Origin: Gracilariopsis chorda
Lineage: Eukaryota; Rhodophyta; Florideophyceae; Gracilariales; Gracilariaceae
DNA length: 64,000 nucleotides
Direction of reading: 5' to 3'
NCBI GenBank assembly: GCA_003194525.1
Contig: NBIV01000057.1
Location: 186,001 to 250,000 of the forward strand
In this document: in pieces, positions 1-64,000 of the stretch
Numbering within the stretch: position 1 is the first letter of the stretch
Layout of the letters: each line of letters opens with the position of its first letter
The notes under the pieces: generated by a model
The model's input: the letters and a program-made list of their open reading frames with translations, nothing else
The model's database searches: none
What the model was told of the DNA's origin: nothing
Made by a program: the position numbers and the translations under genes

Positions 1-1924
1 GCTAGATTACTAAGATTTGCTAACATTGTTTAGAAAGCGTTGGAAAATCAATACCATCGTTATTCTTGCCAGTATCATAAGTCGTTTTTGCTATAAACCC
101 TGTCAGGAAGGGTTCTTTTCTTATCGAAATTTAAACATACCCAACTTTGGTTTTCTAATCTGCTTTAAAAGTGCCTGTGCTTCACAAATCCTTCGGATAA
201 CAGAGCTCGTAGCATTAAAAAAAAATCAATTACAAATTATCTACGATTCTTTCTGAGTAACCTTGAAATTTCTTTGTAGATTGCACATGGTAGAATACAG
301 GTATTTTGAAGGCAAGTATCATCAGGTGGTAATTTGATTTATTTTTTGGGCGTTCTTTTGACCTCATATGAGGTCAGGAAGCCAGTCGGATAGACACTAG
401 AGAGCCATTATTAATAGACGTACTTGTGACTCGCAATACTGGAGACGCTCATTCCGGCGTTTACAGCGACTCCCTTACATGCACAGCCCAGACATGCGAT
501 GCAGAAGGTACAAGGACTACGAGAACCCTTACCCTTCTTATACCTCTGTACGCTTGGTAGAGAGTGAAACGTGAACTAGCTTGAAAGAGAATTTGAAGTT
601 CAAGTTCCCAGTTAACAGTTCTCATTTCTTCCAAACCTGCTCGTTCCATAATACTGCCATTCTAGAACCCGCCGGAACCTCTGTATGTCAAAGGATGCCT
701 AAATTTGGAGACTTCTTCATTATCTTATCTTGTACAGATGATGTGCCATACCTTTGGTTGCTGGTAGCACCGGACAGGGACATTGCTTCTTCGATAAAAG
801 CCTGAGAAAGCGAATATCCTGCTCTTTGAGTTTGATCTATTCTCAATTCAAGTTTGGGATATCTCTCTCAAAATGTTAAACTACGGTAAGCTTGTGTTTC
901 GAAAGACGTTTACATCTAATGAGTAGACGGGAATGAGAAACTATGATACAAGGTTGCATCCAAAGTGTAGGTTGTGTAATTATTGGCATTTATCAATAGA
1001 CAAGCAGTTTTGGGGGTTGGTTTGCCTTTGTTTCCTTGCTGGTGCAATGCGAAAACCTGATCAAGCACAGTCACGATGCGTGTCGCTGAAAGGCAGAAAT
1101 GTGACAAGAACCCTATTATGTCCAGTTTCAGATTCTGTGTGTGGGCGGGACCCTTCACTTCTCAATTGGGAGATTCATAGACATATACACAGATACATAC
1201 GCGTGCATATTGACAGTAGCAACAAGTCTCTCTCCGACTACTTGAATTTCGAGTCGTCCTATGCGCATTTCCATCCTGACCTCCCACAAGAACAATCTCT
1301 TTCATCTGCGTATTCGCTGTCCCATGTCCCTAGCAAGTTGCTGAAGCAACAGCTCTGCAGAGGTTGCATGTTTTGTCCAGATTTTCTGGCTGATCGCAGC
1401 AATGCTGCAGTGTAAGCGAGAGAAGCTACCTTCGGTAGGTGGATATGATTTGAATCGAAGATGTAGGTGGCACCAGCCATTGGCGCTCGGGGATTGCACC
1501 TCGCCTCTATATCTATCTGTCTACCCCAGATCCACTCTCATGCTGGCTTCATCACGGTGAGCGCGTTTGACTTTCTGCATCCTCGCACTGTATCAATGGT
1601 ATCCAAAGTTCCTGCGTTACCTGGCGACCGGTATGAAATCTGGAACGTGTATCCAGAAGGCAGTATGGAGACAATTTACATGCTTGGTTAAGATTTGACC
1701 TCAGGATAGCGTGCTATGCGAGATAGATAATGGTAGGCAGTAGGCCACCAAGGTTCAGTAATCGTAATCAAGGGTTCCCTCTTCATGCAACTAGTATTGT
1801 TTGAATTCTTGCATGACACTCTCCGAATCTCCGTTGCGGTGAACAACCAGACAGCCCTCCAGCTGGAAGACATGAATCCACCTCACCAGGCTGGCTACTA
1901 CCCTCCCTGCTTGAATGGAGGCAC
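1..1924. other. Intergenic region, no gene recognised
   Basis: Several short open frames occur on both strands (the longest is 160 codons at 933-1415 +), but none has a signal peptide, a repeat or a recognisable motif. A perfect 16-bp palindrome, GACCTCATATGAGGTC, lies at 360-375. It could be a dimeric transcription-factor site, but nothing nearby supports a target gene. The last part (about 1800-1989) is presumably the upstream region of the cysteine-repeat gene. Confidence 0.5.
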
Positions 1925-1989
1925 GTGAGAGAGGGAGCATGCACAGCTTTTGTGGGTTTGGGGACCGGACGGGGGCGAGTCCGAAACCG

Positions 1990-1996
1990 TATAAAT
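1990..1996 (+). promoter_or_regulatory. TATA box of the cysteine-repeat gene
   Basis: TATAAAT lies 97 bases before the ATG at 2093. A start of transcription about 30 bases downstream would give a 5' leader of roughly 70 bases. This decides the translation start, because the upstream in-frame start at 1925 would lie before the TATA box. Confidence 0.6.
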
Positions 1997-2092
1997 GCTG
2001 GTGAACAGCAGAAACGTACTATCTCTTCCATCGACCCTCAGAATTCATCCGCAACTATCCAAACAACACATCTTTCAATAGCTGCATTCACC

Positions 2093-3769
2093 ATGTCAGG
2101 ACTCCGACACTATCATCCTATTTTCGCTTTGCTTGTCGTGGCGATCATCGCAGCAACCGCCGCTGCAACGGATTCTATCGACGCAGCAGAACGCACGTAT
2201 TACTACCGCAGATACTATAGTCGCCCTGAATGTTCCAAATGCCGCTCTTCGTATCAGTGTGTGACCCGCAAGTGCTGGGGAAACCGATGTGTGTACAAGA
2301 CTACAGAGTCGATGGCGAAATGTTTCCTTCCGGAATGCGCTACCTGCAGCAGTTCTTCTGACTGTATCACTCGCAAATGCTGGGGAGGAAAGTGCGTATT
2401 CGACACAAGAGCATCGAGGAAGAAGTGTTTCTTGAAGCCGGAGTGTGCCTCATGCGAACGCAGCTCTCAATGCGCGCAAGGAAAATGCTGGGGACGAAAG
2501 TGCACTGACGGGTCTATCGAATCTCTGAAGAAGTGTTTCGCACCAGAATGCGCAACTTGCACTTCTGACTTTGACTGCAGTACTAAGCTTTGCAAATCAG
2601 GCAAATGCATCTTCGACACGACCGAATCCAAGTTGAAGTGTGGTTTGCTGAAAGCAGAATGTGCATCGTGTACCTCTGGAAAGCAGTGCACCCAGGGCAA
2701 GTGCTGGGGAGGAAAGTGCACCGACGGAACTGATGCGTCGTTGGCGAAGTGCTTCGAACCCGAATGTGGCAAGTGCAAGTCGGAATTCGATTGCAGCACG
2801 AAGATCTGCAAGTCTGGAGTGTGTGTTTTCGATACTACTGAATCCTTGATCAAGTGTGGACTTGTCAAAGCGGAATGTGCTGCATGCAAATCCGGAAAAG
2901 AGTGTGCCCAGGGCAAATGCTGGGGAGGAAAGTGTACTGACGGTACCTTTGAGTCTTTGGCGAAGTGTTTCGAACCGGAATGTGGTATATGCAAATCCGA
3001 CTTTGACTGCAGCACCAAGCTTTGCAAGTCTGGGAAGTGCATTTTCGATACTACTGAATCCAAGATCAAGTGCGGGCTTCTCAAGGCCGAATGCGCCGCC
3101 TGCAAATCTGGAACGGAATGCGCGCAGGGCAAATGTTGGGGCGGAAAGTGCACCGACGGAACTGATGCGTCTTTGGCAAAGTGCTTCGAACCCGAGTGTG
3201 GCAATTGCAAATCTGAGTTTGATTGCAGCACGAAGTTCTGCAAGTCTGGCAAATGCGTCTTCAAGACTAATGAGTCCGAGATTAAGTGTGGGCTGGTGAA
3301 GGCCGAATGCGCTGCTTGCAAATCCGGAAAGGAGTGTGCCCAAGGCAAATGCTGGGGAGGAAAGTGCACCGATGGCAGCGATGCTTCTTTGAAGAGATGC
3401 TTCGAACCGGAGTGCGGATCATGCAAGTCGGAGTTCGAATGCAGCACAAAGAGATGCGAGTCCGGCAAGTGTGTCTACGATACTTCGGAGTCGAGGGCAA
3501 AGTGCTTCAAGAAGAAGGAGTGTGATTCTTGCAAGAAGAACGAGGAATGCGCTCAAGGCAAGTGCTGGGGTGGGAAATGCACCGATGGATCCGACGCCTC
3601 GCTGAAGAGATGCTTTGCTCCGGAATGCGCATCCTGCAAGACCGGATTTGAATGCAGCACTAAAGTGTGCTGGGAAGGAAAGTGCGTTTATAAGACCAGT
3701 GCATCGATGGCCAAGTGCTTCTCGGGAGCCTCCAGGGGGTCGCGAGGTGAGGAAGAAGATGATGATTGA
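2093..3769 (+). CDS. Secreted cysteine-rich protein with fourteen 6-Cys repeats
   Basis: The protein is 558 residues. The reading frame is open from 1925, but the ATG at 2093 is chosen because it follows the TATA box at 1990 and begins a clear signal peptide (hydrophobic core LLVVAIIAATAAA, likely cleavage near residue 26). The mature protein is almost wholly fourteen tandem units of 35-37 residues with the spacing C-x2-C-x5-C-x4-C-x4-C-x10-C, about 84 cysteines. Over units 3 to 14 two kinds alternate (one with CSTKxC and KSGKC, one with CAQGKCWGGKC and TDG), so the recent amplification unit was a pair of about 72 residues. The C-terminus is acidic (GEEEDDD). The sequence shows secretion and disulphide richness only. 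A cell-wall, adhesive, antimicrobial or metal-binding role would be guesswork. No intron is needed. I do not recognise the family. Confidence 0.88.
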   Translation: MSGLRHYHPIFALLVVAIIAATAAATDSIDAAERTYYYRRYYSRPECSKCRSSYQCVTRKCWGNRCVYKTTESMAKCFLPECATCSSSSDCITRKCWGGKCVFDTRASRKKCFLKPECASCERSSQCAQGKCWGRKCTDGSIESLKKCFAPECATCTSDFDCSTKLCKSGKCIFDTTESKLKCGLLKAECASCTSGKQCTQGKCWGGKCTDGTDASLAKCFEPECGKCKSEFDCSTKICKSGVCVFDTTESLIKCGLVKAECAACKSGKECAQGKCWGGKCTDGTFESLAKCFEPECGICKSDFDCSTKLCKSGKCIFDTTESKIKCGLLKAECAACKSGTECAQGKCWGGKCTDGTDASLAKCFEPECGNCKSEFDCSTKFCKSGKCVFKTNESEIKCGLVKAECAACKSGKECAQGKCWGGKCTDGSDASLKRCFEPECGSCKSEFECSTKRCESGKCVYDTSESRAKCFKKKECDSCKKNEECAQGKCWGGKCTDGSDASLKRCFAPECASCKTGFECSTKVCWEGKCVYKTSASMAKCFSGASRGSRGEEEDDD

Positions 3770-4392
3770 AGGTCGGTTTGGACGAGCACTTTGATGGATC
3801 TGTAGACAGTGCTCTGTAGACGACAATATGTCTCACTGATATTCAGCAGGCTATATGCCGCTCTGCGCTGAGTAAACAAAACATGATGTTCATCACGGAT
3901 AATTGCCGTGTCAAATTATCAAGTCTTTTCGACTAGGGCTGCATCGAAAGTTCAAAACGATATTACATTCGTGTGAGGTAGGTCAAGATTCTGTACTTGT
4001 GAACGCGTTCACGATACAAATTTCTATTCTTGTGAAGCTAAAGCGCATTCAAACTGAATTTGGTCATGTATTTATCAGAAGATTTCTCGAATATCACATC
4101 AGAACACCTCTTATCTTTTCCATCGACATTCTCCCATTAAGATTCCTCTGTTCTTGTTCCCATCCTGCCAATAGTGGTAGTACCATATGGTGTTCACTGT
4201 GCACAATGGTTTTCGTGCAATTCGGTGATGCCTGGTGGGAGAACGGGTCTGACAATCTCAGGACATTTCCCTTCACAGTCTACCGGAACGAACGAAGCCC
4301 AACCGATTCACGATGAACTTCCAATGCTTTGCTGCGGTGCACAAGCAACTACAGATCTTGTCGAGGGATAAGAACGCCGAGAAATACACCAA
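3770..4392. other. Downstream and intergenic sequence
   Basis: This is 3' flank of the cysteine-repeat gene and upstream sequence of the spliced gene. A short open stretch at 4313-4396 + (27 codons beginning MNFQCF and ending AEKYTK) has codon-like composition and ends just where the next gene's frame opens, one frame away. It may be a first coding piece of that gene separated by a frameshift, or chance. Confidence 0.35.
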
Positions 4393-5931
4393 GTGAATCG
4401 ACTTTATATTGGAGAGGAGAACGCCGTTCAAGGTGTAGTAACTGCACCTCAGGCTACTCCTCAGCAGTCGAAGAGACGCTCAGTAGAGAGCACCGGTAAA
4501 CACAATCTGGTCGCCTATTCAATCAATAAAGCGAGTGATGAGGCGAATAGGAACGCAAAGGAGGTCATTAGAGGAATACATAGAATTTTGGCAGCTATTG
4601 GGGAGCTTCGAGGTGAGGTATGCGATCAAATAAAAGCGGCAAGATAAAGAGCAAGAAAAGACAGGAAAGAAGTGATGAAGGAAATTAGGGCGGCAGAGAA
4701 TGAAATCATAGCGGCTAATGGATGTCTGGAGGGCTCGAATCTTTCGGATTCTGCGTTGCAAACCGAGGCAGATATTCTGAGAAAGGTACGCCCAACCAAA
4801 ATGCTATTTCTTTCACACCCTTGCTGACATTTTCCGTCATTGTGTGGTGATTTAACAGAACGCTGAACTACTCCATGTAAGTAATATCCGTTCTATTTAC
4901 TGCTCTTTGCGTCCATTCTAACATCTTTCAAAGAAGTATATACGATATGTGTGTTGCTTAGAATTTATCGATTGGAAGCATATATAGAGGCTTTCTAGCA
5001 TCTCCAGTGAGACAGGAGACAATGGTACTAATATCATTCGAACTATCTGGATTTGGGATGGAGCAAAGCTAATTGTTGGCGAACAAGACGCCAAAAAGTT
5101 CTTACCTTCAAACATCTCTGTCGTCAGGAGGAAGGAAGAAGTGCAAATGAACGTACAGTCATATGCATCTAGAGCTCAGAGTAGAGCTCATGAAAGCATT
5201 CGCAAACTCATGGTAAGTTTTGCCTTTTAACTGAGTGACAAAGTATCTATCTGACAATTGACATTTTCATTTATGATATTCTACCACATTCTGCGGAGCC
5301 ACGTTGGGGAACTGCTCTCTGAATAGAAGGTCTACAGTGAACCCAGATCTGAAGCGTGATGATGCTGTTAAGCTTGTACATACAAATGAGCACAATATCA
5401 AAGAGGATCCCCGCGATGCTTGGATTGCAGCAGCACATGCCGCTCTACCGGAAGCGGTCTCCACAGCAAAGTCGGCGTCAAATAACATTAGTGGTTCTTC
5501 ATTATATAGCCTACTTCCCGAGATTTTGACGCATGTTTTGCAAACAAAGCCGTTGCAAATGAGCTTGTTCAGTTTGGCATTCGTATCTGTTAAGGTATAA
5601 AGCATCAATTAATCACACCTTTGATAGCGTTCTGTTTCGAACGCGATGACTAACTGTGATAACTTCGCAGATTAGCAAATCTCTTCATAGCTTAGGTAAA
5701 GTACGAGGACGTGAGATGAACAAATCGCACGCTTCGATGTGGGCTAAAGAAGTTGTTAAGATTGTTGAGTTTTTGATGCAAGGTGATAGTAAAAGCGGTA
5801 ACGTCAATTCAGAATCTGGTCTTGTTTGGAATAGCATTTTTGATGCTGTCAACGTGGTCAGTGCTCTTAGTGATGAGCAGTTGGAATTGTTGAAAGAATT
5901 TAGTACTTGTAGTCAACAACGAAAAATGTAG
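4393..5931 (+). CDS. Multi-exon gene of unknown function (possibly a young pseudogene)
   Basis: Open segments in one phase are joined by plausible GT-AG introns. Exons: 4393-4785, a small one 4859-4876, 4988-5212, about 5299 or 5355 to 5594, and 5671-5931 (stop TAG 5929-5931). Donors are good (GTAAGT at 5213 and 4877, GTACGC at 4786, GTATAA at 5595). The last intron has a CTAAC branch-like motif and ends CGCAG. Every intron I can place confidently is phase 0, and most are 60-110 bases. An in-frame TAA at 4645-4647 is either a nonsense change or lies in a further small intron, 4618-4680, which would also be phase 0 but lacks a pyrimidine tract. The true start is unclear: the frame opens at a GTG, and an ATG at 4313 lies in another frame. 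The product is hydrophilic and helical, with no signal peptide or recognised domain. Confidence 0.5.
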
Positions 5932-6265
5932 ATGCGCCACAGAATTGTGAGAACGATATTAAAGTGCATTACAACTTTGTGCTACATTGAATCAAGGTGT
6001 GTCTTACGGTGGTGGTTTGTAAACAATACGATGATTATTGCGCTGTTGCTTTAGATGTACGTACCGTAGCTACGTACACAAGTCTGCAAAAGATAGCGCC
6101 TACGTGAGAAGCAAATGTAGCGAAACCATGGAAGGCTGCAACGGGTTGTGGATGTGTAGCGACGATGGTTAGTGTGCCATCGTGCCATTCTGCTGCAAAT
6201 GGAACGTGCAGGGTGTGTCCAACTACACGTTGCCGCAGTGAAGACTGGCGTGAGTGCTGTTCCTG

Positions 6266-6373
6266 ATGATGGTCGTCATTCCTGCTCTCTTTTTGCTCGT
6301 TTCGATGCTCATGGCTGTCGGGGCTTCACGAGCTGCTCTGCCAAAGATGGAGAGCTACTCTACCAAAAGTTAG
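6266..6373 (+). CDS. Small ORF with signal-peptide-like sequence (35 aa)
   Basis: The frame begins MMVVIPALFLLVSMLMAVGA and reads on through ALPKMESYSTKS to a stop, which looks like a secretion signal followed by a very short tail. A related DNA stretch lies at about 12427-12505, with similar order of bases around TTGCTCGTTTCG and GGGCTTCA. There the frame is shorter and has lost the hydrophobic core. It could be a micro-peptide gene, a first exon, or a decayed signal exon of a former gene. The flanks 5932-6265 and 6374-6705 show nothing else that I recognise. Confidence 0.25.
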   Translation: MMVVIPALFLLVSMLMAVGASRAALPKMESYSTKS

Positions 6374-6705
6374 AGAGTTAGCCCTACCACCTCGCATAGG
6401 GGCAGGAGCGTCACCTTTCTCCCGCACCCCTCGCGCCGGATCGTACCGCTGGAAACGTTTTCCAAGTATAGGGAATTATAGCATGGATTTCTGTAAACAA
6501 ATAATCGTACCGTGCTTCAGTAACGTTGCATTTATCGATACACATTTTTGCAGACCTATTGAAGATCACCAACGACATCGTCGTGTCCTTTATGGCATCA
6601 CCGTTGCTATGCTTTTCTTAGAAATATTTCTTTGCGGATAAACCCGGTGCGCTATTGAAACCCCATCCTCAGTTTGACGAATACACCATCAAACCTGGTT
6701 AACAA

Positions 6706-7425
6706 TCAACTCTCTACAATACCAAGGATAGCTGCGGAAAAGAAACAATCAGAAAGAGAGGCAAACTCAGTGGCGCATTCCACGCACGCATCCCTATCGA
6801 GGAAATAAGCATGACCTTCCGGGCATGGAAAGCAGGAAGTGCTACCTGGACGCGCAAAAGTTCCCCTAGGACAAGAGGTGCAGGATTGCTTGTTTCCTCC
6901 GGGAGAAATTGTATTCAGCTGACATGGGAAGCACTGCAGTCTGCCCTCCACATATTGATAGCCAGGCGGGCACACCCCACAGCTTTTGGTGTCGCCCAGA
7001 TATACTTTTCCAGGCGAGCAAAAGATGCACTCCGTTGCCGCGAAATCAGCAAAAGAGTTTTCAGGGCAATCGTCACAATGTGGTAGAACATTGGGTTTGG
7101 ATGCAAACGTTCCTGGGCCGCAAGCAACGCACTCTTGTGGGATACCTCCGTAGAAAGAACCAGCTGGACAAGTACCACAAGTGCCGTTAGTGAAGAGCGC
7201 TTGATTGGGAGGACAGGAAAAGCATGAAACAGCTCCAGAATTTGAGAAGGAGTTTGGTGGGCAAAGCTGGCAAGGTCCAGGACCTTCGCCAGACTTAAAG
7301 GTGTTCGGGTCACACTGAAAACAGTTGTCATTTCCTGGGAATACGGCTTCTCCTGGTGGGCACTTAGCATGCGTGATGGCCAACATGGCGAGAAAGATTG
7401 TTGATTTATATAGAAACCCCATCAT
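6706..7425 (-). CDS. Secreted ephrin-receptor-like (GCC2/GCC3-type) cysteine-rich protein
   Basis: The protein is 239 residues. It begins with a signal peptide (MMGFLYKSTIFLAMLAITHA, cleavage likely before KCPPGE), followed by five or six modules of about 30-45 residues built from C-P-x-G or C-P-x-N turns and paired cysteines (CPPGEA, CPPNSF, CPAGSF, CGPGTF, CSPGKV, CPPGYQ, CPRGTF). This is the pattern of the tyrosine-kinase ephrin A/B receptor-like and TNFR-like cysteine-rich modules. There is no transmembrane segment after them. The C-terminal 25 residues are less cysteine-rich and may differ if a 3' intron exists. A TATA-like box lies upstream (7548-7555). In other lineages such modules sit in adhesion or receptor ectodomains. 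Here only secretion and the fold are supported; partner and function are unknown. Confidence 0.85.
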   Translation of the reverse strand: MMGFLYKSTIFLAMLAITHAKCPPGEAVFPGNDNCFQCDPNTFKSGEGPGPCQLCPPNSFSNSGAVSCFSCPPNQALFTNGTCGTCPAGSFYGGIPQECVACGPGTFASKPNVLPHCDDCPENSFADFAATECIFCSPGKVYLGDTKSCGVCPPGYQYVEGRLQCFPCQLNTISPGGNKQSCTSCPRGTFARPGSTSCFPCPEGHAYFLDRDACVECATEFASLSDCFFSAAILGIVES

Positions 7426-7547
7426 TGGGCAATAAGTTCAATCCAATTGCTGCCTATGGTAGTTTCGAGTGTGGTGACTGGAGTTCAAGAGCACTGAAAC
7501 TGACGGCCGGGGAGAAGAGAAGAGCTCGAAAAGACGGTTCGCGCTGG

Positions 7548-7555
7548 TTTAAATA
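7548..7555 (-). promoter_or_regulatory. TATA-like box of the ephrin-like gene
   Basis: TATTTAAA read on the minus strand, 123 bases before the ATG at 7425. This would place the transcript start near 7520 and give a leader of about 95 bases. Confidence 0.45.
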
Positions 7556-8156
7556 GAAGATTGAGAGACTTGATGTAAGAGATAATAGGTAAGCAAACCG
7601 TGGGAAGCTTGAAAATGAGCGAGGAATGACGGAGAAGAGATAACGGAGACTTTTTTTTATTGATAGCCACAGATCCCGACTTGTGACCTGACGTGCGCAA
7701 ATCATGACGATTTGTTGCATATTTCTTTTTTGTCGACACAAAAAGCACAGCCAATGCGTCAACGTCACTGTGAACTCGAAAAAGGTTCGATTGGGCTTAT
7801 GCTCCTCTAGTTTATTTTGCAATCTCATTTATTTGAGAGCCACAACGAAAGAACGAAGCAAGCATACGAGACATAAAAGACTGGGAGACTCGCTCTTAGA
7901 GAGCGCATCGAGACCCGATGCTGAGAGTTAGCTACGGTGGCGCCCGACCAATCATATCCATCACCTTTCAGAACCCACAAAGCGGTTGCCCACCATCTTG
8001 TACACTATCGCTTACTCATTTCAATGACCCAGTTACCAGCGGTACCACATACCACTCACCCGCCTTCAGGCTTGCATGCCTATACTGCCAAATTCACTGC
8101 ACCGACCTGCGGGAATTGTCCCGTGGTGCCGTCGTTGGTTTTTGTTGGACGCCTCC
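7556..8156. other. Intergenic region, no gene recognised
   Basis: Short frames of up to about 124 codons exist on both strands. They lack signal peptides, domains or codon bias that I can see, and the minus-strand ones overlap the promoter of the ephrin-like gene. Confidence 0.4.
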
Positions 8157-8219
8157 TGAAATAGCTTGATACCAAAATAGGCCATTAGTAATGGCCTATT
8201 TTGGTATCAAGCTATTTCA
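8157..8219. repeat. 63-bp near-perfect palindrome (hairpin)
   Basis: Arms 8157-8187 and 8189-8219 are exact reverse complements of 31 bases around a single unpaired G at 8188. The left arm begins TGAAATAGCTTGATACC. A shorter outer inverted pair, CCTCCTGA at 8152-8159 and TCAGGAGG at 8242-8249, surrounds it and shares three bases with the left arm. No internal sequence separates the arms. It could be a fold-back miniature transposon reduced to its ends, a pre-miRNA-like hairpin, or a recent palindromic rearrangement. No coding frame uses it. Confidence 0.95.
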
Positions 8220-8399
8220 CTAAACCGAAAAAGAAACTGTGTCAGGAGGTAACCCTCTAGCCCTACCTTTGGCAGAGAGCAGCTTTATTCAATGTTGTAG
8301 AGTTCCCGGCGGGAGCGAGCACTAAAAAAGCGAAACAAAATTTGTAAAACGTCTCTAAAGTGCTGATAGTACTGTAATGCCACACGTCTCGAGACAGCA
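8220..8399. other. Intergenic sequence between the palindrome and the dispersed repeat
   Basis: I see no gene or repeat here apart from the outer inverted pair already noted at 8242-8249. Confidence 0.4.
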
Positions 8400-8575
8400 A
8401 TGCAGCACCATCTGCTCATTTGGGAGCCCTGAACAATCTGTCGTAGCGGTCAGCGGCGCCGACAAATTGTTCACACGTTTGTGTCCATTCGTCACGTTTT
8501 GGTTCAAATCGTGACAAATTGGCATGGCAAATATGGGGTTTTGGGTGTTTAGGACGCTCCCACTGACTCAGCATT
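8400..8575. repeat. Dispersed repeat family, copy 1
   Basis: This stretch aligns over its whole length with 11108-11285 at roughly 65-75 percent identity by eye. Shared blocks include GGAGCC, ACAATCTG, GTGTCCA, TTTGGTTCA, GGCATGG, AAATATG and GACGCTCC. It contains a small stem GTCACG/CGTGAC near 8495-8519. No coding frame is shared, so it is probably a short non-coding transposon or an old duplication. Confidence 0.7.
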
Positions 8576-9542
8576 TCACAGGTCGTGTGTTCAAACCGCC
8601 TCCACCTGTTTCAATCCGCCAGGGAACATCCGGGTTGGCGTTTCATTTCTTTGCCTCCGCAAACTTTCACTAGAAGATGTCTTGACTGGATCTTGTCGGA
8701 ATCACGTGATGACCTAAACATCAATGAAAGCCACCACCGCCGAACTATATAAATATTGTTTGCATCAGATACACTACTATATATTTATTTGTTGCTTCAA
8801 GGCAGCTTTGCTCGATCTTTTCTTTTTGGTCAGGTATGAAGGGTAGAAATAATCACTCCTTGTGATCAGCAGCACTGAAACACGGCCACCAGCGTCCTAG
8901 AAGGACGAGGTGCCCAGGGAAGTCCAAGACTGGGAGGGTGGGGAAACAAAATGCAGACTGCGCAGTGGAGCTGAGCGTTTTGGAAAGCGGGTGCCGATGT
9001 TTCCGCGGCCAGCAACTGGTAACGCTGCAACAACGTAAGCACTGCCAGCCGTGGTTTCATCGACGCCCGCTGCTCATTCCGCTGCCAAATAAACTTTCTT
9101 CTGCGTTCCTCAAAAGGCCATTACATTTTAGCTAAGACCACGGAATGCCAGCACCATATCAAACGTTACCCCTTCCAGGTCGTTTCAAACGGAAAGCAAA
9201 GATCAGATATATGTCCGATTGTATTATTGTTGTCCAGTGTTGGTCGTCCGCGAAAGTTACAGAGACGACAATCTACGAGAGCTGTCTGCGTGATGACAGA
9301 AAGACGGAGGCCGGGCGTCCAGTGGAATCGAAACACAGATGTAGTGTAGAGAGAATAGAGCAGGACTAAGAGACAAGAGCACTGCAAGTCAAACGGGCAC
9401 CTCACTCGCCGTGTCCTGCGTTGTGAGTTGCCTTCCAAGAACGTGGAAGGCCTTTTATGAGCGCCCCTGCCGAGTTGATTGTCAACCGACCTCGGCAAGA
9501 ACGATAGCTTCACTACCAAGCGTAGCATACGAGAAAGTGCAA
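8576..9542. other. Intergenic region, no gene recognised
   Basis: No convincing gene. A TATA-like AACTATATAAATA occurs near 8743-8755 and a second AT-rich stretch near 8770-8790, but no good open frame follows. The frames at 8938-9135 + and 9166-9573 - have no recognisable features. Confidence 0.35.
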
Positions 9543-9630
9543 CCCACGCAGTCGCCACGCATTTGCTACCCACGCAGTTGTCAGCCGCGCGTTAGCCAGC
9601 GACGCAGTTGTTAGCTTCGCGCTTGCTACC
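9543..9630. repeat. Short imperfect tandem repeat, about 3 x 30 bp
   Basis: Three units of about 26-30 bases share the core ACGCAGTTGTNAGCNNCGCG and end in TTAGC or TTGCTA. Units start near 9543, 9569 and 9598. They are imperfect and lie outside any gene. Confidence 0.65.
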
Positions 9631-11107
9631 TAGCAGAAAGTACTATGTAATGTACAAGGTGAGTTGATGCCTTATTTGGCTACAACAATTATATACACAT
9701 TGTTGTATCGGACTATTCTATGCTTAGCTGTAGTAGATCACATGCACTTAGTACGTTCAAAACAACTCCGTACAGGTCAAACTGCTGGCAACTGAACACG
9801 TATCGTATTTATGTACTGCCCTTGTCCACCAAAGTCATACTACAACTGACTTTCCTTTAAAAGTTGTGCAGTTCAAGAAAATGGAATGGATGTATTCTTG
9901 TTGTAGTACGCACAGTACAAGTTGCTGATGGTGTGAATCAAGGTGTGCCAGTTCCCGTTCTGTCGCACAGACGCGAGCAGCTGGTCTCCTATAGTAGAGA
10001 AAGGCAGTGTCTAGAACAGTCTATCAGACACTATCCCGCCTGTAGCTTCTTGTCTTGAGCTCTCCCAGCGAGTGACCACCAGTACTTAAGATGTGTATTG
10101 TGGTAGAGGTATGAGCCACAAAATTATAAGCGTTCCTCCCTACAGAAAATTGATTCTCGTTAAACGCAGAAACGCCGGCCATGGATCGAGCGATTCAAAC
10201 AATATCGCTGCATTTAAGGAGCAGCTTATCTCGACCGTGCATCCCTTTTCTGACTCAGTGTAGCTGTCCAACGCTGAACTCAACATTTGAGAGCATAAAA
10301 ATCTGAAATGGAAACCTGAGAATCTGAAAAAGAGAATGGGATGAGGACGTAACGTGACATAGTTCTGTCTTCCAGAGCGACTGTTGAACCCGACGGGCTT
10401 ATTGATAGCTTTGATAACAGGACAAGAGTAATAGCAAATGTGAGCAGAGAAGGAAAACTATCACGTTATACTGGTCAATTGCTTTTTCTGGTAAGAGCTT
10501 CTTTTTATTCGATTGCCAGAAATCAAATATTGCGAAAAGACTACATTTTCAAGTTTTGCTCTGCCATATATGCAAACCATATTTGTCTTATGACCAGACG
10601 GCGTCGACATGAACATGCGTCGTTCTGAGCTGGTGACCGAGTAACGAGGTTTCTGGCCTATACGTTTGCAAGTGACAGTTTGCTACAGTTGTGCTATTGC
10701 GATGGAAAAGTGAGCGTTTCCTGAAAACACAAAAGAGCAAAACTGTTTCTTCGTCATCTCGCCTGCGAGAGATTTGTTCCACATTCTATTTAGCAGGAAC
10801 AAAGCTGAGGGTAGAAGAATCAGAAATCCTGGGCTTTCATGGAAATGCATCGAACCTCAAACTCAGGTATAGCCTTTTAAATCTGTGTACTTGCGGTTTC
10901 AGGAGACGCCCAGTGTCCCACATGCTGAAAACCCGTACTGAAGACATCTGGAAGGAGAAAGTACCTGTATTCAAACCGCAGACGCAAGGAGCAACGCTAT
11001 GGATGTCGCAGGGAAATGATGACGATCATCATTGTGAGCAGAGCAGTGAAGCTGAAGCGAAGCAAAAAGGTAAAATGTGCTGATGGTAGTACAATACTAG
11101 TCTAGGG
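9631..11107. other. Intergenic region, no gene recognised
   Basis: The longest frame is 130 codons at 10691-11083 +. It has no signal peptide or recognised motif and is probably chance, though a short spliced gene cannot be excluded. Confidence 0.35.
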
Positions 11108-11285
11108 AGACCAGTACAGAAGAATCTGGTCATTTAGGAGCCATCACAATCTGCGGTTGTGTTCAGAGGCTCTGATAGAGTAGTCAAAAAGTCGTGTCCA
11201 AATGTCACGTTTGGTTCATATCATGACATTTGGGCATGGGAAATATGTTCTTTTGGGGTTTCAAGACGCTCCTACTGTTATACGT
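11108..11285. repeat. Dispersed repeat family, copy 2
   Basis: Same orientation as the copy at 8400-8575. Similarity starts near AATCTGGTCATTTAGGAGCC and ends after AGACGCTCCTACTG. Flanks on both sides are unrelated, so the element's limits are close to these positions. No obvious target duplication was found. Confidence 0.7.
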
Positions 11286-12801
11286 GATCCTGTTACTATT
11301 GTTACAAAGGTAATCCACATCCTGACGGAGTGGGATCTGTGATAGTACAAAACAGGACGCTGTTTCTACCGGGTTTGGAACCATGTGTATGGTTGCAGTA
11401 CGGCTGAAAAATCCGTTCTAGGACAATGATGTGCTTCAGAGTTTCTGAAAATTACGTCTTTCTGAAAGATGTAAATGATAATTGAAGTACTGGCAGACAT
11501 GGTTGTGGCAGAAAAGTGTTACATCAAAAATCAATACTCAAAGCGATAGTTTCAAAGCGCAGATACTTTAACAACGCCACTTAGAAAACCGAAAAGCTCA
11601 TAGAAGACAAAAATATGACAAAGGCCTGAGCGCAACACCAGGAGCAAACTGAAGTGTGCTAGCAGTCGTACATACCGCAAATAGAACGAACGTTGAAACT
11701 GGCAACTGCTGTGGAATTATAGCTTGAGGTCAACTTTGAACGCAATCAACAGAGATTGCGGCAATCGAACGAGTCATGGTTGAGGTGAGAGGCTTGAACA
11801 GAGAGACTCGAAACTGGTTACACAGAAACCACTTCTACAAATGCATTTGCTGGGATATTCTCGAAAACATATTAGTATTAGCTAGAGAAAAGCATTACAA
11901 AGGGGACAATAAAGTCTAAAACTATATTTGACTGAGCAGAACAGATGCACGACTAGACTTTGCGGGTTACAATCAGTGGAGAAGTAGAGAAGGCCGAAAG
12001 AGCCCCGACAGAGCTATTAGACGGAGACCTACAAATGTATTTTTTTGCCAGCTTTGCGCTTGACGTAAGCATACAGGAAAGCAAGACAAGGTTTTTACGG
12101 TTTTAGTGTTCTAACTACGTTCAGTCATGAAGGCAAAGACGCTTCCGCATTCCACGCAGAAAACTATGTGAAAACCCGATGTTCATCAGTCAGAAGCGTT
12201 GTCATCATCACACGTCAGTGCCAAAATAGAGCAAAACACCGGCCGAGCATTCCCGTTAGCGCCGGCGCACTATTGGGAACATTACAGTTCAAATGTGAGC
12301 ACCCCGCTCTATCTGACCCTTACCAACCGTGGCAGTTGGCGATGTATGAACGTGTGAGTAAAATTGTCTTACGCGAAACTCCGACGCCTCACCGCTGCTG
12401 GTAACTGTACAACCGATAAAAGGACGATGATTGTGGTCCTCATTAATGCTCCTCCTCTGCTCGTTTCGAAATGCACTTCTTTCTGGGCTTCACATCCCGA
12501 GCTGCCATAAAACTTCCGAAGGCACCTGTACCTTTAAGGTACCGGCGGTAGGTTACCCCAGGGTAGCCTTCGACCCTTCGTATATCTGTTTGTGTTCCCT
12601 GTTGAACATGGACGCTTTTCATGCAGTGGCTGACACACAATCATTGCTTCCCGAAGCTGTGCAAACACTACCACAAATAGATGCTTGCGCCACGGTTAGC
12701 CATTCTTTCACGCGCCAATAGTCTGTGGTTTGCCTCCTCAGCCAACGCCAAGTTTCCATGTTCATCCTTAGGGTAACTCTCTATGCTATCACTCCGCGCC
12801 T
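11286..12801. other. Intergenic region, no gene recognised
   Basis: No gene is supported. At 12427-12505 there is DNA related to the small signal-peptide ORF at 6266, without a usable frame. The frame 12431-12721 + (96 codons) is unrecognised. Confidence 0.35.
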
Positions 12802-14094
12802 ATGCAACTGGGAAACACTATGAACGTCGTGCTCCGATTGACTGTAATCTTAACACTGATGCACGCTGCTCCGACCCAAAGCGAGAATGAGCCTTGCCGC
12901 TCGTCGCTTCGTAACGTCACTTCCTGCAACAACGCCGTTGACGTTGCGCTAGGAGACGATCGCATCGCAGGAGAGAAACCAAACCAATGTCGAGTGGGCT
13001 GCAAATATTTTACCCACCCGGACATTGCCATGAGTATCCGTTCGGCGAACTGCTCCTTCGATCTTTGCGATGTCCCACTCCCATTTCGAACGTTCACCTT
13101 TGGCACTCGTATGTGTCAGCCCCGTGCATTGTGCATTTCCTCTTGCGGCGAGGAGCCCCCAGGATGCGTGTACTCGGGCACATGTCGCGAGTTCACCTGT
13201 TTTCACGACAAAAACACAGGGCTGCCTGCCAGTTTTACCAGGTTGACATTTGCTGGACCTCGTTCCATTGTTCGCGTGAATGAATCTGTAACGTCTGACA
13301 CTCCTTCAACGTATGGCCCGGTTGATGCGGTTCTCATCTCTGGGGATCGTTGTTCTGATGATAACCGCCCTCGTACATATGGTCACTGTGCGGAATCGAC
13401 AAACGTGTTTCTTTCTGATCAGGGTGACGATGATGAAGAGTTTGTTCAATGTCGTCGTGCATGCCGAAATATCCGGAACGAAGAAGTGGAAATAGTTCGG
13501 ATGAGGACAAATTGTAAGAGCTGCTCTTCGCTAAGTCCACCCTATCTATGTATCGCTCAATCGGAGTGTCGCGATAGGTGTAACGCGCCACTAGTAGAAG
13601 GTTGTGTGTTCACTGGAAGTTGTAAGTCTCTTGTATGTGTGTCAGGAATCGATTCAAAGCTACCAGCTGTGGTGAACGTTAGTGATGAAACAGGCAAAGG
13701 AGGGATCATCGTCTCCGTAGATAACGCAAGGTTGACGGCATCAATTGATCCACCAGTGTTCGTCAAATACTTAGAAAATAGGAGGGTACCAAACGCGAGC
13801 ATTCCAGTCACTGTCACTGGAGATTCTCATGTACCGTTGGTACAAAACGTTGACATATCAGATTCGGAGAATGCATCTACCAACACCAACAACAGTGCTT
13901 CATCACCGACAAAATCTCAGGATGAACAGGTCTCTAAGTGGTTGTGGCTCGGGCCTACAATTGGATTATTTGGCGCCTTGATCACGGCTCTGGCCGCTAT
14001 AGTGGCAGCGTATATTGCGCGCAACGGCATAACTAATCGTACGAGAAACAAAAAGCCAATTGATATATACGATGATTATCATGACTTGCAATGA
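12802..14094 (+). CDS. Type I membrane protein with a duplicated 12-cysteine ectodomain
   Basis: The protein is 430 residues with no intron needed. Residues 1-25 form a signal peptide; an ATG at codon 7 is an equally good start. Residues 32-133 and 184-279 are two related modules, each with twelve cysteines at matching places. Shared pieces are SxNC or RTNC, then CxxxxxC, and GCVYSGTC in the first against GCVFTGSC in the second. A serine/asparagine-rich stalk with several N-glycosylation sequons follows (about 330-375), then one transmembrane helix (about 380-406, LGPTIGLFGALITALAAIV). The cytoplasmic tail of about 24 residues is basic next to the membrane and ends IYDDYHDLQ. The tail tyrosines could be a sorting or phosphorylation signal (inference). 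I do not recognise the family; a receptor or adhesion protein is plausible. Confidence 0.85.
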   Translation: MQLGNTMNVVLRLTVILTLMHAAPTQSENEPCRSSLRNVTSCNNAVDVALGDDRIAGEKPNQCRVGCKYFTHPDIAMSIRSANCSFDLCDVPLPFRTFTFGTRMCQPRALCISSCGEEPPGCVYSGTCREFTCFHDKNTGLPASFTRLTFAGPRSIVRVNESVTSDTPSTYGPVDAVLISGDRCSDDNRPRTYGHCAESTNVFLSDQGDDDEEFVQCRRACRNIRNEEVEIVRMRTNCKSCSSLSPPYLCIAQSECRDRCNAPLVEGCVFTGSCKSLVCVSGIDSKLPAVVNVSDETGKGGIIVSVDNARLTASIDPPVFVKYLENRRVPNASIPVTVTGDSHVPLVQNVDISDSENASTNTNNSASSPTKSQDEQVSKWLWLGPTIGLFGALITALAAIVAAYIARNGITNRTRNKKPIDIYDDYHDLQ

Positions 14095-14492
14095 TACGGA
14101 GTGGATGCCAGTCCAAAACTCATCGTCGAATTTCAGCACTATGGGATGTGTGTGTGTGGTTACCGGCACGTACCTCTAATTCCTAGGCAACGGTATTCGC
14201 TTTCTAGAGCGCGCGAAACTCCTTCAAGCACACCCACCCGACTGCCCATAAAGGCGTTTCAAAGGTGCAAGCATGACACTAGTCACGCTTGCAAAGGGAA
14301 AAATGGGTGCCCAAAACGACAGTGGTATGTATGTGATTCAGTTCCGTTTCGTACAGAGTACAAATTAATATCATACAGCCAAATAGGTTTAAGCACGCGA
14401 AATAAGTTATGAAACTTGTAATAAAACTGCTTTCCTTCATTGTTCTAGCTAGTAAATTACTGTGTAGCAGCACCACGCCTGTCTATCAAAGC
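14095..14492. other. 3' flank of the membrane-protein gene and MULE-1 target site
   Basis: No gene. The last nine bases, TATCAAAGC (14484-14492), are the left copy of the target duplication of the Mutator-like element that starts at 14493. An AATAAAA-like signal occurs near 14418. Confidence 0.5.
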
Positions 14493-14722
14493 GGGAAAGG
14501 GCTAAACTACACGACGTAGATGTAGGCGAGTCAGCGCGCATTTGCACCAATAAAAAGAGAGTCAGCGGGCACGTGCCACGGCGAGCTGCACATGTGCCCG
14601 CGCCACTTGAAATCTAATTGTAGCCAATAATATGCCCCTATTTTTGATTTCAACCAGTAGATCCGCAGAGTCAGGACATTCCCTCTATTCCTGTTCTCTC
14701 CGACCGCCAAGTCAGCGCGACG
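14493..14722 (+). repeat. MULE-1 left terminal inverted repeat
   Basis: About 230 bases matching the reverse complement of 34185-34403 at roughly 85 percent by eye. Shared blocks include GGCGAGTCAG, GCATTTGCACCAATAAAAAG, GTCAGCGGGCAC, CTGCACATGTGCC, TGTAGCCAATAATATGCCCC and TTTCAACCAGTAGATCCGC. The divergence between the two arms says that the insertion is old. Confidence 0.9.
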
Positions 14723-14989
14723 TACATGTCGTAAATGCCATTTGGCGCCATCATTGTGCAAATTGATGAGCGTCACCGAGCAAGAACAAGGATGGGGAAT
14801 CGCAATCGTGCTCCGCAAATATACAGACTAGAAGCGTCTTCACTGGACCGGTCCAGAAAAATCTTCGAAGGTTTTGTGCATGAAAAAAAATGGCGACACT
14901 CAGTTAGAGGATCAATCATACACCAGAAAAAAAGTAATAGGTTATTTAAAAGTGTACACACATAAATCCAGCCAAATAGTTTTTGCGAA

Positions 14990-15850
14990 TGCATTTAATA
15001 ACTTGTTAGTAACTTTTCTGATATTGAGATTGATAAAACACGCTTTGATGAGTTTGTAGGGAGATTTATCGGAGCCATAACCACTAAAAGCTAGATCCAA
15101 ATGATTGGAATTATTTTGGGTTGACTTTCTCAGGATTTAATCTACAGGGAATTGAAAATTTTAAGCAACGAGAAAACTTGGCTATACATAGTTCTGTTGA
15201 GTTCTCCGGAAGAATAACTGCTTCGGTACCAGATGAAACGTATAAAAACTCCTGGTAGGACGTGTTTCCCAGCGGCTACACATACAGGTCCACTAAGCTG
15301 TTTACAGGTTTCCTTGAATTCCTATGCGAGGGGTAGGCAGGCTTTTCAGATATTTTGAGTCAGAAAAATATCTCTTCTCTTGTGCCCTACCTTGAATTAG
15401 AAGATCAACTGAAAGAGCTTATCGGAAGCAAGGCACCTGGTGAGAAGATTGAGAACGTTCTTCTTTCTAATTCTAAGACTTAGGATACGAGTTTGATGCG
15501 GCTTATGGTGCGATTGGGGTTGGATTGTTTGTTCATGAGTTCAAGTGATACTATTTTTGAGTCTTTTGAGACATTCGCTTGCTCTTTAGTGATCGAGGTG
15601 CTTGGCATACTTCCACCTGAGCGTCCATTTAAGGGTTCTCAGATGCAAGGAAGACTGTTTACATGTTCTTGGACGGGGTCTTAGAATACGCCAAGAGCAT
15701 TTATATATGATACGCGTGAATATCTAGAAGTTGAAAAAAGAAGTAAAGTGAAGCAAAAAGCAATAAAAGCAAGAATCTAGGGCTTTCATGAAGAACAGAA
15801 AGAGCTCAAAAAATCATGATAGAAGAAAAGGGATCAAATGCTTGTGGTCA
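14990..15850 (+). pseudogene. Decayed plus-strand ORF inside MULE-1
   Basis: The plus strand reads as protein-like sequence over about 860 bases, for example RFDEFVGRFIGAITTKS near 15040, then one frame from about 15140 to 15850. That frame is interrupted by several stops (TAG after KNSW, CEG and SNSKT) and includes the 63-codon piece at 15493-15684. It lies opposite in strand to the transposase, as second genes of MULEs often do. No domain is recognised. Confidence 0.4.
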
Positions 15851-15952
15851 ATGCTACAGCTATTGGATGTGTCCGTGAGGCTTTGACATAATTCAAATTG
15901 CTTTCTTTTGCACTTCTTGGGCTACGAAAGTTGATGGTGCCCCAGCTGTTTC

Positions 15953-16781
15953 TGTGGTGCAATGCCCCAAAGGGGAAAAACACCGAAAGACGTTCGAGAT
16001 CTTCCTCTCACGAGGTGAACCCAGTTTAGTAGAGCCCTCCCAGAGGTGTCACGGCGAAGCCGGTTTGTAAGACCAGGGACACCTGTCGCGACTCGCGCAG
16101 GGAGGTGGAGGCGAAGAATCGGTATCCGCGTGAGCGGGGTGTGATCCTCAGTAGAGGTATGTTTCCACGTAAGTGGGGGTGTGTGAGCGGATGTGCACAC
16201 GAGGGCTGCGGATAGCGGGAGGTGCTACCCTAAAAAAAGGGGAAAAAGGAAGGGAGAAGAGGAGGAAGGAAGGACGAAGTGGGTCGCGAGAGCGACGAAC
16301 AGATACGGCAATGCCGGTGGACAGGACTCCCTATACAGGGCGAAACACCAATATGATTGGAACAATTATACTCCCAAGGATGGGCTTCTTTTGATGTGCA
16401 AGGGGGTCAGATGTCCCGTGGTTTACGGCGTTTCCCTCCAAGGAGGAGTAGAGTACGCGCGCAAGCGGCAACAACTAGAGCCAATTCCCCAGGTTGGGGT
16501 CCCTTGTTGGGGAAGGTTTACTGGTGCGACGGCAGTGCGCCGTCGCACTAAGTACTAGCTTCCCAGAAATGGGTGTGAAAATAATAAATAATATTAACTA
16601 AAATACTCCACATTTCGTGGCAACATCCACTACTGTGGCCAACCGCCAATTGACCCAAAACCGTGTCCCACGTGTCCATACCCACCATTGTGTGGCGTAG
16701 TTCATATACACACTACACAACCGATAATATCGGGAAAACGATCAAATACCTAGAATCCCTCTCTCAGGGCGTTGCACTTCA
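15953..16781 (-). mobile_element. Solo LTR of a Ty3/Gypsy chromovirus
   Basis: 829 bases beginning TGTGGTGCAATGCCCC and ending GTTGCACTTCA, flanked on both sides by the 5-base duplication GTTTC (15948-15952 and 16782-16786). It is clearly related to the LTRs of the element at 17157-28666 but differs at many positions, so it came from another, older insertion reduced by LTR-LTR recombination. Orientation is the same as that element. It sits in MULE-1. Confidence 0.93.
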
Positions 16782-16786
16782 GTTTC

Positions 16787-17156
16787 CAAGGTTTTCGAAG
16801 GTGTGTGACAGTCCTTCTGATATGCTTCTTGGGGATAATGCGGGCTTGTCCTTGCTCGCTTTCTCGTGGGCTCCAAGGAGCTTTTCTTTCTCCATTGTGC
16901 TTTGTGGCTTCCATTGTTTGGCGGACGGATCCCTGAGGAACTGAACTCTTTTGTAGAAGAAAATGGATGTAGTAAAGTGACAATGTTTTCTGTTTATTCA
17001 GCTTATTCTGTTCATGAAGCCAATCTTGTTCTGTAGGTACCTCTAACTTCGAAGTGTGTCTCTTTTGCTTGGTGAATGTCTGTGATGGCATCCCTTAAAA
17101 AACTTAGAACTTCACTCACGGCAACACATCCAATTCCAGTAGCTTGTCGATGTAAA
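16787..17156 (-). pseudogene. MULE-1 transposase C-terminal fragment left of the LTR element
   Basis: Read on the minus strand this 370-base piece continues the MULE-1 coding sequence that stops at the LTR insertion near 28672. The residues ATGIGCVAVSEVLSFLRDAI match the part of MULE-2 at 56582-57019 that reads ATDLVPIALRSIKIVLERSI. The chromovirus therefore landed in the C-terminal part of the MULE transposase ORF. Confidence 0.55.
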
Positions 17157-17963
17157 TGTGGTGCAATGCCCCAAAGGGGAAAAACACCGAAAGACGTCCG
17201 GGATCTTCCTCTCACGAGGTGAACCCAGTTGGGTAGAGCCCTCCCAGAGGTGTCACGGCGAAGCCGGTTTGTAAGACCAGGGACACCTGTCGCGACTCGC
17301 GCAGGGAGGTGAAGGCGAAGAATCGGTATCCGCGTGAGCGGGGTGTGATCCTCAGTAGAGGTATGTTTCCACGTAAGTGGGGGTGTGTGAGCGGATGCGC
17401 ACACGAGGGCCGCGGATAGCGGGAGGTGCTACCCTAAAAAGGGGAAAGAGGAAGGACGAGTGGGTCGCGAGAGCGACGAGTAGATACGGCAATGCCGGTG
17501 GACAGGACTCCCTATACAGGGCGAAACACCAATATGATTGGAACAATTAGTACTCCCAATGATGGGTCTCCTTTAGATGTGCAAGGGGGGTGAACTTCCG
17601 TACACTACGGTGCTTCCCTCCAAGGAGGAGTTGAGAACACGCGGAGGCGGTAAAGCTCAGACCCAATTCCCCAGGTTGGGGTCCCTTGTTGGGGAAGGTT
17701 TACTGGTGCGACGGCAGTGCGCCGTCGCACTAATTACTAGCTTCCCAGAAATGGGTGTGAAAATAATAAATAAAATTAACTAAAATACTCCACATTCCGT
17801 GGCAACATCCACTACTGTGGCCAACCGCCAATTGACCCAAAACCGTGTCCCACGTGTCCATACCCACCATTGTGGGGCGTAGTTCATATACACACTACAC
17901 AACCGATAATATCGGGAAAGCGTTCAAGTACCTAGAATCCCTCCCTGAGGGCGTTGCACTTCA
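17157..17963 (-). repeat. 3' LTR of the chromovirus
   Basis: Runs TG to CA, 807 bases, nearly identical to 27859-28666. It contains many small stem-loops such as GTCGCGAGAGCGAC, CCGTACACTACGG and CGACGGCAGTGCGCCGTCG. Confidence 0.95.
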
Positions 17964-17978
17964 TATCCCCCCCCTTAA
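17964..17978 (-). other. Polypurine tract of the chromovirus
   Basis: Read on the minus strand, AAGGGGGGGGATA lies directly before the 3' LTR, the position and composition expected of the plus-strand primer of LTR elements. It confirms the minus orientation. Confidence 0.8.
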
Positions 17979-18020
17979 GACGGGAAAACGACCGCGGGCG
18001 CGGAGGATTCCCAGACGAAA

Positions 18021-18911
18021 ATGGGTGATAAAAGCGCGTGCTTTGTCTCCGGTTCTCCGGTAAATCCCTCTGCACCAGAGTCATCAAGCACACAAACGAC
18101 AACAACAGCCACCCTCCAAAAGGGACAAAGGAACGACGACAACCATATCAACAGCCACAGCCAACCGCCGAGACTTCTCGGGCGGTACACCACCGGTTTC
18201 CGGTCAGTTCCCCTGCCTCAGGGCGATCGAAATCCGGTACAACCGGGGAATATGGCTGCTGCAGCCGACCATCCCTTCGCACTACCACCTTCGGTGGTGT
18301 CCTCCGGAACCACTCCGGTGTCCAACTGGCCAGCCTACAACACCCTGGTGGGGCTCAACCCGATGAATCGGAATCACGCGTCGCGCCTGCGCCTTGCCCC
18401 GTGGTTTCACCCGGTCGCTGTCCTCAATGAGGGGTTGGTCACCGCTTATGCGGATGGTTCAGACACCCTTCCGGGGGATCTGCCCAGAGCAGTCACCACA
18501 TCGTGGGATTGGCGTCACCGGATTGCGATTCCGCGTCACCACCTCCGAAGAAACTCGGGCGAGACCGTCGCTGCGGCGCAGACCGCGTTGACGCGGATGG
18601 CGTACCAACGGCAGAGCCGGGCTCCATTCGATGTACCGGTCCCACCGGAGTTGGCTTCGACGTTAGCTACTTCCGCACTCGCGGGGAGATTGGGTACGGC
18701 GAGAACCTGTTCCGCCTCGAGACCCTCGCTTGGAGGAATTTCCCCGCAGCGCGGCAAGAGGCCCTTTGCTGGGAGCGACCGATTATTCGGGCGGAGTTCA
18801 GGTACCTTCCCCGGCAATACCGGTCCAACTTTCTCCAAAACTTCATCCGCTACGAGCGGCGTTGGCGATCCCGATTCGGGTACTTTATCCCGTATCAGAA
18901 CGTGGAGATAG
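18021..18911 (+). CDS. Antisense open frame of the chromovirus, first of two overlapping
   Basis: 296 codons on the strand opposite to gag-pol, starting MGDKSACFVSG. The first half is rich in Ser, Thr, Pro and Gln; the middle contains proline- and tryptophan-rich stretches. It overlaps another frame that begins at 18503. No homology is recognised. It may be an accessory gene of the element. Confidence 0.4.
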   Translation: MGDKSACFVSGSPVNPSAPESSSTQTTTTATLQKGQRNDDNHINSHSQPPRLLGRYTTGFRSVPLPQGDRNPVQPGNMAAAADHPFALPPSVVSSGTTPVSNWPAYNTLVGLNPMNRNHASRLRLAPWFHPVAVLNEGLVTAYADGSDTLPGDLPRAVTTSWDWRHRIAIPRHHLRRNSGETVAAAQTALTRMAYQRQSRAPFDVPVPPELASTLATSALAGRLGTARTCSASRPSLGGISPQRGKRPFAGSDRLFGRSSGTFPGNTGPTFSKTSSATSGVGDPDSGTLSRIRTWR

Positions 18912-19807
18912 AGCGGATTGCGCCGCCTCACCGACTAGGTCGGTATGTAGCACTCCCCGAGTGGTGGCGCTTCCATGAAGCCTGCCGGGGGTGCTACATA
19001 GAACTCCCGCCGGTACTTACGTACCTCGGTTCGCTGCTCATGCAGGATCCCCGGTCGGGGTTGTGGTCCGTAGTGGTTACGGAGTGGGCGGCCCGCAGTG
19101 CGGCTTATATCCTCAACGAGGCGTACGACCAGTATCGTCTCTGGTTCCTTCAACCGCGTGTGCGGGCAGCGATCCGAAACCTGGATCTTCGCATCCCCCT
19201 TGGGGGCCAGGCCAACAATGAAGAGGTCCTCCAATTACTTGGGTACATCGACAGCGTTAGCTGGAGTGAGGTCCCGCTGGAGCAAAGCGGTCGTCTGGAT
19301 GGCGGCAGCGGTAACACCGGTGGTCCGGGACTCGGTAGAAACACCGCCCTTGCGGGGGATTTTATCTACTTCGACCCCTGGGAGTTCCGGGAAATTTCCT
19401 CCGAGGAGGCGCGAGAGCTTCGCGATACGCCCCGGCATGTGCCGGAAGACCACCCGGTGGGGTACGTCGATTCTGACGACTACTACCGCGCATACGGCGG
19501 GGATGACCCAATGGTCGATAACGAACCGGAAGAACCCGGGGAGATGGACGTAGAGGAAACCGGCGCTAGCGCGGAAGCTTTCCCAGAGGGGGTATCTCCG
19601 GCCGAGCCGGCTGCTGACCCTTCAACGGCAAGTGCCGGACCTTCTATCCCCAGCGGGGTGACGGCGAATGAAAACGAAATCATCGCACGTTTCCTCCGGG
19701 GTGCCGGTCTTAGCGCTGCCGAGGTATCGGGGGATGTCACCACCATGGCGGACGCGTTGGCCTACCGCCTTGCTGGGGGTTACGCCCCGGACGATGGGGG
19801 TGAGTGA
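18503..19807 (+). CDS. Antisense accessory ORF of the chromovirus (434 codons)
   Basis: A long open frame opposite to pol, placed between the chromodomain region and the 3' LTR. The middle of the product is rich in aromatic and basic residues (for example RYERRWRSRFGYFIPYQN) and the C-terminal third is acidic (EPEEPGEMDVEET). The amino-acid composition looks like a real protein rather than a complement shadow. Antisense ORFs between pol and the 3' LTR are known from several plant Ty3/Gypsy lineages. Function is not recognised. The frame carries the same dense micro-palindromes as the rest of the element. Confidence 0.55.
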   Translation: MGLASPDCDSASPPPKKLGRDRRCGADRVDADGVPTAEPGSIRCTGPTGVGFDVSYFRTRGEIGYGENLFRLETLAWRNFPAARQEALCWERPIIRAEFRYLPRQYRSNFLQNFIRYERRWRSRFGYFIPYQNVEIERIAPPHRLGRYVALPEWWRFHEACRGCYIELPPVLTYLGSLLMQDPRSGLWSVVVTEWAARSAAYILNEAYDQYRLWFLQPRVRAAIRNLDLRIPLGGQANNEEVLQLLGYIDSVSWSEVPLEQSGRLDGGSGNTGGPGLGRNTALAGDFIYFDPWEFREISSEEARELRDTPRHVPEDHPVGYVDSDDYYRAYGGDDPMVDNEPEEPGEMDVEETGASAEAFPEGVSPAEPAADPSTASAGPSIPSGVTANENEIIARFLRGAGLSAAEVSGDVTTMADALAYRLAGGYAPDDGGE

Positions 19808-19998
19808 AACCTCTAGTCCAGTTTCCTGGTTCTTCTTTCCCTGGCTATGCCAGTTAGTGTAGTGTAGTATTGTGGGGAGCTAGCTGCTCCCTTGAATAAA
19901 CTTTCCCGTTTAGAACGGTGCTTCTCGGTTGAGTTCCCCGTCTTCGACGGACCTTGTCTTGTTATCCTTTCCTTTCGCTCTCCGCTCGCACGGCAACG

Positions 19999-22002
19999 TT
20001 ACCCAACTTGGGCATTTACCAGCGTGGCTGGAGCTGCAGTTCCCGTTTGACGGTGGTATCGCACGACCTGCGACCGTGGGAGGTGTTCCATTGGCTCCCA
20101 CGTATCCCCACTGGGGTCGTACCCGTACCAGCGGACGCGGTATTGTAGAATACCATCCTGGTCCCAGGTGTGTCCGACAAGTCGGTCTACTACGAACTCT
20201 CGTTCGTAGACCTGCCGGCCGTGCCGGGTGGTGGTTGTAATCCCTGGCGAGGGTTGCCCGCGGTGTGGTATAATGTCCCTTAGCAGGGTGTTCGGCGATA
20301 ACTCCGACGTTGCCGTGCGCTGTCCTAGTGGCCGCTGCTCATGCGGGAAAATATCCCTCAAGAGGGTGTGTGGTGCCACGGTTTTCACCGGCAAGTCGTT
20401 CCCCAGAGGGGTGTCGTTGTTTCCGTCTTCACGGTAGGCCGGGCGAACCGCCAGTCGGCGGGGGACTTGGGTTCCGCCTTCGCGGTTGAGCGCACGAACC
20501 GCGAGTTTGCGGGAAGATGACCGCTCCTGCGGGATCGGCATTTCCACAATCCCCTGGGGGGTCCCGTGCGACACGGTGATTGGGTGGCAAACCGCCTCCC
20601 TGCCAGGCGCACGAGCGCTCTGCACCATACGTTCCGGCGATGCCGTGGTGTCCCCGGCTACTGACGGGTTGCCTGGGGCTAACTCCGGTACACCGGTATT
20701 TTGGTCAAAATTCCCCTCTGGGGGGTTCCGGGCAGGTGCCGATGACACCCTTTTCAGGGGAATTGCCGCTGAGCGCAGTGCACCATCTCCGTGAGGAGGA
20801 GCAGCGTCCGGTACGACCGGTTTCGAGCGTGCGATGGCGCGCGTTATTCCCGAGTTCCTCGGTTCTTCGCCGCAGCGATGCGGGGGTCGGCGCAAATTAT
20901 TCCCCGTAGCGGGGGCTTTGATTCCGTCAACGACGGGAGGCGTTTCCGGTGCTTGCGAGCCAGGGCTTAAAGCTTCGATTGCAGCTTGGCCGCCTTTTTC
21001 CCCAAGAGGGGTGTGGGTATTCCCCTGTGAGGCCGGCGTATCTGGGCGCCCCTTCTCCGCAGGGCGCGGGTCTGATCGACCTGATTGAACCGCTTCCGCG
21101 GGGACTTCCGCCAACGGCGGCTTCGAGGCATCGGGCGATTGCCTTTCCGCTGCTGCGGTATTGGAGTGAGGCTTCTCGTTTTCCCGTGACAAACGGTGTA
21201 TTTGCCGCTTTTGCGGGGCCTGCGCGTCTGGTTCCTGTTGCACAGCACTGCTCGGGAACGGGGGATTAGTGTCGCGTGACATACTCCGTGCTCCACGGTC
21301 AGTGTTCCGTATGTTACGGTGTGTTTCCCGTTGCGACGGTGATATCGTTCCTCGAAAACGAGTGTTCTCCTCCCCCTCCTTAGACGGAGCGGCGGGATAA
21401 GGGATAACATTCCCCGCCTGGCGGGTATAGATGCGCGCCAGTGGGGCAGACGTGGTAGGGGCGGGCGCTGAGGGGCCCGAATTACCCGGCTGAGCCGGTG
21501 AGTCCGACAGAGTCGGTAGGTCTGAGAGTCCCCGGCTGGGGTGTGGTAGTACCGTAGGTCTAGTACTCCCGGATTGTTCCGGTGTAGCGGAGTCCGTAGA
21601 AACGGGGTTGCCTGGATCCAGGACTACCTCTGACGAGGGAGGAGGGGCGAGGACAACACGATCACGGGAAATCCGTTCGTGCGTGTCCCCCATCTCTACC
21701 ACGACAGTGTCGGTGTTAACAGAGATCACCTTGAAGGGTCCATCCGCCACAGGCGAGAGTTTGTGACGCTTCTCCCGTTCCGGGTTGTAGTATTCCTTCC
21801 TGATGAAGACGTAGTTATTTGCCCGAATCGGGGATGGTTTTCCTCGCACGCGAGCGTCAAAATCCCGCTTGTAAGCGGCTTGGGCCCGTGCCATAGACTT
21901 CCGCGCAGCGGGGACCAGCTTGGAAAGCCATCGCTTCCATTGCTGCCGGTAGATACCCACAGATGGGAAATTGTCCAAGGTAGCTTGGGGTTCCAGCGCC
22001 AC
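19999..22002 (-). CDS. Chromovirus pol C-terminal region with chromodomain
   Basis: This part of the element carries the end of the integrase region (a GPFKV-type stretch near its start), a long Pro/Ser/Arg-rich linker and, near its end, a chromodomain (YRVRWYGYDPSGDTWEPMEH), which in this clade guides integration to modified chromatin. The linker is unusually long, about 400 residues. Confidence 0.8.
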   Translation of the reverse strand: MALEPQATLDNFPSVGIYRQQWKRWLSKLVPAARKSMARAQAAYKRDFDARVRGKPSPIRANNYVFIRKEYYNPEREKRHKLSPVADGPFKVISVNTDTVVVEMGDTHERISRDRVVLAPPPSSEVVLDPGNPVSTDSATPEQSGSTRPTVLPHPSRGLSDLPTLSDSPAQPGNSGPSAPAPTTSAPLARIYTRQAGNVIPYPAAPSKEGEENTRFRGTISPSQRETHRNIRNTDRGARSMSRDTNPPFPSSAVQQEPDAQAPQKRQIHRLSRENEKPHSNTAAAERQSPDASKPPLAEVPAEAVQSGRSDPRPAEKGRPDTPASQGNTHTPLGEKGGQAAIEALSPGSQAPETPPVVDGIKAPATGNNLRRPPHRCGEEPRNSGITRAIARSKPVVPDAAPPHGDGALRSAAIPLKRVSSAPARNPPEGNFDQNTGVPELAPGNPSVAGDTTASPERMVQSARAPGREAVCHPITVSHGTPQGIVEMPIPQERSSSRKLAVRALNREGGTQVPRRLAVRPAYREDGNNDTPLGNDLPVKTVAPHTLLRDIFPHEQRPLGQRTATSELSPNTLLRDIIPHRGQPSPGITTTTRHGRQVYEREFVVDRLVGHTWDQDGILQYRVRWYGYDPSGDTWEPMEHLPRSQVVRYHRQTGTAAPATLVNAQVG

Positions 22003-22015
22003 AGGCGGGGGTGTT

Positions 22016-25000
22016 CTAGATAGAACTAACTCGAATGGCGAAAGCTCCGGTAGTCCGGTGTACCTGCGTATTGTACGCGTAGGTTACCGCATCAGCGTAG
22101 AGATCCCAATTCGTTGGGTGGTCAGCGACGTAGGAACGTAACGCCGCGAGTAACGTCCGGTTAAACCGTTCAACTTGCCCATTACACTGGGGGTGGTAGG
22201 TAGTCGTGAACAAGTTCTTGACATCCAGGATGCGACAAACATCCTGGAAGAACTTGCTCACGAACTGCTTCCCGTTGTCAGAGAGCACCTCTACAGGGGG
22301 ACCGTAGACAAAAATCCAGTGCGTCACCAGAGCCTGGGCCACCGTGAGAGCGGTTATCCTCCGAAGAGGGACAGTCCGTACCAGCTTAGAAAAGCGGTCG
22401 GTAATGACAAGTAGAAACTTGTTTCCACGTTTCGTGGTGAGTAATGGTCCGAGAATATCGATCGCGATAAACTCGAGCGGCGCCCTTGCGGGGAATAGTT
22501 TCATCTTCTTCGCATTTTTGCGGAGTTTGACGCGATCCTTCGCGCATTCGCTACAAAACCGCACAGTTGCGTAGCAATCCACCGCCATTGCGGGCCAATA
22601 GAAATCCCTTCGCAGGGTTAGGTAGAGTTTCCTCCCACCTGGGTGACCTCCAATGGGGGCGTAGTGTGATAGATGTAACACCCGCGATTGCAGGGAATGT
22701 GGTACCACAATCTGTGGGCGGGCTTCGACCTTTCTTACGAGGTAGCCTTTGTCGTTTACCCCGAAAGGGAGATCTTCACCACCGTTGATACGGGCACGAA
22801 TTCTCGTACAGAATGGGTCGCCGAATTGTTCTCGGATCATTTCTTCCGGTGATACCGGTACAAAGTTTCCCGGTAACGGGTTCTCAGATTTATCTCGCGA
22901 TGCGAGTAGTTCGTCAAAATCAGCATCCTCGTCCCAGGTTTCTGGCCTAGCCTCGACGGCATGTTCCGGATCATCCGGGTCTATAGCCATGAAGCATGGG
23001 ACTTCATCATCCTCCGTTGGGAGTGCTTCCCCACTTGTGGGTAACCGCGATAAAGCGTCGGCCTGAGTGTTCTGCGCACCCTTTTTATAAATGACTTGAA
23101 AGTCATATTCCGCGAGGCGGAGTCTCCAGCGCATGAGGCGTCCCGACGGGTCGGAGATATTCATCAACCACCTCAATGAGGAATGATCCGTGTACACGGT
23201 GAAGTGAATTCCCATAAGGTAGGGGCGCAGAGTGGTCATCGCCCATACGACGGCGAGGCACTCTTTCTCCGATACGGAGTAGTTCCGCTCATGAACATTG
23301 AGCGAACGTGACCAATAACCAATTGGATGTCGTTCCCCCTCGGGGGTGGTTTGAAAAAGAGCACACCCGACTTGGTAGTCGCTCGAGTCCGTATCTACGG
23401 AGTATGGCAACCCAAGTTTTGGGAGATGTAGGATTGGTGCTGATGTGACAGCCTCCTTTAAGGAGTTAAAAGCTTCCGATTGCTCGGGCGTAAATGTTCC
23501 CAGTTTTGGGGGGTTCCCCTTTCGCAACAACGCGTTCAGGGGCGCTGCAGTATCCGAAAAGTTCGGGATAAACCGTCGATAGACGTTGACCAGCCCCAGA
23601 AAGGAGCGCAGTTCCGTTTGAGTACGGGGTTCTTTCGCCTCAACGAGGGATTTGACTCGAGCTTTCTCGATCGCTAACCGTCCAGGACGGATAATGTGAC
23701 CCAGATACTTCACAGTATCTGTGAAAAACTCGCATTTCCTCAACTTGAGGGTAATTCCCGCATCGCGGAGTACGGTCAGCACGTCTCGGACGTGAGTGAG
23801 ATGGTCGTCCAACGAGTTGGAGAAGATGATAATATCATCAAGGTAGACCAGACAACTCCGCCACTTAAAGCGGTTGAGTAGAATATCTACTGCACGCTGA
23901 AAGGTGGCGGGGGCGTTGGTTAACCCAAATGGCATCCGCTTGAAGCGGTACGTTCCTGCATGGCAGGTGAATGCGGTTTTGTCGCGATCCTCCTGTCTGA
24001 CAGGTACTTGCCAATATCCCCAATTGGCATCAAGGGCCGTGAACACGGTGGCGTCTCCAAGGGAGTCAATGCACTCGTCCATACGAGGGATGGGGTACGT
24101 GTCCCTAACAGTCACGGCATTGAGCCGGCGGTAGTCGACACAGAACCTCCAGGTTCCGTCAGCCTTTAAAGCCAGTACAACTGGGGATGCCCAGGGCGAT
24201 TGAGCGGGCTCAATCACACCTGCGCGGAGCATCTTGTCCACCTGGGACTGCTCCTCTTCCCGAGCTTTCGGACCTGCCCTGTAAGGGGGTTGTGCAACCG
24301 GTCGCGCACCGGGGATTAAATCGATCCGGTGTTCCGTTGCATCAATCTCGCCAAGCGAGCCATCCCACATTGTGGTGAATTCCCGTAACATAGTACGGAG
24401 TTTGTCGCGGTGCGACTCTGGCACGTGGCTGAAGTCCAGCGCTTCAAGTGCTTTTTCCGGATCAATCCGGTCATTGCTCGATGGAGCATTGTCCTGTGGA
24501 ACAGGTGTGGTTCGCAATTCCGAGTTACTCGGTATGTTCGACGCTGAAGTAGCGGTTTCCTCCCCCTCCTTAGACTTGACGTCTTCGGACGGCGGGGTGA
24601 ACTCCTCAGAAGAGGTGGTAACTCCGAGTACATCGGCGGCTGTCATCTTCGTTGGCAGCATTCCCATAGGATGGGGGGTTACACTCCCAATTACTTGGTG
24701 TTTGACCAGATACTGGGGGTGTTTGCCAAGGTTGGCAACCAATATCCGGAAAGGAACATCCGGGGAAATGGAGACAATTCCATTAGCCAGCGCCAGCTGG
24801 GATTTCTCGTACAACGAGGCGAGGGGTTGTATAACCCGAAGACCGTGTTGACGGGAATTTACCTGTACCCAGACTTGGGACTCAGCCGGTATAGAAACCG
24901 AGGCAGCGACGCGGAGCTTGGTGGACTCGCGGGACGCGGGCGGTGGTTCCTGCGCAGCAGGGAGCGGAACTTGTTTCCGAGAGGACCGCTTTAGCGGGCG

Positions 25001-25561
25001 GCGAACAATCGGAACCGACGATCCGTCGTCAAGTTCTACACGCCTGAGGCGGGGCCTGATTGCGTCGACAAATCTGTCGCAGTAATCACATCCCAGTATG
25101 ACTGGTGCTGCCAGTGAACGGCAAACGATGAAGTCCAACTTCACCACAGATGTACCAAGTCTCACGACGAGGTCCACTGTGCCCACCGTTTGTAACGGAT
25201 TGTTGTTCGCATCCGAAATGTCGGGGACCGCGTCAGAGCGGATACGCGACCGCACAAGCGGGGGTAACAATGATTCCACGACAAAGTTGGGGCCTGCACC
25301 TGTATCCAGGACGGTGAGAAACCTCACCATAAACTGGGGGTCAAGGCCAAGGTCGGCATAGACCTTATAATTGCGCTTGGCCAAGACCAAGACTCTACCG
25401 GGAATCCGGGGATTTTTACTCCGTATCCACGGGCGACGCAACACACCGAGGTGCGCAGAGTCCGCGTCAGCGGTGTCTTTCCTCGAGAGGACTTTCACCG
25501 GGGAGCGAGGCGAGGACGCCTCGGGCGCCAACAGCCTCGTTTTTGAGGACGCCTCTCCCAA
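22016..25561 (-). CDS. Chromovirus pol: protease, reverse transcriptase, RNase H, integrase
   Basis: About 1180 residues. In order: an aspartic protease (DTGAG), reverse transcriptase with the YLDD box, RNase H, and integrase with an N-terminal HHCC zinc domain and a DDE core (DNGKQF and HPQCNGQVERFN). Domain order protease-RT-RNaseH-integrase is that of Ty3/Gypsy. Expression in this family is usually by frameshift or read-through from gag. Confidence 0.93.
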   Translation of the reverse strand: MGEASSKTRLLAPEASSPRSPVKVLSRKDTADADSAHLGVLRRPWIRSKNPRIPGRVLVLAKRNYKVYADLGLDPQFMVRFLTVLDTGAGPNFVVESLLPPLVRSRIRSDAVPDISDANNNPLQTVGTVDLVVRLGTSVVKLDFIVCRSLAAPVILGCDYCDRFVDAIRPRLRRVELDDGSSVPIVRRPLKRSSRKQVPLPAAQEPPPASRESTKLRVAASVSIPAESQVWVQVNSRQHGLRVIQPLASLYEKSQLALANGIVSISPDVPFRILVANLGKHPQYLVKHQVIGSVTPHPMGMLPTKMTAADVLGVTTSSEEFTPPSEDVKSKEGEETATSASNIPSNSELRTTPVPQDNAPSSNDRIDPEKALEALDFSHVPESHRDKLRTMLREFTTMWDGSLGEIDATEHRIDLIPGARPVAQPPYRAGPKAREEEQSQVDKMLRAGVIEPAQSPWASPVVLALKADGTWRFCVDYRRLNAVTVRDTYPIPRMDECIDSLGDATVFTALDANWGYWQVPVRQEDRDKTAFTCHAGTYRFKRMPFGLTNAPATFQRAVDILLNRFKWRSCLVYLDDIIIFSNSLDDHLTHVRDVLTVLRDAGITLKLRKCEFFTDTVKYLGHIIRPGRLAIEKARVKSLVEAKEPRTQTELRSFLGLVNVYRRFIPNFSDTAAPLNALLRKGNPPKLGTFTPEQSEAFNSLKEAVTSAPILHLPKLGLPYSVDTDSSDYQVGCALFQTTPEGERHPIGYWSRSLNVHERNYSVSEKECLAVVWAMTTLRPYLMGIHFTVYTDHSSLRWLMNISDPSGRLMRWRLRLAEYDFQVIYKKGAQNTQADALSRLPTSGEALPTEDDEVPCFMAIDPDDPEHAVEARPETWDEDADFDELLASRDKSENPLPGNFVPVSPEEMIREQFGDPFCTRIRARINGGEDLPFGVNDKGYLVRKVEARPQIVVPHSLQSRVLHLSHYAPIGGHPGGRKLYLTLRRDFYWPAMAVDCYATVRFCSECAKDRVKLRKNAKKMKLFPARAPLEFIAIDILGPLLTTKRGNKFLLVITDRFSKLVRTVPLRRITALTVAQALVTHWIFVYGPPVEVLSDNGKQFVSKFFQDVCRILDVKNLFTTTYHPQCNGQVERFNRTLLAALRSYVADHPTNWDLYADAVTYAYNTQVHRTTGAFAIRVSSI

Positions 25562-25578
25562 AGGGGAGACTCCCTCAG

Positions 25579-27753
25579 TTAGTTTTCCGCCTTCGGCGGT
25601 GGGTTGGTTTCCTCGACAACGAGTGCTTCATCCCGTTGACGGGGGTTTCTATCCGCATAAGCGGGGGTTGCAACGGATGGTTGCGTGATCTCCCGAATCG
25701 GGGTGTATGAAGCTTGCCGCGCACGCGGGGTCTGTGGTAGGGCGTGAGAAAAGTCCGTTTTAGCACGGAGGTAGGAAGCCGTCGGGACGGAACGTTTCTC
25801 CTCTGGAGTGAGGGCCTCATAATTTGCCACCACCTTGGCCATATCCTTCAGTGAACAAATACACTGAGGAGAGGTATGGCCATGGGCATAGCACAGGTGG
25901 CAAATGAGAGCCAGCACCGCGACACGCGGATTATTATTCCGAGTATCGGAGAAGCGAACCGCAGGGCGGGTGTCAGTCCATCCAGGCCGTTGATAACGGG
26001 ATTGACCGTTTGAAAACGGGAGTCGTTGGGGTTGAACCCGACTGTTACCACCGTATAGAACGGGATCTTCTGTTCCCGTATCATGGGTCATCTCCGTCGT
26101 TGACGGTAACTCACTGGTGGGTATCGACACACCATCCCCCTGCGCTAAATGCACGGTATCAAATCCCTGTCCAGGGTTCCCATCCGCGGTGAGCGGGAGA
26201 GAGGAAGCTTCGCTTTCCAGCAACAACGCCTTGGCGGATTTAGACCGATTGTTCGGAGTTCTTGCACGAAGTGCATCCCCTTCCGCTCGAGCGTGTTGGA
26301 CCAGCTCGAGGTAGGTGATCCTTCGCTTGTCCTCCCGATAACGGGTAACTAAACTCCGGATTGCCGGGTCAAGACCATCAATGAACATGGTACTGCGCTC
26401 CCCAGCGGGGTATACGTTACCACATCTGTGGAAAGCCTTGTTAAGGCGCACCGAGTAATCGGTCTCGGTCTCTCCAGCACGCTGGCGTGTATCTCGCAAA
26501 GCGAGGATAGCCTGCTGAATAGCGGTGTTGGTGGCGTAGGAGCGCAGAAGATACTGCACAGCCTCCGGCCAGCAAGTAACTCCTCCCTCGGAGGCGCGAG
26601 AAGATCCTCGGACAGAGGTGTATTGGTCCTCGGCCACTCCCCGTAAGAAATACGGTAAAGCCAAATAGGCTTGTCCCTCATTCATACCGAGGATATCGGC
26701 CTCCGCTACAAAGCGGGATAGGAAATCCAGTACTAGGACTGGGTCCTCTCCAGTAAAATACTGGTTGCGGAGCGAGAGCTGCATTCGCTTAATGCATTCT
26801 CGCACCTTTCCCGTACCACGGGGCGTACGTCCAAGTGACGAATCTTCAAGCCGGTAGTACCGGTATGATAAAAGCTTCCGGTAATCCGGGTTTGTCGGTT
26901 TCAATTCCCGGAGACCGGGGTGTCTTCTCCCCTTCTGGCGGGTTCGGACCACACCTTCAGTGGCCGATGACCGCTTCGAGCGGGAGGAGTAGCCTCGCTT
27001 CTCGTCCTCCGAGTCGGAGTCCGAGGAGCTCGAGCTAACCGAATGGTTTCGGGATGAGTCCGACGATGTCGAAGAATCGGAGTCCGAATATTTTCGGTGG
27101 TGTTTCCGTCGGTGACGGCGTTTCTTCTTCCCAGCAACCTGGTCGTTGTGCGATGCCTCGTTTACCGGATCACCCGGGGATGGTTTGTCCATGAGGACGA
27201 ACTGCTCCAGCGTCTCCAGGCGGGCACCAATCCGATCAAATCGGGCTTCAACTCCTTCGATGAAGGCGGCGGGTTGTCCCAAACTCTCCAACACGGAGTT
27301 GACGTCAGACCGTAAAATACGGAGTTCCTCGGCGACCTCCTCTACGGGGGTTGCCGAGACCACCTCTTGGAGGGATTTTAGTTCCCCTACAAGGGTGTCA
27401 TGGGCGGTCCACAGAGCGCGGACCTGGGATTCCAGGGAAGTCCCCTGGGGGGTGTTATCGCCCGTTCCACGGGGGCTTGAAGCCGCGACAGCGGGAGCAG
27501 GCCGGGGTGCCTGGGGCACTGCGGCAACAGCCGGAGTCGATGCTGCATTCCCCTGCGGGGGTGATAACGAGGGCAAAAGGAGGTTCCGGGGTTCCCGGTC
27601 GGGGGTATCATTCCGCGATGAAGCGGCGCCAGCACGGCTGGAACTTGTCCGTATAGGGATACGGGGTACGAACCGAACTTCGGAAGTGTCCGCGTTGTCG
27701 CGGGAGCGACTACGCGTAACCACTGGCTCCGCGTCGGAGGGATTTCTCGACAT
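25579..27753 (-). CDS. Chromovirus gag
   Basis: 724 residues starting MSRNPSDAEPVV. There is a low-complexity N-terminal third, a serine/aspartate- and arginine-rich stretch, a retrotransposon gag domain in the middle (around FLSRFVAEAD to SYATNTAIQQ), and one CCHC zinc knuckle (CHLCYAHGHTSPQC) about 100 residues from the end. It is the first gene after the 5' LTR. Confidence 0.9.
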   Translation of the reverse strand: MSRNPSDAEPVVTRSRSRDNADTSEVRFVPRIPIRTSSSRAGAASSRNDTPDREPRNLLLPSLSPPQGNAASTPAVAAVPQAPRPAPAVAASSPRGTGDNTPQGTSLESQVRALWTAHDTLVGELKSLQEVVSATPVEEVAEELRILRSDVNSVLESLGQPAAFIEGVEARFDRIGARLETLEQFVLMDKPSPGDPVNEASHNDQVAGKKKRRHRRKHHRKYSDSDSSTSSDSSRNHSVSSSSSDSDSEDEKRGYSSRSKRSSATEGVVRTRQKGRRHPGLRELKPTNPDYRKLLSYRYYRLEDSSLGRTPRGTGKVRECIKRMQLSLRNQYFTGEDPVLVLDFLSRFVAEADILGMNEGQAYLALPYFLRGVAEDQYTSVRGSSRASEGGVTCWPEAVQYLLRSYATNTAIQQAILALRDTRQRAGETETDYSVRLNKAFHRCGNVYPAGERSTMFIDGLDPAIRSLVTRYREDKRRITYLELVQHARAEGDALRARTPNNRSKSAKALLLESEASSLPLTADGNPGQGFDTVHLAQGDGVSIPTSELPSTTEMTHDTGTEDPVLYGGNSRVQPQRLPFSNGQSRYQRPGWTDTRPAVRFSDTRNNNPRVAVLALICHLCYAHGHTSPQCICSLKDMAKVVANYEALTPEEKRSVPTASYLRAKTDFSHALPQTPRARQASYTPIREITQPSVATPAYADRNPRQRDEALVVEETNPPPKAEN

Positions 27754-27840
27754 GAGAAAATACCGTTACGACGGGAAACGATCACGGAACTTCCGGTGAA
27801 TGAAAACAAACCTCGTAAGAGGGAAAACAAAAACCGATTC

Positions 27841-27855
27841 TAGGTCGGGAGACCA
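27841..27855 (-). other. Primer-binding site of the chromovirus
   Basis: Three bases inside the 5' LTR, the minus strand reads TGGTCTCCCGACCTA, which starts with TGG as expected for pairing with the CCA end of a tRNA. The tRNA species cannot be named without the host's tRNA set. Confidence 0.6.
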
Positions 27856-27858
27856 CTT

Positions 27859-28666
27859 TGTGGTGCAATGCCCCAAAGGGGAAAAACACCGAAAGAACGT
27901 CCGGGATCTTCCTCTCACGAGGTGAACCCAGTTGGGTAGAGCCCTCCCAGAGGTGTCACGGCGAAGCCGGTTTGTAAGACCAGGGACACCTGTCGCGACT
28001 CGCGCAGGGAGGTGAAGGCGAAGAATCGGTATCCGCGTGAGCGGGGTGTGATCCTCAGTAGAGGTATGTTTCCACGTAAGTGGGGGTGTGTGAGCGGATG
28101 CGCACACGAGGGCCGCGGATAGCGGGAGGTGCTACCCTAAAAAGGGGAAAGAGGAAGGACGAGTGGGTCGCGAGAGCGACGAGTAGATACGGCAATGCCG
28201 GTGGACAGGACTCCCTATACAGGGCGAAACACCAATATGATTGGAACAATTAGTACTCCCAATGATGGGTCTCCTTTAGATGTGCAAGGGGGGTGAACTT
28301 CCGTACACTACGGTGCTTCCCTCCAAGGAGGAGTTGAGAACACGCGGAGGCGGTAAAGCTCAGACCCAATTCCCCAGGTTGGGGTCCCTTGTTGGGGAAG
28401 GTTTACTGGTGCGACGGCAGTGCGCCGTCGCACTAAGTACTAGCTTCCCAGAAATGGGTGTGAAAATAATAAATAAAATTAACTAAAATACTCCACATTC
28501 CGTGGCAACATCCACTACTGTGGCCAACCGCCAATTGACCCAAAACCGTGTCCCACGTGTCCATACCCACCATTGTGGGGCGTAGTTCATATACACACTA
28601 CACAACCGATAATATCGGGAAAGCGTTCAAGTACCTAGAATCCCTCCCTGAGGGCGTTGCACTTCA
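27859..28666 (-). repeat. 5' LTR of the chromovirus
   Basis: 808 bases, TG to CA, nearly identical to 17157-17963. The outer flank is GTAAA at 28667-28671. Confidence 0.95.
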
Positions 28667-28671
28667 GTAAA

Positions 28672-30524
28672 GCATAGTAGAGGTTTTTTCCTTTCATGTA
28701 CGTATTGTACCCATCTACTTCCCAGTCTTCTGTACTGGTTCTAAGTATATCTGAGTCAATGGGTATAATCTCTTTCTCCCTCGACTCATCAAAATGGAGT
28801 AGTCGGTAATTCATCTGCTCGTTGTTGAATTATCGGGTCTTTGACCTGAATTTCGCCATGTAGGGGACTGTCAAGGCAGATGTATCTTTTCTCCAGTATG
28901 TAGAGAAAAGCACTTTCAGAGGTACGAAGAATCCTAGTATTTTTCGTAGTTCAGGGAACCGCAGACGTTCTTCCTGATAAACCACGGCACATGGAACCAT
29001 GTGACGACAAGCAAAGCCAAGGGACCATGGCTCGCCACAGGAACAGACAACAATGAACTCTGCCTTTACGTCATCCCCCGACTCTGTATACCGTTTTGAG
29101 AATTGTACAACAGTCTCCTGTGATGAGCATTCTTCATCCACCGATGCATTCTGGCTCTGACTCACACGGCTTCCCCATTTCAACTTAAAGCGAGCTACAT
29201 GTCCAATTCCTGGGGTTGAACTACTTTTCAGGTTTCTGAATGCTTCTGACCACGGCTCCTGTGAATAATCTGCAACCTATGTGCTGGCAAGAATGTAGTT
29301 CTTCGAGGGCTTAAAGCTCAAATCTACGAATTGCGCCAAATCGCAGTTCTTGTACTCAGCCACCAAGCCGTCTGCAACTTCTACAGGTAGAAAGTGCTCG
29401 AGCTCTCTTGTCTTTCGATATCTCCCACTTTGAGAAGATAAGGTTCGTACAAGCTCCAAGTTCCGGGTATCAGCCCGTTCTTGGGATGTACGCCGAACCT
29501 CCAAAGGAACCTTGCACAAGGGAATCGTCTTCGCTATAATAATCTTCTTGTATGCATAAATAGAAGATTCGGTTCAGCCAGTTCCTTAGAACATGTAACG
29601 GGTAGGTATAGCCGCATTTCGGAAGCAAGAAACCAACATATGCGGCTTATAGGGGTATAAGTACTTAGAACAAACAGGGATACGATCGTCAAAAGCATCA
29701 AAGTACTTGGATTATAGCATTCTTCTACTTTCGAAAAACTTTTCCGACATATATGACCTTCTGAGGTTGAACAGGTCTTTCTTCATATCGTGCATCCAAT
29801 CCATCTTACCAATCTTTCTAAACTAATTGGCCACATTTTTCTTCTGATTCTCGTTCAAATGCCATTCGTTGAGGCTTATATAGAACGAATTGAACACCTT
29901 CTCAGCTGCATTTATACACGCAGTGTTCTGGTCCATCACTACCATCGCCGGTGAGACGGCGACTATAGACTTGAAGTAAGACAGAATTCGTACGAAGTCC
30001 TCTTCTCTCTCGGAGCACATGTACCCCATGAAAAATGTCAACACATGACCATAATTGGCTCTTCCATTAATAATGACCAGAGCGAAACCGTATCTATTGG
30101 CTATGGCTTTACAATCAACAGGTACCCCCGGAACAATGCCGAACTTCTGGTAGTCTTCAACCTACTCTCGAAACGACCAACAAGCGTACTTCATCCTACC
30201 CAAATCGTCGTCAGCGAAGAATCCTTTATTCCCTGCGTCCTCCTTGCTCAACAAAAAGAGCAGGTCACACAAACCTACACATTTCATATTGCGTGGATTG
30301 CTTGTGGAGGAAGCATACCTCAGCTTCTTCCTCGCCGATACCGGATTTATCTTTTGATTGTACTTGTCTTCCAGGTATCGTATCGTATCTCTAAAGCTCT
30401 TATGCAAATCGCTCGTGACATGTATCGCTTCAAAACGCATTTGCGGCTTGAGATTTTTAATATCAAAGCTCCCGGAGGGACCAATTTCATGTTTACAACC
30501 ATTTAGAATAGCCACGTAGATCAT
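28672..30524 (-). pseudogene. MULE-1 transposase with SWIM zinc finger (decayed)
   Basis: Reads on the minus strand in pieces. N-terminal part 30162-30524. The catalytic core begins near 30100 with VDCKAIANRYGFALVIING (first Asp of the DDE triad) and continues in 29823-30044 with SPAMVVMDQN (second Asp) and the characteristic WHLNEN. A SWIM zinc finger (CSCGEPW, then CRHMVPC) is at 28830-29183. The order is that of MuDR/FAR1-family transposases. At least one in-frame stop follows SFRE (near 30162), and shifts separate the later pieces. Near 28672 the sequence stops at the LTR element and resumes at 17156. Confidence 0.8.
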
Positions 30525-30934
30525 TCCACCATCTCCCTCCTGCCCATAGTCCTCCGTCTTAATCGTTATCGAGAAGAGTCATCGCCTCATCTTGTTACTT
30601 TATTGATCGCACTTCAAGATTCCCCTCTTCAGCACCCTTCTATTCCCACGTTCAGCACCACGACTCTTCGGAGACTTTTTTTATCCGTAGATCGCTTTCG
30701 TTCTCCAACGTATATAGAAGCCCTTACGAATAAGCTGTACCCGAAGCAGTCCGCGATAAATTGAACTACTTTCAGAACCGTGACACCAGGAGCATCGAGA
30801 TAAAGGGTTTCCGCATAGGCTAAGACAGCTCCTTTACAACACTCCTCAATTCTCTCATTTGGTGTCGTGTTCTGTACGGATTCCGTGCCTAGTTCTTCAT
30901 CACCATCTTCTGTCCTGTACTTTTCGTCCTTCTC

Positions 30935-31327
30935 TCAAAGGCCATCCTTCTCCCTTGATTCTGATTCTTCTTCATTCAGGATGCCACCATCAGAGTCTTC
31001 GAAGAAGCATGAAGGAATCTCCTCTCCGTCATCTAAGAATCGATCAATGAGAAACGCCTCATCTTCTTCAACGGACTCCTCATCTGGAACCTGCTTCGCA
31101 TATGCAACGTTTGCGTTGAGAGTGTCACTCTCCTCATTCAATTTTGAGCCCAGCTCGGCACTCAAAGCTATGTGGGTTGCACGCTCGCATTTGGCGTCCA
31201 CTGTTTGTGTTGAGCAGTTTGGAGAAGCAGCAGGGCGGTCGGCTTCAAGAGAGCTAATGCCAAACTCGCCTCTTACGCCATTTTCCACGTTAGAGGCGTT
31301 ATACAGAATTCCATCCAAGGATTTCAC
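30935..31327 (-). pseudogene. Acidic MULE-1 ORF, function unknown
   Basis: 130 codons rich in Glu and Asp (for example DEESVEEDEAFLIDRF). It lies between the transposase core and the zinc-finger frame and may be a linker of the same ancestral protein. No domain recognised. Confidence 0.35.
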
Positions 31328-31441
31328 ATCGTTTACGCCACCTTTCTCGATGCCTTCCTCTGAGATAGGTCCTTGATGACGCCGGTTTTGTAGATTGGAA
31401 ACTGGCCTACATCCTTCCTGTGAAACAGAGGATTTTAGCTT

Positions 31442-32332
31442 CTAAAGCTCGGTTGTAGGTTCGTTCACTCCTCTTTGCGAAGTACGGCAACCAAATACAC
31501 CTCCCCTTACAGGGCATTTCGTGCTATGCAACACGAAATAGAAAAGATAAAAGTCCTCGGAACTACTGGAGTCGCCATACGCCTTATCGTCTTCGCTACC
31601 TGTTTCTGCATCGCTTTCAGAGAAAGGTCGATGTGAATGATCCAAAAGGCAGCATGATGAGCTGTTGTAGACCTCGGCTCCCTGGAAGAGAGGTATGATT
31701 CGAAATATGCATGAAAGGCGTACATATTTTCCAATTTTGCGTATGTGCTCTTCGTATTCTTGTAGACGGGAGGCTAAAGAGGAGCAAACGCCCTCAAACC
31801 TCCTTCTCACAACATTATGGGAGCATGGACGTTGTTGAGGGATGTCCGTGTGTGTCAGATCCAGTTTAATTACCCATTGTATCGCCATGGGATAGAGCTT
31901 TGCCCTAATGTTGGAGCAGGACTGCGACTTGTGCCGCATACACCGCAATTTGCCGGTGAGCAGCGCAGACGACTTGGACTTCCTCGTTTGCAACAATGAG
32001 AAGTATTTTACACCATAGAGGTAGCCAAAGGTCTTCGCGATGTATGCAACCAGTGCACGGAGGTCAAAGACCTCCTTCAAACCTTTCAGAGCTGAGACAA
32101 GCCTCTCGTTTGACATCGCACGTTCTGTCTTACATTCACCCCCGTTTTGAAGTTTCATATCAAACCCTGAACGCCTTACATTGTTTTCAAATCTCTTTTG
32201 GAATTGTGCATGAACATAAGGGCATGAACTGGTCTTCTTAGTTCGTCCTGTAGAGGTGTTCATTGATGGTAGCTCCATGTACGACTTCTCGTGTACCTGA
32301 GCATCAGAACAGGCTGCCATCTCTTCATTCAA
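31442..32332 (-). pseudogene. MULE-1 FAR1-like zinc-finger ORF
   Basis: 296 codons. The centre resembles the WRKY/GCM1-type DNA-binding zinc finger found ahead of MULE transposases: CMRHKSQSC, then a WVIK-DLTHTD stretch and CSHN, giving the C...C...H...H pattern. The C-terminus is acidic. It lies upstream of the catalytic part in the same strand and would bind the terminal repeats of the element (family knowledge). Confidence 0.5.
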
Positions 32333-33209
32333 CTCGTGAGATTGGCCAAAATACTCCGAAGCCTCCTTCTTACCTTCATCATGTTGTTCAGTTTATGCCT
32401 TCAGCTCAGAAGGTGCTGCTGTATCCTTCGCTCTTTCTTCAGCTTCTACTTCTACTTGTGCCTGTGTCAGACTGATCGTCTTTCGTGGCGAATGTCCGTC
32501 ATTTTTCATCTCTACTTCACAAACTCCTCCATTCAAAATTCTTTTCAGCTCCTCTTCTACCTTCTACACCTGGTACTGCAACTAATCTAGAATCACTTCC
32601 GGCTTTCTCATCACGCGCTTTATACACCACCTCGGAGTGCTTTGATACACATCTGTCAATCAATCTGTTGAGAATGTCCGCTACAACCGGAGCAGAATCA
32701 GAAAACTGCCCTCGTCACTTCATGCGAATCTTCAGGGGTAGACACATCCCACTGCTCTGAACAGAACTTTGTTTCAGCTCATGAACATGCTTTGTTCGCT
32801 GTCTTTTCCGTATAAAACGTGCCTCAGAGTCGCGCGTACCCAAGGGCATCGGCTGAAGATTCGTCTCTCTACAGAGATCGTTGAAAATATCCACGACTTT
32901 TCCTTCTTCTGCATCCCGTTCTCCCAGAACTGTATTAACATCCTTCACCTCTTTCTTTCCAGCTTCTTTCTTTCCAGTCTGCTTCCCAATGTTCCGTTCC
33001 ACGCTTCATTTCCTACGCTGCCGTTGTTTACCTTCTTTCCTCATGCAAAGAAATCCTATACGATGCTCCTTCCGAAACTGTACAACTATTGTTTCAGGAA
33101 CGATGTCGGTTTGGAAGAACTCCTTCGCCATCAGTATGTGTAGCATCCGGATTCTAATGGATATCCATCTAATCCTCTCATTCAAAGCCCGGCTGTATCC
33201 AGAGGCATA

Positions 33210-33530
33210 GGTTCGCTTCGGGATACAGCTGTGGTCCGCACTGAACATGGTGAAAAGGGAAACCACATAGCAACCAAAGCTGTGCGAGTCTTTTCGTCAC
33301 TTGAAACCTTTGAACTGTTGCATTTAGTTACGCTCCTACATCTCCGCACGTAGCGTTTCATTTCCTTTGAGGCAAAAGGAAAACAGGAAGGAGAACATTT
33401 TCAGAATCCTTCGATCAACAGACATTCCAAAACTGTCTCCAAACCAAACCGTCCATCGTTGAGTTTGTCGCCCCGCATGGACTACTTTCTTCCCTACCAA
33501 AACAACCCAGTGGCTGTTGGACATGTTCAA
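33210..33530 (-). pseudogene. MULE-1 Ulp1-like (C48) protease domain
   Basis: The minus strand reads SHWVVLVGKK, then WTVWFGDSFG, matching the His and Asp parts of the Ulp1/C48 triad. Further on, past at least one stop, it reads DSHSFGCYVVS where active enzymes have DCG followed by hydrophobic residues. The same layout occurs in the second MULE at 60560-61114, so the domain is an original part of this MULE family. The nucleophile cysteine position is Phe in both copies. Confidence 0.55.
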
Positions 33531-34184
33531 CGGGACTAAATCGTTGTTTATCTCTGCATCACCATTACCCTTAGAGGTAAATCAATTCTTGATCACTTCC
33601 AAATCCTCTTTCGGTATGTTTTCCTCCTTTCCCTTCTATGACATCGATAATATTGTCAGCATCACTCCAATAGAACATGCGGCAAAAGTCACACCAACAG
33701 AAGGCATGTTCAACACAGCTGTTGAGATCAAATTGCTACACATTTCTGAATCAGGTCTTAAACTATGTACCAAAGAAACTGGTGATGTTTCTTTGCTTTC
33801 TGCTATCGGGATTCTAGCTACATTCCCCTTCAAAACCACAAAAAGAACTTCGGAACTCGCAGTGCCATTGCTGCTGCGTATTTACGTACCCTTTTCAATA
33901 ATCTCCCAAAACGACGTAAAGGATTTCTAAATTTCATATTCTGGGAGAATGTCTACGTAACCAGACGCTTTTCTCCGCTGCATTGCTCAAAGAAATAGAA
34001 AAACATAATTGACAGTGATCAGGGAAGGGGATTAAGAACGAGAGAGAATCAGCAGCCTTTGAACGGGTCGTCAAAGATGTGAAAGAGGACGTCATACGTG
34101 ACGTATCTGTCATTCCCACACATTTTGACGACGCCGCGCGGTAATCTCGACTGAATCTACATCTATTTTGCGTTATCCTGATTT

Positions 34185-34403
34185 CGCAGTCCGGGAGAGC
34201 AGGGATAGAGGGAAAGTCCTTACTCTGCGGATCTACTGGTTGAAATCCGAGAAGGGGCATATTATTGGCTACAGTAAGATCTCAAGTGGTGCGGCACATG
34301 TGCAGCTGGGGGTGGCATGTGCCCGCTGACTCTCTCTTTTTATTGGTGCAAATGCGCCCTGACTCGCCTACACTCTCTACGTCATGTAGTTTACCCCTTT
34401 CCC
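34185..34403 (-). repeat. MULE-1 right terminal inverted repeat
   Basis: Reverse complement of 14493-14722. It ends CCCCTTTCCC at 34403 and is followed directly by the duplication TATCACAGC. Confidence 0.9.
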
Positions 34404-34436
34404 TATCACAGCCAACAAGCGTCTAAGAATAGATTA

Positions 34437-35400
34437 ATAACGTTCCTGCATGTACTCTGCAGTGAGATTGTGGCATATATTTAGAATAGAGTCCTTGAGA
34501 TCCTCAAAATCCTCGAACTGCTTACCATTTGCGTAAACCGGCCTAGCCATTAGTCCCAAGACATTCTCAATTATGTTAAGGTCTGGGGAATTCGCAGGCC
34601 AAAAGAGAAGCCAAACCTGATGTTTAAGTAGCTAATAATTTGTGAAATTAGAACTATGACTTGATGCACCGTCCTGTTGAAACACCCAAGTGGACATAGG
34701 TTCAAGTATTTCTGCAGTCCAAGGTAGTAGTCCAAATTCTAGCGTATCGCAATACTTCTTAGAATCTTTAGTGCCCGATAGAAATAATAAGCCACTGACA
34801 CCATTCAATGATATAGAACTCGAAACCATGACCCAGTAACCACCTCCAACACCGAAGGATAGACGTCGCGTCTCCTTTTTCAAATCATGCCAGTAATATG
34901 AAAGACCATCTGGAGCGTCTATTTTGATCTTCTTTACATCTGAGAACACAACTTTATTCCAAAACAAACTCCTTTAGATATGTTGTGTCGTGCCCATTTA
35001 GCCTTGATATCTTATGATTGTCGGTCATTTTTGGGCCCTGCATCGTTTTTGAATATTTAAGGTTTCTTCTTCTTTGAATAGCTGCTGCACCCGGCAAAAG
35101 GGTACACTGAGATTGAGGTGGCTTTTTGAATCTAATGCACTCGAGTTTCTCTTACGTGCCTCTAATAGCAAAGCGGGATGTTGCTGTGGAGACAGTTTTC
35201 AAAACATTTGGCGATGATGGGCTGATTTTGCTTTGTTTTGGAACTTTAGAAGCTTCTTACAGCCCCGACGGAGCGTTGCATGTGCCCCACAATTTGTCCT
35301 AAAGAGAGCCTTTCATGGTGGAGTGCGAATATCTGTCCTTTCTCAAATTGAGACAAGTACTTTCCTCTCGCGATACTTTGCTCCTTAGTTGGGATAGACA
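34437..35400 (-). pseudogene. Tc1/mariner transposase, decayed copy 1
   Basis: Minus-strand pieces in Tc1 order. Near 35270-35390 is an N-terminal helix-turn-helix (KYLSQFEKGQIFALHHERLS, then RSVGAVRSF). At 34632-34967 is the catalytic core (FWNKVVFSD, then DGLSYYWHDL and WVFQQDGASSHSS, with the second Asp in QQDGA). The C-terminus ends near 34437, only 25 bases from the MULE-1 target duplication. Several stops and shifts. Terminal repeats were not found; the MULE-1 insertion may have cut one end off. Confidence 0.75.
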
Positions 35401-35847
35401 AGCAAAGAAGTGTTTGATGTAACTAATACTAAGTAGTGCCGGACAAGAGTTTTGAATTGGCAGAAAGCTCCACCATTTTTGTGAGATGTTTCATATAGTA
35501 TTACGTGGGTTTAGGTGTTTTAATGATAGCAGAGCTGTAGCTCTTATCTACGACAAAAAGAGTCTACAAATTTGATTAACTAACCAAATTGCAGCGTGAA
35601 CCACATCGCTATACCGCCAAAGCATGTCGATCCCTACAATAGAAGCTTGTGTCTGGGTGTGCTTAACAGCCTTTCGCGCACTGTACAAGTAGAATGCTAA
35701 TTATCTATTCGACTGCTAAGTTCTCCTAATAGACTCAATCGCATCTCCATTTGGCTCCCTCATCCAGCGCAACTTTGTAGTGTTTTATATCGTTTACGGA
35801 AGGCTGGAACACCTCGACAGGTGGAACTGCTTGTGCCCTGAGCGGTA
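35401..35847. other. Spacer between two Tc1/mariner elements
   Basis: No gene recognised. The sequence is AT-rich with no clear repeat. The TA at 35846-35847 is the left target duplication of the next element. Confidence 0.4.
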
Positions 35848-37441
35848 CTGGCTAGTACACTGCGCGAAATTCAAATAAGTCCAGTAGACCACCGGCATAG
35901 CTTGCCAAGAGCAAGACAGCTCAAGATCGAATAAGTAGCTCATAGACGGTGGAATAGAGTAGCATTCAAAGTTATAGTACCGAAGTAACAAAGTGAGATT
36001 CAAATAACTACAACTTTAGGCTTTAAAATATGAAATTTACTAAAACTCCACGGAATTCAATAAGTCCAAAAAGCACTTCCTAGTCTAAACAACACATTTA
36101 ATAGCCTTATGGTCACCCATTTGCGTCCAGCACGCACAGTAGACGGTTATTGATAGAATGGTAAAGCCTCTTTATAAGAGCTTCTTCGATATTATTTCAA
36201 ACTGATTCAATCTTTGCACCAAGCTCTTTTACAGCTACGAAGTGCTTGAAACCCTGGTATACATCTCTAACCAAAGTACCCCAGACAATTTTGATTAAAT
36301 TTAAATCCAGACTAAGAGCAGGCCATGGTACAAAATGCATCTTCTGGCGTGTTATCCACTATTTGGTCACCCTAGAACGATGAGTAGAAGCCCTGTCATG
36401 AAACGAAGTACCATTTTCTCCTAGTTTTTCTGCAGCAAATGGTAAAAGGTTCTCATCGAATATTTTTTCATATCCATTGAATTTCTGATTATCATTTAGT
36501 TCCTCTACCTGCAAAGCACCGTAGTAAGAAACTGCTCTCCAAACAATTACGGATCTTCCTCCCATTCTCCGTTTTAAAAATCACCTCGGTTTAGTGCGTT
36601 TATCATTTTAATACATGCAATTGCCATTGGGTCTATCCAGATTAAAGTTTTTCATCTGTAAAAATAACATAGTTCCAGTCAAAAGCTTCTGATTGAAGGT
36701 ACTTCCTGGCAAATTTTGTTCGTCGAATCTTCTATGGATCCTTCATGTATGGATCCTTCATCATTTTCTTGTACTTAAAGTGAGAGACATTTTGAATTAT
36801 CTTGGACACGACTGGTTGTGCCAGGTAGTTGCATGTCATGACTTATGTCCCTGGCACTAAACTCACCAGTGAGAGCCTCATAAATTATTTGACTATCCGT
36901 TTTTGCGTAAGCATACGGTTGTTAGCTCTTGAACACTTGCGTTTGGATTTTTTGGAGTTGTTCAAAACGTTTTGAACAGCTCTCCTGGACCGACCTACAG
37001 CATCAGCAATTTCTTGCTTGCTGAGTTGTACATGTCGTAAGCGTAGAATGATGCCTTTTGTTCTGTCATTTAGTGCTTTACCACGATGCATTATTTGCAA
37101 GGTTGTTTTAAACGTTCTTTTTTCAAAAACTTTTTACCATGGCTTTGTTGTTGTGGTAGATTTTTTTTTTGCTTCAAATATAACAACAAAGGATGGCAGA
37201 ACACAATACAGAACTTTTTGGATTTATTGAATTTCGTAGATTGATTTTATATTTCACAAACAAAAGTGTGTACAGGTGTGTTCTTTAGTTTAAGTTGTGT
37301 GCTTTACCTTTTCTGTTCCGTAAATTACAACATTCTCTATATGTTACCACAAAAGTCCCCTCCTCTATCGGCTTTGCTCTTCACGAGCAAAGGCAGGCGG
37401 TTTGGTGGATTTATTTGAATTTCCATGAGTGTACCTTGCAG
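35848..37441 (-). mobile_element. Tc1/mariner element with IR/DR ends, 1.6 kb
   Basis: The inverted ends CTGGCTAGTACACT (from 35848) and CTGCAAGGTACACT (reverse strand, from 37441) are each flanked by TA. The motif GAAATTCAA(A)TAARTCCA occurs four times: 35866-35883, 36052-36068, and on the minus strand at 37219-37235 and 37406-37423. The two copies at each end are 186 and 188 bases apart. This symmetrical pair of direct repeats in each inverted end is the IR/DR layout known from Sleeping Beauty-type Tc1 elements, where they bind transposase. The gene inside is decayed. Confidence 0.8.
36359..37100 (-). pseudogene. Transposase of the IR/DR Tc1/mariner element (decayed)
   Basis: 36885-37100 encodes a paired-type helix-turn-helix start (LNDRTKGIILRLRHVQLSKQ, then GRSRRAVQNVL). 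36359-36565 encodes the core GGRSVIVWRAVSYYGALQVE, then LLPFAAEKL and a DRASTHRS stretch where active proteins have QDNAPxH. Middle parts are lost or shifted. Strand is opposite to the coordinate order. Confidence 0.75.
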
Positions 37442-37949
37442 TAGTCCCCCACCATAACGGTATCCAGTGCAAAGTGTTTAGCATTGTGATTCCAGATGAG
37501 CCACGACAACTTTGACATCCCAGGAGATATTTCGGGCTCCTGCGTCATGTCTAGCAATGGAAGCTGATGCGCCATGGACTACGGCCAGCCCCTGTCAGTA
37601 TCATAAAGTACGAATAAGTGGATCATTTTCAAAATTTTTAAAACAAGTTGTACTCAAAATGCAATGTATAACCCCAAGTTTTGCTGACACTACCTTTCAG
37701 TAGAGCATTCTTATACACTGGCCAAAACATGACTGAGATTTGCGAAAATCTGTTTTTCAAGCATACGATTTCATGCTTTTAATATCTTCAAAGGTTCTAA
37801 TGGTGCAGTAATTATGGTTCACATGCGCAGTGACCACGGCGCAGAATTTACAAAATTGTTAACGGGAGCTTTCAGTTGCCCCTTCAGCAAAACCTGCTCG
37901 TAGCCGCGCAGTCATGTGACCAGCAGCGTGGTTTGAGGCAAGGCGTTGA
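37442..37949. other. Spacer between Tc1/mariner and pogo-like elements
   Basis: Starts with the right TA duplication (37442-37443). No gene or repeat seen. Confidence 0.35.
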
Positions 37950-39430
37950 TTTTGGTCGCTCTTCTGACTCAATCAGATGTGGTGCGGTCGCTTCTCGTTC
38001 TCGGCGTGCAGCTTTCGTCGCTGTACCTCGGCGGCATCGCGCTCCTTCTCAACCTTGTTGTCTTCTGCTCGTGCAGCTCCCTCCTGTTTCTTTTCTTGGC
38101 TTCCTCCTGTTCTCGCTGGCGATCATCTGAGACCGTAAGCTAGCCATTTTTTGTCAAAAATAACCTGCTTTGTGTGTTCATTGTACCGTTGACTAACACC
38201 TCATCATCACTGCGCAAGAGATTCAAAGACGTTTTGAATGACTGTACCGAGTCTTCATAGATATGGAACGCATCTGCTTGACTTGTAGCACGATCTCAGT
38301 TCGTAATATTCGTTTCACTTATAACACCAGGGTTAATACCATTGAAACCTCAATCCCAAAAGCCGCACGCTTTTAAACCAGACTTTTATGTTTTGAAAGG
38401 TCAAAGCCTTGTTACACGCATCCGTTAGCAACCTGAAAATGGTTTATATGACGCTTTTCGTGTCATTCTTTGCAGTAATTGTGCGATTGCTCAGAAAATT
38501 TCGAAAGGCAATTTTGTAAGGCGAAAATACAGCTTATTCCAATTTTTGAGTGCAATGACTGGTATGCACTAGTGATGCGACGGCTACAATCCGGTTTTCT
38601 CGGAAGACCTGAAGGTCTTTGAAGGAGACCTGAGCTCTATAACCATCGAGTGCGAGCACTATATTTCTGTAACGCGATCGTAGGGCAGCTGCCTTCTCCA
38701 CGAACTCCTTACCACAAATAAAGAATATCTCTGTGTGAACCCCTGCCTTTCCCCGGTACACACAGTTTGCTGTTGCTAGAAGAAATGTAACTGAGGTTTC
38801 ACTGATTCCATTCCGTCTCTGTCGAAATTCTGGCTTTCCAGGACGTAGTGAAAACAGGCTCCACGTTCTGCCATCCATAGAAACCAACCGCATAATAGTA
38901 ACATGTTGAGCCTTAGACGCCCACTAGAGTCCCACAGAGTGGCTTCGTCCATTCTTTTCAAACAATGCTGTTTTTCGAGAGCGAGCGGCCATCCGCGTGG
39001 AAAACTGACTTTCATCTATACTGCATACTTACTCCGCGGACTACATTTAGTAATCTTTGCATAGCTGCCTGAAAAAGGCGTAATGTCTTTCCATATTGTA
39101 TGGAGACATTGCTATTTGGCGCAGTTTTTCTAAGTTTGGCCGACGTGTTAGCGTTATGTCTTTATGTCGCTCACGAGAGTTACAAAAAAAGGTATCACCT
39201 AGTCTGTCACCTGTTAACGGAAGCTTTTTTCTACGCTGTACTGGTAGCAATCGAATATAGTGTTGCACTACTTTGACACGATTTCGAGATAACGGTATTC
39301 TACTATGGGAGTAATGTAGAACAGAGTCCTTGATTAGTTGTTCTCCGTTTGTTGCAGAAAGAGGAGGACGACCCTATAATGTTTGAGAGGGATTTAGTAT
39401 TGTTCTTGTGGCGTAACTTTGGAGGGTATT
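37950..39430 (-). pseudogene. pogo/DDE_1-type transposase (decayed)
   Basis: Minus-strand pieces in order. An N-terminal helix-turn-helix region at about 39270-39400 (GRPPLSATNGEQLIKDSVLH). A CENP-B-like middle at 39047-39268 (RHKDITLTRRPNLEKL). A catalytic part at 38534-39015, with KRMDEATLWD as the N-x-DE-like block and LALDGYRAQVSF followed by VASLVHTSHCTQKLE, which matches the DGHxSH and PxHTSHxLQPLD blocks of DDE_1 transposases. A charged coiled-coil tail follows near 38000-38110. Several stops. No terminal repeats identified. Confidence 0.7.
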
Positions 39431-39932
39431 ATATGCCAGATTGGGAGCTCTAGCGCACTTTCGAATAGAAATGTTAGGCGGTTGGAGTTGTAGAAGGGCT
39501 TATCAATATTCATGTGGTGATCTGCGCTGCTCTGGAACCAAAACCTACTTTCGGGGCATAACGGCTATTAAAAATGGTGCTCGTCGAAATCGATTGTGCC
39601 GGAATGTCTCGAGGATGGTCGGGGAGGGGGATAAGGACAATCGCCACGAGATGTCCTATGTCAGTTGAAAACTTCGCGCCAAAGTCAAAGATGGGATCAA
39701 TTGTTTCAGCATATGAGCCCCTTTAGAGCTACATGACTTTCAAAGTCTGGATCTTACCGATGCTTTGAGAATGTGCTAGTTTTAATGCTAAAAGCGATTC
39801 AAACTGCTCTACTGATCCATGCTTAGGGCACCCTATGTTATGTTAGTTTCATACTCAGCTTTTTCTCTAGCCTTCCATCATTTACCTGCATTTATCATTA
39901 GATAAATAGGAGGTTAGGAAGGGCCTATGGCC
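39431..39932. other. Intergenic sequence
   Basis: Nothing recognised; short frames only. Confidence 0.3.
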
Positions 39933-40107
39933 CTGCAGTTGTGACCTCTGCATCATGCCTGCAGAAAAGATTGGTAGAGTTCCCCTAGCACTGTTTTCTG
40001 CAGTTGTGATGTCTGAATCTTTCCTGCAGGAAAGAGTGGTAGAGTTCCCCTAGCACTGTTTTCTGCAGTTCTGATGTCTGAATCTTTCCTGCAGGAAAGA
40101 GTGGTAG
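39933..40107. repeat. 65-bp tandem repeat, three units
   Basis: Units start at CTGCAGTT at 39933, 39998 and 40063. The last two are nearly identical; the first is diverged. Each contains CCTGCAG, and the last two contain the 14-base palindrome TTTCCTGCAGGAAA. A further inverted pair AATCAAACGT/ACGTTTGATT lies just after, at 40142-40175. Confidence 0.9.
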
Positions 40108-40329
40108 GCCGAAAGCTTGAGCGCTCGCTCACAAACCTCAAAATCAAACGTTTTGGTTCTTCAAGACGTTTGATTGTCATTGGTGCAAAGAGCGGGCACA
40201 CCGAAAACATTTACAAGAATAATGTGAAGCACGCTTTTAGGTGCTGGCGCGAATTTCACCAAGACAAACGAAATCGTGGATTTTACTAACTATTGAATAG
40301 GTGCAAAGGTCGTTGTCGCACAAATCCTT

Positions 40330-40880
40330 TAGTTTTGTACAAATAGAAGCGGCCTTCGGCCTAGAGTGGCGCTGCATGCCCCGTCATCTTTGTAGTTTTG
40401 TCGATTTAATAGCGTTCGGAGGATCTTTGAGCACCTTGCTCGCTTACGCTCGAAACAGTGCTCGTAGAATCCCGGGGCGCTGTGGGGCATAGAGTAGCTG
40501 GAGCCATAGTTCTTTATCTTTCGGTGCCTTAATAGACTGCAGTGCCGGCCAGTAAGGGTGAAGTGAGACACGATGCCTTCTGTAGCGGGCTGGCACTGCA
40601 ATCATGATGGAAGTGCTAGCCAGTAAGCGGCCGGCTTTGCTGCTGCTGCTGATGTTTTTAAGGTGTAGTGAGGCGTTGAGCCAAATGAGTTTTATGCATG
40701 CGCAAACCGGTGTTAGCAGAGCGGTTAGGTGTCGCAACGCCTCCAATCAGTCAACAACACCCCCCACATACGCATGTAAATGCTTAAAAGTGGGGTGTTG
40801 TGAAAAGAATAGGCGGCCCTCGGCCGTGGGCAGGGCTGCGCTCCGCGGTGAGAGAATTTAAAAAGGCTGGTGGAAGAAAA
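40330..40880 (-). repeat. Module R, copy 1 (3' side of Helitron 1)
   Basis: Read on the minus strand: a GC-rich start with GCCGAGGGCCGCCTATT, a hairpin CAACACCCC...GGGGTGTTG at about 40751-40797, TTGACTGATTGGAGGCGTTGCG, a run of AGC triplets, a CTGCAGTGCC block, and an end that repeats the start (GGCCGAAGGCCGCTTCTATT). The same order of blocks occurs at 46905-47345 and three times at 52745-54685. Here and at 46905-47345 it follows the 3' end of Helitron coding sequence in the same orientation. Confidence 0.75.
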
Positions 40881-41044
40881 AAGAAGGGTTGAGAAGTCAA
40901 AAGCAGAAAAGAAAGTAGTTTCATTCAATGAATAAAGAATGCAGGACATATGATTACTGTTGTGGAAGAATCCAGAAATGAATGGCATCGGGCAGTACTG
41001 GGTTTTTAATGGCCGTACGCATAGGATGAATTGTATGCGCATTC

Positions 41045-44000
41045 GTGGAAGTAAGCTGCGGTTAATGCAGAAGCAGCACACGGCCGTTCTTTCGAACGCG
41101 CAAAAATGCGACACACAACTGATCAGAGCAGAATAAGTGTGATCTTACATCCAAAACCAAGCCATCCAAAGTATTCTCTTGTTCTTTGTGAACGGTAGCT
41201 GCAAAAGCAAGACGAATGGGGAACTGTCTTCGAGTAATGGGAATGTCTGCGAAAGAAAACTCGAAGTCGATTTGATTCGGGAGCTATCGTTCCAGCACCT
41301 TTCCGTTCTCGTCAAACTGAGCCACCTGCATCGTAAACTGATCGAGACGCACGCCTACGAACAGCTTATCATGGACCACAGCAGTATGCAGCACGTTCCC
41401 AATGACCACAACTGGCACACCAATCTTCAGGTCCAGTTATGTGACGGTACTCCAGTGGGTGAATACTGATATACGACCTCGGGAAAAAAAGTATTCGTCA
41501 CTTCGCGCTCTGAGTTCTGTCCATCTTCAGGTTGTACTGTCGTAGCTGACGGAATAGTGAAGCCTCCACCAGGGAACAGATCCAGCGCCGCTGTATTATT
41601 TTCATGACCAACTGCTTTGTGGACGCAATGAGCAATTTCATGAGATACACACCCTCCTTGCGTTGTCTTGTGAGCCACTTCCACAGAAATAGGTAATTGG
41701 GTTCAATGCCACCTGCAGATCTGAGTGGTAGTGGAGCAGTTTTGTATATTGTGTTGCGTGCAATGTAACGTGACAGCAAAGCAAATGCCGGATCATCGGC
41801 TTGACGTACTTGTTTGGTGAGGTAGAGCAATTTAACTAAGCACATTGTCCACAGATGACTCTTCCAAGGCAACTCGTTGAGAAAGTTTGTGTACACTGGT
41901 CTCATATGTCCATTCAGCTCAACCTCCATGTATAACTGCGGCACAATTGGAAGCAGCTGGAAGTATTCACTGGATAGAACGATGTTCAAGCCCCCAAAAG
42001 GAAGTTGGTTTTGAATTCCACTGCAGCGAGGATCTCGAAGCAATTTATACATGTATTCAAAGAGATTTTGCGAGAGCATGGACGCCTCATCCAAGACGAG
42101 CATTTGCATTTATCGTAGCAGTTCTGCTCTTTGAGATGGAAACCGTACTTTGAAAAAGTGGCTGTACTGCCGCTTGTGATGTCCCTATCAGCTACAAATC
42201 CGACCAGGATATGTAACGTAAGCCGCCTTCCCAAAACAAAGCTTCAATTCATGTTATAGCTGTCATTTCAGCGAGGTTTCCTTCTGAGTCAGCGATAAAG
42301 CGAAGTTTGAGCACATATGTCTTTCCAGTTCCTGCGGATCCTTGCCCAAGAACACCTTTCCCGGAGTTCTTTTTCGCTCCTGCAGCGCTTGTCGGTGTTT
42401 TAATGTGGCAATGATGGAGTCAATGACTCTCCTTTGGCGATGTTTTAAGATGGCTTATCTGGACTGCAACTGTGACGCATTTTGCAGCATTCGCGCGTCT
42501 CAAGTTTTTATTGCTCGGTTCGACTCGATCAACGCTGCAGCATCCTGCCGTAGGTGTTTGGAGGAGAAGCTGTGGGTGCGACGCATTCGTCCACCGTGCT
42601 AGTCTGAGATCTCCACCACACTTCGGTACATTTCTTGCTTCTGTTACTGCTCATCGCCTGTATGTATGTCACTACATACCGCCTCCCAGTTGTCGACAGC
42701 TCTTTATGTTGGGTTTGGGTATTGTTGGTATAGTGCAACAACCAGATGTCGTAGCTGGGAGGGCATGCTGTAGATCTGCACTGCTTTTTGGAACGCAATA
42801 TCAAACCCGGTTCCGTCTGCAAGTATTCCGCTTGCAATCGCCGTTTCGCAATACGTTCCATACTTCTGTCCGTTATAAAAGTCCTTACGTCTTTATAAGA
42901 GCTCGAGCTGTAATTCATGAGCAGCAAGTGAAGAGCAAACAGCTCAATGTCTGACGATGAAACACCTCTGATCCTTGCGACATACTGCTCGTCTTTCATG
43001 CTCTCTACCACGTACATGGGCGGATCGCAGTCGTCTGTGGGCACCTGAGTGTATTCTCCGTCGTGCTGACTAAGCTCATGTGCAGAAAGTGTGTGATACA
43101 ACGGCATCTTCTCGAAATAAGAAAGGTAGTTGAGGTTTGAATATGCTTCGGGCCTGACAAAGTATCTCTCCAGTATAGACGTCTGCAATGCAGAAAGAAG
43201 CTGATTGGGACCTCTGAGCCAAACTTTTCGCTCTTTTTCCAAGTTTATGGCCAGTCTTCTTACTTTAGATACAATGTGAGCATAGCGAAGCTCAAGAAAT
43301 TCTCCAAGCTTCGTTTACAGTGCCCCCCACACGCGCTTGCATGTACACATGAATGTCGTTCTGCACCTGCGGCTAATGTTGCTGCTCATTCTGCGTGCCT
43401 GTCTGACCTGCACCACTCACATTCAGTACCAGCTTCTGAGTTTTGGGCTGCTCTTCAAGGCGTACTTTATCAGATACGGCACTGCGACCCTACCCTACGT
43501 GCGTTCTACGTTGATATAAAAGCGGTACTTCTTGGTCAAATTTGGGTTGTACGACACAATCTTGACGTCTTCCTGCCGTCTTGTACGGTAGATCACGGGA
43601 TTCGAGCTTTCTCCAGTGTTCGTCTCCGGCAAAATCATTTTTCTGTTGTATCCAAACTTGCACAGACGAGGGCGACAAGAGGAGTGGCAGTGCCTGTCCA
43701 TGGAACAAGTGGGGGAATACCGCGTTTTCTTCACTAAGAAGGGGCACTTCTCTACGAAACAGCTCACTGATGACGTCAACGTCCTCAACCACACACCCTT
43801 CGAGCCACACGAGCATTTTTTGATGAGGCAAATTGCGTTCTTGAAACTCAAGGTTTGATGGAAGCCCCAAGTATTTCATTCCAAAGATGTGCTCCAAGTC
43901 CTTTTCAAATTCCTTCATGAAGTCATGGGAGTACAGGGTGTACAACCTTACAATCAGATTCGGTCGGTCAAATGGTCGAGATCGGTTACTCTGTGCCATA

Positions 44001-45522
44001 AGTGCGCCACGGTCGGTGGTGTCTATCCCAAGGCGCCGTATGTGCTCCCACCAGATGTTCACATTTATTATAATGAACATAGAACGCTTCTCTGCGCCAC
44101 GGTCGTCTGTATTTCTATGCCCTTGTTCTTCTAGTATGCTGCTGAGTAGACCGAGTCATCACAGAGAAAGATCGGTCCTATTTGGAGGAACAGGAATGGT
44201 GGCACCTGACCGGTTTGCTGTTCTGCTTGCTGGAGTCATTGCACTTGTAAAATTCATGCCCTTTGTTCTCATTCCAGTAATCGCAGTCGCATGTTTTCAA
44301 TATTTGTTTGGGTGCTAAGCATCCACATCTGCATCAACAGTCTACTGCTCAGAAGAATTTTGTCTTAGTACCGTGGTCTCTTCGCGATCTTAGCCAAGGT
44401 GAACTATCGAAGCTTCCACTCGTTGGTGCTGAGACCTGAAATTTGCTGATTAGAGTGCCTTGCTTACAGAGAAACCCCAATCTCAAATGGTTCGTGCTGT
44501 TCGCCGTACGGGTAGAGAGAAGGAAAACCGCCTTTCTGTGCAAGTTTGGATGCCAGTTTTAGAAGTCAATACGGCTATGGCGCATTTTTAGCAGCATTTT
44601 CAGTGACCCCAGCTCCAAAAACAGCAGCAGCAGCGGCCGTCACTTCGACGTGCTCTTCTGTTACGGCTCCTTCAGGCCAGCGCAGTACTTGATACTTCAC
44701 TCGGTATGGGCCAGTCGGATCCGCGACAACCATTTTCATCATGGTTGGCCCCCCACCAAGAGAATCTTCCAGCATCCGCATAAAGATCACTCACTCTGGC
44801 ACTTCGGGTTCCTTCGTATCCTTGTACGACTATTCTCAGTTCAGCTGCTTGGAAGATGACATCCACTGCGGTCTGCGCGTCTTGTTTTGTTGTTGTTGAA
44901 TGCGTTGCATATATTGGTAGCGCTTGTGTATCACGTCGGGATTGAGCTGGATCACGTCTTTTAGCTTTTGGAAATGTCTCGTACGTTGTTTCCATGAATG
45001 ACCGCACGCAAATTGGCACCCGAGTTGTGAGATAAAGCCAAGAAAGGCTGACTGCTATCCAACAGAAACCTGTAGCCGGTATTTTCCTGGCTCTTTTTGG
45101 GGAGAGCAAGAGCTACGTAGCCTTCAAGTCTCGAAAAGATGGAGAGCTTCCATGACTTGTGAAATTTTCATGAACGCCTGTTTCGTCGCGAAGAGTTTAT
45201 TAAAGTTGAGAAAACGAGAGTGTAACGCTCAGGCTATATAGACTGCAAATTAACTCTCTTTCAAGCCTTCTGCGGAGCGTGACGGCCCATCCAGACTTTT
45301 TTTCATTCCACCGGACACTCCATGTACCTTGTCGTCAAGCAAAACACAACCGCAACACTTGCAGCTTTGATTTCGCAATGTCCCGTCCAGGTGTGGGCAG
45401 AAAGAGAGCGTGTGTGAGAACTCGTCTCGTCTTCCGCATCCCCTTCGACTTGCAGTAAAAAGTGTCTGAAACTCTACAACTCTTGCACGGATTGCTGGAT
45501 CATTACAAGTTTCAGTTGGCAC
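41045..45522 (-). mobile_element. Helitron 1 (Rep-helicase), decayed
   Basis: Minus-strand coding in Helitron order. An N-terminal cysteine-rich region at 45250-45522 (CKCCGCVLLDD). A Rep domain at 43250-44080, with RPNLIVRL and EFQERNLPHQKMLVWL, then YLIKYALK near 43460. A linker at 42529-43242 (YFVRP, then VARIRGVSSSDIELFALHLL). A PIF1 helicase at 41045-42400, with Walker A GQGSAGTGKT at 42318-42347, LVLDEASM, LTKQVRQADDPAF, and the final RRQFPIRLAFAATVHKEQ motif near 41200. The second His of the Rep HUH motif is lost (LPHQK). Several stops and shifts. Ends are not defined; module R follows on the 3' side. Confidence 0.85.
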
Positions 45523-46099
45523 AAGATCCCAAGCTTTTTACTCGCGATACAGTCCTCGACTTGGACGTTCAGCGAACTGCATGATTTTCATATCAAGCTG
45601 CTGCTGTGGCTGCTGTCGTGAAGAGCGTAAGGGACTGGGTGTGATCTTGTCGTCTTTAACATCCATGAGAACGAATATATGCTCTTTCTCTTGTTCAGTT
45701 TGTGGCAGAACAGGTTGGTGGGTAGTCTATGAGTAAGCAGGAGTGATCTCTCACTCTTTCAATTCCATAGGAACCGGCACCTCTGCTTCTTCTGAATCCT
45801 GCAGCAGATAATGGTCATCTGCCTCCACAGTTTTTTTGCCCTTATCATTGATAGTAGGCGCAGGCATTGGTGAGAAACGTGAAGTCATAGAATGGGAAGT
45901 TAGTATTCATGTATGCCTGGAACAACTTCCACCAGCCATGGACGTAGGCGGAGTTGTACGTTTGTCTACTCCCACGTGTGGAAGAATGGGTCCTTGCACG
46001 TGTGGTTGGCTCTGATTTACCTGCATCTCATCTGAAGCGGAAGAAATTGGCAAGAGTAGAGTTCGTCCAGCTCCTGGCCTTGCTCAACATGACTTCACT
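45523..46099 (-). other. 5' region of Helitron 1, no open frame
   Basis: No gene is recognised. By position it should be the start of the Helitron's N-terminal coding sequence or its leader, but the frames are closed. Confidence 0.3.
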
Positions 46100-46266
46100 C
46101 TGGCCCCTCCCCAATTAGCTCTGTGAACTCCCGAATTCGTTCTGGTACCTCCTGATTTAGGTCCTACACCCCCACAATTTGGCCTGGCACCTACAGAGCT
46201 CGGTCTGACACTCCAGAAATAGGCCTAGCATGTTCACAATTTGGTCTGGCTCCACTACAGTTCGGA
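46100..46266 (-). repeat. 21-bp tandem repeat, about eight units
   Basis: Units such as TCTGGCTCCACTACAGTTCGG and its variants repeat every 21 bases. Read on the minus strand the last units give heptapeptides of the type PNCSGAR PNCEHAR. A 21-base period keeps frame, so this may be a worn protein repeat upstream of the Helitron Rep gene. Confidence 0.65.
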
Positions 46267-46904
46267 AACTGACCTCCAAGTTCCACAGTACTTTACAGGA
46301 AACTAGAAAAAAGAATTATTGTTTTCTATATCGCTAAAACGTTTGCCACTGTCTCAGAATCATTTCCAATACAACACAAATTTGAAAGTAAAAAGGTGGT
46401 TCCAGTTTGTTGCTTTGCAGACACCGGGCCAAGTTGCATGAGCAGTTAACAAATTGCTGCAAGATTTACGTTTACCCGATGCAGTCGTGCACAGCACAGA
46501 GACTCTCGACACACTCCTGTTGGATTATGGCAGGCGGAGTGTGCCCAGCAGGCTTTCAAGCTGTTTGATGTTCACCCTGCGTTCAGTTAAAAGGGTTGTT
46601 CTGCCTCTATTCAAACAACTAAGTGCGTTTTATGGCCCCAAGAGGTACGACAGGGGGACCGCCCATAACCCTACACAGCAAGCTGTTACTAGAGCCCGGA
46701 AACCTTCAGGCTTCTTGGATCGCCATCAAACGACCAGTGTACCACAGTGAATCACCTGAAAGTTTCCAGATCAGTAGTCAGAGGGTTACTTTTCTGGCGA
46801 TCTGCACACAAAATCAGCTTCGCCCAGGCCCGCAAAAGTGCCCAAAGAAACAAAAGTTTACGAAACTGTGCTATTGGCGAAGCCTGAAATAAGAGTTATA
46901 TAAT
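46267..46904. other. Spacer upstream of Helitron 1
   Basis: A 98-codon frame at 46454-46750 + has no recognisable feature. Nothing else seen. Confidence 0.3.
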
Positions 46905-47345
46905 ATGGTTACGGTCAGCAAGGGTGATGGTTATGGCACTGTGCCATTGCATTATATATGCTCTGTGCATATAACTGCACTGTCGCTGTGCATAGAGCCA
47001 GCGTCCTGTCGCGCAAGCTAGGTAATGGTGATTGACTGGCACTACAGTCATTTACTGAAGTGCAAGCCACGGAGCAGCAGCGGCAGTCAACATGCAACAG
47101 CAGCGAGTGAGGTTTTATCTTTGCTGCTGCTGCTACTTCTGAGTTCTGTGAGTGGAAGAGAGGGATTGTGCCAGGAAAGGTTTTTGCACGCGCGTAATAG
47201 AGCATTCAAGCGTCTTAATAGGTCCAACGTCTCCGTTCAATCAACAAGTAACCCCACATCTGTTTACGAATTTTTAAGGGGAGAAGACATGGAAAAAGCA
47301 GCCTTCGGTCACAGACGACGCTTTGGGCCGCGGCTGACAGTTTGC
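46905..47345 (-). repeat. Module R, copy 2 (3' side of Helitron 2)
   Basis: Read on the minus strand: GTGACCGAAGGCTGC, CCCC...GGGG hairpin remnant, TTGTTGATTGAACGGAGACG, AGCAGCAGC run, CATGTTGACTGCC, and CTGTAGTGCCAGTCAATCACC. It is more diverged than the other copies and seems to lack the final repeated GC-rich block. Confidence 0.7.
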
Positions 47346-47591
47346 ATAATACATACCCAAATATTGGTTTATGCATAAACTAAAATATGCCAAATTAATG
47401 ACGCCTCTCCAGAAAGTGTACAGATTTTCGCAAAACAGGGTTTTTGATGCTTACCGTCATCGGATGGAATTATTGCACATTACGCGGCGTGTGTTGTTCA
47501 TTATGAAACAGCGATACATCACGAAATGGTTTTATACTCGAAAGACTAAAATGAACCTAAACCTGACCAGGGGAAAAAGAGTTTGCTCGAG

Positions 47592-50500
47592 AGTAAATTA
47601 TCAATTTTTTAAGGGTTTCTTCAGGGGTTGTACTTCCGATTTTTGCACATTTGCTGCAAATTCCAAATTAATGGGAAACTGCGGACGTTTGACTTTCTCA
47701 TCTTTGAACTCAAAGAGGAAGTCAATGAAGTGCATGAAAAAGGTTTGCTCCACTTCCCCATGTTCGTAAATGCCCGATTGTCCAATCACTCTTCAAAAAA
47801 TGGTGGTAACGGTGAATATTTTTCTTTTCAGCAATTGGAGATGAAGTAAATTTTGAGTCATGATATCAGAAATTACCACATTCAGTTTTAAATGATGGTG
47901 CAGGAAACCAGTTGGACAGCAATTATACGTCCTTTTAAGTCTATTTATAGAATTCTCATAAAAGTTTTCACCGCTTGAACCTCGATTGGGAACGATTGTT
48001 GTTGCAAACGTCAATTGAAACATGCTTCACGGGAAATATTCCAATCAATTCTGATTATGTTCGTCCAATATTTGATTTGTTGGCAAAACAATCAATTGGC
48101 TGAGCTTGACATCTTCCTATCTCCGTGCTGTACACCATTTCCAGAGCAACTTTATGCTTCGTATATATCTGATGTAGACAACAGTGGAAGCCTTGCAGAT
48201 GCTAGAAACGTCCCATGACAAAGACCTAGCAAATTGTTGAGAAAAACTGGATCATCTTGTTGACGAACCTGTTCTGTAAGGGCGAGCACTTTCAATCTTC
48301 TGTCCCAAAGCTTGCAAGAGTACCATGGAAGCTCCCGTAGGATACTCACTGCAATAACCCAAATTGTTCCATCTGTTCCAGATACTGTTCTCTTTCTTTG
48401 AATCACTGAACGCACTTGAATAATAGTCGGCGGCCGTAACTATGACCATGCCTTTAAAGTCTTTGGTAGATTTTTTAAAGTCTTTCAGTGCGGTCTACAT
48501 AATTGCAAAGAGCATTTCGGGCACAAGCAGTGTTCCGGATTGGTTCTCCTCTCTGCGATCATGTTGAATACGTGAATGTTGTCTGACGCTATGTACTTTG
48601 CGACTGTTTCTTGTCATCGACTTCCAAAACAAGCAAAATATGCATCGTTCTTTCGCCTTCATATATTGCAGCAGCAATACGTTTTGTGTCTGTAATCTGC
48701 ACCAAAAGCCCTTCGTGCTCAACAATATTTATCAACCAAGACATGAGATAGGTCTTTTCTCTTCTTGCTCGTCCTTGTGTAAGAAAAAGGCTTCCGTATG
48801 TGAAAAACCTTTCAGAATCTCTCAGGCTCTCTAGATATTGCATTTTTCTCATTTTGTCCTCCAAACTGTGCTTCTGGCTTTTTTCCGATCATCATATCGT
48901 TCTTTTAACATTTCTCCTGGACCTCGGAAAAGAGCAATGACGAATTTTATCTCTTTCTTCTTTTAATTGGAGTTCGCTATCTCTGAATAGAAGTTATGAT
49001 ATAATATAATGAGAGAAGGATCATTTATGATCAGCCATCGACCATGTTTGTCCCAAATCTTAATGATTCTTCGAATTAAATCTTGTCTTCTTTTTGCCCT
49101 GTCTACCCTGGTTATTTCTACAGATACAGCTCGTTCGTGCTTTTTAATCACATCTTTAGGATTTTCCTTTGTCGGAAGGAAGTGCCGAGCAAATAACACA
49201 GCTTAGCAGGAATAGAATGGTACCTTACTGCTTCATCAAGAAATCCGTTTCGTACTCATCAATAGTGATATATGGAGTTCAGGGGGTACTGCTGCTTCTC
49301 CATATGTTGAGTAAGATTCGCTCCCAACACGTTTCGGTTCACCAAAGAGCTTAATGAAGAGTTCAGGAGGAATACACGAAGAGAAAAGAGTACAGGATTT
49401 GTAGGAGAGGCAAATCTAGTTCAAGTCACAGTTCGATCATCTTTGTATCATGGCAATACGTACATTCGTGAACCTTCTCCATCCCAGGTAGATTAAAACT
49501 CTATAACAGACCGCAGTAGCTTATAATATACGCGCATAGTTTCGTAGTATTTCATGTAGTCGAAATCAATGTACGGAGACTGGCGTTTGAAATATCTTTC
49601 CAGCAAGAAAGTTTTCAGACGTCAAGGAATACTTAAGCTTCGAATGAAATTCTTTCGATATCCATAGAGATACATGTCAATTTCCTGTACAGTTCGATTG
49701 GTGTAAACATACCTGAACTCCAAGAGGTCACATGCAGCTTCAAATGTGCTTGCCACTCTCGATCTCATGAACGACCTAATCTCATTTTGAAGTATGTACG
49801 ATTGGCTTTCCATTGGAATGGATACCACCGCATCCTGTCCTTTGGCACTACTGAAAGCATACATTGTCACGTATGTTACAGAGCTGTCAACTTGCGTTCA
49901 TTCAACATTGATGTGAGCCTTGTACTTCATTTTGAGATTAGTACTGTAGGGAACCACGTTCAAAACTTCTGTTCTTTTCCTTCGATAGTGTACTAGATTT
50001 GCATTCCCATTGGTCGTTCTTTTGGGATCAATGCCTTCTCGATCATACCTCAATCAGGACCTTAGGTTAGAGATACGAGCACGGCAATATGTAAATTGTC
50101 TGTGAATATTGACTTTCTTCATGAAGTTTTGGCTTTCCTGGTCTTCAGAGGTCTCATCAAAAGACTAAATGGCCCTGATGAAAGTTTCAATGATCACAGG
50201 ATCTTCAAAAAGTCTCTTTTCTATCAAAGAAAAATATGATGATGCGGTGTATGTATATACTGGAGCTCAAGTTTGGCAGCAATCCCAAAGCTTTTTAAGC
50301 CAAAGAGCTTTTCTGGATTATTCTGTAGGTCCTCCAAGATTGAATACGCATACTGGTTGTAAACGCTTGCAATAAGATCTGTTCTATGTTCTATAAAAGA
50401 ACGGATCCTGTCTCTCTGTAGAGCAAATACTCTGGTGTTTTTGTTTTCAATACTAAGCCTTTTCATCGCTTCCCACGATACGTTCATTGTGAGTGTGACG

Positions 50501-52060
50501 AAAGCTGTCGGGAAGTTGGGTCGAACGACCATTTCTTGTACATATCGTTCTTTTTGACTCCATTACAACAGAAAATTTCGTTGATTACTTAGAAATAAGA
50601 TTTGACCGGGAAGGCCGAGCTCATTTGTTCTGGTATGGGTTCCCGACTGCAGCTCACGTTCGTCAATTACTCTCAGTTTTTCTGTTTCTAATTAATGAAA
50701 TCTCAAGTTTACAATGTTTATGCTGGTACGAAGCAGTCACTGCTGAAGAGGAGTGAAGAGTTTAGCCCCGAATTCTTGGCATACATTAATCGCTTTGATT
50801 GTGCTGCCCATGTTACGCTTTCTTAGTCTCAGATAGTTGCATCTTTTTCTGAGACATATGTTGCTCTAAAATATGGGACCTGAATATCACCGTAAAGTTG
50901 GAGCAGACGAAAAGCCTCTTTCTCAGTGGCCATTGAATCAGGCTTCAAATGCTTGTACTTGACAACTTGACGTCTAAGATTTCCGCTTGACATACGTTGG
51001 GATTCTCTTCTCGCTACTAGCTGAGAAACGTAAACCTCCGACCTGAACATTTCACCTGGCTCTGAGAAAAAAGCGTTCTGTGCAAAAGGTATGCATCGGC
51101 TGTCTTTTAGTAAAGTTACCACACCCAATCTCACCATTATTCCAAATTCATGGGCTTCTTGATACTTCCAGACAACTATTTTTTCCTCGAATGCATCTGC
51201 AGAGATGTCCAGAGCAGATGTTTTCTCGTTTGATCTCCTCCCAACATTTTATTCTGGTCTGTATAAATTCCTTTACGTCTGTCGGACAATATCTAGTTCT
51301 GGTTGGAAGAGATCGTATAACTTCGGAACCAAGTATCGAATACTCGGGCTCGACACTATTCTTCTTGTATACGAAAAGGGGAATACAGTGAATTAAGACT
51401 GCGAAGATCTTCCCACCACAAATACGTATATGGCACGTTTTGGCTTGGAATACAAAGAGATGTAACTGCCTTGAAGTCGGAGAAGTGACGGAGCTCCACC
51501 CCGAGCTTTCTTCATATCCATGAATATTCCATGATTGAAAATGACACATTTGAATACTTTCATATGGTTTGAACAGAACGTAAGCGATATATGACTTCAA
51601 GATGCAAATTGATAAATACTTTTCTGAAAGAAATCCCAAGGTGTCTGGAGCTTTTATATCCACAGCACGTCCCGTCTGTCCCCGAGCCAAGCAGAATTCC
51701 GCCATAATAATTGCACATACGAATACACAGCCCCCACTCCAAACCTTTGAGAGAACACCGAGCTGATTAAGGGCTGTTTCCACTCCACATACCAAAAGTC
51801 TCTGGAAGCGCAAAATCTATTGTTAGTACTATGGGTGTGAAGAATTTGAAACCACATGTCCATGAACAGGAATTTTTCTCCTTGTTTCTGGGACATATTT
51901 TGTTCCATATTGAATTCCAGGACTAGGTCTTTCAGTGAGTCGCATAACAGTCCCATCTCGTTCTTTTTGAATGGCGAAGGAATGAGATAATTTAAGGTAC
52001 ATGTACTCAATGTTATGAGGCTCCATAACACTATACAGAAGCTGTGTTCTAGCAATTACG
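47592..52060 (-). mobile_element. Helitron 2 (Rep-helicase), decayed
   Basis: Minus-strand order as in Helitron 1. Diverged N-terminal region 50829-52055. Rep at 50224-50532, with VVRPNFPTAFVTLTMN and YIHTPHHHIFL, where the HUH histidines are kept. Linker at 49622-49870 (NEIRSFMRSRVAST, then EFRYVYTNRTVQEID). Helicase pieces at 48152-48415 (LTEQVRQQDDPVFLNNLLG), 47793-48023 (LKLNVVISDI) and 47601-47789 (RPQFPINLEFAANVQKSE, the final helicase motif). Many stops and shifts. It differs enough from Helitron 1 to be a separate lineage or an older copy. Confidence 0.75.
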
Positions 52061-52525
52061 TCTATCGGTACAAGTTCATTGGTTATGTCCTAGTCCATAG
52101 GGTATATAACACATATTTTTTCTTCTTGGGAGGCAGATTGCTCTTAACAGGGTCTATTAGGTCGTAATGGCGGTCGATGCGAAGAAAACCTCATGAAGAA
52201 TTGCAGAAAACAGACAGAGATTGGGTGGTGACTTTTTAATGGTAAATGCACGGTCTCTGTCTCTTTCGTATAGATCTGGTAGTTCACAGTGCTTACATGT
52301 ATGATTTACAAGTATTGAAATTTTAATTACTATCTCAAGACGTTCCTGACACCAGAAGTACTTTGGTTGATTAGATACGTATTACTCTGCTGATTACGGA
52401 TGTAATGCACTATTATTTCGTATTCATTTCAAAAGTATGTATATAGCTAAGACCTTTCTACCTAATTATGCCGCTCAACTCTCATTTCTATTCTCGTTAA
52501 AAAGGTATAACTCTGCACAAATGTG
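52061..52525. other. AT-rich spacer at the 5' side of Helitron 2
   Basis: No gene. It may contain the 5' end of Helitron 2, but no terminal TC motif could be fixed. Confidence 0.3.
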
Positions 52526-52728
52526 TTGTCAAAGTATGCACTACGTATACTACAAGTACTTTTGTTAGAGGGTACATATTTGTATTACTGTGAACTATAC
52601 GTATGCAGTACATATACTATAACTCTTGTGGTTAGAATGGTACACATTTGCAGTTCTGTGTTCCCTAAGTATGCACTACATAGATTATCACTATTTTGGT
52701 TAGAATAGTACAAGTTTGCAGTACTATG
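52526..52728. repeat. 68-bp tandem repeat, three units
   Basis: Units 52526-52592, 52593-52660 and 52661-52728 share blocks AAGTATGCACTAC, GGTTAGAAT, GTACA, and TTTGCAGT followed by CTGTG or CTATG. Identity is about 70 percent by eye. Confidence 0.85.
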
Positions 52729-52744
52729 CAGTCTACATAGCCAT

Positions 52745-54685
52745 CTCAACAGCCCCCGTACGATAATGATTGACACATGTATGAGGGGGGTGTTGTTGAT
52801 TGACAGGAGGCGTTCCGCCAACAAACAGGGTGCACGCCCCCGTACGCCTGTGCAAAATCCTCTTTTGGCGCAATGCCCCCCTTCCATTCACCAAATTCAG
52901 CAGGAGCAGCAGGAGCAGCAGGAGCAGCATGAAAGCGTACAGCGTATTGGCTGCTGCTGCATGCTGCTACATTTTGACTGATTGTGATGCTAAGTGGCTG
53001 GCACTACAGTAAATGACTGCAGTGCCAACCATTCAGCAGCAGCAGCTGGCTTGAGCAACACGTGGATGGCATGTCCCACTGTGGCAGCAGCAGCAGCAGC
53101 ACCAAAGCTCAGTGGGTTCTGCTGTATGTTGACTGCCACTGCTGCTAAGTGTATGGCACTGCAGCAGTGATTGTCACGCCGGTACAAAGTGGCTGGCACT
53201 GCAGTAATTTTGACAGGGCAAGCCAGTTACAATCCACTGTACTCATCACACACAACTGCAGTGCCAGCCAATCACCAAAGCGTGGGCGCTCAACTGCAAC
53301 TCTATTCCAAATTCACTCTCCGCGCCACGGCCTTCATCGATCTGCAGGCCAATTGCAAGCGTTAGCTAGCAAAAACGTCCTACAGGTCCCCCAAAGGCAT
53401 CTTTATTCAGCAATGCGCAGCGCCGTCGAAGGCCGCCTCTACTTTTGTCTCCACTATTATGATTTATACTTCTTTTCAAGCATGTTATTGATTGATGAGA
53501 GGCATTTCCAAAAAATCCCGTCGCAAGCTCTCTTCAGCGCAGCTAGAAAAGAGGTTTCGCGCAACGCCTCCCTTCCATCCTTCCATTCAAATAATTCAGC
53601 AGCAGCAGGAGCATCAGCAGCAGCTGCAAAGCTCAATGGCTGCTGTTGCATGTTGACTGGTGCTTCTGCCACATGGCTGGCACTGCATCAGTGACAGCCA
53701 CCCTGCTGCTCAGTGGGTGGCATTACAGTTATTTTGGCAGGGCCAGCCAATCACAATCTACTCTACTCTACACAGACAACTGCAGTGCCCACCAATCACA
53801 ATCACGCGGGCGCTGTATTGCAACTCTATCCCTTACTCATTCTTGGAGCCACGGGCCCAATTGGTCTGCAGGCCGTTTGCGAGCGTTAGCTCGCAAACGG
53901 CCTGCAGACCCCCCGAATTCATTCCTAATCAGCGGCGCGCAGCCCCGCCCGTGACCGAAGACCCTCTCTAATTGTCTCAACACCCCCCATACTATAATGA
54001 TATACACATGTATGAGGGGGGTGTTGTTGATTGACGGGAGGCGCTGCGCCAAAAAATCTCCTTGCATGCCCCCTTCAGTGCCTACAATTTCTACTTTGAC
54101 GCAACGCCTTCCAACCAGTTAAAATTTCCAGCAGCAGCAGCAAAGCTCGAAGCTTATTGGCTGCTGCTGCATGTTGATTGCCTGCTTGCTGCTCAGTAGC
54201 TGGCACTACACTAATGACTGCAGTGCCAGCCACTCATTACTACTTGGCTCGCGCGATACGTGGCTGGCGTTTTTGCAAGGCACCAGTGGAGGCCAGTGCA
54301 CAGAGCATGTATACTGCACTATTGATTGCCTGCCTGCAGCTGAGTGGCTGCCACTTCAAAAATGACTGTAGTGCCAGCCACTCAGAAACAGGCAGGTTTT
54401 ACTACGAGGCTTACGCGATCGTTCGCTCTTAAGTGCAGATTTACATTTCACTGAATTTTTCAGTAAAGTGCCGCTCTAAGAAACTCTTTGTGCCGCGGCA
54501 TACATTGGGCTGCAGACCGTTTGCGATCGTTAGCGAGCAAAAGAGGCCTGCAAATCCCCCAAAGTCACCTGTAATATGCCAATCGTGGCTGATGCGGCCT
54601 GCAGATTTCTCAAATTTACCCTTATTCAGCCGCGTGCAGCTTCGCCTATGGCAGAAGGCCGCCTCTACTTGTAGCACTGAATATA
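52745..54685 (+). repeat. Module R array, three tandem units
   Basis: Three diverged head-to-tail units begin near 52745, 53452 and 53985. Units 1 and 3 start with a hairpin whose arms are CAACACCCCCC-like and GGGGGGTGTTG. Then come TTGATTGAC or TTGATTGATG, GGAGGCG, runs of AGC triplets near 52905, 53597 and 54129, blocks CTGCAGTGCCAGCC and GGGCGCT, a TTTGCGAGCGTTAGC stem-loop, and an end GAAGGCCGCCTCTACTT. They are opposite in orientation to copies 1 and 2, and no Helitron gene is attached. Confidence 0.75.
53863..53910. repeat. 48-base hairpin with 22-bp perfect stem
   Basis: Arms 53863-53884 and 53889-53910 are exact reverse complements around the loop GTTA. The central part TTTGCGAGCGTTAGC recurs, less perfect, in the other R units (near 53350, 54520 and, reversed, 40450), so the hairpin is a conserved piece of the module. 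Confidence 0.93.
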
Positions 54686-55861
54686 AACGTTTTCATAAGA
54701 AAATTATACGCAGGTGGTACGTTACGGTACTTGTTTTGGGCTGGCTAGGATAATTTTCTATTTCACCATTCCCGCAAAGTTTTACCAATACTGTATTTGA
54801 GGCAAAATTTTCTTTAAAGTGGCAGAAAACATTTCTTAAATCAATAATCTACCACCCCTTTTTGTTTACCGGCTTTGCTTCAACTATCAACAACCGAAAT
54901 AACCAATATGTCTCAATCAGAGGTTTGGTACCTACGATTCTGCAGTTTTTTTGATTGTACGGATTCTATTCTCTCCGGGCTGTGTGCCTTATTAGAAAAA
55001 TTGTGCATAATACAGGCTGCCTTGGAGCACATGGATGTACACCATGATATTCTAATTTGGTTTTCTTGGAAGAGATTTTGTGCTTTGCTGGCGGTGAGAT
55101 CGACATGGTGTATAGGAATGTAAAAGAAGGCCGTCTAATTGGGTGCAAGAAAGAGTTACCTGCCCACCAGTTTTCAGAAAAATCCATCTGTGAGGTGCGA
55201 TAGGCCTGATAGAGATTGATGTTGTTGCGAGTGATAGATACTACCAGTGCTCGGCCGATTCGGGCCAGTAGAGCAAACTGTTTGATTAAAATTGATTTCT
55301 CGTTTGGCGAAATGCAAATATGCATTTATTCATATAATTTAACTTTTCAACTAGCTCGTTGTCCTTCAAATATTTAAGTAGGTTAGAAATTCCAGAATCG
55401 TATGTTTCCGCTTCAATCAATCGTGGAAAAGCGCATGGAAGCCCTCTTTGGTGGATTCACAAGTAAATGTGCACCCAAATCTGGTCTATTAGCCGATACA
55501 GACTTGTTCCTTTCTCCTGGGACTCAACTGCATTTGCCAAAACTCTACGTACATTGCATACTAATTTCTGATTTGGTATCACTCTCGTTTCCAGTGACGA
55601 AGAAGGAAACGGTTGTTTTGTATTTTTCCGACTTCTGACTGATGTTTATTGTGGTTGGTGCAGTGGGAGGACGCTTCGTATAACAACAAAAAATACGGCA
55701 CAAGTCTTCCGGGAGCATCTGGTTGCTCCGAGAGATTTGAGGCGGTTTAGGTAGGGATACTACGCGACCATTCGGTTACCAGAGAGACTACCGTTGTACG
55801 TGTTGGTACGGATATATTGGCAAACTTGGTATCAAGTTGTACGTGTTCCTCATCTCGCCTT
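54686..55861. other. Intergenic sequence, no gene recognised
   Basis: Frames of up to 119 codons (54966-55325 - and 55402-55638 +) have no recognised motif. The last nine bases, 55853-55861, may be the left target duplication of MULE-2. Confidence 0.35.
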
Positions 55862-56560
55862 GGCTTTTATTGAATCTATATAATGTACATAATGTAGATT
55901 TTCCACCAACCAGTGCACAGAGTTCAGCCTCAGCTGTAAGCAGAGGTCCACTTCTACAACTCAGCAGAACGTATTTTATTCACACCAACCACAATGCAGA
56001 GTTCAGCCTGACACGGCCCTTATGTAGATATGTACCCACTCACCTTGTGCCAAGTCATTTTGCTGCGGCTCGTGTGACGCACGTGCCGCAGCCGCTCAAC
56101 TTTGGATTCCAAAGCGCAAAAAGCTTGCGCTGGTGCAAGCTCTTCAGTGCACAATCACGGCAACACGTCACTCTCCCCTCATCGCAGTGCTCATCACCCT
56201 ACTCACCGGCCGCCTTCGCGAGCGCGCGCTGACGCACGCTCTTTATTGCACAATCACGGCAGCCCATCGCTCTCCCCCCATCGCAGTGCTCATCACCGTA
56301 CTCACTGACCGTCTCTTCCCGTAATTTTCTTCGCGATTCTTTCTCTTCAATTGAAATGCCCATCAGCCTGCTGAATTACCTTCGCCTCTCATCACTTTTC
56401 TTTTTTTGAAGTGAACGTACGTTCTTGTGTTAGGAATTTGAATTTTTAGGGGACTAGGTCTTGACCCCCTACTGTTTTATTGTTTGTGGAATTTATCATT
56501 TTGGGCCGGTATATGGTTTGTACCACAAATCGTTGAAAGAAATTTGTCCATTGCACTATA
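55862..56560 (+). repeat. MULE-2 left terminal inverted repeat
   Basis: Matches the reverse complement of 61780-62548, e.g. CAGTGCACAGAGTTCAGCCT, CTCAGCAGAAC, GTACCCACTCACCTTG, TTTTTTTGAA and TTGTGGAATTT. It contains two 99-base tandem units starting at GCACAATCACGG (56149 and 56248). Confidence 0.9.
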
Positions 56561-56581
56561 TACATCTTCGTTGGAAGTTGA

Positions 56582-57019
56582 TTATCCATGGTTCTCGTCA
56601 AAAACGCTACTCTGTGAATATATCCGAGAACCATGGGGATGCCGCTGCTCTGAAACTCGATGAGGTTTTCTTTTCACTACTTCTATACATCCTCTTTCGC
56701 ACTTTTCGTTGCGAGTAAGACTCATGTTTGGGTTCTGAATGATACTAACAAGTTCATCATTATCCGTTTTCCGGCCTGACAAGATCTCCTTGAACAGTTT
56801 AACATAGTTAGCAGGAAGAATTGGGGCTTGGCCTTTCGAAAGAGCTTGTATTGACCTTTCTAATACTATCTTAATGCTGCGAAGTGCGATTGGTACGAGA
56901 TCTGTTGCTAAGTGATGCATCTTATCGAACATTGCCCATCCGTCAGACCAATACAAGTAAGCTTTTACTTCTTCATCGATCTGCGAACTAAATTGGTTCC
57001 AGCATTTGTCCTGATCCAA
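56582..57019 (-). pseudogene. MULE-2 transposase C-terminal part
   Basis: 145 codons beginning MDQDKCWNQFSS. It includes HHLATDLVPIALRSIKIVLE, which aligns with the MULE-1 piece at 16787-17156. By position it is the domain after the SWIM finger. Function unknown, probably helical. Confidence 0.5.
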
Positions 57020-57196
57020 AGTTTTGGCTGCCTCACTTTTGGAATCTGATTTTCTGGCCTGCGCATGTTCTTTTCCGATCTTTCGCCTGATACATGATAG
57101 ATGTATCTTTGTGTGTTTTTCATCGTTTAATTTCCAATAGAAGTCAAAAAGAGCCTCCTACTGCACTCGACTGCCCAGAACATTCTTTAACTGAGG

Positions 57197-58834
57197 TTAT
57201 TGGTATAGCAGCTCTGGTTCCGTAACTGCACATCTAACAATGTGTCGACATGAAAATCCGGCCACGGCATGTTTACCACAGGTGCATGATGCCACAAGGG
57301 CTTCAGCGCTATTGTAATTCCGATTGGCAAAGTTCGTGAGACACACTTGGTGGACCGATGCTGTGACTGCTCCTGTTTTCGAAGTATCGTGAACCGGTTG
57401 TAATGTTCCTGACCATTTCACGGAGAAAACCACTGCTGTTTCTAGAGCATGGTGATCATCAAATCTAGTATCAGCCCATCGTGCACCAGTCAATGGCTCA
57501 ATGCTTAAGTCGAAGATGACGTAGTGTCTAATTGGAATGACGCTTAGATCTACAAATTGGTGCAAAGAGTACGCGATGTACTTGGTGATGGGCTTATGAA
57601 GCACTGGTTGCGGTATGGGCAGCTGAAAAGTTGTGATATTCCAGTTTGTGAGGCTCCGAGGCTTCAAAACTTTGGATCTAGAAGCGAAACGATTACTACG
57701 GCTTCTGTTGGTTAATCGAAGCATCTCGCTGGGTATCTTCCACAATGATACTTTGCGTTGCAATATATTTCTGCGGTAGGAAGATTTCGAGAATTCCGTG
57801 TACCTTCTCCCTTCAAAAAGAAAACGGAAGGGAGCGAATCGATTTCAATAGTACATGACGATCATTTCAGCACTTTTCTGATATAGAAACGTAAACCACT
57901 GCGACGGTTCTTGTTGAACCTGATAAAAGCACTTCCTATCGAACTCATTCCGCCTGAAAATGAATTTGCCTTCCATTTTTGTTTACCTCATTCTGAAAAG
58001 GTCCCTTGACATTTCTTCTGACGTTCCTTTGCACCTGATCTTTGAGCACCAGCTCCCAGAATTCTGGAGTGGATTCTGATTCAGATGCCACTCGTCGAGA
58101 GCAATGTATGACGTGGGAAAGACCTTCTTAGTTGCGTTCATGCACGGTATACTCTGGTCCATTGCGATCATCGCCGGGGAAACATGAATAATAGAACGAA
58201 ACTGGTATAGTATTCTCGTAAAGCATTCTTCAGTTTCTTTAGAGATAAAAGCCATCAAAAAAGTCAGCACGAGAACACAGCCATCGTTTGCTCTGCCGTT
58301 AATGGTCACCAGCGTGAATCCGAAGCGATTGGATTTGGCTTTTCAGTCGATACTTATACTGGGAACAAATCCGTATAGTGCATAATAATCCATGCAATGT
58401 CTATACGTCCACGCCGCGGAATCCATTCTCTCCTCCTCCCCAACTGTAAGAAATACCCGATTCTGGGTGTCTGCGTCTCTGATCGCAATCACTTCCTTAC
58501 AAAGTCTCATACACTCCTCCTGTAATGGGGTATCAACGCCTTTCGCATACGAAATCTTATTTTTTAAGCCCTTTGTATCGATTGAGACCTTGTACTTTGC
58601 TTCCAATAGTGCGATAATGTGTTTGAATGGAATATAAAGCTCGTTTTTCATCTCTAAAGCTTCTTCTTGAAGCTTCACCGGTAGGCTGCCTATGGTCAGC
58701 TCATGGATCAGCTCATGATTATGAGACCAAGTCCTCATTCTGCATCTGTTTCCCTTGACAGTGCTATCGTCTTCATCCATGCCGGCAAGCGTATCGACCA
58801 TTTTTATGACAAATGAGAAAGAGCAACCCCGCAT
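57197..58834 (-). pseudogene. MULE-2 transposase with SWIM zinc finger
   Basis: Three pieces. 58343-58834 is the N-terminal part. It ends at SISID, the first catalytic Asp, followed by a TGA where MULE-1 has Cys, and the same frame goes on KAKSNRFGFTLVTING. 57983-58309 has SPAMIAMDQS (second Asp) and WHLNQN. 57197-57763 has the SWIM finger (CTCGKHAVAGFSCRHIVRC). The gene is less damaged than in MULE-1: one clear nonsense codon, with further breaks between the core and the SWIM piece. Confidence 0.8.
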
Positions 58835-59234
58835 TTAGCATTATACGAATGCTCTTTTAAGAAGCCAATCACCATCAGTATCGTCTGGGCTAGCAGTGGA
58901 TGCTGAAAATGTGCTTATGTTATGAAGAATCACGAATGCGCAGTTGGTGGCCAAAGCAATTGCCAATATATTGAATTTATTTCAGGACTGTACTACCGGA
59001 GCCGTTTTCTTGTAAGCCTGATACGAACGATCTGAGCGCTCTCTTGCAGAGAGCTTCACATTCCTCCATACTTCTTCTCTCAAATGATGAGCCGTCTGAG
59101 CTGTCCGTTTCACATTTTCACATCTTCAGATTCTACTTCAGTCATGTGCTTCACAAGTTCACGTTGAGGCACACTACGTGCTTTGCCGTGAAAAAGCTTG
59201 TACGGCGGAGGCTGCTCATGTTCTAGAAATGTGT

Positions 59235-59885
59235 CTATAAACAGTGAGTTATCTTCAAATTCTCCAGAATCTGAGCTGTCTGAATACCTAGACGGTTTTT
59301 TTGCTTTGGTCTCAAGTCTGACTGTTCCTTATTTCTTTCTTCAAGATCAAAGGGTGGACTAAAATCAACAACTTTCTGATCCGAGCATGTATCTGAGCTG
59401 TCCACCGCATACAATACTGTTCTGTCTTTCTCGGTGTTCATGTGATGTGCAAGAGGAGCTTTCCCAACTCCTATTAGAGACTTGTCTGTCTCCGAATTTC
59501 CGACTTGTGAAGTTTTTCTGCCGTTAGCAGTACTAGTAGGAGCAATACTTCGGGCTCCTACGATTTCACTGTATCCAGAAGTACTCATCTCATTAATGCC
59601 TCTCTTTCTACATTCAGAAAGTGCACATTCTGCCTTTTCAATACCATCCAGAAGCGATGTGGATATTATTCCTGAACAAGGAGATGTTCTGCTGTGAAAA
59701 GGGACTACTGTTGTTTCGAATACCTCCCAGGGAATTTTTGCGCCCTGAAATATGCTCTTTGCAGTACATTCCTTAAACCTACTTTCCATATATATTAAAG
59801 CAGAATGATATCTGGCTAAGCATATGTCGTTTTGGAAAGGTCTGAGCTTATGTGTGTGTGTGAATAGTTTCTCGAAATCTGCCAC
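59235..59885 (-). CDS. MULE-2 ORF of unknown function (216 codons)
   Basis: Hydrophilic product, serine- and charge-rich C-terminal half. No domain recognised. By position it lies between the Ulp1-like domain and the transposase; it may be a linker of one long protein. Confidence 0.4.
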   Translation of the reverse strand: MADFEKLFTHTHKLRPFQNDICLARYHSALIYMESRFKECTAKSIFQGAKIPWEVFETTVVPFHSRTSPCSGIISTSLLDGIEKAECALSECRKRGINEMSTSGYSEIVGARSIAPTSTANGRKTSQVGNSETDKSLIGVGKAPLAHHMNTEKDRTVLYAVDSSDTCSDQKVVDFSPPFDLEERNKEQSDLRPKQKNRLGIQTAQILENLKITHCL

Positions 59886-59916
59886 ATCATTTTAGAACGG
59901 ATGAAGTTGGCAGAAA

Positions 59917-60498
59917 TCACGGTTTGGCATGAGTGGGAAAACTTATATCGAATATAACGAAGCCCTGCACTAATGAAAGTAGTTCTTTGGACATGTTTTC
60001 TACAGATTGGTCCGAAATGATGTACTCCGAACAATTCCCTTTCTTTGAAAGCTGGTACACAAAGTATGGAAGATCTCGGGTTTCCTTAGTCTTTGTCACA
60101 CGAATTGAGGTTCGTATTCCAGGATTTATGTCCTCCATCTTCGAAAAGATGACTTTGCTGTCGCTTGTTGTGTTCTCCTGCGTAATGGTACATCGAACAG
60201 CTTCCTCGTTTTCAACAAGAGCTGTTGCGGTTGCTGCATTTTCATTGGTGGTCAGTACTGCTTGGAATAATCCTTCAATAATTCCCGAAACCGTTACGTA
60301 GCTATCTTTGAACCGACTTTTTCTCCGCGTAAGGTGACGTAATGAGGCTTCCTTGGAATTTTGAGAGTACCAAGCCTTCTCAGCGCTACGGAGCGCTTCA
60401 ATTCTCTGCCTGCAAGTCCCAACTCCTGCTGCTTTTTCTCCTTCTCCAGCATTTCGTACTTGTTCGGTTCCCATTTCAATTGCTCTGAACGCACCCAT
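59917..60498 (-). CDS. MULE-2 ORF of unknown function (193 codons)
   Basis: Basic, helical N-terminal half and a C-terminal half ending FVIFDISFPTHAKP. No domain recognised. It follows the Ulp1-like frame closely. Confidence 0.4.
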   Translation of the reverse strand: MGAFRAIEMGTEQVRNAGEGEKAAGVGTCRQRIEALRSAEKAWYSQNSKEASLRHLTRRKSRFKDSYVTVSGIIEGLFQAVLTTNENAATATALVENEEAVRCTITQENTTSDSKVIFSKMEDINPGIRTSIRVTKTKETRDLPYFVYQLSKKGNCSEYIISDQSVENMSKELLSLVQGFVIFDISFPTHAKP

Positions 60499-60559
60499 GA
60501 CAAATTCCGTTGGATTGAAAACCTCTTTTTGTTATTCGTACTCACCATCATTTCTTGGC

Positions 60560-61114
60560 TCATCTGCACTGACCTGCGAAATGTTTTTCCATGCACCCCT
60601 CAATACTTTCCTCTATCCTTTCATTTCTTCTGCGTAGCCAAAGTTTTCGATTCTTATGCTGAAATATGGAAACTTGAGCTTCCGTAACTTCAGTATCACC
60701 ATTCTCTTCGTATGCATATATGATGTTCATCACCCTACATCTGGCCGATACCCACTTGCAATTATCGGTATAGGTGGATTGATAGCTGGAAGCAAACTTT
60801 TCTTCAGGTAGATGGCCAGTATCAGAAGCAAATGTAGTGCATGCACTCAGAACATATGCCCCAAAGCTATAGGAGAGTGGCTGCTTTTCGGATTTAAGAA
60901 CATCAAGAAGATATTTCTTTTTACATGTACTCCATTGTACTCTGTGAGAAGGAAAAGCATAGTCAAATGCTGCCTTGAAGAACTCAACAACGTCTGTGGG
61001 GCATTTCCAACCAATGCTATTACCAAACATCACCACTCGCAAGTCAACTCTCTGTGAAGAGTTTGGAATTCTGCGAGCCACGATCATACTCCAGTGCTTG
61101 TTTTCAAATTTCAA
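60560..61114 (-). CDS. MULE-2 Ulp1-like (C48) protease domain
   Basis: 184 codons. KHWSMIVARR gives the His block. RVVMFGNSIGWKCPTDVVEF is the Asp block, with Asn in place of Asp. KQPLSYSFGAYVLSA aligns exactly with the QxNGxDCG block of Ulp1 proteases, but Phe stands at the place of the nucleophile Cys. MULE-1 has the same SFG. Transposon-borne Ulp1 domains are known from plant MULEs, where they usually follow the transposase; here the domain is upstream of it. It may be a binding-only protease fold. Confidence 0.6.
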   Translation of the reverse strand: MKFENKHWSMIVARRIPNSSQRVDLRVVMFGNSIGWKCPTDVVEFFKAAFDYAFPSHRVQWSTCKKKYLLDVLKSEKQPLSYSFGAYVLSACTTFASDTGHLPEEKFASSYQSTYTDNCKWVSARCRVMNIIYAYEENGDTEVTEAQVSIFQHKNRKLWLRRRNERIEESIEGCMEKHFAGQCR

Positions 61115-61415
61115 AGTTCAAGGGAGCTACAACCATAGTAAGTTCGGCATTTCCTTCAAACAAACGCCTTTGAAAAGGTTTAACGAATGTTTCAAGATGT
61201 TATTTCTTGTATAGAGGCCTCTTCTTTCCAGTGTAGAACGAATGGAACATTCCCATGATGTAGGACCCAGTGAAACAGCTGCAGAATAGTACTCCTTCTT
61301 TCGGTCTCAGATTCATTATTACTGCACTTATGAGCACATTACACAATATCTTTTCGGGATAACAGTTTCTCACGAACATATTAGAATGGACCTGGTTTCG
61401 ATCGTTGATAAAAAA

Positions 61416-61700
61416 TTAGGCAATATGGTTTCGAACTGCCTCTAGTCGCTTCGACACGTGCGAAGTGTTACAGATAGGTCCCGTGAATGTTTCTAAATCG
61501 CATAGAAACTTATCAATCTCCTCTCTCTCAGAGCGTGTGAGACGCTCATAGCTTGGAAGACCATTGCCGATATCTTTCGTTGTACTCGTAATAGAGATGA
61601 TATCGCTTGACACCGTGCACATTGAGGTCTTTAAGACGATAAACCAATTTAATACAGAAGTCTTAGCGTACCCGCACCATACTAAGATCAAGCCAAACAA
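61416..61700 (-). other. Unrecognised open frame near the right end of MULE-2
   Basis: 94 codons, with YERLTRSEREEIDKFLCDLE as the most protein-like part. It could be the N-terminal piece of the MULE-2 protein. It does not reach a recognised domain. Confidence 0.3.
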
Positions 61701-61779
61701 GTACTCTCAAACAGTCCAACGAAACAACGACGCACGCAACTTTCTAATAACCATGCACTACAAATCAATTCGAGGGTCA

Positions 61780-62548
61780 CAAAGTGCTTCCATAAAATGG
61801 AGAGATCCAAAATGAAAAATTCCACAACAAATAGAGAAGTGGAGTGTCAAGAACTAGTCCATTAAAACCACAAATCTCTAACACGAGAACGTACGATCAA
61901 TTCAAAAAAAGCAAAGCGGTCGGAGGTGCGGGCAACTCAGCAGGCTGATGAGCAATTCAATTGAAGAGAAAGAAACCCGAACAAAATTATGGGAAGAGAC
62001 GGTCAGTGAATACGGTCATGAGCACTGCAATGAGTGGAGAGCGATGGACTGCTGTGATTGTGCAATGAAGAGCGTATGTCAGCGTGCAATCGTGAAGGCA
62101 GCTGGTGAGTAGGGTGATGAGCACTGCGATGAGGGGAGAGCGATGGGCTGCCGTGATTGTGCAATGAAGAGCGTGCGTCAGCGCGCGAACGCAAAGACGG
62201 CTGGTAAGTAGGGTGATGAGCACTGCGATGGGGGAGAAAGATGGGTTGCCGTGATTGTGCACTGAAGCGCTTGCGCCAGCGCGTGCTTTTTTCGGTTTGG
62301 AATCCAAAGTTGAGTGGCTACGGCACGTGAGTCGCACGAGCCCGCAGGAAAATGACTTGGAACAAGGTGAGTGGGTACATATGTACATAGAGGCCGTGTC
62401 AGGCTCAACTCTGCGTTCTGGTTGGTGTGAATAAAATAAGTTCTGCTGAGTTGTGGAGGTGGACATGTATTTACAGCTAAGGCTGAACTCTGTGCACTGA
62501 TTTGTGTAAAATCTCTGTTTTGTACGTTATGTAGATTCAGCAAAAGCC
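61780..62548 (-). repeat. MULE-2 right terminal inverted repeat
   Basis: Reverse complement of the left repeat. It has three instead of two of the 99-base units (the motif GATTGTGC ends at 62063, 62162 and 62260). The copy-number difference shows that the units expand or contract independently in the two ends. Confidence 0.88.
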
Positions 62549-64000
62549 CCTCTCCTTGAGCTTCTCGTACGTCACCCAATCCAAAACGGTACATATCATA
62601 CTGTGTTTATTATTAAATGAAGGTATTTGCTGTTACATTGGTGTTATTTTCTCAGCTCATTTGGGTTTTATTCGCTCAGAAGTGAAGCGACTCGTACATA
62701 TCTCTCAATTGCAACTACAACTCACGAAACAGTTTTCAGTTTTAATGAATTAGCATAGTCTTGACGTGCAGTATCTGATGCAAGTGCGCATCGTAAAAAA
62801 GTCTTTTAGTTTTCTTGAATCAGGTGTACACGTCAAATACGATCGATAATAAAGTTATGCTTTGAAATTTACACATCTTAGATCGATGTCCGCCAGCTGT
62901 TTTACCTATCAAGTCACAGCGGCTGGCATATTCACATGGTCCATGGCAGTGAGTACTGCTATCCGAAACTGCATGAGAATATGCTTTGTATATGAATCTA
63001 ATTCTATTGCACTAGCAGTGAAGTCTGCAATTTAGCTTCTTAAATCCACATGACAACCCAATATCCTCAACCCTTCCATCAAAATGAAGAACGCTTTGCG
63101 TAGGGCGAAAATCGCTGATGTGTTATCTTTATCTCTTTTTTTGGCTTCGCTTAGTATTTGCTTTTGACGATGATCGTCAAAAGTATGCTCCTTCTGTGCT
63201 TAGCCAGATAAGGGAAATAAACGACTGAATGAACAAAAATAACATCGTTCTGTACCACTCAAACTATAGACAACCCTTTCCAATGTACAACGGGAACCAG
63301 AGTCGTAAGAAAAGATATCAAAGATATGTCCTGCAGTAGAAGATAGACGTAAATCGTGATATCACATGCAGCTATACCATACAGAAAAATACTGCCTTTT
63401 CACAGGTACCGACCATACCGGAGCCTTTACCTGTGATATCCTGTGATAAAAACCATCGGCTGACGCGTAGTACTGGGGTTATTCGTATCAGATATCCACT
63501 GCATGGAGTGCAGCGAGGTCTCAAACTGCAAGGTGGATGGTTATTAACTGGATAGGTATGGGATCATCCGACCACTAAGGGCGCTAAATAAACAAACCGG
63601 CTGAACGTAACCAATTCACAACGTTGATCGTACAGCAAACGGGGGCTACCAAAGCCAATATATTCTTATATAAACAAGAACATTGACTTTAAAATCCAGA
63701 TGGTAGCATGCATAGCCAAAAGGAGCATTTCTTTACCATGGTTGGCAAGGGAGCGCTGCATCGACTGTAAGAGCGATTAAGGCTCGACATCAGGTGCACT
63801 CTGCTACGTGGTAAACCTCGGCCTGGCCCTAGTAGTGCCGTCCCACGACATAGTAACAATATTTCAATAGCTATTTGAAATAATTCAATAAATATTGCAA
63901 TTCCCAGAGGCCGGATACACTATACATACGTTCAAAATCTGTCTCTGTTGAGATGAGACAAGTGATAAAGCACTTCTATAGCATGACACGAGTGGGTTGT
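62549..64000. other. Intergenic sequence to the end of the window
   Basis: No gene recognised; frames are short. A small inverted pair TCACAGGTA/TACCTGTGA occurs near 63400-63445, and an AT-rich fold-back stretch CAATATTT/AAATATTG near 63857-63898. Confidence 0.4.

What the first reader, a model, noticed from the sequence alone, without database searches (positions are those of the whole stretch)
17157..28666. A retrotransposon tiled along its whole length with small, non-identical hairpins
Across LTRs, gag, pol and the antisense ORF the sequence is a near-continuous series of hyphenated palindromes with 4-6 bp stems and 2-6 base loops. In 25587-25728 they start at 25587 (CCGCCTTCGGCGG), 25612 (CTCGACAACGAG), 25632 (CCCGTTGACGGG), 25653 (CCGCATAAGCGG), 25671 (CAACGGATGGTTG), 25692 (CCCGAATCGGG) and 25717 (CCGCGCACGCGG), a spacing of 18-25 bases. 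In pol near 22400-22640: ACAAGTAGAAACTTGT, CCACGTTTCGTGG, CGCATTTTTGCG, CCGCCATTGCGG, CCCTTCGCAGGG. Sequences differ, so this is not a dispersed motif such as HIP1 or mitochondrial GC clusters. I do not see it in the host genes or DNA transposons of this window. Selection for a structured RNA genome, or a replication error that makes palindromes, could explain it; I know of no described case.
Basis: seen in the sequence. Interest (0 to 1): 0.92.

Follow-up and report, generated by a model that had tools for sequence, protein, structure and literature searches.

The report
Retrotransposon tiled with tiny RNA hairpins
A jumping element in a red-algal genome carries, along its whole length and through its genes, hundreds of small perfect hairpins about 20 letters apart; evolution keeps their paired letters more constant than the letters between them, so the element's RNA seems to be built as a regular string of beads.

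Summary
In 17157-28666, a Ty3/chromodomain LTR element of a red alga, short hairpins are 2.6-fold (stem >=4) to 3.9-fold (stem >=5) above dinucleotide shuffles and above every codon-preserving shuffle of all three ORFs. They share one form: stem 4-5 bp, loop 3-4, span 12-13 nt, CC at the 5' base and GG at the 3' base, almost strictly Watson-Crick, followed by A on the RNA-sense strand, with a period near 20.5 nt. The rest of the window, the sampled Copia loci and most sampled Ty3 families of the same genome lack them; a second family about 55% identical in pol has them, with other letters and the same span. New mutations hit stems about as often as linkers, yet differences between lineages avoid stems (LTR: 1 of 226 stem, 24 of 485 linker sites). 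So selection keeps the array; a copying error does not explain it. Best reading: the genomic RNA is a periodic array of minimal hairpins; I infer, unproven, that each unit serves one Gag (yeast Ty3 packages about 20 nt per Gag). RNAi evasion is the main rival. Against: no compensatory excess between families, no clear G-U tolerance.

The parts
17157..28666 (-). whole LTR element carrying the hairpin array
   Evidence: 5-bp repeat GTAAA on both sides (17152-17156 and 28667-28671) and LTRs with TG...CA ends, read in the output; hairpin density falls to background outside it and its neighbouring LTR
27859..28666 (-). 5' LTR (RNA sense)
17157..17963 (-). 3' LTR
27843..27855 (-). probable primer binding site TGGTCTCCCGACC
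   Evidence: begins TGG 3 nt after the LTR (read in the output; assignment from general knowledge)
17967..17976 (-). probable polypurine tract AAGGGGGGGG
   Evidence: 3 nt before the 3' LTR (read in the output)
25579..27753 (-). gag ORF, 724 aa
   Evidence: 73 hairpins against 23.5 in synonymous shuffles; no Pfam family
25861..25902 (-). CCHC zinc knuckle of Gag (CHLCYAHGHTSPQC)
   Evidence: pattern C-x2-C-x4-H-x4-C at residues 618-631
22016..25561 (-). pol ORF: reverse transcriptase, RNase H, integrase
   Evidence: Pfam RVT_1, RT_RNaseH, Integrase_H2C2, rve; 122 hairpins against 34.1
19999..22002 (-). 3' pol ORF (pol3) with a chromodomain at 20071-20196
   Evidence: Pfam Chromo, residues 603-644; 68 hairpins against 22.9
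18503..19807 (+). antisense ORF, 434 aa, with homologues in Gracilariopsis chorda and Gracilaria domingensis
   Evidence: no Pfam family
15953..16780 (-). separate LTR of the B subgroup, also hairpin-rich
   Evidence: 19 hairpins in the 500 nt from 16001 against 4.9 expected

Best explanation
The genomic RNA of this group of red-algal Ty3 elements is kept by natural selection as a regular array of minimal hairpins: about 12-13 nt, 4-5 Watson-Crick pairs, 3-4 nt loop, about every 20.5 nt where occupied, running through LTRs and genes alike. Shown by comparison of sequences: the excess, the fixed size and spacing, the CC...GG ends, the strand-specific 3' A, and the scarcity of stem changes between lineages although mutations do hit stems. 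Inferred: the array works as single-stranded RNA. Inferred further: each unit is a binding or spacing site for one Gag molecule (capsid plus CCHC nucleocapsid), so that packaging and condensation of the RNA are written along its whole length; the stem-end letters, CC...GG here and not in the second family, would fit each family's own Gag.
For: Excess over dinucleotide and synonymous shuffles. Size: stem 5/loop 3 76 vs 6.9 expected, stem 6/loop 3 only 6 vs 2.2; just outside stem-4/loop-4 hairpins an A-A mismatch is the most enriched pair, 37 vs 2.6 (other mismatches there 0.5- to 6-fold). CC-N8-GG with the two inner pairs Watson-Crick 105 vs 6.5; CC-N9-GG with three inner pairs 67 vs 1.6. Period 20.5 nt over the whole element; clear on its own in gag (21.25), pol (20.5), the C117 copy (20.75) and the L054 family (22.75). 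A follows CC hairpins on the sense strand: gag 25 of 47 (T before it: 7), p 0.002; pol 25 of 55 (9), p 0.009; pol3 26 of 47 (3), p 1.5e-5 (pol3 is itself A-rich over T). Stems diverge least: window vs C117 stem 50/2527, linker 257/6184, loop 44/969, while decoy hairpins with loops of 8-22 show no consistent effect; also among G/C sites alone (p 4e-5). Window pol3 vs L096: stem 1/164, loop 4/67, linker 73/602; on the well-aligned 730 nt 1/146, 4/60, 28/481. Mutations do arise in stems. The trait follows relatedness to the window pol. CC hairpins are individually stable, median -5.4 kcal/mol for 232. [quoted passage not shown] Gag here has a CCHC knuckle.
Against: No direct evidence that Gag binds these hairpins; particle size and RNA copies are unknown, so the 20-nt match may be coincidence. 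No loop motif. G-U pairs are not clearly tolerated better than A-C: near-hairpins of stem 4/loop 4 GT 86 vs 86.1 expected, AC 113 vs 100.5; inside CC-N8-GG 6 vs 5.9 and 12 vs 7.0, inside CC-N9-GG 8 vs 2.1 and 5 vs 2.2; one-sided stem changes 20 GT, 19 AC. Between the two families most hairpins have moved: 9 of 147 comparable window hairpins wholly intact, and doubly changed pairs are complementary no more often than decoys (102/268 vs 84/226). RNA folding z is modest (mean -1.07 per 120 nt; 128 of 315 hairpins appear in minimum-energy folds of 400 nt). In the 1.5-kb pol piece the lineage difference is only weakly low in stems (3/424 vs 11/925). In four pol copies within-family variation was also low in stems (3/913 vs 22/2088). 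Annotated from L096 the pol3 comparison shows no stem deficit (20/196 vs 48/559), which I put down to a block that hardly aligns. Periods of LTR, pol3 and the antisense-ORF region alone (20, 20.25, 17.5; scores 2.4, 1.9, 2.5) do not exceed one shuffled control (2.9), and in the whole-element plot the fourth and fifth peaks are off the lattice (88, 106). The A signal is not significant in the LTR (p 0.06) or the antisense-ORF region (p 0.12) and absent from 129 hairpins without CC.
Confidence: 0.42

Rival explanations
1. The array protects the element from RNA interference: guides of 21-22 nt and their targets overlap a hairpin, so guide loading or target pairing is hindered on both strands.
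For: The host has two full-length Piwi-domain matches without stops. Chondrus small RNAs are mainly 22 and 21 nt (PMC4872230, passages), close to the 20.5-nt period. Mean folding energy of 21-mers is -3.15 sense and -3.41 antisense against -2.17 and -2.32 shuffled. Lack of clear G-U tolerance fits a need on both strands.
Against: The sampled Copia loci and most sampled Ty3 families of the same host, several of them numerous, have no such hairpins. It does not explain the CC...GG ends, the strand-specific A or the limit on stem length.
Confidence: 0.2
2. Dense local folding keeps sense and antisense transcripts (the element has an antisense ORF) from annealing into long double-stranded RNA, as proposed for single-stranded RNA phage genomes (recalled).
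For: Near-perfect Watson-Crick hairpins fold alike on both strands; antisense ORF with homologues.
Against: A copy lacking most of the antisense-ORF region keeps the array (C81, L087); uniform size and period are not predicted.
Confidence: 0.12
3. The selected molecule is DNA (single-stranded cDNA during reverse transcription, or helical phasing at about two turns), for instance to pause or protect the copying complex.
For: Near-strict Watson-Crick pairing and a period near 21 bp.
Against: Stems of 4-5 bp are too short for stable extrusion in duplex DNA (general knowledge); inner pairs vary freely, unlike a protein dyad site; flanks are asymmetric on the RNA-sense strand.
Confidence: 0.1
4. 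A mutational process (fold-back template switching by the reverse transcriptase) keeps making perfect hairpins; no function.
For: Near-perfect pairing, any inner sequence, small loops.
Against: Little excess of one-mismatch relics for stem 4/loop 4 (1.0- to 1.3-fold against 3.9 for perfect ones); new mutations are spread evenly and fixed LTR differences avoid stems; other reverse-transcribing families sampled in the host lack it.
Confidence: 0.04
5. Chance, GC content, codon usage or overlapping reading frames.
For: The element is GC-richer than its surroundings (0.57 against 0.44-0.46).
Against: Dinucleotide and synonymous shuffles; the LTR carries it too.
Confidence: 0.005

Closest known systems
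Genome-scale ordered RNA structure (GORS) of some RNA viruses (recalled; only a listing seen)
   Same: Folding energy below shuffled controls along the RNA, through coding sequence
   Different: Here the structure is a periodic series of 12-13-nt hairpins of one size with CC...GG ends; the relative excess is strongest at 14-21 nt and fades with length; the element is an LTR retrotransposon
Multiple dispersed packaging signals of single-stranded RNA viruses (PMC6281560, passages)
   Same: Many stem-loops spread over the genome, proposed to contact capsid protein during assembly
   Different: Here 347 hairpins in 10.7 kb (about 111 expected by chance), a fixed period and no shared loop motif; no binding shown
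Yeast Ty3 genomic RNA (PMC11381356, abstract, passages and section 29)
   Same: Ty3-group element whose RNA genome is packaged into Gag particles
   Different: Yeast Ty3 RNA is described there as a mosaic of stable and dynamic regions and about 36% adenosine; the words 'periodic' and 'hairpins' do not occur in that text
Escape from RNA interference through RNA structure (recalled; listings only)
   Same: Local structure could block guide RNAs
   Different: The cases I recall are single target sites, not a whole element
HIP1 and mitochondrial GC clusters
   Same: Frequent short palindromes
   Different: Those repeat one sequence; here inner sequences differ while the shape is constant

Membership tests
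Ty3/gypsy LTR retrotransposon with chromodomain | paired LTRs, target site duplication, PBS and PPT | tested here: met
   (duplication, PBS and PPT by inspection of its output)
Ty3/gypsy LTR retrotransposon with chromodomain | RT-RNase H-integrase order and a C-terminal chromodomain | tested here: met
GORS | lower folding energy than order-scrambled controls along the genome | tested here: met
   mean z -1.07 sense in 48 windows; host stretch -0.31 and 0.09 on its two strands
GORS | found in replicating single-stranded RNA viruses (recalled) | tested here: not met
   the element is an LTR retrotransposon
Dispersed packaging signals | multiple stem-loops over the genome | tested here: met
   347 non-overlapping hairpins in 10703 nt against 111 in shuffles
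Dispersed packaging signals | shared recognition motif in the loop | tested here: not met
   no loop consensus; the shared letters are at the stem base
Dispersed packaging signals | binding to the element's capsid protein | not testable with these tools
   needs a binding or cross-linking assay
Conserved RNA secondary structure in the usual sense | compensatory changes at paired sites | tested here: not met
   no excess between the two families (102/268 vs decoy 84/226); isolated examples only
Quasi-palindrome (template-switch) mutation | new changes create or perfect hairpins, or spare stems | tested here: not met
   singletons hit stems freely; fixed LTR differences avoid them. Creation of hairpins by single events was not scored
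RNA-interference escape | host RNA interference exists | tested here: inconclusive
   two full-length Piwi-domain matches without stops; the search for RNA-dependent RNA polymerase did not complete; Dicer not searched
HIP1-like dispersed motif | one repeated sequence | tested here: not met

The most novel reading that the evidence does not exclude
A retroelement group whose RNA genome carries a built-in, family-specific ruler: a hairpin about every 20.5 nt, one per Gag molecule, by which the capsid protein counts, packs and recognises its own RNA along its whole length, over and through the genetic code.
Probability: 0.3. Interest if true: 0.95.

Novelty: categorically new. Interest (0 to 1): 0.87.

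Why it matters
A second, whole-length code laid over protein-coding genes, strong enough to hold paired bases more constant than the bases between them in a fast-evolving part of the protein, did not turn up for any retrotransposon in my searches (open-access papers, listings only). If the Gag reading is right, it offers a natural system for a long-standing question: how Gag picks and packs one RNA among thousands. The array predicts a stoichiometry and can be tested on short RNA fragments in vitro.

Tried and rejected
Chance, GC content, codon usage: rejected. Dispersed identical motif: rejected. Protein-binding dyads in duplex DNA: disfavoured because inner pairs vary freely but stay complementary. 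Conserved fold with covariation: looked for between the window family and the L054 family; exact hairpin centres coincide more than by chance (7 vs 0.7; within 1 nt 11 vs 3.5, where the highest of 224 shifts was also 11), partly perhaps through protein conservation, but there is no compensatory excess, so I describe turnover under a constant density. Maximally stable RNA: not supported. Non-homologous, non-autonomous derivatives as a test of packaging: the two short copies I fetched (C3, C81) are deletion forms of the same family, so uninformative. DNA relatives in viral contigs: none confirmed.

Rows dropped or limited: the LTR half was wrong (some copies in the wrong orientation) and was redone; its pol half stands. 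In one search only the first 2500 nt of L051 and L055 were used, because they end in LTR pieces. One search printed at most six loci per cluster. Cluster L011-L028 holds 18 of the 20 Copia loci, so Copia was sampled in three clusters only. No tree of the elements was built.

Full report
Identity. The element spans 17157-28666: GTAAA on both sides, LTRs of 807-808 bp with 2 mismatches, TG...CA ends, a probable PBS and PPT. gag, pol and a third ORF lie on the minus strand; pol has RT, RNase H and integrase, and the third ORF has a chromodomain near its end. Among the 120 pol homologues listed, the one with an organism name is from Agarophyton chilense (P0042), and the antisense ORF has homologues in Gracilariopsis chorda and Gracilaria domingensis, so the host is probably a red alga near Gracilariales (inference).

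Is it real? Stem >=4, loop 2-6: 47.4/kb against 18.3 shuffled, z 23; the two flanks 19.3 and 20.1 against 18.2 and 18.7, with a slight surplus of longer stems on the right (stem >=7 ratio 1.95). Synonymous shuffles of the three ORFs never come near (z 10.3-17.3 for stem >=4, 6.3-17 for stem >=5; 500 each), nor do shuffles that also keep junction dinucleotides (z 10.2-16.6 for stem >=4; 100 each). 44 of 44 windows of 500 nt in the element exceed z 2.2, against 13 of 201 outside. Non-overlapping hairpins (stem >=4, loop 3-5) cover 41.5% of the element against 13.3% in shuffles.

Anatomy. The favoured forms are stem 5/loop 3 (76 vs 6.9) and stem 4/loop 4 (106 vs 27.4); loops of 7 or more are near background and triloop stems mostly stop at 5 (stem 6: 6 vs 2.2). 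Of 140 stem-4/loop-4 hairpins 84% start with C and 78% have C second; of 90 stem-5/loop-3 hairpins 87% and 80%; loops have no consensus. For CC-N8-GG, sites with both inner pairs complementary number 105 against 6.5; for CC-N9-GG with three inner pairs 67 against 1.6; single G-T or T-G mismatches are 6 vs 5.9 and 8 vs 2.1, single A-C or C-A 12 vs 7.0 and 5 vs 2.2. Outside stem-4/loop-4 hairpins A-A is the most enriched pair (37 vs 2.6), and the base after the hairpin on the sense strand is A in 57% of 164 CC hairpins, a bias not seen after 129 hairpins without CC. Centre distances of 232 CC hairpins peak near 20, 42, 63, 88, 106, 122, 141, 162 and 181 nt; the best period is 20.5 (score 6.6; uniform placement at most 2.9 in 300 trials; shuffling the gaps gives 4.9, sd 0.8, at most 7.1 in 500), so most of the order comes from nearest-neighbour spacing. 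By part the best period and score are LTR 20.0 (2.4), gag 21.25 (4.6), pol 20.5 (4.5), pol3 20.25 (1.9), antisense-ORF region 17.5 (2.5), C117 copy 20.75 (5.5), L054 family 22.75 (4.8); one shuffled element reached 2.9, so only gag, pol, C117 and L054 stand out alone. Hairpin starts show no common reading-frame phase.

Where else? The 20 Copia loci, three clusters, show no clear excess (stem >=5 ratios 0.32-1.41). The 30 loci of the RNase H search fall in 10 Ty3 clusters besides the window family; one (L054) is rich throughout (2.97-fold for five stem/loop classes), L045, L057 and L058 are slightly raised (1.2-1.4), and L051 and L055 carry CC hairpins at one end: in L055 a diverged LTR of this family (88% identical), in L051 probably the same, judged by its hairpins. 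Of ten further chromodomain loci L096 and L097 (same lineage), L093 (64% identical over 98 residues; 29 vs 13.1) and L090 (26 vs 12.8, 10 with CC; origin not followed) are rich and six are not (ratios 0.69-1.25). In the L054 family the dense region runs from about 56.1 to 61.6 kb within the 55.6-65.4 kb of contig C291 that I fetched; its gag piece is 36% identical and its pol pieces 35-67% (55.6% over the longest, 631 residues); its hairpins are mostly stem 4/loop 4-5 without CC ends. So the trait follows relatedness, and span and spacing outlast the letters; no tree was built.

Selection or mutation? Against the copy C117 stems differ at 50/2527 (2.0%), linkers 257/6184 (4.2%), loops 44/969 (4.5%); annotated from C117, 32/2368, 274/6417 and 45/895; decoy hairpins with loops 8-22 are between 2.8 and 4.1% in their stems; the effect holds for G/C and A/T sites apart. 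In pol3, window against L096, hairpins of stem >=5 or with CC: stem 1/164, loop 4/67, linker 73/602; all hairpins: 4/221, 8/90, 66/522; annotated from L096 20/196 stem against 48/559 linker, because a block hardly aligns; on the well-aligned 730 nt 1/146, 4/60, 28/481. In LTRs, 8 copies of group A and 8 of group B vary within groups evenly (linker 54/485, stem 24/226, loop 8/92), but fixed differences are 24, 1 and 4; with B as reference 66/549, 15/180, 5/74 within and 28, 0 and 1 fixed (Fisher p 0.006 and 0.011). In a 1.5-kb pol piece of 14 copies singletons are linker 33/925, stem 21/424, loop 8/152, while differences from C117 are 11, 3 and 3. One result points the other way: four pol copies over 3.3 kb varied at linker 22/2088, stem 3/913, loop 4/343. 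Together: mutation does not spare stems; selection on the active lineage does.

Which molecule and what for? The strand-specific A and the transcript-wide extent favour RNA; the lack of clear G-U tolerance favours either a very strict requirement or both strands. Short pieces fold far better than shuffles (14 nt z -31, 21 nt z -20, 80 nt z -10, against 8 shuffles), long folds only modestly. For yeast Ty3, 540 capsid proteins and two 5.2-kb RNAs give about 20 bases per Gag (PMC6525542, passages). The present RNA would be about 10.7 kb (inference), i.e. about 520 units of 20.5 nt; 347 hairpins are seen against 111 by chance, so the lattice is partly filled. I take a Gag-binding array as most likely, at 0.42, mainly because the trait is confined to one group of elements in a host where the other retroelements sampled do without it. 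RNA-interference evasion remains open: small RNAs of Chondrus are mostly 21-22 nt (PMC4872230, passages) and this host has two full-length Piwi-domain matches without stops.

Novelty. Searches of open-access papers listed no retrotransposon of this kind by title or abstract start; of four papers I saw an abstract, passages or one section. I call it categorically new because it meets none of the tested definitions fully; if Gag binding is proved, it would become an extreme form of dispersed packaging signals.

Noticed in passing
G000 contigs C483, C648, C777, C944, C626, C882, C317, C345, C785, C143, C48, C995: 44 further, shorter Piwi-domain matches, many with stops, lie on these contigs, often in plus/minus pairs a few hundred bases apart and on some contigs at about 8-kb steps: a multicopy repeat that may carry an inverted repeat of an Argonaute gene and could make hairpin RNA against it.
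   Followed up: no
window 22003-22016: 21 of 39 listed pol places show an open frame of 1875 aa; the window copy shows 1203, its pol being split into ORFs of 1181 and 667 aa.
   Followed up: no
window 18503-19807: Antisense ORF with homologues in two other Gracilariales; one copy (C81, L087) lacks most of this region.
   Followed up: partly
L096 (G000:C19:63700-64899): Copy with an integrase piece 97% but the 3' pol ORF only 75% identical to the window, including a block that hardly aligns and has hairpins of its own.
   Followed up: partly
L011-L028 (one Copia cluster): These Copia loci have fewer stem >=5, loop 3-4 hairpins than shuffles (ratios 0.32-1.03, mostly under 0.8).
   Followed up: no
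G000:C383:36202-50459: Six Copia reverse transcriptase matches repeat head to tail about every 2.7 kb, apparently a tandem array.
   Followed up: no
window 11001-12000 and 43501-44000: Local hairpin surplus outside the element without CC ends (14 vs 4.8 stem >=5 in the first; z 3.2 and 3.6).
   Followed up: no
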